Positions 1 to 29,881 of a stretch of DNA of 29,881 nt are shown piece by piece. Location of the stretch: the IMG/VR virus record IMGVR_UViG_3300006013_000012, positions 1 to 29,881 of that record; one strand, written 5' to 3'. The notes under the pieces are model-generated. The model was given only the letters and a program-made list of their open reading frames with translations, did not search any database and had not been told where the DNA came from. The translations under genes and the position numbers were made by a program. The stretch comes from a virus. How positions within the stretch are numbered: position 1 is the stretch's first letter; each line of letters starts with the position of its first letter.

Positions 1-363
1 AAGGTCTAATGCTACAGGAATATCTGTTGGTACTTTTTTATAATTGCCATCAATTGAACTTGGAGAACTCATATAAAAAATTTCACCTTCTCTATTATTA
101 GGTAACCATATATAATCTCCTTCATTCATATAGATTTTTCTTTTTTCAAATGCCATCCAATAATTCAATCCTTCAGTTATTCCATTTGTTGGATAAACAT
201 TAAATTCTTTTAAATTTATAACAGGAGATAACCAATCTTTTATTTTTGTTTTATAAAGTTCCATAGCTTCAAGGTCAGGAATTACTGTATTAACCATACC
301 TTTTATTTCCTTTAAAGTAAAACTCTTTAAAATTCTTCTATTTTCTATTAACCAAGTAATCAT
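1..363 (-). CDS. Partial N-terminal part of a probable PLP-dependent aminotransferase-fold protein
   Basis: The gene starts with ATG at 363 and runs off the left edge after 121 codons, so only the N-terminal part is visible. Around residues 54-69 it reads FNVYPTNGITEGLNYW, which resembles the loop of fold-type I PLP aminotransferases where a glycine-rich Ser/Thr-Glu segment begins the cofactor phosphate site. Farther on there are GDYIWLP and a stretch ending in PVALDL, also compatible with that fold. The catalytic lysine would lie outside the window, so the assignment is tentative. Its start overlaps the stop of the dioxygenase gene in an ATGA, so it is the fourth gene of the minus-strand operon. 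An aminotransferase would fit an amino-sugar role next to an epimerase, but that is inference. Confidence 0.45.
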   Translation of the reverse strand, partial: MITWLIENRRILKSFTLKEIKGMVNTVIPDLEAMELYKTKIKDWLSPVINLKEFNVYPTNGITEGLNYWMAFEKRKIYMNEGDYIWLPNNREGEIFYMSSPSSIDGNYKKVPTDIPVALDL

Positions 364-1124
364 ATCTTTGAATAATCAAATGCTATTCTATGTAGCATTC
401 TTTTATCCATATTTTCAAATTCCCAACGTTTATGAATAGTTAACCATTGTTCACTTATAACAATATCACCATCTTCCCAATAATGGTCATATCTAAATCT
501 ATCTTGTAAAACGTGTTCTTTTAATTCTTCATACACATCTTTTTCTATACCACCAAATATCTGATTAAATGGAAAATATAAACCAGTCTTCCCAGCAGCA
601 TTTGTATATACTAAATCAAAAGGTCTATCTATTGAGTGGTGCTCTTTAAAAAAAGTAGATGTAGTATAATTACCTTTCTTATAACCTAATGTCAATTTTA
701 CATCTCTTATTTTTTCTTTTAGAGATGTAGGTAAACTCTCATAACTTGCTACATTATCTATCCAACTTGTCTTACTACCTTTTGAAAATTCTTTAGCATA
801 TAACCAAATTAAAGGCATTCTACTTTCATTACTTGCTTGGTTGGCGTGCCAATCTAATGCACTTGTATGACCAAATAAACCTTCTTCACCGTGTTCATTT
901 TTTTGACCTGTAACTCTTAATATACCATCTGATAAATGAATATGTTTGGTTCGGTCACTAGTATATTTTTGATACTCACCTATTTTTGAACAAACATCTA
1001 ATTCATCTTGTTCAGATAATTTTTGATTTCTTATAACAACAACTAAATCAGATAAAATTGCTTTACCAATTTCTTTAACTTGGTTTTCGGTTGCTTCTTT
1101 TAAATCTATATCAAAACTTTTCAA
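360..1124 (-). CDS. TauD/TfdA-like Fe(II)/2-oxoglutarate dioxygenase with altered HxD motif
   Basis: This 254-residue protein has the layout and length of TauD/TfdA-family dioxygenases, which use Fe(II), O2 and 2-oxoglutarate to hydroxylate small molecules. The family's first metal-binding motif, HxD, is normally found as WHTD; here residues 92-95 read WHAN, so the aspartate is replaced by Asn95. The distal histidine is probably His231 (in LTIHKRW), and the 2-oxoglutarate-binding arginine is probably Arg246 (in LHRIAFDY). The fold assignment is fairly secure, but normal iron chemistry is less certain because of the Asn. The gene overlaps both neighbours by ATGA (1121-1124 and 360-363), implying translational coupling with the epimerase and the aminotransferase-like gene. 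The substrate is unknown. Confidence 0.75.
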   Translation of the reverse strand: MKSFDIDLKEATENQVKEIGKAILSDLVVVIRNQKLSEQDELDVCSKIGEYQKYTSDRTKHIHLSDGILRVTGQKNEHGEEGLFGHTSALDWHANQASNESRMPLIWLYAKEFSKGSKTSWIDNVASYESLPTSLKEKIRDVKLTLGYKKGNYTTSTFFKEHHSIDRPFDLVYTNAAGKTGLYFPFNQIFGGIEKDVYEELKEHVLQDRFRYDHYWEDGDIVISEQWLTIHKRWEFENMDKRMLHRIAFDYSKI

Positions 1125-1888
1125 TTTGTTCTCCTATTATCTTCAATATATTTCTTTAATTCATATTGTGGTTTCCAACCGTAACTAGTCATTACTTCTA
1201 TATTTGCTTTGTTATCAAGTCTTTCAGTATCACCAGCAATTCTTTTTTCAGTAGTAATTCCAAAGTGGTCCATTATATCAGTTAACTTATGTGTAATGCC
1301 TGTTCCTATATCTATTACACCCGTCCTTTCATCAAATGCTGAAATTTGGCTTTGTCTTAATAAAGATTCAATCGCTGAACAAATATCATAGACGTGTATA
1401 AAATCTCTACTATGATTTGTATTAATATATGGCACATTATTTTTTAATATTCTAGGTATCAACATTTGTTCTCTTGCACCTGGTCCATATACAGTAGTAA
1501 ATCTCATACCTAAACTATTTTTATTAGCAATTTGTTCCATACTATACTTACTCATTGCATAAGGATTTCTCCAAGGTTCATATGCTGTACTTGAACTTGC
1601 ATACAAAATTCTTGTATCTTTAAAATGGTCAAATAGTCTTTGACTTACAATTACATTTTGTTTCCAATAGTCTGTAGGATTTTCAAAACTTTGTCTGACA
1701 CCAGATAGACCTGCTAGATGAATAACTACATCTACATTATAATTTAAATCACAGGTAAGTAATTCATTTGGGAATAATACATCACCTGAATTGCGGTCTA
1801 AACCAATTACGTTAAAACGTTTTTCTGATAACCATACTGAAAGATTTTTACCAATAAATCCATCACTACCTGTTAATAATATGTTCAT
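1121..1888 (-). CDS. NAD-dependent epimerase/dehydratase (extended SDR), short form
   Basis: This is an extended short-chain dehydrogenase, the family of UDP- and GDP-sugar epimerases and dehydratases. Residues 6-13 (TGSDGFIG) form the Rossmann GxxGxxG NAD(P)-binding loop after an initial beta strand. VVIHLAG at 54-60 is the conserved second nucleotide-binding segment. The catalytic Tyr110 and Lys114 lie in NPYAMSK, with the serine run at 98-100 supplying the third catalytic residue. RDFIHVYD farther on is typical of the sugar-epimerase branch. At 255 residues it is shorter than the usual 300-350, mostly in the C-terminal sugar-binding half, but it ends at a clean stop and overlaps the next gene by ATGA, so it appears intact. 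The likely substrate is a nucleotide sugar; which one cannot be told. Confidence 0.85.
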   Translation of the reverse strand: MNILLTGSDGFIGKNLSVWLSEKRFNVIGLDRNSGDVLFPNELLTCDLNYNVDVVIHLAGLSGVRQSFENPTDYWKQNVIVSQRLFDHFKDTRILYASSSTAYEPWRNPYAMSKYSMEQIANKNSLGMRFTTVYGPGAREQMLIPRILKNNVPYINTNHSRDFIHVYDICSAIESLLRQSQISAFDERTGVIDIGTGITHKLTDIMDHFGITTEKRIAGDTERLDNKANIEVMTSYGWKPQYELKKYIEDNRRTN

Positions 1889-2457
1889 ATTCCTATCACC
1901 ATATACCTATCAAATTTATCCAATTTTAAAGTACCCCTATATAATATTTTTTCTAATCTCAAACTCTTCTCAAATTCTATTACACTATTATGACAATTAA
2001 TATGCTCTCTAATAGAAAAATAATTATTTGATTGTAATATAACTAACGACCCTTTCTTTCTTCTTTTTAAAAATTCATCTATTAAATACTGACCAAGATG
2101 TTCGCAAGAAGTACACATAACTATATCAAATTTTTTAATATCATAATATTTTATATCAGCGTCTGTAAATATAATATCTTTACCTTTATAAAGCTTATTC
2201 CCAATCTTTTCACACATTGGGTCTTTATCAAAAGAAACAACCTCACCTGTAGTATATTCTTTCATCTTATTTGCTAAATGCCCATACCAACCAGCCGCTA
2301 CAACTACAGAAGGATTGTTAAAAAATGTAAAGTATTGTTTTGACTTTTCTATAAGCCAATCTTTACTTTTCTCTTGATTTTCGTTTAGTGAATTAACAAT
2401 AGACTTAACTAGTCTATCTGTGGTGAAGTTGTCAATCACTTTTAATATTCTGTCCAT
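1885..2457 (-). CDS. SAM-dependent class I methyltransferase
   Basis: The 190-residue protein shows a class I methyltransferase core: a glycine-containing motif I at 51-59 (VVVAAGWYG), an acidic motif II strand end at VVSFDKDP (73-80), a motif IV-like strand FDIVMCTSCEHL (110-121), and a later strand KGSLVILQSN (135-144). The N-terminal 50 residues are helical and of unknown role. It is the first gene of the minus-strand operon and is read from the late promoter at 2483-2490. Its stop overlaps the epimerase start in ATGA at 1885-1888. Position beside sugar genes suggests methylation of a sugar or small metabolite rather than DNA, and no DNA methylase signature such as DPPY is present. The substrate is unknown. 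Confidence 0.7.
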   Translation of the reverse strand: MDRILKVIDNFTTDRLVKSIVNSLNENQEKSKDWLIEKSKQYFTFFNNPSVVVAAGWYGHLANKMKEYTTGEVVSFDKDPMCEKIGNKLYKGKDIIFTDADIKYYDIKKFDIVMCTSCEHLGQYLIDEFLKRRKKGSLVILQSNNYFSIREHINCHNSVIEFEKSLRLEKILYRGTLKLDKFDRYMVIGI

Positions 2458-2464
2458 AATCTTT

Positions 2465-2472
2465 AATAAATA
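2465..2472 (+). promoter_or_regulatory. Late-promoter-like element for the plus-strand radical SAM/glycosyltransferase operon
   Basis: AATAAATA differs from the T4 late octamer TATAAATA at one position. It is 17 bases upstream of the first ATG of the plus-strand operon (2490), so a transcript starting about 7 bases after it would have a short leader. No other candidate promoter precedes the six-gene run. The weaker match makes the call less certain than for the opposing element. Confidence 0.5.
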
Positions 2473-2489
2473 GTACTAGTATTATTTAT
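2466..2489. repeat. Near-perfect 24-base inverted repeat between divergent operons
   Basis: The centre is the palindrome TACTAGTA (2474-2481). After one mismatched pair (2473/2482), seven bases on the left (2466-2472) pair perfectly with seven on the right (2483-2489). The arms are the two opposing late-promoter elements, so the symmetry may come from two promoters back to back rather than from an operator or hairpin. Confidence 0.75.
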
Positions 2490-2490
2490 A
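2483..2490 (-). promoter_or_regulatory. T4-type late promoter for the minus-strand tailoring operon
   Basis: The plus strand reads TATTTATA, which is a perfect TATAAATA late -10 octamer on the minus strand. It sits 25 bases before the methyltransferase start at 2457, leaving a leader of roughly 19 nucleotides. It forms one arm of an inverted repeat with the opposing plus-strand element at 2465-2472. Confidence 0.7.
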
Positions 2491-3368
2491 TGAGTATGAA
2501 AAGAGTTATTTACAGTATATACATTGATGTGCCTGCGAAAGAACATTATGGCAAGTCAAAATTTATAAACGACACAGCAAAAAGGGCAAGTATAACCGTT
2601 AATGCATTTAAAAAACATTATACAAAATTAATTAAGTCTAAACGCCAATACGCTGACGCTATAGGTGTGCCTTTTATAATGTATGAATATAATAATCATT
2701 ATCAAAAGTATGAGAAATTTTTCCTTGATAATTATCCAGAAATAACAGGTTATGAAATTGTAAATTTTTACAAGATACATTTACTTTATGAACTAGCAAA
2801 AAAGTATGATGAAATTTTGTATTTAGATTTTGACGCTATACCTGTAACTAAAGATTCCTTTTTTGATATATGGGATATACAAAACTATATTGCCGTTTAT
2901 AATAACAATACTATGATTAATAAAATGATGTTACGTTTAGATGAAATTAAACACGGTATTAGAAGTCCATCAGCAAAATATTATAATGCTCAAGCTTTAC
3001 TTATTGCTAAAGGATGTGACCCTAATAATGATGTTATCAATACTGGTATCATTGGTGCGTCAAAAAAACAAATCCTTAAATTAGATTTCTTTGGTGACTT
3101 TAAAGGCACACTAGATTTAATGACAAAATTAAGATATGATAAAACTGGTTTATATCCTCAAAATATTGTTGATATGTTTAGATATGATAATGAAACAATC
3201 TTTGCATATAAAATAAAAATGAATAATGTTAATATTCAATGGTTAGATAGACGTTGGCATTATTTTTTTGATACACAACATTTTATACCAAAAGAAACCA
3301 AAATAGTACACGCTGTCTGTAAACAATTTGATGTTGTATGGAGGTATAATGAAAAACATAATCTATAG
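2490..3368 (+). CDS. Glycosyltransferase-like protein with DxD motif (copy 1)
   Basis: This 292-residue protein has the features of a GT-A-type glycosyltransferase: an N-terminal strand KRVIYSIYID, a helix with KRQYADAIG, the conserved YKIHLLYELAKKYDEILYL segment, and the metal- and nucleotide-sugar-binding DFD at residues 113-115 (LDFDAIP). It resembles the next gene along its whole length, so the two are tandem paralogues. The start is either ATG 2490 or ATG 2496 (second Met of MSMKR); no clear ribosome-binding site separates them. It is the first gene of the plus-strand island, 32 bases from the divergent methyltransferase. Donor and acceptor are unknown. A host-surface, virion or DNA-base acceptor are all possible; nothing in the sequence decides. 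Confidence 0.7.
   Translation: MSMKRVIYSIYIDVPAKEHYGKSKFINDTAKRASITVNAFKKHYTKLIKSKRQYADAIGVPFIMYEYNNHYQKYEKFFLDNYPEITGYEIVNFYKIHLLYELAKKYDEILYLDFDAIPVTKDSFFDIWDIQNYIAVYNNNTMINKMMLRLDEIKHGIRSPSAKYYNAQALLIAKGCDPNNDVINTGIIGASKKQILKLDFFGDFKGTLDLMTKLRYDKTGLYPQNIVDMFRYDNETIFAYKIKMNNVNIQWLDRRWHYFFDTQHFIPKETKIVHAVCKQFDVVWRYNEKHNL
3340..3344 (+). promoter_or_regulatory. Strong ribosome-binding site fixing the start at 3349
   Basis: GGAGG lies five bases upstream of ATG 3349, inside the 3' end of the preceding gene. It argues for initiation at 3349 rather than at the in-frame ATG 3328. Confidence 0.8.
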
Positions 3369-4209
3369 TATCTACATAGAAAATAACGAACCTAATTTAA
3401 ATGAAAAACACCAATTCACTAAAACACAATTAGCAAAACACTATCAAAAATTAATAGATGTTAAGAAAGAATATGCTAAGCATTGTAATGCTGAATACAG
3501 ACTTTATGAAAATGATACTTATTGGCAAAAATTTAAAAAGAAATTCAATGGGTACCAATTTGATATCATCAATCTATACAAGATACATCTATGGGAAGAA
3601 TTAGGTAAGGAATATGATAATGTTCTTTACTTTGATTTTGATGTAGTACCAAATACAACTGAATCCTTTTTTGAAAAATTTGATATGAATAAAATTTGTG
3701 TTCACGCTGTCAATGCAACTAAAGAAAATATATGGAGTACAAGTGCTTTAAAACGTTATAAGAAAAAGATAAACACATATGAAGAAATAGTTAGTAACTT
3801 TGATGGTTATAGTATGTACGTCAAAGCGATTGCTAAAAAATCAATGTTAGCATTAGATAACAATTTTAATACAGATTATCTAATAGTAAATACAGCAATA
3901 TTAGGTGGCAATTCAAATGCTACAAAACAATTAAAATATACAGAAAAATTAGATGAACTTTTAAATATACTAAATGAAGCAAAAGAAGAAAAACTATTTG
4001 GAGAGAATATATCAAAACTGTTCTTTCCAAACAATGAAGTCTTTTTCCAATATCTATTGGATAAATATAAGATAAAATGGTTTAACATACCTTATGAATG
4101 GCATACATATTTAATGTCTAAAAACAAAATTACAAAAGATATTAAAAATTCTAAAATGATACATTTAATCAATAAAAGATTTGAGGAACTATGGGAGATA
4201 TTAAAATGA
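3349..4209 (+). CDS. Glycosyltransferase-like protein with DxD motif (copy 2)
   Basis: From ATG 3349 this protein has 286 residues and is a clear paralogue of the preceding gene: both open with IIYSIYI/VIYSIYI, share the NFYKIHL/NLYKIHLWEEL segment, and have a DFD metal motif (residues 96-98 here, in YFDFDVVP). It is therefore assigned to the same GT-A-like glycosyltransferase group. An upstream in-frame ATG at 3328 exists but lacks a ribosome-binding site, whereas 3349 has GGAGG. The gene overlaps copy 1 by 20 bases and its stop overlaps the next start as ATGA (4206-4209). The C-terminal halves of the two copies diverge more than the N-terminal halves, which suggests different acceptors; that is inference. 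Confidence 0.7.
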   Translation: MKNIIYSIYIENNEPNLNEKHQFTKTQLAKHYQKLIDVKKEYAKHCNAEYRLYENDTYWQKFKKKFNGYQFDIINLYKIHLWEELGKEYDNVLYFDFDVVPNTTESFFEKFDMNKICVHAVNATKENIWSTSALKRYKKKINTYEEIVSNFDGYSMYVKAIAKKSMLALDNNFNTDYLIVNTAILGGNSNATKQLKYTEKLDELLNILNEAKEEKLFGENISKLFFPNNEVFFQYLLDKYKIKWFNIPYEWHTYLMSKNKITKDIKNSKMIHLINKRFEELWEILK

Positions 4210-5330
4210 GCTGGACATTTCCTATTGATTTAAAACTTGATATTACAACTAGATGTAATGCTGGGTGTCCTCAATGTCATAGAACAAACTTAACTGGATT
4301 AAAAGCACACGAATGGTTACCAGATATTGTTTGGTCTTTAAACCAATTTAAACAAGCCTTTCCTGAAAAAATTACTAAACACATTTATAATTTTAATATT
4401 TGTGGGACGTGGGGTGACCCTTTAACAAATAATGATTTATTAGATATAACAAGATATATCAGACAAGTAAATCCAGAATCACATATTTCTATCAATACAA
4501 ACGGTTCATTAAGAAATGAAGATTGGTGGTGGGAATTTGGAGCAATAGGAGGTAAAAACCTACACGTTGTTTTTGCTGTTGAAGGCACCACACAAAAAAT
4601 GCACGAAAGATATAGGCAGTTTACTTTCTTGGATAAAATTTTAAAAAATATGGAGATGTTATCTAACACTAAAGCAAGAATACGAGTTGATACTTTAGTA
4701 TGGAAACATAATGAAAATCATTTAGATGAAATTGAAAAATTAGTTATGGATCACGGAGCAACCAAACATAACAGAATTTTAACTGACCGTTGGGAAGGCC
4801 GTAAAGAAATGACTTTTTTTACTGGAAAGGAAGCTACAGTTTTAGGAAAAGCTGGTGTTGATTTTTCAAATGAAGAAAAAACATATAACAAACGTGAAGC
4901 TGATTGTTTTACAGATGATGAAGGAACAGAAAAAAAAATTGATAATTTTACTAAACAAACAACAAAACTAACAGTACTAGATGGTATAACACTTAACAAA
5001 ATAAGAAAAGAAAAAGAAATAATAGATATAACTTGCAAATGGAAAAAAGCAAATAAACTTGAAATTGAATCAAGTGGTCAAGTTTTACCTTGTTGTTATT
5101 TTTCTAATCCATATTTTTTAGATGAACACAATCCTTCTAACGTAAGTAATTTTATGGTACATCCAATTATGAAAGAATATGAAAAATATAAAAAAGAACT
5201 TAATATTTTTACTGCTAATTTAATAGATATAATAAATCACAAATGGTATACAGAAATATTACCTAATAGTTGGAATACTGCTAATCCTGTTTTGCAATGT
5301 CAAAGACACTGTGGAAAATGTAATGTATAA
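4206..5330 (+). CDS. Radical SAM protein with C-terminal SPASM-like cysteine domain
   Basis: The CxxxCxxC motif that holds the radical SAM 4Fe-4S cluster is at Cys17, Cys21 and Cys24 (RCNAGCPQC). Residues 65-72 (ICGTWGDP) occupy the place of the usual GGEP SAM-binding motif. The C-terminal part carries further cysteines at 277, 296, 297, 365, 369 and 372, ending CQRHCGKC, the layout of a SPASM auxiliary cluster domain. Such enzymes modify peptides or sugars by radical chemistry. ATG 4206 is chosen over the in-frame ATG 4191 because GGGAG at 4194-4198 is well placed and the start forms an ATGA overlap with the preceding gene. The protein has 374 residues. Substrate unknown; no precursor peptide lies nearby. 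Confidence 0.8.
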   Translation: MSWTFPIDLKLDITTRCNAGCPQCHRTNLTGLKAHEWLPDIVWSLNQFKQAFPEKITKHIYNFNICGTWGDPLTNNDLLDITRYIRQVNPESHISINTNGSLRNEDWWWEFGAIGGKNLHVVFAVEGTTQKMHERYRQFTFLDKILKNMEMLSNTKARIRVDTLVWKHNENHLDEIEKLVMDHGATKHNRILTDRWEGRKEMTFFTGKEATVLGKAGVDFSNEEKTYNKREADCFTDDEGTEKKIDNFTKQTTKLTVLDGITLNKIRKEKEIIDITCKWKKANKLEIESSGQVLPCCYFSNPYFLDEHNPSNVSNFMVHPIMKEYEKYKKELNIFTANLIDIINHKWYTEILPNSWNTANPVLQCQRHCGKCNV

Positions 5331-6459
5331 ATCAGAAATAAAAGAATTCTACGATAAGAACAAAGCCTATTGTCATTATCCTTTTAGAGAAATATATAAC
5401 AATAGTAGCGGACATTATAAACTATGTTGCCACGCTAATGTACATCCAGATACTAGGAAATATACAACTCAAAATATAACACCATTTAAATATTTTCGTT
5501 CTAAAGAAATGGAAGGAATAAGAAACAAAATGCTATCAGGAGAAAAAATGTCCTCTTGCCAAGTATGTTATCAAATGGAAGAGGCAAGTGGTGAATCATA
5601 TAGAACTAAAGATGTAAAAAAAATAAGTGGCATTGAATTAGAACCTGCAAGTATTGGATTGAAATTAAGAGTACACGGATCATATTGTAATTTACAATGT
5701 TATATGTGCCATCCACATAATTCATCTGGAAGAAGAAATGAAATGAAAGCAGTATATGGTAAAGAAGTATTAAAAAAATGGATGCCAAATTTCAAAGGAC
5801 TTAATTATACTCAATGGAATGATATATTAAAAGATATTTTAGATAATATTCATTTAGTAGAATATATAGTTGTTACAGGTGGTGAACCATTACTATTACC
5901 TAAACAATGGGAAATGATTGAAAAAATACCAGAAGAACACGCAAAACATATTCATTTAGCATATGATACTAATTTAACAGAATTAACATATAAAAACCAT
6001 TCTATCTTTGACGTAGCAAAAAAATTTAAGGAAGTTGATTTAAGGGCGTCTTGCGACCATTATGGTAGAAAATTAGAATGGATAAGATATCCAATAAACA
6101 GAAAAAGATTTGAATCTAATTTAATTGAAGCTAAAGATTTAATAAAATTTATTAATTGTGCTCCATCTATTTTAAACATTTATGATTTAGATAAAATTTA
6201 TGATTACTATAAACAACATTTTGGTCTACGTACACAATTTACAAGTATAGTAAGAACACCTCATATGTTATCTATAAAAAATGTGAAAGATAAAGATATA
6301 TTATTAAAAAAATATGAAAAGTTAGAATGGTTTAATTATATTAAATCTGAATTATCAATGCCAATATATGATAAAGACAATATAAAAATGAAAAAATATT
6401 GTGATGATTTATCTAAACATAGAAACTTTAATTGGAGAGAACTTTGGAATGAATTCTAG
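5323..6459 (+). CDS. Twitch-domain radical SAM protein
   Basis: The 378-residue protein begins with a cysteine-containing half-SPASM (Twitch) region: Cys17, Cys35-Cys36, Cys79 and Cys82 (CQVCYQM). The radical SAM core follows, with CxxxCxxC at Cys122, Cys126 and Cys129 (SYCNLQCYMC) and a classical GGEP motif at 186-189 (VVTGGEPLLLP). An N-terminal Twitch domain placed before the SAM core matches the N-terminal-Twitch radical SAM group. A GTG at 5311 is in frame, but ATG 5323 is preferred and gives an 8-base overlap with the upstream gene. Translational coupling with the SPASM enzyme suggests the two act in one pathway. The reaction is unknown. Confidence 0.8.
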   Translation: MYKSEIKEFYDKNKAYCHYPFREIYNNSSGHYKLCCHANVHPDTRKYTTQNITPFKYFRSKEMEGIRNKMLSGEKMSSCQVCYQMEEASGESYRTKDVKKISGIELEPASIGLKLRVHGSYCNLQCYMCHPHNSSGRRNEMKAVYGKEVLKKWMPNFKGLNYTQWNDILKDILDNIHLVEYIVVTGGEPLLLPKQWEMIEKIPEEHAKHIHLAYDTNLTELTYKNHSIFDVAKKFKEVDLRASCDHYGRKLEWIRYPINRKRFESNLIEAKDLIKFINCAPSILNIYDLDKIYDYYKQHFGLRTQFTSIVRTPHMLSIKNVKDKDILLKKYEKLEWFNYIKSELSMPIYDKDNIKMKKYCDDLSKHRNFNWRELWNEF

Positions 6460-6499
6460 GGGTTATAAACGCTGGAAGTTAACAGGAGATATGATTGTA

Positions 6500-7186
6500 A
6501 TGAATTCTAAAACATACAATTTTTCAAATAGGTTTATTAATATAGACTCTACTCATAGGTGTCCTTTAGAATGCCCTAAATGTCTGCGTCAAGCAATACG
6601 AAGACGAGGTTATAAAGTACCTGGAAGAGATATGCCGTGGAATGATTTTATAAAAATTGCTAAATACTTTAAAAAGGGATTAATTTTTTGCGGTCAAATA
6701 TCAGACCCTACATTTAATCCTAAACTTATTAAAAAATTAAAATATTGTAAAGAAAATAAGATTAAAGCTATACTTAATACTGCCGCTTCACAAAGACCTA
6801 TAGAGTGGTATAAAGAAGCGTTTGAAGCAAATAAAAATGCTTTATGGATTTTTGGTGTAGATGGTCTACCAAAAGATAGTCACAAATATAGAATTCATCA
6901 AGATGGTGAAAAACTATTTAAAGTTATGAAAATGGGAGCCAAACTTGGTTTGTTTATACGTTGGCAATATATTGTTTTTAACTACAATGAAAATAATATA
7001 GAAGAAGCAAGACAAATGGCAAAATCTAATGGTATTCATTTTGATGTAATCCATTCAGGACGTTGGGGTACCAAAGACCAATATAAACCTAAAAACCCAA
7101 ACAACTATTTAAATAGTAAGGGTGAATCACTTAATAAAGATTATGCAAAACATTATGCGGAGTATTTTAAAAATGAAAAAAATTAA
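6500..7186 (+). CDS. Radical SAM core protein lacking its SPASM domain (split gene, part 1)
   Basis: Residues 21-28 (CPLECPKC) are a radical SAM CxxxCxxC motif close to the N-terminus; the strand-helix repeats of the core follow. ATG 6500 is chosen because AGGAG lies at 6484-6488, but ATG 6449 (overlapping the previous gene by 11 bases) and ATG 6491 are in frame and possible. From 6500 it has 228 residues, short for this type: it stops before the C-terminal cysteine domain present in the gene at 4206. That missing domain begins immediately, in the +1 frame, in the next gene. The junction lies in a run of seven A (7176-7182). It may be a natural split enzyme, a frameshifted gene or a sequencing indel. 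Confidence 0.7.
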   Translation: MNSKTYNFSNRFINIDSTHRCPLECPKCLRQAIRRRGYKVPGRDMPWNDFIKIAKYFKKGLIFCGQISDPTFNPKLIKKLKYCKENKIKAILNTAASQRPIEWYKEAFEANKNALWIFGVDGLPKDSHKYRIHQDGEKLFKVMKMGAKLGLFIRWQYIVFNYNENNIEEARQMAKSNGIHFDVIHSGRWGTKDQYKPKNPNNYLNSKGESLNKDYAKHYAEYFKNEKN

Positions 7187-8273
7187 TGCAAAATGTTTAG
7201 CATTTAAAGAACTTTCTTATACAGCAGAAGGTTATTTAATACCTTGTTGTTGGTGTGATAATCCTAAAAGTTGGATACAGCCGCAAATTGCAAGATTTAA
7301 AAAAGAACATTTAAAACTTGAAAACAATGAAAAAGTTGAAGACATTATCTATAGTAAAGAATGGAAAGATTTTTTTAAAGAGTTAGATACAAATCCATCA
7401 ATAACTTGTCAAAGATATTGTGGTGTATCTCTAAATTATAGTGTTAATAAAAGACCAGAACCAGGAAGTCCATTTAGAAAATGGATATCTTACCGCAAAG
7501 AACAAAAAATTAAAATAGGTTGTGTTTACTTTGAAGGTAAATATTCACTTGATTATGTTGAAAAACTTTATAATGGATTAAAAAAATATTGTACACTACC
7601 ATTTGAATTCATTTGTTATAGTGATAATCCAAATGTTAAAGCAGATGTTGTTATTCCTTTACCTAAAGATAGTAAAATAAAACGTCATTGGCACAAACTA
7701 TCTTTCTTTAATCCTGAATTTGCAAACCAAGAAGAAGGAGATGAAATTATTATTATGGACATTGACCAAATTATTATGAGTAATATAGATGATATAATAG
7801 GTTGGCCTATAGCAGATAATGAATTAGTATCTTATGATAAATGGTGGGGCGGACCAAAACCAAAACTTCAAGGTGGTTTTTATAAATTTAAATCTGGACA
7901 ATGTAAATTTATATGGGATACCTTTATAGAAAATCCAGAAAAATGGCAATTACATTATTATAATACAAATCAAGTACATTACAAATATTTTGGTGAACAA
8001 AATTTTGTTGAAGATATTACAACTAAAAATAATATAGAAATAACATTAATTAATGGTAAATGGATTGGTAAATATACATTGGACAAACAACAGAATTTAG
8101 AAAACAATGTAGTGTATTGTAAAAAATTTGATGAGGATTATATGATACTTGATGAACCAAATCCTAATTTAAAGATTATACACTTTGCTGGTCCAGAAAC
8201 TGCTATACACAATTGCAAAGCAGATTGGATTAAGTCTTATTGGAATCTTCCCAAAGACCAAGAAATACCTTAA
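7173..8273 (+). CDS. SPASM-like cysteine domain fused to a glycosyltransferase domain (split gene, part 2)
   Basis: From ATG 7173 the protein has 366 residues in two parts. Residues 1-90 carry Cys8, Cys25-Cys26, Cys28, Cys79 and Cys83 in a pattern (LIPCCWCDNP, then CQRYCG) that matches the SPASM-like C-terminus of the radical SAM gene at 4206. Residues from about 113 form a GT-A-like glycosyltransferase domain: a strand KIGCVYFEG, a loop FICYSDNPN, and the DxD motif DID at 196-198 in IIIMDIDQI. GGAG at 7159-7162 gives it its own ribosome-binding site, and it overlaps the preceding gene by 14 bases. Joined to that gene, it would be a radical SAM/SPASM/glycosyltransferase multidomain enzyme. 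It overlaps the convergent gene by 44 bases at its 3' end. Confidence 0.7.
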   Translation: MKKINAKCLAFKELSYTAEGYLIPCCWCDNPKSWIQPQIARFKKEHLKLENNEKVEDIIYSKEWKDFFKELDTNPSITCQRYCGVSLNYSVNKRPEPGSPFRKWISYRKEQKIKIGCVYFEGKYSLDYVEKLYNGLKKYCTLPFEFICYSDNPNVKADVVIPLPKDSKIKRHWHKLSFFNPEFANQEEGDEIIIMDIDQIIMSNIDDIIGWPIADNELVSYDKWWGGPKPKLQGGFYKFKSGQCKFIWDTFIENPEKWQLHYYNTNQVHYKYFGEQNFVEDITTKNNIEITLINGKWIGKYTLDKQQNLENNVVYCKKFDEDYMILDEPNPNLKIIHFAGPETAIHNCKADWIKSYWNLPKDQEIP

Positions 8274-8730
8274 ACGCTTCTAAAGGAGTTTTTGCTTTTC
8301 TAATAGCAGTTTTTTTACTATTATCTTTACAATTCTTTACTATATCTTGTTCAAACAAATATATTTTAAAATTGAATAAACGGTCTATATGTTCTTTCTT
8401 ATCACTTAAAAGAAAATCCATCATCAATGAGATAAATTTAGGATTAACTTCTTCTATTATTTGGTCTATAAGGCCTTCTTTTTTTGCTATATTTTTAACT
8501 TGACTAATATAAGCTTTTCGCTCTTCCTGTATTTTAGTATAAGTATTTTCGTGAAGTTGGTCTAAAGAACAAAGCTTTAATAACTCTTGACAAATTGGAT
8601 TGTCAACATCATATTCAAGTATGTATGGATTAACTTTTGTTCCGTCATCACTTTTTAATAAAACTTCAATAGTTTTTCTTTCATTATCTATAAAATGTGC
8701 TGTAATAAAATTTTCTTCATTATTAAACAT
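8230..8730 (-). CDS. Hypothetical protein at the end of the tail fibre cluster
   Basis: This 166-residue protein is not recognised. It is mostly helical in character, rich in Lys and Glu, without signal peptide, membrane span or cysteine motif. It follows the fibre gene at 8747 by 16 bases and is the last gene of the leftward tail block, a place where T4-type phages often put a fibre assembly factor or chaperone; that role here is inference from position only. AGGA precedes the start, and a late-promoter-like TATAAATG lies at 8744-8751. Its 3' end overlaps the convergent plus-strand gene by 44 bases, so no separate terminator exists between the two transcription units. Confidence 0.7.
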   Translation of the reverse strand: MFNNEENFITAHFIDNERKTIEVLLKSDDGTKVNPYILEYDVDNPICQELLKLCSLDQLHENTYTKIQEERKAYISQVKNIAKKEGLIDQIIEEVNPKFISLMMDFLLSDKKEHIDRLFNFKIYLFEQDIVKNCKDNSKKTAIRKAKTPLEAFKVFLGLWEDSNKT

Positions 8731-8743
8731 AACAAAATCCTTT

Positions 8744-8751
8744 CATTTATA
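8744..8751 (-). promoter_or_regulatory. Weak late-promoter-like element
   Basis: On the minus strand this reads TATAAATG, one mismatch from TATAAATA, 13 bases upstream of the start at 8730 and spanning the end of the preceding gene. It could give extra transcription of the terminal gene. The match is imperfect at the last base. Confidence 0.3.
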
Positions 8752-9910
8752 ATTTTGATATTTTCAAATACCACGTATTTGCTGTTGACGCTGAACCACT
8801 TGGAAATTCTTGTGCTCTGTAATCGTCACCATCAAATCTAAAAGTTTTATAATCACCTGTACCAGTCAATATTGTATCTGCCATACCTGAACCTCTATTT
8901 GTTCCAGTTGTATAACTATAAGCTATTTTAAAACCGTCTGAAGAGTCAGCAGCAGTTTTTTTCATCCATCCTTTTAAATACGTTTTAAAATTTGCTTCTG
9001 TATAATTTTGTAAAGCACTATCGGCTTGTTTTATATAAAGAGGTATATTTGTAGATCCACTAACTCCATTTATCTTATGTAAATAATAACTTGTAACAGT
9101 TAAAAATTGGTCTATTGCTTCTCCACCAATTCTATAGCTTCCTGTAGCCTGACTTGTAAAATTTTGACTTAAAGTTAATTCATTACCATTAATTTCAGTT
9201 ATAGTTGTAGGAGATGTAGTTTTACTTGGAAGAGTTGTGTTGTTAGTTTTCCAAATTGTCATCCCAACAGTTATATTGGTTACATTATTCATAGTTACTG
9301 TATTTGTTCCACTTGCACCACCACTAGCGTGAGATTTATTTTCTGTATCTCCTAATCCAGCAGCGTCACCTGTATATAAGGATGGATCTGCTTGAGTATT
9401 AATAAAAACTGGTGTAGCAGAAACTAAAGTTGAACCTCCTACACTAGTTGCTGTATTAATATGATATGTTCCTGCTTGTGCTGATGTTAATGATGATGAT
9501 GTTAATAAATTAATAGCAGGATGCAAAAATGTATCTTTAACATCTTGTAAAGTCATAGCTTGTGTATCATTATCACTTCTTCTATAAGCAGGCCAAAGCC
9601 AACCACCATCGGAAGCTGGACTACCTCCTGCTACAGTTTGTTGTATTTTATCGTAAGTGATTGTAACTGTTGTAGGTTCGTTTGTTGTTGCTTCACTAGG
9701 AAAAGAACTATTGTGGGTATGAACTGCGCCTGCTTGTTGTCTTGTATCAGTTAGACTTCCTAAATTTCCACCTGAACTTACTACACTTAATGAAACGGAT
9801 GTATCTAAAGAATATTGGTAAACGCATTGGTTAATTATAGTGTTAACCATTGCTGTAGTCATTTCTTTCAGGTCGCCAGCGTCATAATATAAAGGTTTTC
9901 GTACTGCCAT
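8747..9910 (-). CDS. Tail fibre-like virion structural protein
   Basis: The 387-residue protein is rich in Ser, Thr, Gly and Asn with short hydrophobic strands, the composition of phage fibre and tail proteins. The N-terminus (MAVRKPLYYDAGDLKEMT, then CVYQYSL and SDTR-like SLTDTRQQAG) resembles a structural protein found beside the fibre genes of T4-type cyanophages and marine myophages. The middle has beta-rich repeats such as TNTVTMNNVTNITVGM, and the C-terminus includes a predicted globular segment from about 270. No enzymatic motif is visible. AGGAG lies upstream of the ATG. Because it sits next to the 292-residue fibre gene, it is likely part of the same fibre or its attachment; this is inference. 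Confidence 0.7.
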   Translation of the reverse strand: MAVRKPLYYDAGDLKEMTTAMVNTIINQCVYQYSLDTSVSLSVVSSGGNLGSLTDTRQQAGAVHTHNSSFPSEATTNEPTTVTITYDKIQQTVAGGSPASDGGWLWPAYRRSDNDTQAMTLQDVKDTFLHPAINLLTSSSLTSAQAGTYHINTATSVGGSTLVSATPVFINTQADPSLYTGDAAGLGDTENKSHASGGASGTNTVTMNNVTNITVGMTIWKTNNTTLPSKTTSPTTITEINGNELTLSQNFTSQATGSYRIGGEAIDQFLTVTSYYLHKINGVSGSTNIPLYIKQADSALQNYTEANFKTYLKGWMKKTAADSSDGFKIAYSYTTGTNRGSGMADTILTGTGDYKTFRFDGDDYRAQEFPSGSASTANTWYLKISKL

Positions 9911-9921
9911 TATGTATTCTC

Positions 9922-10800
9922 CTATGTCGCACTACCAACAATTGTTTTTTGTAGGACTCCTGCTGAATTGTAAATATTTAATGTTGATGTAGCTGTAAAA
10001 ATACTTGAAGTTGCATATGCAGTTGAACCATCTAAAATTACAGTACCACTAGTATCAGGAAATTCAATTAAGTTATCTTGTGTTGGTTCTACTATGGTAA
10101 ATATAGTTTCATCATCACTTTCCGTATTTCCTTCAAACGCAATCTTTCTACCTTTGATAACAGGTAAACCATCAAAAAGTATTAAATTATCAGGATGAGT
10201 TGTCCTAAAACCTGCACCAGCGGCATAACCTGTACTAGGATTCATTTCTATATATCCAGCTTTTATAACACCATCAACTTCTAAGCTATCATCAATTTTA
10301 ATTTCACTAGAATCTGTAGATGAAATTACATTACCAACTATTTGAATTGTTCCTAACACTTGAGTAGTACCTGTACTAGTTATATTAGCAGCAGAAATAT
10401 TTCCAATTACTGTAACATTTCCAGTTACCGCAATATTTCCACCAACACCTATTATATCACCAGTAACCGTTAAGTCATTTGGAATAGTTACATCATTTGC
10501 TAAACCAACTGTTAATGTATCTGGTGAAGAAACAATTGCTGTTGTTTGATTTGCTGTACCTAATGCAGTTAATGTTTGTCCTGAACCAACAGCTTGTACA
10601 GATGAATCAACATCTGAAATAAACCAACCAGCGGCTGCTGTTACCACAGAATTAATTTCATTTACAGCGCCTATAACACTTGTTGCGGTTAATGAAGAGT
10701 CTAGTGTACCTATATCTCCAAAATCATTTGCCGCTAATTCGTTAAATTGCGTTCTAAATGTTTCTAATGTATCTGTTTGTGCTATATTTCTTGCAGCCAT
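9922..10800 (-). CDS. Tail fibre-like protein with beta-repeat shaft
   Basis: This 292-residue protein has an N-terminal segment (AQTDTLETFRTQFNELAAN) of the type used to attach fibres to the baseplate, followed from about residue 100 by repeats of the form xVTGNVTVIGNISAANIT, in which hydrophobic residues alternate with Gly and Asn, typical of a trimeric beta-helical shaft. The C-terminal part includes an EIKIDDSLEVDGVI segment and ends in short strands, with no recognisable peptidase or chaperone domain. The start overlaps the stop of the upstream coiled-coil gene by one base (TAATG), so the two are co-translated. It probably helps form a host-recognition fibre. Confidence 0.75.
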   Translation of the reverse strand: MAARNIAQTDTLETFRTQFNELAANDFGDIGTLDSSLTATSVIGAVNEINSVVTAAAGWFISDVDSSVQAVGSGQTLTALGTANQTTAIVSSPDTLTVGLANDVTIPNDLTVTGDIIGVGGNIAVTGNVTVIGNISAANITSTGTTQVLGTIQIVGNVISSTDSSEIKIDDSLEVDGVIKAGYIEMNPSTGYAAGAGFRTTHPDNLILFDGLPVIKGRKIAFEGNTESDDETIFTIVEPTQDNLIEFPDTSGTVILDGSTAYATSSIFTATSTLNIYNSAGVLQKTIVGSAT

Positions 10801-11024
10801 TATTTTTTAATTACCTCTTGTATTAAATCTTTAATCTCTCTCAATTCTTTTTTTAAATTATTTATCTCTCTAACTACATTTATCATTTCATCTTTAGTTT
10901 CTCTTTTTTGTATTTGTCCTTGCATATACATTTCATACTCACTTGATTTTTCTCTTATAATAGCATTAGAATAAACATCTCTTACTAAACCTGTATAATT
11001 TTTTACTTTTAAATATTCAGCCAT
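10800..11024 (-). CDS. Small coiled-coil protein between tail genes
   Basis: The 74-residue protein has a basic, mixed N-terminus and a long C-terminal helix from about residue 40 (DEMINVVREINNLKKELREI) with heptad-like spacing of Ile, Leu and Val, indicating a coiled coil. It is linked to both neighbours: one base separates its start from the stop of the 2086-residue gene, and its stop overlaps the fibre gene start by one base. The position suggests an adaptor or assembly factor for the fibres, but no homologue is recognised with confidence. Confidence 0.75.
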   Translation of the reverse strand: MAEYLKVKNYTGLVRDVYSNAIIREKSSEYEMYMQGQIQKRETKDEMINVVREINNLKKELREIKDLIQEVIKK

Positions 11025-11025
11025 A

Positions 11026-14000
11026 TTATACCGCCAAAGCTATCGCCCTTAAATCTTTTAATCTAGGTGGATAAGATGAAATTAATCCATTCATCACACA
11101 CTTAACTTGGAAAGATGTAAATTCTGGAAGAGTTGAAGCACTAAATTGATATTCCTTAAAGTCATCATCTAATACTGTATCACCAACAGATGGTGTAATA
11201 TTTACGTCTGGACTACCATCTGTATTAAAATATGTCCAAGGTATATCACCTAATCTTCTTGTTTCTTCTCCTCCACTTAATCTGTAAAGAAATTTAATTG
11301 TTGAAGTTGACCTTACACTTGCCCCAACTCTTATATCTATAGCAGTTGAAGGATTTGCCAAACTAACTGCTCTTGTCATATAAGAACCAGCAGAAGATAG
11401 TCCTGAAATAGCAGTATCATCTTCATAGTCAACTTTATTAGAAATTTTTGCTACAACTTTTGAATTTAAAACTGGAGCAATTTCCATTGTTAAAGTTGTT
11501 CCAGAAGTTGTAAAGTCAACGACTGGAGTTAATTTTTTACCATCTTTTTTAACAGATACTAAATGAACACTTGAAGGAGTTGTACCTAAAGTAAATGCAG
11601 TTGCTGATCCATCTCCAGTAAATGTACTAGTAGATAAAACAGTAGGTTTATTTAATCTGTTTGTAATACAGAATACGTGTAATCTTTGAACATCAATAAC
11701 AGGTGATAAATTTTCATTGTCCGAAATCATTGTACAATTAACAAGCATTGATTTATAATTTGTTAAATTTGACATTTCATTTGTTTGATTAATTGTACTT
11801 GCTACCATTTGTGGAGCAGTAAAATACACATTGTCTCCAAGTGTAACCGATTTTTCAGATGAAGCACCAGCCAAAGCAAATTCTGATTCAGAACCATCTA
11901 CAGATTTACCTGTTGTTGTTCTAATAGCAGTTGTTATACTTGTATCTGGATGAATAACGTGTCCTAATTGCAATTGCAATACATCAAATTGTCTATTTTG
12001 AGTTGCTGTTACCGCATTACTTCCAACATCACCAGTTGCTATTGCTGTTCCAACTGAAGTTAAATCATAACTATCTAAAGATATATTTTTAATTGCTGTG
12101 TAAGTTCCATTAATTTCTGAATGGTCAAGACCATTATATGTTCCTGAAGCTATTCCTGCAATGGTTACATTGTTAGTTGTGCTGTGCATTCCGTGACTCT
12201 TATGATAAACTCTTATATCACTAGAACCATTAAATGTTCTAATTGGATTATTCTTTAAAGCTTTAACAGGTAAATCAGCATTTGCTAATGTAACCATTGC
12301 ATAAGTACCAGTTGTAAAGACTGCCTTTTTCAAATTGAAAGTTAAATCTTCCATTTGTTCAGCATTCCAAGTTCTATTATTTGCAGATTTAAATAGAACA
12401 CCCATAATTGGTTGTTCAGATACCGTTCTATCTGATCCTATTTGTGTCCCACCTAAACGAGAAACATACACCGTATAATCCTGTGAGTCTGAATATAATA
12501 CTAAACAATATTCTGTTTCTTCTTTTAAATAAACAGGTGAAGGGAATGTAAATGTAGTTGCAGTTGTTCCGTTTATACTTGTAGTTATTGCACTAGGATT
12601 TAACCATTTTCTTCCAAAAGGTAATACCTGTGTTCCAGGATAACCATTAACCATATTTCTAATTTCTGCTTTAACAGGTATTGTTGTTGATTTTGTAGCA
12701 AAATAAACATCCAAACTAGTAATAAAACAACCATCAGCAGTATCAATCACAAATGATTGTGCTAATGGATCTCCACTTCTTCTTGGAGCTGGTGCTGGAG
12801 GAGTAAATCTGGATGTATTTGTAATTGTTCTTGTTTCATTAACTTCATCTCTAACCGTTTCAGTTTCTCTTGTGGAAATATTAACACCTTGCATTGTGTT
12901 TAACAAACCTTTTGCGTTATAATCTGCTTCGGCAGCTGTAGCAATATTTGTTGTATCCATAGAATTAGTAGATGAACTTGTTAATCTAAAAACTCTTTTA
13001 CCTGTTCTCCATCTTGGATTTGCATCCACATTTGGATCAGGTATTACAAATGAACCTCTAACATATCCATTTGTATCTGTTACAACATTTCCTGCAAGTG
13101 AACCACCATCTGGAGTTACATATGAAATAATAGCCACATTATCAAAATAAGGATAAACTCTTGTATTTGGTCTTAAACCATATCCTTCAAAGGTTACATT
13201 TCTACTTCTTATAAATGGAACAAAATTAACACTTACAACCCTATCACCTAAACTATGTGTAACTGTTCTAGGAATTACACTTGTTCTTATTCCACCTCTT
13301 GTTTGTATTGAATCTGTTTGTGAAACCTGAGTTCTTCCTTCAGTCCAAGACCTTGGATTTCCAGTCCAATTAGTTTGCCATTCATTCCAAGCTGTACCCA
13401 AAGGAAGTTCAGTTAAATCACCTGTATTTTCTATTCCTAAATCTCTAGCTAATTGGTCAAAACTTCCTGCCAAATCAACTGTAATTTCAGGTACTCTTTC
13501 TGTTTCTCTCCATTCATCAACTGCTGGAGTTAATTCTACTGTACCAATCCAATTAAATATCATAAATGGATTTAAATTTTCTGTTTTAGTTGCGTAAGGA
13601 TTTTGAATTACAGATGTTTCTGTATATGGTAAAGAAATCAAATCTCCAGTTTTTGTATAATTAGCTGCTATTCTATCAGTTGCTAAAATTGCTGAACCAT
13701 CTTCATCTACTTCTTCCAAAGTAGCTGCATCCTGATTAAACATTGGTCGTACTTCACCACGTTCCATATCCATTGCACACTTATAATCAAAATTTCTAAC
13801 ATCACCAATATTATGTCCAGTAAAATTATCTACAACAAAACCATTTTTGAATCTATCTAAACCATCAGCATCCTGTATTTGCATTGATTGAGCATTTGCT
13901 TCCAATAATGATAATGATGTATAGTATTCCACATTTGATATTCTTCTTTCTAAATGTCCAATATCTCTCATTGTATATCTTCGATTATCAATTTTTTCTA

Positions 14001-17000
14001 CATTAACCTCATCTGGATTTAAAGTATATGATGGTACGTGTAATGTTGCAAGATGTAAATGACCATCTAAATTTCCTGGTTTTAAAGGATTTAAATCTGA
14101 AGCACCTTGTAATGCTTTTAATGCACCATCTTTAGTAATGAAAATCTTATCAATACGTTTTAAATAATATTCCATATCAGCAGTTATGTCTGAATTAAAT
14201 TCTACAACATCAACCGTTGACGCACCAGCACCGTCATATGTTCTATCAGAATTACCACTATTAATAGTTGAAGCGTCATCTACTCTAGGTCTAAAATCTA
14301 AACAATCTCTTAACTGATATATTTTACTAGTTGTATCAGATGTATAACTTGGAATATCTTCATAGTTAACAACACCAGAATAGGAATCTACATCAAAGTA
14401 ATCTCCTGAACCGTGTGAGAAATAATCAAAATCAACTAATAATTGTCCTGATGGTGTTAATGCACCTGTTTTTAATTTTAATCTTCCTATATCATAAAAA
14501 TTATCTCTTTGACCTGTATCTAAATTAAATCTATTTGTAATATTTGAATCACCTGAATTTGCAACTGAACCAAAACCAGATGACATATAAACATTATTAA
14601 TTTTATAAACGTCTGCTTTTCCTAATCCTATAATACCACTTTCAATAGTTGCTTGAGTTGCTATTGTTAAAGGTGTATTTACATTTTTAGATTTTGTTTT
14701 TGAACCTGCAACCGTTCTAGCAAGTGTTGCTAATATTTTAACTTTATGTCCAGCAAAGTTTGCACCAAAATCAAAAGTTAAAGATTTTCCTGTAGGTGAA
14801 CCACCTGATACAAAAATAGGATCACCTTCGTGGTTATTACCATTTATATTTAATGTGTCTCCAATAGCACCTGTACCACCACCACCTGTTGCCATAATTG
14901 ATATAGCAAAGTCTCCATCATCTTGAGAAGCATAAATTTCATTTGTACCTGCAGTAATAGATAAATCTCCATTTGAAGATAATGTTCCTGTAAATTGCCG
15001 TCTAACATTAAAGTTAGTATCAGTTAAATTTGAATTTGTTGTTGTCTTTAAAGTTTTAACCGTTTTATAAGGTAATTCAAATAAAGCAATATTACTTTCA
15101 GGATTTTGTAATTTACTTCTTTGTCTTGTTGCAATTGCGGCTACTGATACATCCGAACCACCAACGTTAGCAGTTAATTCTACTTCGTTATTAGTTAAAA
15201 CTCTTTGTATTAAAGCAGTAGTAGTTGTGTTTGCGTCATCTAACCAAGTAATTGAATCTCTTGGTCTTAATTCTGTTAAAAATTTAGTTCCATTTCCATA
15301 TAAAGTTGAAGATGAATTTGAAATTGAAACATTACCACTTAATTGAGTACTGCCTCCATAAGAAGTTGATAATGAAGTATCAGCAGTATAAGTTGGACTT
15401 CCTGCCATACCAATTTGTTTTGTTTGAGCAAATTCTTTATTTTGAACTCCAGTATTACCATATAAATCTGCTTTTACAACAGCTGTATTATTTGATATTT
15501 GTCCTGTAATTGTTTCTGTAGCATTAAACAGTCCTTCTACACTAGATAATATTACCGTACCTGTTGAAGCAGTACCAGCAGACGTATAAGATGTAAACCC
15601 ACTTGAATCTATATTATTACCTGCCGAATCGTGTAAACTAAAACTATTATTATCCACTACTTTAACATAATAAGTGTTATCATTTAATTCTGTCATACCA
15701 ATTACATCAAAAATATGAACAGCGTCACCGTCTTTAATTTCGTGACCAGTTGCTGTTATAACTATTGGATCAGCTTGTGTTGCACCTGAAATTGTTGCAA
15801 CTGTACCAGATGAAATTGCCTGTACATAACCAGTTGCACCAGAAGTTGATCCTGATACAATTTCTCCAGTTGTAAATGTTGTGTTTTTTGAAATTTTAAG
15901 ATGAGTAAACATCTCTACATCAAAGATATAATGTTTCCAAATTGAAGTTTGGTCAAAAATATCTAAAGATTCTGTTGAATTTAATAATTCAAATCCTCGT
16001 GATTTAGCTCTTCCAATTCCTGGAGTAATATTACCAGATGTTGATTGTTCAGTACCACGAACAGCTGTTGCTGTGTCGTATAAATTAATTGTTTTAAATG
16101 CTTCACAATCACCAGAAACAAAATTAACATCTGGTGTTCCATATACATTATCTACATAAACAAAATTTTTAATATCAAATCTTGTTTTATGATTATTTTG
16201 TGTATCAAACTCTCTTGCCTTATCAACATCTAACCAAGTTGTTCCAATTCTTTCTGCTTCAAAACCTCTTATGTATGCTTTGAAAGGTGAAACACCAACT
16301 GCTAACATTGATGTTGCAGCTGTATTTTCATCCGATGTGGTTGCACCACTTGAATAAATTCCTCTATTATTTCCTGATAATACTGATTCTCTTACATCAA
16401 AATCAGGTTCGTTAACTGTATAGTCACCAGACTCGTCAAATGTTCTACGAGCAAGTGTTTCTTCTAATACAGCGTATTGACTATTTCTAGCGTGAACTTT
16501 TATTTGACCACTTTGAATACGAGCAATTTCTATAAAATTGGTATCGTCTGCACTACCTAAAGTTTTCTTTGTAAGTGTTAATAAAATTTTAAATCTATGA
16601 GCACCTGGAGCATTATAGTTTGTAGAACCAGCTGCATTATCATTTAAAGTAGTATCATCTGAAGCAGATGTAAAACTTTCTGCTACTGTTAATCCTACTC
16701 TATATGAAGGTGTATTTGTATATTTGTCTAATATTAAAGTTGAAGTAGATACATTTACAAAATATCCATTAATGTAATAAACACCTGCTTGAACACCAGC
16801 CGCTGAACCTGTGTGAGTTGAAGCTACAACAGCAGTTGGAAACCCATCAGCACTTGAAGTAATTGTTTCTGTATCTGTAAATACTGTAGTAGTGTTATCT
16901 GTTCCTGTCTTATCATATTTTATGAATAATGTATCTGGATCAGTACCATCTATAGCAGAAACGCCTATACATTGAGCAACTACTCCTGAAGCTCCTCCAG

Positions 17001-17286
17001 TTAAAGTTGTACCATCATAATCGTTTATATCTGAAACTGATTTAGATGTTAATTTAATTGCTGTATAATTAGTGTCTATAGATAATTGTCCAGGAATAAC
17101 AGATGAACCACTTTTAAATATGTGGTCACCAAATTGCTCAACTTGATTCTGTAGTATAGTTTGTGATTGTGTTAGTTCCCTTGCTTGAACAGCAAACGCT
17201 GGTCGGAATAATATCCGATGGTAATTATTATTTTTTGAATAATCATCATAATAGGGACTGACATTAAAATCTATTGGACTTGGCAT
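11026..17286 (-). CDS. Giant DUF4815-type virion tail protein
   Basis: The N-terminus (FNVSPYYDDYSKNNNYHRIL, then RPAFAVQARELTQSQTILQ) is the signature of the DUF4815 tail proteins of T4-type cyanophages and related marine myophages. At 2086 residues it is the largest gene in the window. It is beta-rich and contains several repeat-like blocks with GEIVSGSTSGATGYVQ-type segments, also seen in the gp7-position and gp8 genes. A middle region around 1080-1250 has more charged, helical sequence (RYTMRDIGHLERRISNVEYY), followed by further beta-rich domains. It probably forms long or side tail fibres or a large baseplate-associated structure. GGGAG precedes the ATG at 17286, and it lies 10 bases from gp8. 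The exact virion position is not established by the sequence. Confidence 0.85.
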   Translation of the reverse strand: MPSPIDFNVSPYYDDYSKNNNYHRILFRPAFAVQARELTQSQTILQNQVEQFGDHIFKSGSSVIPGQLSIDTNYTAIKLTSKSVSDINDYDGTTLTGGASGVVAQCIGVSAIDGTDPDTLFIKYDKTGTDNTTTVFTDTETITSSADGFPTAVVASTHTGSAAGVQAGVYYINGYFVNVSTSTLILDKYTNTPSYRVGLTVAESFTSASDDTTLNDNAAGSTNYNAPGAHRFKILLTLTKKTLGSADDTNFIEIARIQSGQIKVHARNSQYAVLEETLARRTFDESGDYTVNEPDFDVRESVLSGNNRGIYSSGATTSDENTAATSMLAVGVSPFKAYIRGFEAERIGTTWLDVDKAREFDTQNNHKTRFDIKNFVYVDNVYGTPDVNFVSGDCEAFKTINLYDTATAVRGTEQSTSGNITPGIGRAKSRGFELLNSTESLDIFDQTSIWKHYIFDVEMFTHLKISKNTTFTTGEIVSGSTSGATGYVQAISSGTVATISGATQADPIVITATGHEIKDGDAVHIFDVIGMTELNDNTYYVKVVDNNSFSLHDSAGNNIDSSGFTSYTSAGTASTGTVILSSVEGLFNATETITGQISNNTAVVKADLYGNTGVQNKEFAQTKQIGMAGSPTYTADTSLSTSYGGSTQLSGNVSISNSSSTLYGNGTKFLTELRPRDSITWLDDANTTTTALIQRVLTNNEVELTANVGGSDVSVAAIATRQRSKLQNPESNIALFELPYKTVKTLKTTTNSNLTDTNFNVRRQFTGTLSSNGDLSITAGTNEIYASQDDGDFAISIMATGGGGTGAIGDTLNINGNNHEGDPIFVSGGSPTGKSLTFDFGANFAGHKVKILATLARTVAGSKTKSKNVNTPLTIATQATIESGIIGLGKADVYKINNVYMSSGFGSVANSGDSNITNRFNLDTGQRDNFYDIGRLKLKTGALTPSGQLLVDFDYFSHGSGDYFDVDSYSGVVNYEDIPSYTSDTTSKIYQLRDCLDFRPRVDDASTINSGNSDRTYDGAGASTVDVVEFNSDITADMEYYLKRIDKIFITKDGALKALQGASDLNPLKPGNLDGHLHLATLHVPSYTLNPDEVNVEKIDNRRYTMRDIGHLERRISNVEYYTSLSLLEANAQSMQIQDADGLDRFKNGFVVDNFTGHNIGDVRNFDYKCAMDMERGEVRPMFNQDAATLEEVDEDGSAILATDRIAANYTKTGDLISLPYTETSVIQNPYATKTENLNPFMIFNWIGTVELTPAVDEWRETERVPEITVDLAGSFDQLARDLGIENTGDLTELPLGTAWNEWQTNWTGNPRSWTEGRTQVSQTDSIQTRGGIRTSVIPRTVTHSLGDRVVSVNFVPFIRSRNVTFEGYGLRPNTRVYPYFDNVAIISYVTPDGGSLAGNVVTDTNGYVRGSFVIPDPNVDANPRWRTGKRVFRLTSSSTNSMDTTNIATAAEADYNAKGLLNTMQGVNISTRETETVRDEVNETRTITNTSRFTPPAPAPRRSGDPLAQSFVIDTADGCFITSLDVYFATKSTTIPVKAEIRNMVNGYPGTQVLPFGRKWLNPSAITTSINGTTATTFTFPSPVYLKEETEYCLVLYSDSQDYTVYVSRLGGTQIGSDRTVSEQPIMGVLFKSANNRTWNAEQMEDLTFNLKKAVFTTGTYAMVTLANADLPVKALKNNPIRTFNGSSDIRVYHKSHGMHSTTNNVTIAGIASGTYNGLDHSEINGTYTAIKNISLDSYDLTSVGTAIATGDVGSNAVTATQNRQFDVLQLQLGHVIHPDTSITTAIRTTTGKSVDGSESEFALAGASSEKSVTLGDNVYFTAPQMVASTINQTNEMSNLTNYKSMLVNCTMISDNENLSPVIDVQRLHVFCITNRLNKPTVLSTSTFTGDGSATAFTLGTTPSSVHLVSVKKDGKKLTPVVDFTTSGTTLTMEIAPVLNSKVVAKISNKVDYEDDTAISGLSSAGSYMTRAVSLANPSTAIDIRVGASVRSTSTIKFLYRLSGGEETRRLGDIPWTYFNTDGSPDVNITPSVGDTVLDDDFKEYQFSASTLPEFTSFQVKCVMNGLISSYPPRLKDLRAIALAV

Positions 17287-17296
17287 TTAATTCTCC

Positions 17297-18757
17297 CTAA
17301 AATTCTATAATCAATTTGATATTCTCGGTCTGATCCGCAGCTCTTGTAATTGGCGCTCTGTTTTCAACGTAAACTATATCTCCAGAGCCGTGGTCAATTT
17401 CTGAACTTGAATATCCATTTGAAAATGTTTGATTGTTAACTGTACCTGTTGTTGTATCAGGTGTAACCGTTGCACTTGAAGATTGTCCAGTTATAATATT
17501 TGTTCCACTAAAAGCTGTTTGATTTCCGTTACTATCTATCCCCTCATCATTGTGTCTTGTTTGTATAAAATATAAAATTTTATTAGTAGAGTCCCATTCA
17601 ATTACTGTTCCAACTGCACCAGTTGACGCTTGATTTATTTCTTCATCAACTGTAAATGTTCCTGCTGATACTGAACCAACAGTAGCCGTTGTTGCTCTTA
17701 ACGTAGCAGCAGTAGCAGCAACTCCACTTGATTTAGGGTCTCTTATTAAAGATACTTTTCTAAAATCATTTGCAACTGTAACATCACCAGAATTACCTGA
17801 TTCTGTTCCTTCTAAACTTGTATTTAACATAACAAAAAATCCACCTAATTCTTCAACTGCATTAAATCCGTGCCCGCCTATTGGTTCTATAATTACATCT
17901 AATTCCGAAGTAATTAATGCTACACCACCAGCAGAATTAATATCTGCAATTCTAATATAAGCAAAAGTATATCCAGTACCTGGAGTTGTTACAGTTGCTG
18001 CTGTTACAGCACCTGAAGCAATTGTTACTGAACAAACCCCACCTGTTCCATCACCTCTTATAGGAACACTTGTGTGTGTACCATCTGTTCCTGCTGAACC
18101 TGGAGTTTTAATTTTAATTACATTAATTGCACCATCAACTGCCGCTGTACTTACTGTTGAATCCGTTCCAACTGCCATAAAATCTACAGATAAAAAATCT
18201 GCTTGTTGTGAAGCAGTTAAAGTGTACATATATTTCCACTTATAACCGTCAGCAGTTAATTGAATAATTGTTGATGTTCCACTAGGTTCTACTGTAGAAA
18301 AAGCATTGTCATTATTATCTAAACATTTATAAACATTTCTTGTTGATGATAATACATAAAACTTTGCATCATATAAAGTTGTAGCACCACTATTAGTAGT
18401 TGAAGCTGTTGTTGTGCCTGTTATATATTCGCCAATATCGTGTCTATAATAATCATAAACTGTGCCAGTTGTCCAATTTCTTCTAGGAATTACAAAGCCA
18501 ACATTTGTACTTATAACTTTTTTAACTGCCAACAAATCATCATAAGTATAATTTTGTGTATTAACATTATCTGGAGGTGTTACAGGTAATAAATCTGTTC
18601 CTTCGTTATTTGTTCTATCATCACCTCTTGTAGAAGTAGTAAATTCTTGTGGTCTACCAATTCCTAAATAAAAAGTATTTCCAGAGGCTTCACTAAAAGC
18701 TTCTTGGAATTGTTCACTATTGTGAACTCTAAATTTACTTGTTATAATTGCTGGCAT
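17297..18757 (-). CDS. 8: Baseplate wedge protein gp8 homologue
   Basis: Three blocks match T4 gp8 as I know its sequence: IITSKFRVHN near the N-terminus (T4 has IVTSKFR), VIPRRNW at 89-95 (T4 VIPRRDW), and the C-terminal GDIVYVENRAPITRAADQTE from residue 459 (T4 GEMIYMENRPPI with MDQTEEIN). YKCLD and a glutamate-proline pair before ADGYKWKYMYTL also match T4 YRCLD and GYVWEYLFEI. T4 gp8 has 334 residues; this one has 486, with the extra length in the middle as beta-rich Ser/Thr/Gly sequence. It would be part of the baseplate wedge with gp6, gp7 and gp25. A perfect late promoter lies at 18776-18783, with an AGGA ribosome-binding site. Confidence 0.85.
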   Translation of the reverse strand: MPAIITSKFRVHNSEQFQEAFSEASGNTFYLGIGRPQEFTTSTRGDDRTNNEGTDLLPVTPPDNVNTQNYTYDDLLAVKKVISTNVGFVIPRRNWTTGTVYDYYRHDIGEYITGTTTASTTNSGATTLYDAKFYVLSSTRNVYKCLDNNDNAFSTVEPSGTSTIIQLTADGYKWKYMYTLTASQQADFLSVDFMAVGTDSTVSTAAVDGAINVIKIKTPGSAGTDGTHTSVPIRGDGTGGVCSVTIASGAVTAATVTTPGTGYTFAYIRIADINSAGGVALITSELDVIIEPIGGHGFNAVEELGGFFVMLNTSLEGTESGNSGDVTVANDFRKVSLIRDPKSSGVAATAATLRATTATVGSVSAGTFTVDEEINQASTGAVGTVIEWDSTNKILYFIQTRHNDEGIDSNGNQTAFSGTNIITGQSSSATVTPDTTTGTVNNQTFSNGYSSSEIDHGSGDIVYVENRAPITRAADQTENIKLIIEF

Positions 18758-18775
18758 TTATTATTCCTTTTCTTA

Positions 18776-18783
18776 TATTTATA
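18776..18783 (-). promoter_or_regulatory. T4-type late promoter upstream of gene 8
   Basis: A perfect TATAAATA on the minus strand, 18 bases before the gp8 start at 18757, followed by AAGAAAAGGAAT, which holds the ribosome-binding site. Confidence 0.8.
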
Positions 18784-18793
18784 CGAGTTTGTA

Positions 18794-19993
18794 CTATGTT
18801 ATACTAATTGTTCCGTTTAGAGCTGCGTGAGCTGTACATTGATAATATAGAGTTGCTGGAGCGTCCATTTGAACGTGAAATATAATTGCACCAGTAGTAG
18901 CAGCATTATTGGTAACTCCATCATTATATACTGTACCACCTATACCTGTTGTTGATTGTATTCTATATGGGTGGGAACCACCAGCATTGTTAATAAAGTA
19001 ATAAGTTTGACCTTTTTTCAAATGTAAATCAGGATTATCACCACTCGTACTTGCAAAACCAGCACCTGTAAATAAGAAACCAGTTCCGTTTTCAGTAACC
19101 AATAATTGAGAAATTGGTGTTTGTGTGTTTGCCCAAATTGTACCATTGTAAAATAATGTATCACCTGCTACTGGTGATAAATCAGTAAGGCTTATTAATT
19201 CTTTGTAACCTGAAACAGTTGCTATATATGGTTTTTCTGTTGCTTCATCTAAAGCAGGAGTACCTGAAAAGGTTGTATTACTTGGAAAACTAGCAAAATT
19301 TGCGTGATTAAATCTTACAGATGAAGCTGAAGCATTAACTAGAAATTGAGCTGCACCAGAAATTGATAATCCATTTACTGTCGTAGCTACAGAACCTAAC
19401 GCAACATTTGTATAACCTAATGTTACATAATCATTTGCTAATTGTGTATTTAAAATGTTAGCATTAGCATCTAGGTCTGTACCTGTAATTCCAGTAATTG
19501 CAATTGATAGTGTATCTCCAGTTACCGTTGTTTCAATTCCACCTCCACCTATAATTCCTAAAGTTTCACCTAAAGCAATTTGTGTAACAGTTGAAGAGTT
19601 GTCAGTAATAGATATTGGTTGAAATGTATTTGTAGGTGATGTTAAATTTTTATTTGTAAATACTTCTGTACCTGCTAATGTAGAAACAGATGAACCTGCT
19701 TTTTCTATTGTATTATCTGCTAAATCAATTGTTTTGTTTGTAAGAGTAGTAGTAGATGTGGCTGTAACAACTGTAGCGTCAACAGAAAGAGTTAAATCAT
19801 TACCAACTAAATTTGAGCCAATACCAGTACCACCTATTACATTACGGAATAAACTACTGTCTATAATACTACCGTCACCTATAGCTGTATAAATTTCATC
19901 AAAATTATCATTGATTATATCTCCACCCTCACGCAAATTAGTACCTGTGCCATCATTTGCTATTGTTCCTATTAAAATTGATTGTTTAGCCAT
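18794..19993 (-). CDS. Tail fibre-like protein with cupredoxin-like C-terminal domain
   Basis: The 399-residue protein begins like many phage fibre proteins (GTIANDGTGTNLREGGDIIN, then DNFDEIYTAIGD), continues with beta-repeat sequence (residues 50-280, for example LTNKTIDLADNTIEKAG), and ends in a domain from about residue 320 that resembles plastocyanin-type cupredoxins. In that fold copper is held by His, Cys, His and often Met; here His341 (GGSHPYRI), Cys386 and His389 (YYQCTAHAALNGT) are present, but the usual Met position is Leu392. Such domains occur on fibre tips of marine myophages. A perfect late promoter lies upstream at 20016-20023. It sits between gp8 and the gp7-position gene, so it likely belongs to the baseplate or short fibres. 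Confidence 0.75.
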   Translation of the reverse strand: MAKQSILIGTIANDGTGTNLREGGDIINDNFDEIYTAIGDGSIIDSSLFRNVIGGTGIGSNLVGNDLTLSVDATVVTATSTTTLTNKTIDLADNTIEKAGSSVSTLAGTEVFTNKNLTSPTNTFQPISITDNSSTVTQIALGETLGIIGGGGIETTVTGDTLSIAITGITGTDLDANANILNTQLANDYVTLGYTNVALGSVATTVNGLSISGAAQFLVNASASSVRFNHANFASFPSNTTFSGTPALDEATEKPYIATVSGYKELISLTDLSPVAGDTLFYNGTIWANTQTPISQLLVTENGTGFLFTGAGFASTSGDNPDLHLKKGQTYYFINNAGGSHPYRIQSTTGIGGTVYNDGVTNNAATTGAIIFHVQMDAPATLYYQCTAHAALNGTISIT

Positions 19994-20015
19994 TTGTTCC
20001 TTTAAATTACTTTAC

Positions 20016-20023
20016 TATTTATA
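20016..20023 (-). promoter_or_regulatory. T4-type late promoter upstream of the cupredoxin-tipped fibre gene
   Basis: A perfect TATAAATA on the minus strand, 22 bases upstream of ATG 19993; AAAGGA follows as ribosome-binding site. Confidence 0.8.
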
Positions 20024-20027
20024 AAGA

Positions 20028-22622
20028 TTATGTTGAAGCATTATCAAAAGTTGTTGAAGTAGAACTAAATTCCGCTACTGTATTACTAAATAGATTTCTA
20101 TTATATGTAATATATGATGGCTGAGCAAAATTCATTTTAATAGTCCTACCATCTACATTGGAAGTCATCAAGAAAGCTCCTTGTCTTCCATCTAAACTAG
20201 AGTTTGTCGCAAAAACTTTTAACTCTTCTAATGTTTTAAACACTATTCCGTGACCAGCAGTTGATGTACCATATATCGTATTTACCCATTTATCAAGATT
20301 GCCCCACCTAGGACCTGCGTATGCCCATCCTCGTTTAACAAGAACACCATCAATAAATGACCTCTTTCTACTTGTATAATCTATTGAAAGACCTGGTCTT
20401 GTTAATGTAACATCTCTTTGACCAGCAGCAAAGTGTTCAATTGAATCTTCTGGTAGATATATTGTTCCACCTTCAAAAGCATTTGCTCTTAAAGATGTTC
20501 CATCATCTACTGTTCCTAATCTTCTTCCAAAGATTGTAGAGAATAGAGTATTAAGAATTGCAAATATTGGTATTTCAACTTCTTGTTTACCAGAAACAGC
20601 ACCAACAAGTGGTAATGTTCCTCTAACATCTAATTGAGATTGTACATTTACTTGACCAGTAAAATAAAATCCTGCTGTGTGCATTGTCTTTTTAAATGCG
20701 TCACGCCATACTGAAATTGAACGAGCAACTTTTAATACATAAGAAAAATCTTGATAGTATTTACTATCTTGTACTTTCATTGTTGTTTCAGAAAGCTTAC
20801 CATCTTCATTAATAAATTTACCGTCTGTATCTGAAACTGAAACAACATTAATTGAAGCAATAGAAACATCAACCTTTTTAATAGTTGCTGTACCACCTGT
20901 TTGTGATGTTACAGTATCACCAATAGCAAAAGTACCAGTAACAGTTTTAATTCTTACTAATCCTTTAGCAACATCAAACGTATCTATTATTCCAGTTCCA
21001 GCACTAGTACTAGTAATAGTAGTATTTGGTTGGAATGATCCTGTAACACCTATTACAATACAACTATTATAAAATCCTAATTGTGGAGGTGTAGGCGCTA
21101 ATTCATATTTCTTTCCTAACTCAATTGTTTTTAATGCAACAATTCTTCCAATTTCATCACCCCACGCTCTTATAGCTGCTGCTGTACCTGTATTTGAAGT
21201 TACAGTAACATTTGGTAATGTAGAATAACCTGAACCATTTTGTATTAAAAATAAATCTTCAATTGATCCTACACCTAAAGCACTTTCTTGCATAATGACA
21301 TTACCAAAATATGGGTCACCTGACATTGTGCCGTCTTCTAATGTTATTTTATTTCCTGTATTATCTTCATTAATAATACCACCATTAATAATTTTTACAA
21401 AACCACTTGCATTTAATCCACCTGTACCAGTATTAGTAAAATTTAAAACATCTCCAACTTGATAATTTACTCCTGGATTATCAATTACAATGTCTGTAAT
21501 TCCACCTATACCAATTTCATCAATAGCAAATATAGCACCAGTCCCACCTGCAACAAGTGAAACATAATCAGCTGTAGTATTTAATGCACCATTATTTTGA
21601 ATTACTTTTGTTCCTGGAATACCTGTTATAGTTGCTTTAATATACCAATCGTCTGTATCAGAAGCAGAACCTTGTATTTGTTCTCCAACTTGAAATGTGC
21701 CTTGAATAGAATCATTATTTAATATAAATTGAGAAACTGTATCTGCACCAATTTGATACGTTGCAACATTTTCAACAACTGCATATGCTTTACTAATAGT
21801 ACCTGTAATTGTTCTTCCAATTAATTGTGTTGTATCGCCTATATCTGGAATTACTCTTAAAACTTTTAATGTATCAAATTTACCATCTGATACTCTTAAT
21901 AATTGTTCTCTAGGATAAAATGTTTGTGCCTCTTCATTAAATAATATTCTAAAAAATATTTCGTGTCCTCTATTTGTACCTTTAGAACGATAAAGTGAAT
22001 TAACATTTTTAATAAGATTTCTTTTATTAACATCATTTGCTAATGTATCTGGTAGTGTTACAAGAAACTCATCTCTAAACTTTGTTAAAAAATTATCAAT
22101 TACATTATCGGGGTCTCTAAAATGAATTAAATCAGAAATATTGTTTACAGGATTTGGTGTATAACTGTCTATAGTTGCATATGCATTTGAAGTTCCACCT
22201 ACAACTGTTTCTCCTTTTATAAATTTATTTTGAGCAGATATGAATAAACGACCATTATTTAAATCTTCGGTTAAAACTGTTGCTATTGCGTTTGATGTTT
22301 GACCTGTTATAATTTCTCCACGAGTAAATTTTCCATATTCAGTACCAGAGTAAATTTCAAAAATAATTTTATCACCTGCGTCTAGTAATGTTCTTGCAGT
22401 ACCTATAGCACTAGAATTCAAAACTAAATTATTTGCTTGTGCTGTTTCTGTTTCTAATAAAATACCTTCTGTAGATTTAACAGAAGTTACTGATAATTCA
22501 GCAGACTCTAATAATTGGTAATAGACTTTAAGAAATTCGGCAAACTTTGGATGTTGTTCAATTACAAATTCTGGTAATTGACTAGAGAGTATTGTAGAAA
22601 TTTTATCATTAAATTTTGCCAT
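20028..22622 (-). CDS. Baseplate wedge protein in the gp7 position
   Basis: This 864-residue protein has a helical N-terminus (PEFVIEQHPKFAEFLKVYYQ) typical of a conserved structural protein that follows gp6 in T4-type cyanophages and marine myophages. It is then mostly beta-rich with repeats of the form GEIITGQTSNAIATV (about 100-140) and GETVVGGTSNAYATI. In T4 the gene after gp6 is gp7, the 1032-residue wedge initiator, so the gp7 role follows from gene order; I do not see enough shared sequence to assign homology to T4 gp7. Seven bases separate it from gp6 and no promoter lies between, so it is cotranscribed with gp6 and gp25. Confidence 0.75.
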   Translation of the reverse strand: MAKFNDKISTILSSQLPEFVIEQHPKFAEFLKVYYQLLESAELSVTSVKSTEGILLETETAQANNLVLNSSAIGTARTLLDAGDKIIFEIYSGTEYGKFTRGEIITGQTSNAIATVLTEDLNNGRLFISAQNKFIKGETVVGGTSNAYATIDSYTPNPVNNISDLIHFRDPDNVIDNFLTKFRDEFLVTLPDTLANDVNKRNLIKNVNSLYRSKGTNRGHEIFFRILFNEEAQTFYPREQLLRVSDGKFDTLKVLRVIPDIGDTTQLIGRTITGTISKAYAVVENVATYQIGADTVSQFILNNDSIQGTFQVGEQIQGSASDTDDWYIKATITGIPGTKVIQNNGALNTTADYVSLVAGGTGAIFAIDEIGIGGITDIVIDNPGVNYQVGDVLNFTNTGTGGLNASGFVKIINGGIINEDNTGNKITLEDGTMSGDPYFGNVIMQESALGVGSIEDLFLIQNGSGYSTLPNVTVTSNTGTAAAIRAWGDEIGRIVALKTIELGKKYELAPTPPQLGFYNSCIVIGVTGSFQPNTTITSTSAGTGIIDTFDVAKGLVRIKTVTGTFAIGDTVTSQTGGTATIKKVDVSIASINVVSVSDTDGKFINEDGKLSETTMKVQDSKYYQDFSYVLKVARSISVWRDAFKKTMHTAGFYFTGQVNVQSQLDVRGTLPLVGAVSGKQEVEIPIFAILNTLFSTIFGRRLGTVDDGTSLRANAFEGGTIYLPEDSIEHFAAGQRDVTLTRPGLSIDYTSRKRSFIDGVLVKRGWAYAGPRWGNLDKWVNTIYGTSTAGHGIVFKTLEELKVFATNSSLDGRQGAFLMTSNVDGRTIKMNFAQPSYITYNRNLFSNTVAEFSSTSTTFDNAST

Positions 22623-22628
22623 TGGTCA

Positions 22629-24482
22629 TTAATAACTGGAAGTTGTTGTGTAGCCCACACCAGCTTCAGCAGAACCTCCTACAAAAGAATCAGCGGTAAC
22701 TGTTATATTTGAATTCCCAACATCAATTTCTACAATTTGGTCTCTAACAGGAACAACATCATTTGAATTTGGTGTTACTGTTAATTGAACTATAGTTGAA
22801 ACTTTTCCTCCTATATTTGTTATACTAGCAATTTTTAAAGAGTTAATTGTAACTGCACCTGTGCTATAATCAATTGTACCTTGTGATGAATTTAAATAAC
22901 TTTTTACACCACTAGCAAGAAAATATAATCTTACATTACCTGCTCCATCACTATCAAAAAAGAATTCGTTATCATTTCCATCTATTTTAAATCCTGTTGA
23001 ACTTAATATCCCACCTGTACTTGCTAAATGTCCAGAGTGTGGATTATATAATGCATTTCTAAAATAAACAAAATATTTTGATGATGATAAAAGTATTGGT
23101 GTAAAATCTTTTCTTATTTTAACAGTTGTTATATTTGATAAAATACTATCATCTGTTTCATCAATCAAACCTGTAACTTTTGAAAATCTGAATACTGAAT
23201 CAAACTTTTGTAAATTTTCTGTATTATAATTTATTAGTGTATTAATAACTTCTGCTTTTATAGTTGAAGCAGTTTTTGCTGTTGCCTTTGCGTCATACTT
23301 AACATTTGAAGTAATTAATACGGATGTTGTTTCTGGATCTTTTATAACAGGTCTTACTGAAGCAACGTTAAAAGGTCTTAATTGAGTTACAATATCTGCT
23401 TTCGTTGTATCAGTTAACGTAGAACCTGAAGCAGCTTTAATAGAAATATTTACAACACCATATTGTGGAGTTTCATCATCTTCACCACCCCACGCACTTA
23501 TTGATAATGCATTTGGATAAATTGATTTAACCAACGTTTCATAATCAGTTGCTGTGACTGCTCTATCTTGAGCTGAATATTGTAGAGGTGCATTAAATTT
23601 TATTGATTCACTTGTTTCACCTTCTGAACCTCCTTGAGAATTTGAATCAGTTGAAATAGTAACGTCTGTATAACCACCAACGTTTCCATTTAATGCAAAT
23701 GTTGAAGCTCCATTTGAATCTGTTCTATTAGTAATAACATATTCCATAATAACTATATTATCATCACTTAATTTTTTACCTGTTACACCATCACCAAAAT
23801 AAATTTGAAATTTTCCATCAATTGTTTCTTGTATAAAATAAACTTTTGAATCACTTGATACACTATTATAACCACCTGCTAAAGCATAAACACTTTGTGT
23901 TGTATCAGTTGAACTATTTTGAACTATAATTTTTAATGTTGATGTATCTGCTGTATTAGTTGGTATAACTAATTTTTGGTCTGGATCATTTATATCATAA
24001 ACATATTTAAATGTAACCAACGTTCCTTCATAAATTGTAGCATTTTTAAATTCGTAAATACCATCAACTGGTGAAATTGTTATATCTTCATTTGTTACAT
24101 ACTGATATTCTACTGAATTAACTGTAGTTGAAAAAACTGTTCCTTTTACCATTGTAACAGACGAACCAATTGCATTATTTAATTTAATATCAATAGATGC
24201 TCTTGGTGCTCTAGGAGATGAAGGTGTATAACCTAACATCTTTGCTAATGATACAATATTATTTCTAATATCAGCACTATCCAAATACAATTCGTTAGTT
24301 GACATATTAGCAATATATGACAAATAATGTGTGTTGTAAGATAACACGTCTAATAGAATTGAAAGACCAGAACCATCAAAGTCATAATCTTGAAATTGTG
24401 TTTGACTTTGTAAAAATGTTTTTAGATTTGATTTGATTTTATCAAAATCTAATTCTGATATTTGTAATTTGTGTTGTGCCAT
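22629..24482 (-). CDS. 6: Baseplate wedge protein gp6 homologue
   Basis: The 617-residue protein opens with an N-terminal region (QISELDFDKIKSNLKTFLQS, then FDGSGLSILLDVLSYNTHYL and MSTNELYLDSADIRNNIVSL) that is characteristic of gp6/gpJ-type baseplate wedge proteins. T4 gp6 has 660 residues. Later sections include AVTATDYETLVKSIYPNALS and a segment with VRPVIKDP that are typical of the central domains. Two gp6 chains dimerise to form the inner ring of the baseplate in T4; that role is expected here. The start is one base from the gp25 stop, so the two are translated together. Confidence 0.9.
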   Translation of the reverse strand: MAQHKLQISELDFDKIKSNLKTFLQSQTQFQDYDFDGSGLSILLDVLSYNTHYLSYIANMSTNELYLDSADIRNNIVSLAKMLGYTPSSPRAPRASIDIKLNNAIGSSVTMVKGTVFSTTVNSVEYQYVTNEDITISPVDGIYEFKNATIYEGTLVTFKYVYDINDPDQKLVIPTNTADTSTLKIIVQNSSTDTTQSVYALAGGYNSVSSDSKVYFIQETIDGKFQIYFGDGVTGKKLSDDNIVIMEYVITNRTDSNGASTFALNGNVGGYTDVTISTDSNSQGGSEGETSESIKFNAPLQYSAQDRAVTATDYETLVKSIYPNALSISAWGGEDDETPQYGVVNISIKAASGSTLTDTTKADIVTQLRPFNVASVRPVIKDPETTSVLITSNVKYDAKATAKTASTIKAEVINTLINYNTENLQKFDSVFRFSKVTGLIDETDDSILSNITTVKIRKDFTPILLSSSKYFVYFRNALYNPHSGHLASTGGILSSTGFKIDGNDNEFFFDSDGAGNVRLYFLASGVKSYLNSSQGTIDYSTGAVTINSLKIASITNIGGKVSTIVQLTVTPNSNDVVPVRDQIVEIDVGNSNITVTADSFVGGSAEAGVGYTTTSSY

Positions 24483-24483
24483 C

Positions 24484-24969
24484 TTATCTTAACCTTTGTA
24501 ATTGTACATTAACTACTTGTGGAAGAGCAATACCTATAATATAAAAATGTATATCTACTCGTAATCTATTGCTATCTATATCTTCACCAATAGCTGGATT
24601 CATTGATTCAAAAGTATCATCATTAATTATAATTGAAGTTAAAGAAATTCTTGGTTCATTATTTACCAAAACTTCTTCTATTTTTCTTTTTAAAAATACT
24701 GATGTTAATGGTGTATAATTTTCAAAAAGAAGTTGTCTTACTCCACAACCTAATTCAGGATGGAAAAGTCTTTCATAAAAGTTTGTTTGTACTAAATTTT
24801 TAACAGCTCTTTTAATTGCTATGACATCTTCAACAGTATTAACATCATTGGTAACTATATTTCTACCAAAATTCAAATCTATATCTTTGAATTTCCTAGA
24901 TTGTTTAGTACTAGTACTTTTTACACTAGGAGTCCAATCACCTAAAAATGTTTGATTTGATTGTGCCAT
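24484..24969 (-). CDS. 25: Baseplate wedge protein gp25 homologue
   Basis: From ATG 24969 this is a 161-residue gp25-family protein. The family core is seen in FKDIDLNFGRN, IKRAVKNLVQTN, ERLFHPELGCGVRQLLFEN and YTPLT, followed by NNEPRI; T4 gp25 has equivalents in RPFDPEFGCDLSDQLFENMT and NYEPRID. gp25 joins the inner baseplate to the sheath in T4. A TTG at 24975 would add two residues but is not needed. The late promoter at 24976-24983 ends just seven bases from the ATG, so transcription should start close to or at the start codon. There is no room for a ribosome-binding site on a transcript from that promoter. Confidence 0.9.
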   Translation of the reverse strand: MAQSNQTFLGDWTPSVKSTSTKQSRKFKDIDLNFGRNIVTNDVNTVEDVIAIKRAVKNLVQTNFYERLFHPELGCGVRQLLFENYTPLTSVFLKRKIEEVLVNNEPRISLTSIIINDDTFESMNPAIGEDIDSNRLRVDIHFYIIGIALPQVVNVQLQRLR

Positions 24970-24975
24970 ATACAA

Positions 24976-24983
24976 TATTTATA
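24976..24983 (-). promoter_or_regulatory. T4-type late promoter abutting gene 25
   Basis: A perfect TATAAATA on the minus strand, separated from ATG 24969 by only six bases (TTGTAT). A T4-type start point about six or seven bases downstream would give a leaderless or nearly leaderless mRNA for gp25. Confidence 0.65.
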
Positions 24984-24986
24984 CGT

Positions 24987-25286
24987 TTATCCTGCGAAGA
25001 CTGTATCTGATCCTTGAGTCATTTGTCCTGCGTCTGTGGAATCATCTTTTCTTGCAATAGACAACCCTACTACATTAACTGTTGAAGAACCTACATTAAC
25101 AACAGCAACGTGTGGAGCGCAAGGAGGTGATGGTGGAAAAGGATGTGATATAGTTTTATCTGTTTTTCTTGCTATTAAAATACCATTTGCGAAAACCGTA
25201 CTTTGAGTAGGAGTATCTAATATAGTTGTTGAGGCACAAATATGGCCTGTTGATAAACTATCACCTTTTCTACTTACTTTTGGCAT
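24987..25286 (-). CDS. PAAR-repeat baseplate spike tip protein (T4 gp5.4-like)
   Basis: The 99-residue protein is a PAAR-repeat protein, the sharp tip at the end of contractile-phage spikes. Visible signs are the N-terminal VSRKGDSLSTGHICA, the central GILIARKTDKTISHP, and the repeat GLSIARKDDSTDAG. His15, His48, Cys56 and His59 are suitably placed to hold the zinc or iron ion known at the tip of PAAR proteins. Its start overlaps the stop of a 22-residue ORF by one base (TAATG), coupling it to the bL12-like gene. In T4 the PAAR protein gp5.4 is encoded beside gene 6, as here. Confidence 0.85.
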   Translation of the reverse strand: MPKVSRKGDSLSTGHICASTTILDTPTQSTVFANGILIARKTDKTISHPFPPSPPCAPHVAVVNVGSSTVNVVGLSIARKDDSTDAGQMTQGSDTVFAG

Positions 25287-25354
25287 TATTCTTTATTTCC
25301 GTAAACTTCTCTTTCCATTCTCATTATAAATCTGTAAAATTCGTCTTCGCTCAT
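25286..25354 (-). CDS. 22-residue ORF bridging bL12-like gene and PAAR gene
   Basis: The ORF starts with MSEDEFYRFIMRMER and is acidic at the N-terminus and amphipathic, without cysteines. Its ATG (25352-25354) overlaps the bL12-like stop as ATGA and its TAA stop overlaps the PAAR start as TAATG, so it exactly fills the gap between the two genes. Such double overlap is hard to explain by chance and suggests it is translated, perhaps to carry ribosomes from the bL12-like gene to the PAAR gene. Function unknown. Confidence 0.55.
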   Translation of the reverse strand: MSEDEFYRFIMRMEREVYGNKE

Positions 25355-25716
25355 TGTATCTCTACTTTCCCACCTACTAATTCCAACTCTTTAGTTATTT
25401 TATCTGCTTCTTCTTGTTCTAGGTCTTCTTTAACTACAGAAGGAGCATCTTCTACAAAATTCTTTGCTTCTAACAAACCCATATCTCTAAAATGTCTAAT
25501 TTTTTGAATAACTGGTATTTTTTTACCAACTTCAAACCCTATTAAAACCACTTTAACTAATTTTGCTACTTTTTCTTCAACAATAGGTGCAGGTGCTGAA
25601 GTTAATGCCGCTAAATTTAAATTCCAAGCCTTTTCCAATTTTTTAGATAATTCTCCAGCTTCAATAACTGTTAATTTACCTAATTGCTCTACTAAACTAT
25701 CAATTGAGGTTGCCAT
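25351..25716 (-). CDS. Phage-encoded ribosomal protein bL12 (L7/L12) homologue
   Basis: The 121-residue protein has the whole layout of bacterial bL12 (about 120 residues): an N-terminal dimerisation domain (SIDSLVEQLGKLTVIEAGEL), a short Ala/Pro hinge (SAPAPIVEE), and a C-terminal domain with the signature VGKKIPVIQKIRHFRDMG and LLEAKNFVEDAP. Compared with E. coli L12, the factor-binding residues Lys65, Ile69, Arg73 and Lys84 (mature numbering) are kept, while Lys70 is Gln. bL12 recruits EF-G, EF-Tu, IF2 and RF3 to the ribosome. A longer in-frame start at 25773 would add 19 hydrophobic and basic residues overlapping the upstream gene; ATG 25716 matches the family start. It is in a late operon with the baseplate tip. 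Confidence 0.88.
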   Translation of the reverse strand: MATSIDSLVEQLGKLTVIEAGELSKKLEKAWNLNLAALTSAPAPIVEEKVAKLVKVVLIGFEVGKKIPVIQKIRHFRDMGLLEAKNFVEDAPSVVKEDLEQEEADKITKELELVGGKVEIQ

Positions 25717-25882
25717 CTTTAAAACTTTTAGTTTGCATATTACCTTTTTTATTAGTATAAGTACAATACCCATTAAATTTGGGATATTTCATTAATAAAC
25801 TTTTTTTAAATTTTTTATAACTCATCGCTTGCATAATTTCAGCGGTTCCATCATCTTTTGTTACTGTATATTCATATCTCAT
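25700..25882 (-). CDS. Small basic hypothetical protein upstream of the bL12-like gene
   Basis: The 60-residue protein (opening MRYEYTVTKDDGTAEIMQAM) is rich in Lys, Tyr and Asn, has short alternating strands and a helix with KKFKKSLLMKYPKF, and is not recognised. It overlaps the bL12-like gene by 17 bases and its ATG overlaps the stop of the zinc-ribbon-like gene by one base (TAATG). The couplings on both sides support expression. A nucleic-acid-binding role would fit the charge, but this is a guess. Confidence 0.65.
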   Translation of the reverse strand: MRYEYTVTKDDGTAEIMQAMSYKKFKKSLLMKYPKFNGYCTYTNKKGNMQTKSFKDGNLN

Positions 25883-26040
25883 TATGTTTCTTCCGATTGT
25901 CCAGGGTAACTTTCATCATTTAGTGGTAAAGCGCAATCATCACAACGGCAATATTTACAAATTTCAATATTATTTGTTTCTATCATTTCTCTTTTGGGTT
26001 TTCCGCAATGGGATTCTCTTCCACAATTCTGACAATACAT
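25882..26040 (-). CDS. Small zinc-ribbon-like cysteine-rich protein
   Basis: This 52-residue protein has seven cysteines at positions 3, 6, 12, 28, 31, 33 and 36. The pairs CQNC at the N-terminus and CKYC/CRCDDC in the middle give two CxxC units 22 residues apart, the arrangement of a zinc ribbon. AGGAGGG lies five bases before the ATG, the best ribosome-binding site seen in the window. A late-like promoter AATAAATA is at 26061-26068. It is the first gene of the chain that ends with the PAAR gene. Zinc ribbons in phages often bind nucleic acid or ribosomes, but no function can be assigned. Confidence 0.7.
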   Translation of the reverse strand: MYCQNCGRESHCGKPKREMIETNNIEICKYCRCDDCALPLNDESYPGQSEET

Positions 26041-26045
26041 TTTTA

Positions 26046-26052
26046 CCCTCCT
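26046..26052 (-). promoter_or_regulatory. Perfect ribosome-binding site of the bL12 operon
   Basis: AGGAGGG on the minus strand, five bases before ATG 26040. It is longer and closer to consensus than any other in the window and should give strong translation of the first gene of the coupled chain. Confidence 0.8.
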
Positions 26053-26060
26053 TTTTATAT

Positions 26061-26068
26061 TATTTATT
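26061..26068 (-). promoter_or_regulatory. Late-like promoter for the bL12 operon
   Basis: AATAAATA on the minus strand, one mismatch from TATAAATA, 20 bases upstream of ATG 26040. It overlaps the stop of the upstream lipoprotein gene. Confidence 0.5.
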
Positions 26069-26225
26069 AAAAACTACAAGAAACTTGGGCAACTTGTTTT
26101 GCGATTCGTTCTAAATCAGTAATCCAACGGCACTCTTGCAATTTTACGCAAGAAACCAAGAACATAGAACAAAATATGAACAAAAGTATTATTAACCTGT
26201 TGATTTTCTTCACTTTTTCCTTCAT
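26067..26225 (-). CDS. Small lipoprotein, possible spanin-type protein
   Basis: The 52-residue protein has a basic N-terminus (KEKVKKINR), a hydrophobic stretch at 11-25 and a lipobox LVSC with the lipid-modified Cys26, so after cleavage a 27-residue peptide would be anchored in a membrane. The mature part has Cys32 and Cys50 and the helical segment ITDLERIAKQVAQ. Rz1-type outer-membrane spanins and other phage lipoproteins are of similar size, but no inner-membrane partner is seen beside it, so spanin function is only a possibility. GGGAG is 13 bases before the ATG, farther than usual. Confidence 0.6.
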   Translation of the reverse strand: MKEKVKKINRLIILLFIFCSMFLVSCVKLQECRWITDLERIAKQVAQVSCSF

Positions 26226-26232
26226 TTTTTAC

Positions 26233-26261
26233 TTGACTCTCCCTTATATTTAGTATAGTAT
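26233..26261 (+). promoter_or_regulatory. Sigma-70-type early promoter candidate
   Basis: TTGACT at 26233-26238, a 17-base spacer and TAGTAT at 26256-26261 form a plausible host-type promoter 22 bases before the gene at 26283. The -10 element is imperfect and the AT-rich background makes chance matches likely. Confidence 0.4.
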
Positions 26262-26282
26262 ATAGATAATGAAAGGAACACT

Positions 26283-26507
26283 ATGTTTAAAAGTATGAAC
26301 ACTTACCAATTTAGACTTGAAGGCGATTTTGATATCGAATCAGGTGTAAATAACCAAACAATTGATGAAATTAAAAAATCTTTTGTAAATAATAATAGAA
26401 TTGCTGTTGTAGAAGCAGACGAATCTGCTTATGACGGTATAATCGTCAAATCTTACTCTTCTAAAGAAGATTGTCAAAGAATACTTGATGGAGAAATGAT
26501 TAACTAA
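26283..26507 (+). CDS. Small hypothetical protein under an early-type promoter
   Basis: The 74-residue acidic protein (opening MFKSMNTYQFRLEGDFDIES) has an alpha-beta pattern: strands YQFRLEG, IAVVEAD and IIVKSYS around a helix TIDEIKKSFV. There is no membrane span or cysteine cluster. AAAGGA precedes the ATG by six bases. It is one of only two well-supported plus-strand genes in the right half of the window and seems to be read by a host-type promoter, which would put it among early genes. Function unknown. Confidence 0.7.
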   Translation: MFKSMNTYQFRLEGDFDIESGVNNQTIDEIKKSFVNNNRIAVVEADESAYDGIIVKSYSSKEDCQRILDGEMIN

Positions 26508-26513
26508 TTAAAA

Positions 26514-26594
26514 ATGTGGAAAATTAATACAATTTGCATATCTGCAATAATCGTTTTGATGTATTGCAATCATTTGCTTAATATCTACGGTTAA
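26514..26594 (+). CDS. Very small membrane peptide
   Basis: A 26-codon ORF starting MWKINTICISAIIVLMYCNH, six bases after the preceding stop. It is almost entirely one hydrophobic span with two cysteines. There is no strong ribosome-binding site. It could be a real small membrane peptide or a chance ORF. Confidence 0.35.
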   Translation: MWKINTICISAIIVLMYCNHLLNIYG

Positions 26595-26602
26595 ATACTT
26601 AA

Positions 26603-26649
26603 AAAGGAATGCCGTGGGGTTAACTCATTTATCCCCACCGCTTTCCTTT
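26603..26649 (-). terminator. Long GC-rich hairpin, probable terminator
   Basis: Left arm 26603-26619 and right arm 26633-26649 are 17 bases each and pair at 15 positions; the loop is 13 bases. In an AT-rich genome this stem, containing GTGGGG/CCCCAC, stands out. On the minus strand the stem is followed by TTTTTAAG, as expected for an intrinsic terminator of the leftward genes; on the plus strand there is no U-run. The stop codon of the 38-residue membrane protein lies in the loop. Confidence 0.6.
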
Positions 26650-26745
26650 AGACGTATTTCTATCTTTAGCACCTACAGTATAGCCAATTCCAAAGGATAT
26701 GGCTATCACTGTACAAATGGCTAATATGTGCCATACCCAAAACAT
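26629..26745 (-). CDS. Small single-span membrane protein
   Basis: The 38-residue protein starts MFWVWHILAICTVIAISFGI and is a single membrane span at residues 2-25 followed by a short basic tail (AKDRNTSKGKRWG). It ends inside the terminator hairpin. It is two bases downstream of the DUF465-like gene in the same operon. Function unknown; holin-like or membrane-modifying peptides of this size are common in phages. Confidence 0.55.
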   Translation of the reverse strand: MFWVWHILAICTVIAISFGIGYTVGAKDRNTSKGKRWG

Positions 26746-26747
26746 TA

Positions 26748-26915
26748 CTATTTTTTAACTCCAATAAGTTTATCTTTTAACGCTAATTTCATCTTCTTCA
26801 AATCTTTTAATGTTTTCCACGCACTAGAAGTCCTATCTAGTTGTCTTATTGTTTCTGCTTCATTAACTTGAGTCTTCAATTGTTTATGTTCTCTTTTAAA
26901 CGGATTTAAATTCAT
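26748..26915 (-). CDS. Small helical protein resembling DUF465/YdcH
   Basis: The 55-residue protein is entirely helical, basic, and has LKDLKKMKLALKDKLIG near its end, resembling the LKKEKLxLKDEI signature of the short coiled-coil DUF465 (YdcH-type) proteins. AAGGAG lies eight bases before the ATG and overlaps the end of the gene upstream. Similar small coiled-coil proteins of unknown role are found in T4-type marine phages. Confidence 0.6.
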   Translation of the reverse strand: MNLNPFKREHKQLKTQVNEAETIRQLDRTSSAWKTLKDLKKMKLALKDKLIGVKK

Positions 26916-26918
26916 CTT

Positions 26919-27368
26919 TTATACTCCTTTATGTTCATTAAAAAATCTTGTATGTTCTTCTTTTGTAATAGTCGCCTTTTTGCCATCCTGAATTATTATT
27001 TTAAGTTTTGTATCTGTTAAATAAAATACTGGTGATATATAATTATATTTTCCGTTAAAATAGGGTTTGTTAGCATCAGGATCAAAAACATAATCATATC
27101 TTTTATCTATGACAGGTATGGTATCATAATGTGTTCCATCCTTATCTATATTCCAACTATGATGTATAATGGGAGTAGCATTTATGTCTTTATTAAAATT
27201 ATCAACTAACCAACCTAATACAAAATCACTTCCAAAGTTTTTCGCTTCTTCAACTGACATAGTAATACATTCACGTTGTTTATAATTTGTATTAGGTCTA
27301 TGTTCAACGTCTTCAATATATTTTGCTCTTGGTCTAAACTTTATAAAGCGTGTTGTCGCTTCTTTCAT
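26919..27368 (-). CDS. Hypothetical protein
   Basis: The 149-residue protein has mixed alpha-beta character with many aromatic residues (Tyr, Trp, Phe), for example INATPIIHHSWNIDKDGTHY and YDYVFDPDANKPYFNGKYNY. There is no signal peptide, membrane span or cysteine cluster. The sequence is not recognised. Its ATG overlaps the stop of the preceding gene as ATGA (27365-27368), and a DUF465-like gene follows within a few bases, so it is the second gene of the late operon that starts at 27904. Confidence 0.7.
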   Translation of the reverse strand: MKEATTRFIKFRPRAKYIEDVEHRPNTNYKQRECITMSVEEAKNFGSDFVLGWLVDNFNKDINATPIIHHSWNIDKDGTHYDTIPVIDKRYDYVFDPDANKPYFNGKYNYISPVFYLTDTKLKIIIQDGKKATITKEEHTRFFNEHKGV

Positions 27369-27904
27369 CTTTTCTTAACTTCTCTTAATCTAGGATTATA
27401 ACCTTTCGGCCATTCCAAATTAATTGTTAATGTTGAGTTGTCTTGTTTGAGAATTCTTATTTGATGACCATTGGGAGTAGAATTATCCCAATATCTTTCG
27501 TAGTTGTCTATATTAATAACTTCTTTTTTTGGTTCATCTTCTTCAGGTGTGGCTAAAGTATATCCATACTTTTTTTTGAATTTAGTTTCCTTTTCTTCGT
27601 CAAGATGGTCAAACATCCCAGAATTGGGTGTGTTGTTTGCTATATCATCTAAAAATTTACTATTGGCGTCTTCATCTATTTCTTCTTCTCTTTTTCTAGC
27701 GGCTTGTTCTTCTTTAAATCCTACCATTAAAACTTCCGAAAGAGATGGTTCTTTTTTAACTATTTCTGTAGGTACGCCAGTCCCATCATTTTTAATTTTA
27801 AAGTCAAAGTCTTCTTTTGTAGGAACGCCATACTTATCATTAATAGCTCTTGTGCCTGCGTCTTCTTCTTGTGCTACCTTTTGTGCAAATGTTTCAATAT
27901 TCAT
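27365..27904 (-). CDS. Acidic hypothetical protein
   Basis: From ATG 27904 the protein has 179 residues. It is highly charged and probably largely disordered in the middle (EEQAARKREEEIDEDANSKF, then NTPNSGMFDHLDEEKETKFK), with a more ordered C-terminus that has RYWDNSTPNGHQIRILKQDN and LEWPKGYNPRLREVK. An upstream ATG at 27928 is in frame, but it lies only five bases from the end of the late promoter and would be at or before the transcript start, so 27904 is preferred. First gene of a three- or four-gene late operon. Function unknown. Confidence 0.7.
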   Translation of the reverse strand: MNIETFAQKVAQEEDAGTRAINDKYGVPTKEDFDFKIKNDGTGVPTEIVKKEPSLSEVLMVGFKEEQAARKREEEIDEDANSKFLDDIANNTPNSGMFDHLDEEKETKFKKKYGYTLATPEEDEPKKEVINIDNYERYWDNSTPNGHQIRILKQDNSTLTINLEWPKGYNPRLREVKKR

Positions 27905-27933
27905 TTTATCACTCACTTTCTTTATCATATTAA

Positions 27934-27941
27934 TATTTATA
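27934..27941 (-). promoter_or_regulatory. T4-type late promoter embedded in a stop codon
   Basis: A perfect TATAAATA on the minus strand. It includes the TAA stop (27937-27939) of the oxygenase gene upstream and drives the gene that starts at 27904. It argues against the ATG at 27928 as the true start. Confidence 0.75.
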
Positions 27942-28605
27942 AGACTTTTGGTATAATAGTTTTTTGAGGTTTAAAGTTAAAATCAAATGCAAGAGTAATA
28001 CGTTCCTTATTTCCTAATTGAGTATCTGTATAATGTGGGACGCAGCTAGGAAATAATATTATTTGTCCTACCTCATTAGGTAGTTTAAGGGTGCGAGGAT
28101 TATTAAGTTGGTCAACCGGATTTATATAATAAGTGGCAGTATTCTCACATTGAATACAAATATGTCCACTTAAATAAGCAAAGGGTGCAATCGAATGAAT
28201 ATGTGCTTTAATACGTTCTCCTTTCCTCATAACATTGGCCCATCCGCTTAGATTAAAATCCGAAAGACCTTTAATTTTTATTTCATTTAAAAATCTTGAA
28301 TGAAAATCTAAAATAATAGGTTTTAATTTTTTCATTTCAGGTTCTAACCAAGAAAAAATATTAAAATGTTTATGTCTTGAAGTTAAGCTATTTTTGCCTA
28401 ATCCTGTATAACCATCTACTTCCCCCTCCACGCTTGATGTAGTGGCAGGAGGGAATTTTTCTAATATCTCTTTTTCTTTTCTTAAAATAATTTTAGCTAT
28501 CTCTTTAAAATCTACATTGGAAATAAGTTCGTGCCCAAGATGATAATGCCATTGAGGAGCAAAAGAAGTTTGGGGCGGTTCACTTTTGGTTTGGATTATA
28601 TTCAT
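27937..28605 (-). CDS. 2OG-Fe(II) oxygenase family protein
   Basis: The 222-residue protein matches the putative 2OG-Fe(II) oxygenase group common in T4-type marine phages. The metal region is GWANVMRKGERIKAHIHSIA, with His135 and His137 in place of a plain HxD, followed by the FAYLSGHICIQ strand, then GQIILFPSCVPHYTDTQ with the distal His191, and the cosubstrate-binding Arg202 in KERITLAFDFNF. The N-terminal 80 residues have no known motif. These oxygenases hydroxylate proteins or small molecules, but the phage substrates are mostly unknown. No late octamer precedes it; the upstream 126 bases also hold the divergent gene's promoter. Confidence 0.8.
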   Translation of the reverse strand: MNIIQTKSEPPQTSFAPQWHYHLGHELISNVDFKEIAKIILRKEKEILEKFPPATTSSVEGEVDGYTGLGKNSLTSRHKHFNIFSWLEPEMKKLKPIILDFHSRFLNEIKIKGLSDFNLSGWANVMRKGERIKAHIHSIAPFAYLSGHICIQCENTATYYINPVDQLNNPRTLKLPNEVGQIILFPSCVPHYTDTQLGNKERITLAFDFNFKPQKTIIPKVL

Positions 28606-28693
28606 ATCTAATACTTATATAAGTCTATCATACATTTCGCCGAACGTCAACCTAGAGGTGCTCTGAGCCTTTTAGATTCGAAAAATTCCAGAC

Positions 28694-28721
28694 TTGACAA
28701 CTCTATTAACTCTTATAAATA
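28694..28721 (+). promoter_or_regulatory. Promoter region of the gene at 28732
   Basis: TTGACA at 28694-28699 is a perfect host -35 hexamer, and TATAAATA at 28714-28721 is a perfect T4 late octamer. Read as a sigma-70 promoter, the spacer before TATAAA is only 14 bases; read as a late promoter, the transcript would start only a few bases before ATG 28732. Both readings are possible, so the class of this promoter is uncertain. Confidence 0.5.
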
Positions 28722-28731
28722 TTAGTTTAGA

Positions 28732-28992
28732 ATGGACATACCTTCTAAAAACAAAATCATCATAGAATCCTCTTCCCACACTTTCGCTGACGTTGACTTT
28801 ATTGTCTATTGCCAAAAAGCCTTATACGACAACAAGCCTTACCGAATACGTATAGTGGATTGGGAAGCTGAGTATTGTATTGCTTACATTAAAACGTTAA
28901 GACAACACCACCGTTGGGAACCTTTACGTTTTAGATATCAACGCAAAGGGCATTATATATTTGTTTCTAGGATTAATAAAAATACCAAATAA
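28732..28992 (+). CDS. Small basic hypothetical protein
   Basis: The 86-residue protein has alternating strands and helices with many Arg, His and aromatic residues (for example YRIRIVDWEAEYCIAYIKTL and RWEPLRFRYQRKGHYIFVSR) and ends basic. No family is recognised. Its 3' end overlaps the convergent small membrane ORF by 20 bases. The base composition of its coding region is less AT-rich than that of its neighbours. The basic, compact make-up would suit a nucleic-acid or protein-binding early protein, but this is a guess. Confidence 0.65.
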   Translation: MDIPSKNKIIIESSSHTFADVDFIVYCQKALYDNKPYRIRIVDWEAEYCIAYIKTLRQHHRWEPLRFRYQRKGHYIFVSRINKNTK

Positions 28993-29083
28993 ACAAAACA
29001 AACACTAGCACCCATAAAGGTACTTGTTTGTGTAGTAAAGTATTCCAAGTCTTTGTAACAACCCATTTTATATTCTCTATCAT
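28973..29083 (-). CDS. Small single-span membrane protein
   Basis: The 36-residue ORF starts MIENIKWVVTKTWNTLLHKQ and ends in a hydrophobic span (VPLWVLVFVLFIWYFY). AGGAG lies five bases before the ATG, which supports translation. It overlaps the convergent gene at 28992 by 20 bases. Function unknown. Confidence 0.55.
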   Translation of the reverse strand: MIENIKWVVTKTWNTLLHKQVPLWVLVFVLFIWYFY

Positions 29084-29099
29084 TTTTTCTCCTTATAAG

Positions 29100-29204
29100 T
29101 TAAAACGCTAGGACGAGTACTGTACAAATTAAAGCTAGGGCAATAACACAACCTACTATACCTATCGCTATACTTTGATTATACTTAATTATCCATTTAA
29201 TCAT
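29100..29204 (-). CDS. Small single-span membrane protein
   Basis: The 34-residue ORF starts MIKWIIKYNQSIAIGIVGCV and is one hydrophobic span with a short basic N-terminus. Its ATG overlaps the stop of the 93-residue gene by one base (TAATG), indicating coupling. Function unknown. Confidence 0.5.
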   Translation of the reverse strand: MIKWIIKYNQSIAIGIVGCVIALALICTVLVLAF

Positions 29205-29485
29205 TAATAGACGCTCTTACTTCCTTCGTATAGGCCTTCTTCATAACCAGACTCTATCACTCGTAGAATCCTTATACGTGCTGCCGTTTCACCTTTTGCT
29301 TCTATATATTCTACTTCTGCTTTAACATCTTTACCACAAGCAAACTGAACACGCTCAGGTTGGATATTTCTTTCTGCTATGCGCTTAGATTTAAGGCATT
29401 CGGCCATTGATGATTTATACGTGTGCTCAACCAATTCGCCTTCAAAAAACATACAAAGAGCAACACAGATTATAATTTCTTTCAT
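29204..29485 (-). CDS. Small exported or membrane-anchored protein with paired cysteines
   Basis: The 93-residue protein has a short hydrophobic N-terminus (MKEIIICVALCMFFEGEL) with Cys7 and Cys11, then Cys30 and Cys50 in a soluble domain (MAECLKSKRIAERNIQPERV, then QFACGKD). The pattern of a hydrophobic start with a pair of later cysteines suggests a periplasm-facing domain with a possible disulfide. It is coupled to the upstream 26-residue ORF (ATGA) and to the downstream 34-residue ORF (TAATG). Function unknown; similar small proteins recur in marine T4-type phages. Confidence 0.7.
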   Translation of the reverse strand: MKEIIICVALCMFFEGELVEHTYKSSMAECLKSKRIAERNIQPERVQFACGKDVKAEVEYIEAKGETAARIRILRVIESGYEEGLYEGSKSVY

Positions 29486-29562
29486 TTATTCTTATTCTTT
29501 CTGACATCATACACTACCCAAACAATAAAGATAACTAGAAGTATTACTCCTAGTATATCCAT
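29482..29562 (-). CDS. Very small membrane peptide
   Basis: A 26-residue ORF starting MDILGVILLVIFIVWVVYDV with a basic tail. Its stop overlaps the start of the 93-residue gene as ATGA, which supports it being real. One membrane span, N-terminus likely outside the cytoplasm. Confidence 0.5.
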   Translation of the reverse strand: MDILGVILLVIFIVWVVYDVRKNKNK

Positions 29563-29618
29563 ATTATTGTCCCAAGTAGATAAATGACTATTGCTAAACC
29601 TAATAACATTTCATTCAT
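29550..29618 (-). CDS. Very small membrane peptide
   Basis: A 22-residue ORF starting MNEMLLGLAIVIYLLGTIIW, one hydrophobic span, overlapping the next small ORF by 13 bases. TAGGA lies about nine bases before the ATG. Shortness makes it uncertain. Confidence 0.4.
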   Translation of the reverse strand: MNEMLLGLAIVIYLLGTIIWIY

Positions 29619-29715
29619 ATGTGTTTATTCCTACATCTATTTAGTTAATTGGTTGTGCTTGTGGACTCTGGAGCATTTTGTGAAGCACTACACGTGTATA
29701 TATAACATCCAAGAT

Positions 29716-29781
29716 TTAGAGATTGCCAAAGACAATGGCCATAACAATAAAGAGTATCACCAGTATGTAAATACTAATCAT
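29716..29781 (-). CDS. Very small membrane peptide
   Basis: A 21-residue ORF starting MISIYILVILFIVMAIVFGN, overlapping the stop of the partial gene at the right edge by eight bases. It is wholly hydrophobic. The tight coupling to the preceding gene favours translation, but it is too short to be sure. Confidence 0.4.
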   Translation of the reverse strand: MISIYILVILFIVMAIVFGNL

Positions 29782-29881
29782 TGATATCAAGTGACTTAAT
29801 GATTTCTTTAAGTTCTTCAATAACCTCAACAGGTATAACAGGTATTGCTACTAACACCTTTTGTTCTTCAGGTAATGTAAC
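29774..29881 (-). CDS. Partial hypothetical protein, C-terminal 35 residues
   Basis: The last 35 residues of a protein that begins beyond the right edge. The visible part has a Val/Ile/Pro-rich strand (VLVAIPVIPVEV) and a final acidic helix with IEELKEIIKSLDIND. Not recognised. Confidence 0.5.
   Translation of the reverse strand, partial: VTLPEEQKVLVAIPVIPVEVIEELKEIIKSLDIND

Follow-up and report, generated by a model that had tools for sequence, protein, structure and literature searches.

Introduction

The closest described counterparts of the locus analysed here are gene sets in which radical SAM enzymes lie beside glycosyltransferases. In pelagimyophages, the host recognition cluster is reported to carry glycosyltransferases, mostly of family GT8, and radical SAM cassettes (PMC7029224); our island shares these enzyme families and the site next to VrlC, and its six-gene unit, split enzyme, SPASM-glycosyltransferase fusion and late promoter are features that the available portion of that account does not describe. 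In the Campylobacter phages CP220 and CPt10, five radical SAM genes form one exchangeable block (PMC2853527), and in the CP220 record this block is directly followed by two genes with nucleotide-diphospho-sugar transferase domains, as a comparable module, of which the accessible part of the publication names an amidinotransferase and not the sugar transferases (PMC2853527). Those CP220/CPt10 radical SAM enzymes with a profile match span 326-342 aa, which is sufficient for a fused form, unlike the core protein rS2 described below. A block on a Brachyspira hyodysenteriae plasmid likewise holds adjacent radical SAM, glycosyltransferase and epimerase genes, for which the available sections of the source propose a role in LOS or glycosylation (PMC4267127); it resides on a bacterial plasmid, whereas the island belongs to a phage, and the likeness is one of gene content.

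Among individual enzymes, PqqE, anSME, SuiB and BlsE resemble those of the island in the CX3CX2C core, the auxiliary-cluster cysteines and the fold of a fused homologue, but here an auxiliary domain has a gene of its own and, in the window, is joined to a glycosyltransferase. The role of additional auxiliary clusters in radical SAM enzymes is described as still largely enigmatic (PMC10470005).

Given the published pelagimyophage cassettes (PMC7029224) and Campylobacter phage module (PMC2853527), as far as the available portions of these sources describe them, the suggestion of a first-pass annotation that the island represents an undescribed system was too strong: the island itself is of a known kind. 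Its most unusual feature is a split radical SAM enzyme, which that annotation overlooked. The arrangement recurs in many ocean phages, and no description of a split SPASM enzyme was found in the literature searched, which covered few subscription papers.

Results and discussion

Gene content of the island

The window, the whole stretch of 29,881 nucleotides that was analysed, derives from a T4-like pelagimyophage, a marine virus whose hosts are bacteria abundant in the ocean (SAR11 clade). The island comprises six + strand genes between positions 2490 and 8273, with an overlap at every junction according to the open reading frame list and start codons (Table 1): two GT8-like glycosyltransferases, the fused radical SAM protein rS1, NTwi, the rS2 core and SPx=GTc. 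All six gapless genes called in the first-pass annotation were found in place and, as it had also said, they face away from epimerase, methyltransferase and dioxygenase genes, which occupy the - strand from 360 to 2457. The island lies in the structural region beside VrlC, the gp14 side being beyond the window, and its site is the pelagimyophage host recognition cluster.

Table 1. Features of the island and its surroundings; for the six island genes (GTa to SPx=GTc) the likely true start is given.
Feature	Position	Strand	Remarks
TauD-family dioxygenase (P0002)	360..1124	-	
Nucleotide-sugar epimerase/dehydratase (P0003)	1121..1888	-	
Methyltransferase-like protein (P0004)	1885..2457	-	Regular GTa neighbour; named from sequence
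32-b divergent promoter gap	2458..2489	.	TATAAATA on - strand, 2483-2490; AATAAATA on + strand, 2465-2472
GTa, GT8-like glycosyltransferase (P0005)	2490..3368	+	DFD motif
GTb, GTa paralogue (P0006)	3349..4209	+	DFD motif
rS1, radical SAM with fused C-terminal SPASM/twitch domain (P0007)	4191..5330	+	Likely true start 4191 or 4206
NTwi, N-terminal-twitch radical SAM protein (P0008; NF033640)	5323..6459	+	
rS2, radical SAM core subunit without auxiliary domain (P0009)	6449..7186	+	
SPx=GTc (P0010)	7173..8273	+	Detached SPASM/twitch ~7173-7475; glycosyltransferase ~7509-8270
VrlC baseplate protein (P0016)	11026..17286	-	Host recognition cluster landmark; 54% identity to Mosig_00100 'putative VrlC'

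The three radical SAM cores claimed earlier are those of P0007, P0008 and P0009. Scores against PF04055 exceed the cut-off of 29.5 bits for P0007 (34.9) and P0008 (38.8) and fall just under it for P0009 (28.9), and the CX3CX2C motif is intact in all three, as it is in 91/91 viral core representatives with SPASM. P0008 is an N_Twi_rSAM protein (NF033640; 241.2 bits, curated cut-off 170). The SPASM match (PF13186) on P0007 reaches 19.0 bits, under the cut-off of 21.5; the auxiliary-cluster cysteines are invariant in alignments of P0007 relatives and of P0010 relatives, and a regular expression for them was matched in 71/90 and in 36/37 stand-alone domains. Core and auxiliary domain share one chain in P0007 and not in rS2, the SPASM-like domain of this third core sitting in the next gene, fused to a glycosyltransferase, a placement missed in the first-pass annotation. 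Sequence searches of the PDB returned no match for NTwi or GTa and, for rS1, a sole and weak match to a tetraether synthase.

The three glycosyltransferase domains reported earlier also held up. P0005 matches GT8 (PF01501) weakly, at 19.3 bits and under the cut-off of 24.3, P0006 shows no match to the PF01501 profile and is a paralogue of P0005 (29% identity), and the C-terminal part of P0010 matches the phrog_1962 glycosyltransferase (E 5e-16). Because of the first two results, 'GT8-like' is used as a label only. In other phages GTb and a GTa-type domain form one fused frame of ~1.7 kb. P0004 had no match in the profile libraries.

Independent contigs show the gene set again, in the same order and at 45-90% identity, and the island is therefore more than a chance assembly. 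The order MT-GTa-GTb-rS1-NTwi-rS2-SPx=GTc is kept, with variants, in other pelagimyophage contigs, NTwi being present or absent among related loci, and the two divergent arms, whose consistent separation the first-pass annotation had named as evidence against a joint system, occur together in other contigs. Several homologues of the island genes are also present, in rearranged order, in Pelagibacter phage Mosig, a relative that is in culture.

A proposed glycan-tailoring cassette

We propose, with a probability of roughly 0.6, that the island is a late-expressed cassette for glycan tailoring and that one or more of its radical SAM enzymes act as a pair of subunits. The observations behind this proposal are the gene order and its conservation, the cysteine motifs, the separate cistrons, the fusion of SPASM to a glycosyltransferase and the common late-promoter motif; from these we infer a single enzyme made of rS2 and SPx, a sugar as the substrate, and a product that is carried on the virion or host envelope. 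The epimerase and the other sugar genes would supply or alter a nucleotide sugar, the three GT-A glycosyltransferases would put residues on an acceptor, the three radical SAM enzymes with auxiliary clusters would change the sugar or growing glycan by radical chemistry, and the methyltransferase-like and TauD enzymes may add further decoration. In the two-subunit third enzyme, rS2 would hold the SAM-cleaving cluster and the SPASM/twitch domain joined to GTc would provide the auxiliary cluster in trans. The link to sugar transfer drawn in the first-pass annotation is supported. Genes for sugar enzymes are among the neighbours up to 6 kb from radical SAM cores, such as epimerase, carbamoyltransferase (45/275 loci) and DegT aminotransferase (31/275). 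A late radical SAM/glycosyltransferase cassette beside the tail genes of a SAR11 phage would point to glycan chemistry of the virion or envelope that has so far gone unexamined, and the cultured phage Mosig EXVC030M makes it experimentally testable.

Timing bears on the target. A divergent gap separates the methyltransferase-like gene from GTa or NTwi in 18 distinct cases, of which 15 have TATAAATA on the - strand and 13 have NATAAATA on the + strand; NATAAATA is identified in the available part of the source as the late promoter of cyanophage S-PM2 (PMC2984593). From these motifs both arms look late-expressed; the window's TATAAATA runs 1 base into the GTa start codon. Counting against the late reading is a failed attempt to predict late promoters in pelagimyophages, as reported in the accessible text of PMC7029224. 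A sub-case of the cassette reading with another target is that host LPS is altered to keep out competing phages, a role proposed for the glycosyltransferases of pelagimyophages because GT8 enzymes are abundant and SAR11 rarely has restriction systems (PMC7029224, available portion); such exclusion would presumably call for early expression, whereas the motif at the island is of late type, and we consider this target doubtful.

A second alternative is that a protein is the target of the radical SAM enzymes, in the simplest case a tail fibre or baseplate protein encoded nearby, and that the glycosyltransferases glycosylate the same protein. The island adjoins tail genes with which it has the late-promoter motif in common, and the CP220 radical SAM/sugar-transferase module likewise lies near baseplate genes. 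The nearest folds of a fused homologue (L007), whose model is good (pLDDT 84.5), include the peptide-modifying SuiB, anSME and SkfB. The first Foldseek match of this model, however, is the sugar-nucleoside enzyme BlsE, with DesII and BtrN also among the matches, in favour of the cassette reading; the Z values for SuiB (peptide), MoaA (GTP), and BlsE and DesII (sugar) differ by no more than 1, and the fold therefore does not pick a substrate. Against a protein target, no conserved short precursor frame is present in the island or common to two Hyphomicrobiales MAG loci, and the SPASM domain has a glycosyltransferase as its fusion partner instead of a domain for peptide recognition. We judge a protein target unlikely. 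The earlier remark that there is no room for a precursor peptide proved correct, no open frame lying between the six genes, and the two MAG loci have no homologous flank in common either; on the precursor evidence a classical RiPP pathway was rejected, a distant precursor being possible. The model of SPx=GTc is too poor to build on (pLDDT 54.7), and from it Foldseek returned blood-group and alpha-1,3-galactosyl transferases, which we take to be family GT6.

Third, the region may be a hypervariable one that holds separately acquired cassettes, with the radical SAM enzymes serving nucleotide, cofactor or tRNA chemistry apart from the glycosyltransferases. NTwi comes and goes, and the rS2+SPx pair travels alone, occurring in the two Hyphomicrobiales MAGs without the rest of the island. 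At less biased loci, a glycosyltransferase lies within 5 kb in 17/28 rS2 representatives and none was detected within that distance in the other 11, so that, together with the isolated MAG pairs, the enzyme need not serve a glycosyltransferase. We nevertheless hold separate cassettes to be quite unlikely, given the repeated adjacency at 45-90% identity, the SPASM-glycosyltransferase fusion in 9 distinct frames, and the single gapless transcription unit with conserved divergent promoters.

A probable radical SAM enzyme in two parts

Judged by their sequences, the last two island genes look like one radical SAM enzyme in two parts. Among 142 distinct cores with SPASM within 400 nt in marine viral contigs, 76 are split and 66 fused. 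The split SPASM has its own start codon in 75/76 and overlaps the core by 4 nt in 24 of 76; relative to the core its frame is shifted by +1 in 36, by +2 in 37 and not at all in 3, and in these three in-frame pairs a stop separates the two. The SPASM gene is upstream of the core in 7/127. The label 'split_SP=GT' was assigned by frame length, and one of the five loci so labelled (L112) has no glycosyltransferase match in that frame, while the pair from the window itself (L009) received the plain label 'split', its locus being cut short. The tree includes 97 of 116 core representatives, the 19 without detected SPASM being left out.

The overlapping frames at the core-SPASM junction might suggest that the split is an artefact of assembly or that a programmed frameshift joins the two, but this is extremely improbable and was rejected, since +1 and +2 shifts are equally common, SPASM has its own starts, can precede the core and can be joined to a glycosyltransferase instead of the core, and the same split is present in the isolate genome of Mosig, with Mosig_00084 as core and Mosig_00085 as SPASM.

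We think it likely that marine T4-like phages encode a two-subunit class of radical SAM enzyme with a free-standing SPASM/twitch protein, split, fused, reordered and moved jointly between genomes, whose auxiliary subunit can be joined to a partner, for example a glycosyltransferase. If so, such a fusion would bring glycosyl transfer into the same complex as the radical chemistry, and a separate auxiliary-domain protein would allow the role of the cluster to be tested by adding or omitting a subunit, not by mutating cysteines.

Splitting is not general to every radical SAM protein of these phages, because NTwi frames above 80 bits were never partial (119 full, 4 at contig ends, 0 partial). In 150 genomes from the phylum of the Hyphomicrobiales MAG there are at least 150 SPASM matches, and 4 among the 150 listed lie in frames <180 aa, compared with 11/29 in 13 viral records, which were picked because they hold these genes; both were counted by eye, with E-value limits that differ (1e-6 and 0.01, respectively). 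The rS2 family was found in 2/199 genomes of the MAG's family and 1/385 of its class, and a scan of genome contigs gave 17 cellular loci, many of which resemble phage or are no more than distant relatives. Wherever a value was obtained for a pair, dN is lower than dS, rS2 of the MAG pair having no computable dS. In the Mosig genome the small SPASM subunit of the split pair is annotated as 'hypothetical protein', an example of how annotation pipelines overlook it.

Gene content of the island and its relatives

The window, a virus record of 29,881 bases, comes from a pelagimyophage-type virus: its baseplate J region is 75.8% identical to that of Pelagibacter phage Mosig EXVC030M, and a 2086-aa protein that it encodes shares 54% identity with the annotated VrlC of Mosig. 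The island is oriented away from the methyltransferase-like/epimerase/TauD operon and convergent with the tail genes (see table).

Coordinates of the island and of features in the window and in compared sequences
Feature	Sequence	Coordinates	Strand
Island of six overlapping genes: GTa, GTb (GT8-like glycosyltransferases), rS1 (fused radical SAM and SPASM/twitch), NTwi (NF033640), rS2 (radical SAM core), SPx=GTc (SPASM/twitch domain fused to glycosyltransferase)	window	2490-8273	+
Epimerase gene	window	1121-1888	
Epimerase gene	L007	15392-16105	
Epimerase gene	L183	11013-11741	
P0012, tail protein beside the island	window	8747-9910	
2OG-Fe(II) oxygenase (phrog_81)	window	27937-28605	
Two nucleotide-diphospho-sugar transferase-domain genes	CP220 (L333)	10286-11862	
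Radical SAM/SPASM pair	L239 and L240	9954-10897	
Radical SAM operon	Mosig (L332)	2991-13306	

The island is real and varies a kind of phage cassette already known. In published work, the host recognition cluster is named with its glycosyltransferases and radical SAM cassettes are mentioned (PMC7029224), a T4-like marine genome carries 12 radical SAM genes (PMC5332604), Campylobacter phages CP220 and CPt10 have an interchangeable module of five radical SAM genes (PMC2853527), marine phage auxiliary genes include radical SAM and glycosyltransferase genes (PMC7150976), and Baltic viruses contain 261 ahbD-like gene instances, with only three contigs having both PF13186 and PF04055 (PMC9301287). 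Directly after the CP220 module lie two genes with sugar-transferase domains, of which the available text of PMC2853527 makes no mention.

The gene order recurs in related contigs, with 56% to 91% identity across the genes present in L006, which terminates within the last gene, and 45% to 61% in the more distant L007 (31% for the SPASM part). NTwi is missing in L001-L004 and rS1 in L087, L183 and L184, while L008 starts within rS1. The first-pass annotation had made its proposal of a novel system depend on the island and the divergent operon occurring together elsewhere, and the two arms are indeed found together in related contigs. The epimerase occurs in either arm: some phages have it in the methyltransferase operon, others in the tail operon. 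Double-glycosyltransferase frames combine a GTa- or GTb-type with a GTa-type domain (L017, L019, L026 and others); frames of ~1.7 kb with two GTa/GTb-type domains occur in L017, L018, L019, L022, L025, L026, L029, L070, L076 and L079, often directly after the methyltransferase-like gene.

A separately encoded auxiliary-cluster domain

The element of the island likely to surprise specialists is its separately encoded auxiliary-cluster domain: rS2 (P0009) ends after the radical SAM core, and the expected cysteine-rich domain opens the next gene, where it is fused to a glycosyltransferase. In L007, the SPASM domain is retained on the chain of the core and the glycosyltransferase is a separate gene. 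Running core and SPASM profiles over the stop-to-stop frames of 238 sequences, and counting a SPASM domain if it lay at most 400 nt from a core, we found 336 cores (201 distinct), of which 142 distinct cores had such a domain, 76 in another frame (split) and 66 in the same frame, and 59 had none. After clustering at 80%, 30 rS2-type cores were split, 5 were split and had a SPASM frame that was long, 3 had the SPASM gene upstream, 22 were fused and 3 had no SPASM; for rS1-type cores the counts were 20 split, 1 with the SPASM gene upstream, 16 fused and 16 with none. In the 76 split cases the SPASM frame was shifted relative to the core by +1 (36) or +2 (37) or unshifted (3), had its own start codon in 75 (ATG in 68), and most often overlapped the core by 4 nt (24/76). 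Distinct SPASM frames in 330 sequences were stand-alone (127, of which 116 follow a core, 7 precede one and 4 lie apart), core-fused (85), glycosyltransferase-fused (9) or at contig ends (4).

Cysteine motifs are conserved, and a tree of 97 cores, many of whose branches are weak, contains at least 10 changes between the fused and separate states, at least 4 of them forced by well-supported branches. The L007 protein, in which the two parts are fused, has an AlphaFold model with its lowest internal confidence at residues 201-210 (mean pLDDT 44), between core and twitch domain, coinciding with the split site of other phages. Sequence evidence argues strongly that the auxiliary-cluster domain is separately encoded and has repeatedly been split, fused and re-fused. 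We found no description of a split SPASM enzyme in the open-licence literature searched.

A metagenome artefact as the source of the split is ruled out by the isolate phage Mosig and by a gene pair in two MAGs. Mosig_00084, a 211-aa core (rS2 profile, 235 bits), overlaps Mosig_00085, a 112-aa protein annotated as 'hypothetical' that scores 89 bits with the SPx profile and 15.4 bits, under the cut-off, with Pfam SPASM. The Mosig operon also encodes a nitroreductase, an aminotransferase, a carbamoyltransferase and further MoaA-like proteins. Two Hyphomicrobiales MAG contigs share a single homologous stretch (945 nt, 80.5% identity), which is the core/SPASM gene pair, with flanks that are mutually unmatched and cellular-looking where read; this phage-type pair stands alone at sites unrelated to each other, which gives the impression that both genes were acquired together. 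Beyond these MAGs, cells almost entirely lack the rS2 family, the matches in 2/199 genomes of the MAGs' family and 1/385 of their class being the same MAGs; viral contigs yielded 552 rS2-related stretches, of which 80 were kept.

A probable link to glycosyl transfer

Structure comparison assigned the predicted model of the fused L007 homologue to the SPASM/twitch enzyme fold, with BlsE, a sugar-nucleoside enzyme, first by E-value and SuiB, MoaA, BlsE and DesII tied by Z-score. Sugar enzymes are among the frequent neighbours of radical SAM cores, and in these phages the SPASM=glycosyltransferase fusion, present in nine distinct frames, connects at least the rS2-type enzyme with glycosyl transfer. 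Against such a link, the MAG pair stands alone and 11/28 representatives with 5 kb of sequence to either side have no glycosyltransferase, although this search used only the island's three profiles, which others could escape.

Promoter motifs and other features of the window

The - strand carries TATAAATA in 15/18 distinct divergent gaps; the + strand carries NATAAATA in 13/18. NATAAATA is not enriched over the window as a whole; in the window it lies at most 40 nt upstream of 6/25 gene starts (0.14 expected at uniform density) and, in Mosig, upstream of 12/42 (0.37 expected), including those of gp8, gp25 and a tail fibre gene as well as that of the gene that opens the radical SAM operon. The available text of PMC2984593 gives NATAAATA as the late promoter of S-PM2, and that of PMC7029224 reports that late-promoter prediction was unsuccessful in pelagimyophages; the putative assignment of NATAAATA as a late promoter in this group is our reading, not that of PMC7029224.

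Compared with the related proteins of L003, L007 and Mosig, P0012 has ~80 extra residues (roughly 180-263), which resemble an inserted, exchangeable domain. The structural region has the 2OG-Fe(II) oxygenase gene at its far end.

Follow-up and report, generated by a model that had tools for sequence, protein, structure and literature searches.

Ribosomal protein bL12 encoded in a late-type baseplate operon of a marine T4-like phage: a candidate component of host ribosomes during infection

Introduction

Why a phage would carry the gene for a ribosomal protein among those for its baseplate is the question raised by a stretch of viral DNA of 29,881 nt (IMG/VR record IMGVR_UViG_3300006013_000012; hereafter the window, meaning the whole stretch), in which a gene for ribosomal protein bL12 lies close to that for the spike tip. 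As the preliminary description of this DNA had stated, the presence of a viral bL12 is not new by itself, having been reported in 2019 (Mizuno et al., PMC6375957) and 2020 (Zaragoza-Solas et al., PMC7029224). According to passages of the first report, the bL12 of Salmonella phage FSL SP-076 entered E. coli 70S ribosomes, and the tagged Salmonella phage protein could not be purified on ribosomes. The second describes an L12 homologue in some genomes of the pelagimyophage group PMP-A, phages apparently of the same kind as that of the window, in which bS21 is also found; the passage concerned does not give position, residues, phylogeny or exchange. The PMP-A reference phage, HTVC008M, differs from the window in lacking bL12. 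Phage bS21 has been reported to be transcribed late together with structural genes (Chen et al. 2022, passages of PMC9723584). Like the bL12 of the window, it is a ribosomal protein whose gene is placed with virion genes, but it is a protein of 30S initiation, its gene lies on the opposite strand, and the phages infect freshwater Bacteroidetes. Going by these passages, phage bL12, its entry into ribosomes, the pelagimyophage L12 and the late placement of a phage ribosomal protein (bS21) are already known. For the window, the preliminary description had left two options open: that the protein replaces host bL12 on ribosomes, or that a structural or assembly function in the virion was the reason for its recruitment.

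Results

Identity and setting of the bL12 gene

The source of the window is a marine, T4-like phage, kin of phages infecting SAR11 bacteria. The setting of the bL12 gene is genuinely viral, since it is part of an IMG/VR record and T4-like baseplate genes flank it, and an IMG/VR scan with the window protein yielded 80 viral bL12 loci beyond the window. Contamination or misassembly was ruled out because other IMG/VR contigs carry an 88-89% identical bL12 in the same gene order. No Rfam families or tRNAs were found in the window. Elsewhere, beside late genes, radical-SAM-like cysteine motifs were seen by eye in a run of proteins on the plus strand (4191-8273), and glycosyltransferase-like ORFs adjoin this run.

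The gene and the domains of its product are as follows:

25351..25716, minus strand: bL12 gene, 121 amino acids (aa); ATG start at 25716, TGA stop at 25353-25351
Residues 1-38: N-terminal dimer domain
Residues 39-52: hinge
Residues 53-121: C-terminal factor-binding domain

Judged by its sequence and predicted structure, this ORF is a genuine full-length, stand-alone, two-domain bL12, and the complete bL12 layout at normal length that had been noted earlier is borne out. Both Pfam families Ribosomal_L12 (PF00542, 1.2e-18) and Ribosomal_L12_N (PF16320, 1.2e-8) match over their curated cut-offs. Profile comparison with the PDB places T. maritima L7/L12 first (1.4e-26, residues 3-121), and at E up to 0.001 a profile of the viral relatives matched exclusively bL12 entries of that list. 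The N-terminal half of known bL12 is a dimer. In an AlphaFold2 model built with 39 viral sequences, the C-terminal domain is confident (pLDDT 81-89), residues 40-50 have the pLDDT below 50 of a flexible linker, and the N-terminal half is predicted as two helices with low confidence (pLDDT 50-56). Foldseek ranked the bL12 structures of T. maritima and E. coli at the top, and the predicted C-terminal domain superimposes on E. coli 1ctf with a TM score of 0.91 and an rmsd of 1.1 Å. The fold match and the bL12-only profile matches thus place the protein inside the bL12 family, with the C-terminal fold in place. Domain order, length, C-terminal fold and the surface residues K65/I69/R73/G79/L80/E82, but not Lys70, are shared with bacterial bL12 (rplL; 1dd3 of T. 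maritima, 1rqu and 1ctf of E. coli).

No PHROGs family matched this protein. A tblastn search with it against annotated phages gave weak matches alone (<60% identity). Most of these were Listeria, Staphylococcus and faecal records without annotation, in which bacterial DNA may be present, and none of the cultivated phage bL12s of Mizuno et al. was found at E up to 0.01.

Genes and putative promoters of the operon

The features of the operon, all on the minus strand, are listed in order of transcription:

26061..26068, minus strand: AATAAATA, which resembles the late-promoter motif TATAAATA with one mismatch and lies 21-28 nt before the first ATG of the operon
25882..26040, minus strand: zinc-ribbon-like protein, 52 aa, apparent first gene of the operon; resembles Mosig_00110 by eye
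25700..25882, minus strand: 60-aa ORF directly upstream of bL12, overlapping the bL12 start by 17 nt
25351..25716, minus strand: bL12
25286..25354, minus strand: 22-codon mini-ORF MSEDEFYRFIMRMEREVYGNKE, with an ATGA overlap with the bL12 stop and a TAATG overlap with the PAAR start
24987..25286, minus strand: PAAR-motif spike tip protein (PF05488, 3.7e-8; phrog_281, 1.5e-15)
24976..24983, minus strand: exact TATAAATA late-promoter motif ahead of gp25
24484..24969, minus strand: baseplate wedge gp25 homologue (PF04965, 1.2e-11; phrog_261, 8.5e-38)
22629..24482, minus strand: baseplate wedge gp6 homologue (phrog_219, 1.7e-174; 70.5% identity to Mosig EXVC030M)

The order is therefore zinc ribbon, 60-aa ORF, bL12, mini-ORF, PAAR, gp25 and gp6. 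The preliminary description had placed bL12 between a zinc-ribbon-like gene and the spike tip; both belong to the operon, but neither is a direct neighbour, as the 60-aa ORF and the mini-ORF, which had been missed, lie in between. A zinc-ribbon profile was found in 101 loci. The 60-aa ORF resembles, by eye, ORFs of 84-89 aa upstream of PAAR in Mosig and HTVC008M, and has a single weak PHROG match (phrog_13711, 0.003). From the zinc ribbon through PAAR, each of the five genes overlaps the next by 1 to 17 nt, an arrangement suggestive of translational coupling.

A mini-ORF starting within the end of bL12 through an ATGA overlap is present in most distinct loci examined (e.g., L028, L017, L068 and L071). 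In the group of the window it reads MSEDEFYRFIMRMEREVYG, and in most other loci it encodes a peptide of 31-34 aa with one likely membrane helix, for example MIEYLKDAKKWLTETKVPVYVLILVVLIWILA. In phages with bL12 before a DNA polymerase gene, another short ORF of 35-45 aa, ending in TWTIKEIIEAMNRILDK, overlaps the bL12 stop (L067:6360-6467, L072:6363-6470 and L070:1097-1234).

T4-like late promoters with the sequence TATAAATA serve the annotation of related phages (passage in PMC9004378). Over the whole window this motif is not enriched (6 found versus 8.7 expected); it is informative solely where it lies upstream of genes. The exact motif stands ahead of gp25 here and in 93 of 98 distinct upstream regions of relatives, which makes it probable that gp25 is transcribed from a late promoter of its own; none was found ahead of PAAR or gp6. 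Upstream of the bL12 operon it occurs in 27 of 46 relatives, compared with 0 of 46 on the other strand. The late-type transcript proposed earlier is thus supported across relatives.

Viral lineage, recombination and selection

A tree was built from 39 viral bL12s, 112 bacterial bL12s and that of E. coli; the bacterial proteins came from a scan of genome contigs and are mostly from Alphaproteobacteria other than named SAR11, and both sets had been selected for their resemblance to the query protein or to relatives of it. All 39 viral proteins fall together on one side of a branch with an SH-aLRT support of 100. This fits a single viral bL12 lineage apart from bacteria, in a tree of a short protein that a wider sample could change. 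The viral clade also differs from bacterial bL12 by signature residues of its own: M78 (30 of 39), L, I or M at 81, N or T at 85, F86 and, in a subset, Gln70.

Within this lineage the two halves of the gene appear to have partly separate histories. When the window is compared with locus L010, DNA identity is 91-95% in the flanking genes and 96% in the N-terminal half of bL12 but only 71% in the C-terminal half; the mini-ORF is absent from L010. Similarly, the N-terminal halves of L070 and L072 are identical and their C-terminal halves 68% identical, and the reverse pattern is seen between L064 and L075 (N-terminal half 39%, C-terminal half 86%). Moreover, close relatives include each of the four possible pairings of bL12 C-terminal type (Gln or Lys) with PAAR type. 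Together, these patterns indicate recombination inside the bL12 gene and between bL12 and PAAR. Separately, the PAAR proteins of close relatives are of two very different types, 91-94% or 38-49% identical to that of the window. Which type is present does not follow gp6 identity, as would be expected if the spike tip were exchanged.

We considered whether bL12 could be a neutral passenger, a host gene acquired by chance and functionless. Relatively many replacement changes in the window allele would agree with this: compared with its seven closest relatives it has 14-18 replacement versus 2.5-7.5 silent changes, small numbers that are further complicated by recombination. The excess is concentrated in the hinge and around residues 75-78 and 90-91. 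However, the gene forms one viral clade across many phages with intact reading frames, its operon position is conserved, and dN/dS is low in most pairs (0.11-0.50 in eight pairs outside the lineage of the window), so that a functionless passenger is highly improbable.

Distribution and gene neighbourhoods

Recruitment of bL12 into the baseplate or spike as a structural or assembly protein, beside the PAAR tip, would explain its conserved place: in 68 of 80 IMG/VR relatives the gene directly precedes PAAR-gp25-gp6, in baseplates diverged to as little as 37% identity in gp25, and the operon layout implies co-transcription with PAAR. The same operon, however, also exists without bL12. Separate scans with gp6 supplied 123 loci that extend at least 500 nt beyond PAAR on its upstream side. 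In the gp6 tree of these loci, bL12 is present in 61 and absent from 62, and at least five changes are needed to explain this distribution. In the gp6 group of the window, all 44 loci contain bL12. Among cultured phages the nearest are Mosig EXVC030M, HTVC008M and Melnitz. All three have the baseplate genes and encode bS21, but no bL12 was detected in their whole genomes with the Pfam profile at E up to 1.

Conversely, bL12 lies outside the baseplate position in twelve loci. In L067 its neighbours, recognised by profile, are an IMPDH-like gene on one side and DNA polymerase B on the other; L072-L073 have the same gene layout, and they and L070 contain an 888-codon ORF of the same size and place as this polymerase. 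A kinase and RNase H are near bL12 in L075, and a ribonucleotide reductase in L078. Of the remaining neighbours searched, that in L080 was an FTR1-like permease and the others matched no family. The gene is thus neither required by the baseplate cluster, as the Mosig, HTVC008M and Melnitz clusters show, nor confined to it. A baseplate role is not what keeps bL12, because it adjoins replication genes in other phages; in addition, a structural protein would have no need to keep factor-binding residues, and PAAR types assort freely with bL12 types. Of the two options left open by the preliminary description, the structural or assembly role is accordingly disfavoured, and we regard it as very unlikely.

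Among ten bL12-carrying records, three also encode bS21 and none encodes uL10; the partner would therefore have to be host uL10. In a bL12-carrying phage record of 177 kb (G388), the bS21 gene has close to it an ORF resembling a small heat-shock protein (L324:1324-2343).

The factor-binding surface

Residues are numbered according to mature E. coli bL12. The spacing from W31 to K65 is 35 residues in the window protein, the same as in E. coli, compared with 37-40 in most alphaproteobacteria. The helix 4/5 surface forms a positively charged factor-binding patch (passage in PMC3677378). In agreement with the earlier observation that four factor-contact residues are kept and Lys70 is Gln, the alignment shows that the window protein retains K65, position 66 (I, where E. 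coli has V), I69, R73, G79, L80 and E82, and has Gln at 70. K65, I66, G79, L80, E82 and K84 are invariant in all 39 viral proteins, and positions 73 and 69 are R or K and I or L, respectively. The factor-contact residues are likewise kept in the bL12s of DFL12phi1 (Dinoroseobacter), RSB3 (Ralstonia) and FSL SP-076 (passages of PMC6375957). These cultivated examples are podoviruses in which the bL12 domain is often inside larger proteins and in varied contexts, unlike the stand-alone protein of the window.

Position 70 is Lys in 112 of 112 bacterial proteins, and Lys (31) or Gln (8) in the 39 viral ones. Whether Gln is phage-specific had been raised earlier: among these proteins it is found only in viruses, but in a subset of them. 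In every Gln protein this segment is VIQKIR. Its Lys at 71 takes the place of the Glu present in 85 of 112 bacteria, so that helix 4 stays positively charged. Being limited to a subset and paired with Lys71, Gln70 is a weak sign of altered function. Data on K70 were sought in the literature, and the term was not found among the best matches. In helix 5, position 81 is always L, I or M in the viruses versus T, K, A or R in the sampled alphaproteobacteria, and position 86 is always F; Mycoplasma bL12 likewise has Met at 81. Going by the alignment, the viral-only changes at 81 and 86 could alter factor binding.

Such changes would suit a dominant-negative or decoy bL12 that occupies host uL10 or sequesters factors, and thereby slows host translation or bypasses a translation-stalling defence. 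Besides Gln70, the viral-only changes at 76, 81 and 86 lie near the factor-binding surface, and exchange of the C-terminal half with retention of the N-terminal half is expected when selection on the factor-binding half changes. Viral bS21-containing ribosomes were also reported to be poor at in vitro translation (passage in PMC6375957). A general block of translation would nevertheless be costly, given late co-expression with virion genes, most viral copies retain Lys70, and the Gln types gain Lys71. We therefore consider a decoy unlikely.

Discussion

Of the readings weighed above, we favour replacement of host bL12 on host ribosomes during late infection, which is probably what this phage protein does. 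Support for this ribosomal role comes from a factor-binding surface whose residues hardly vary, from conservation of the N-terminal half, from low dN/dS in pairs outside the lineage of the window, from the occurrence of the gene in unrelated neighbourhoods, and from bS21 being encoded by some related bL12-carrying phages. The entry of the Salmonella phage bL12 into E. coli ribosomes and the late transcription of phage bS21 are precedents. Counting against it are the low-confidence prediction of the N-terminal half, the viral changes in helix 5, the replacement excess of the window allele and the reported failure to purify the tagged Salmonella phage protein on ribosomes. According to the mechanism we propose, phage bL12 would swap, late in infection, with the host protein bound to uL10 in the stalk of the host 50S subunit. 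Its N-terminal half would dimerise and bind host uL10, and its C-terminal domain would recruit EF-Tu, EF-G, IF2 and RF3. Produced alongside virion proteins, phage bL12 may keep or retune stalk function when the demand for translation peaks.

The fixed operon position, the single viral lineage, the Gln70 subset, the C-terminal exchange and the coupled mini-ORFs appear to be new, as they were not found in main-text passages of the papers cited. A wider proposal, which we put forward tentatively and consider rather doubtful, is that one viral bL12 lineage circulates among marine phages as a two-part module, with a conserved N-terminal half as the anchor to host uL10 and a swappable C-terminal domain that would alter the recruitment of translation factors by phage-modified ribosomes, and that it would contribute, with phage bS21, to specialised late ribosomes.

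The natural C-terminal variants on a common N-terminal half would offer a test of which stalk residues choose between translation factors. If phage bL12 does enter host ribosomes, phages related to those of one of the most abundant bacterial groups in the ocean would remodel both ribosomal subunits, through bS21 and bL12, during virion production.
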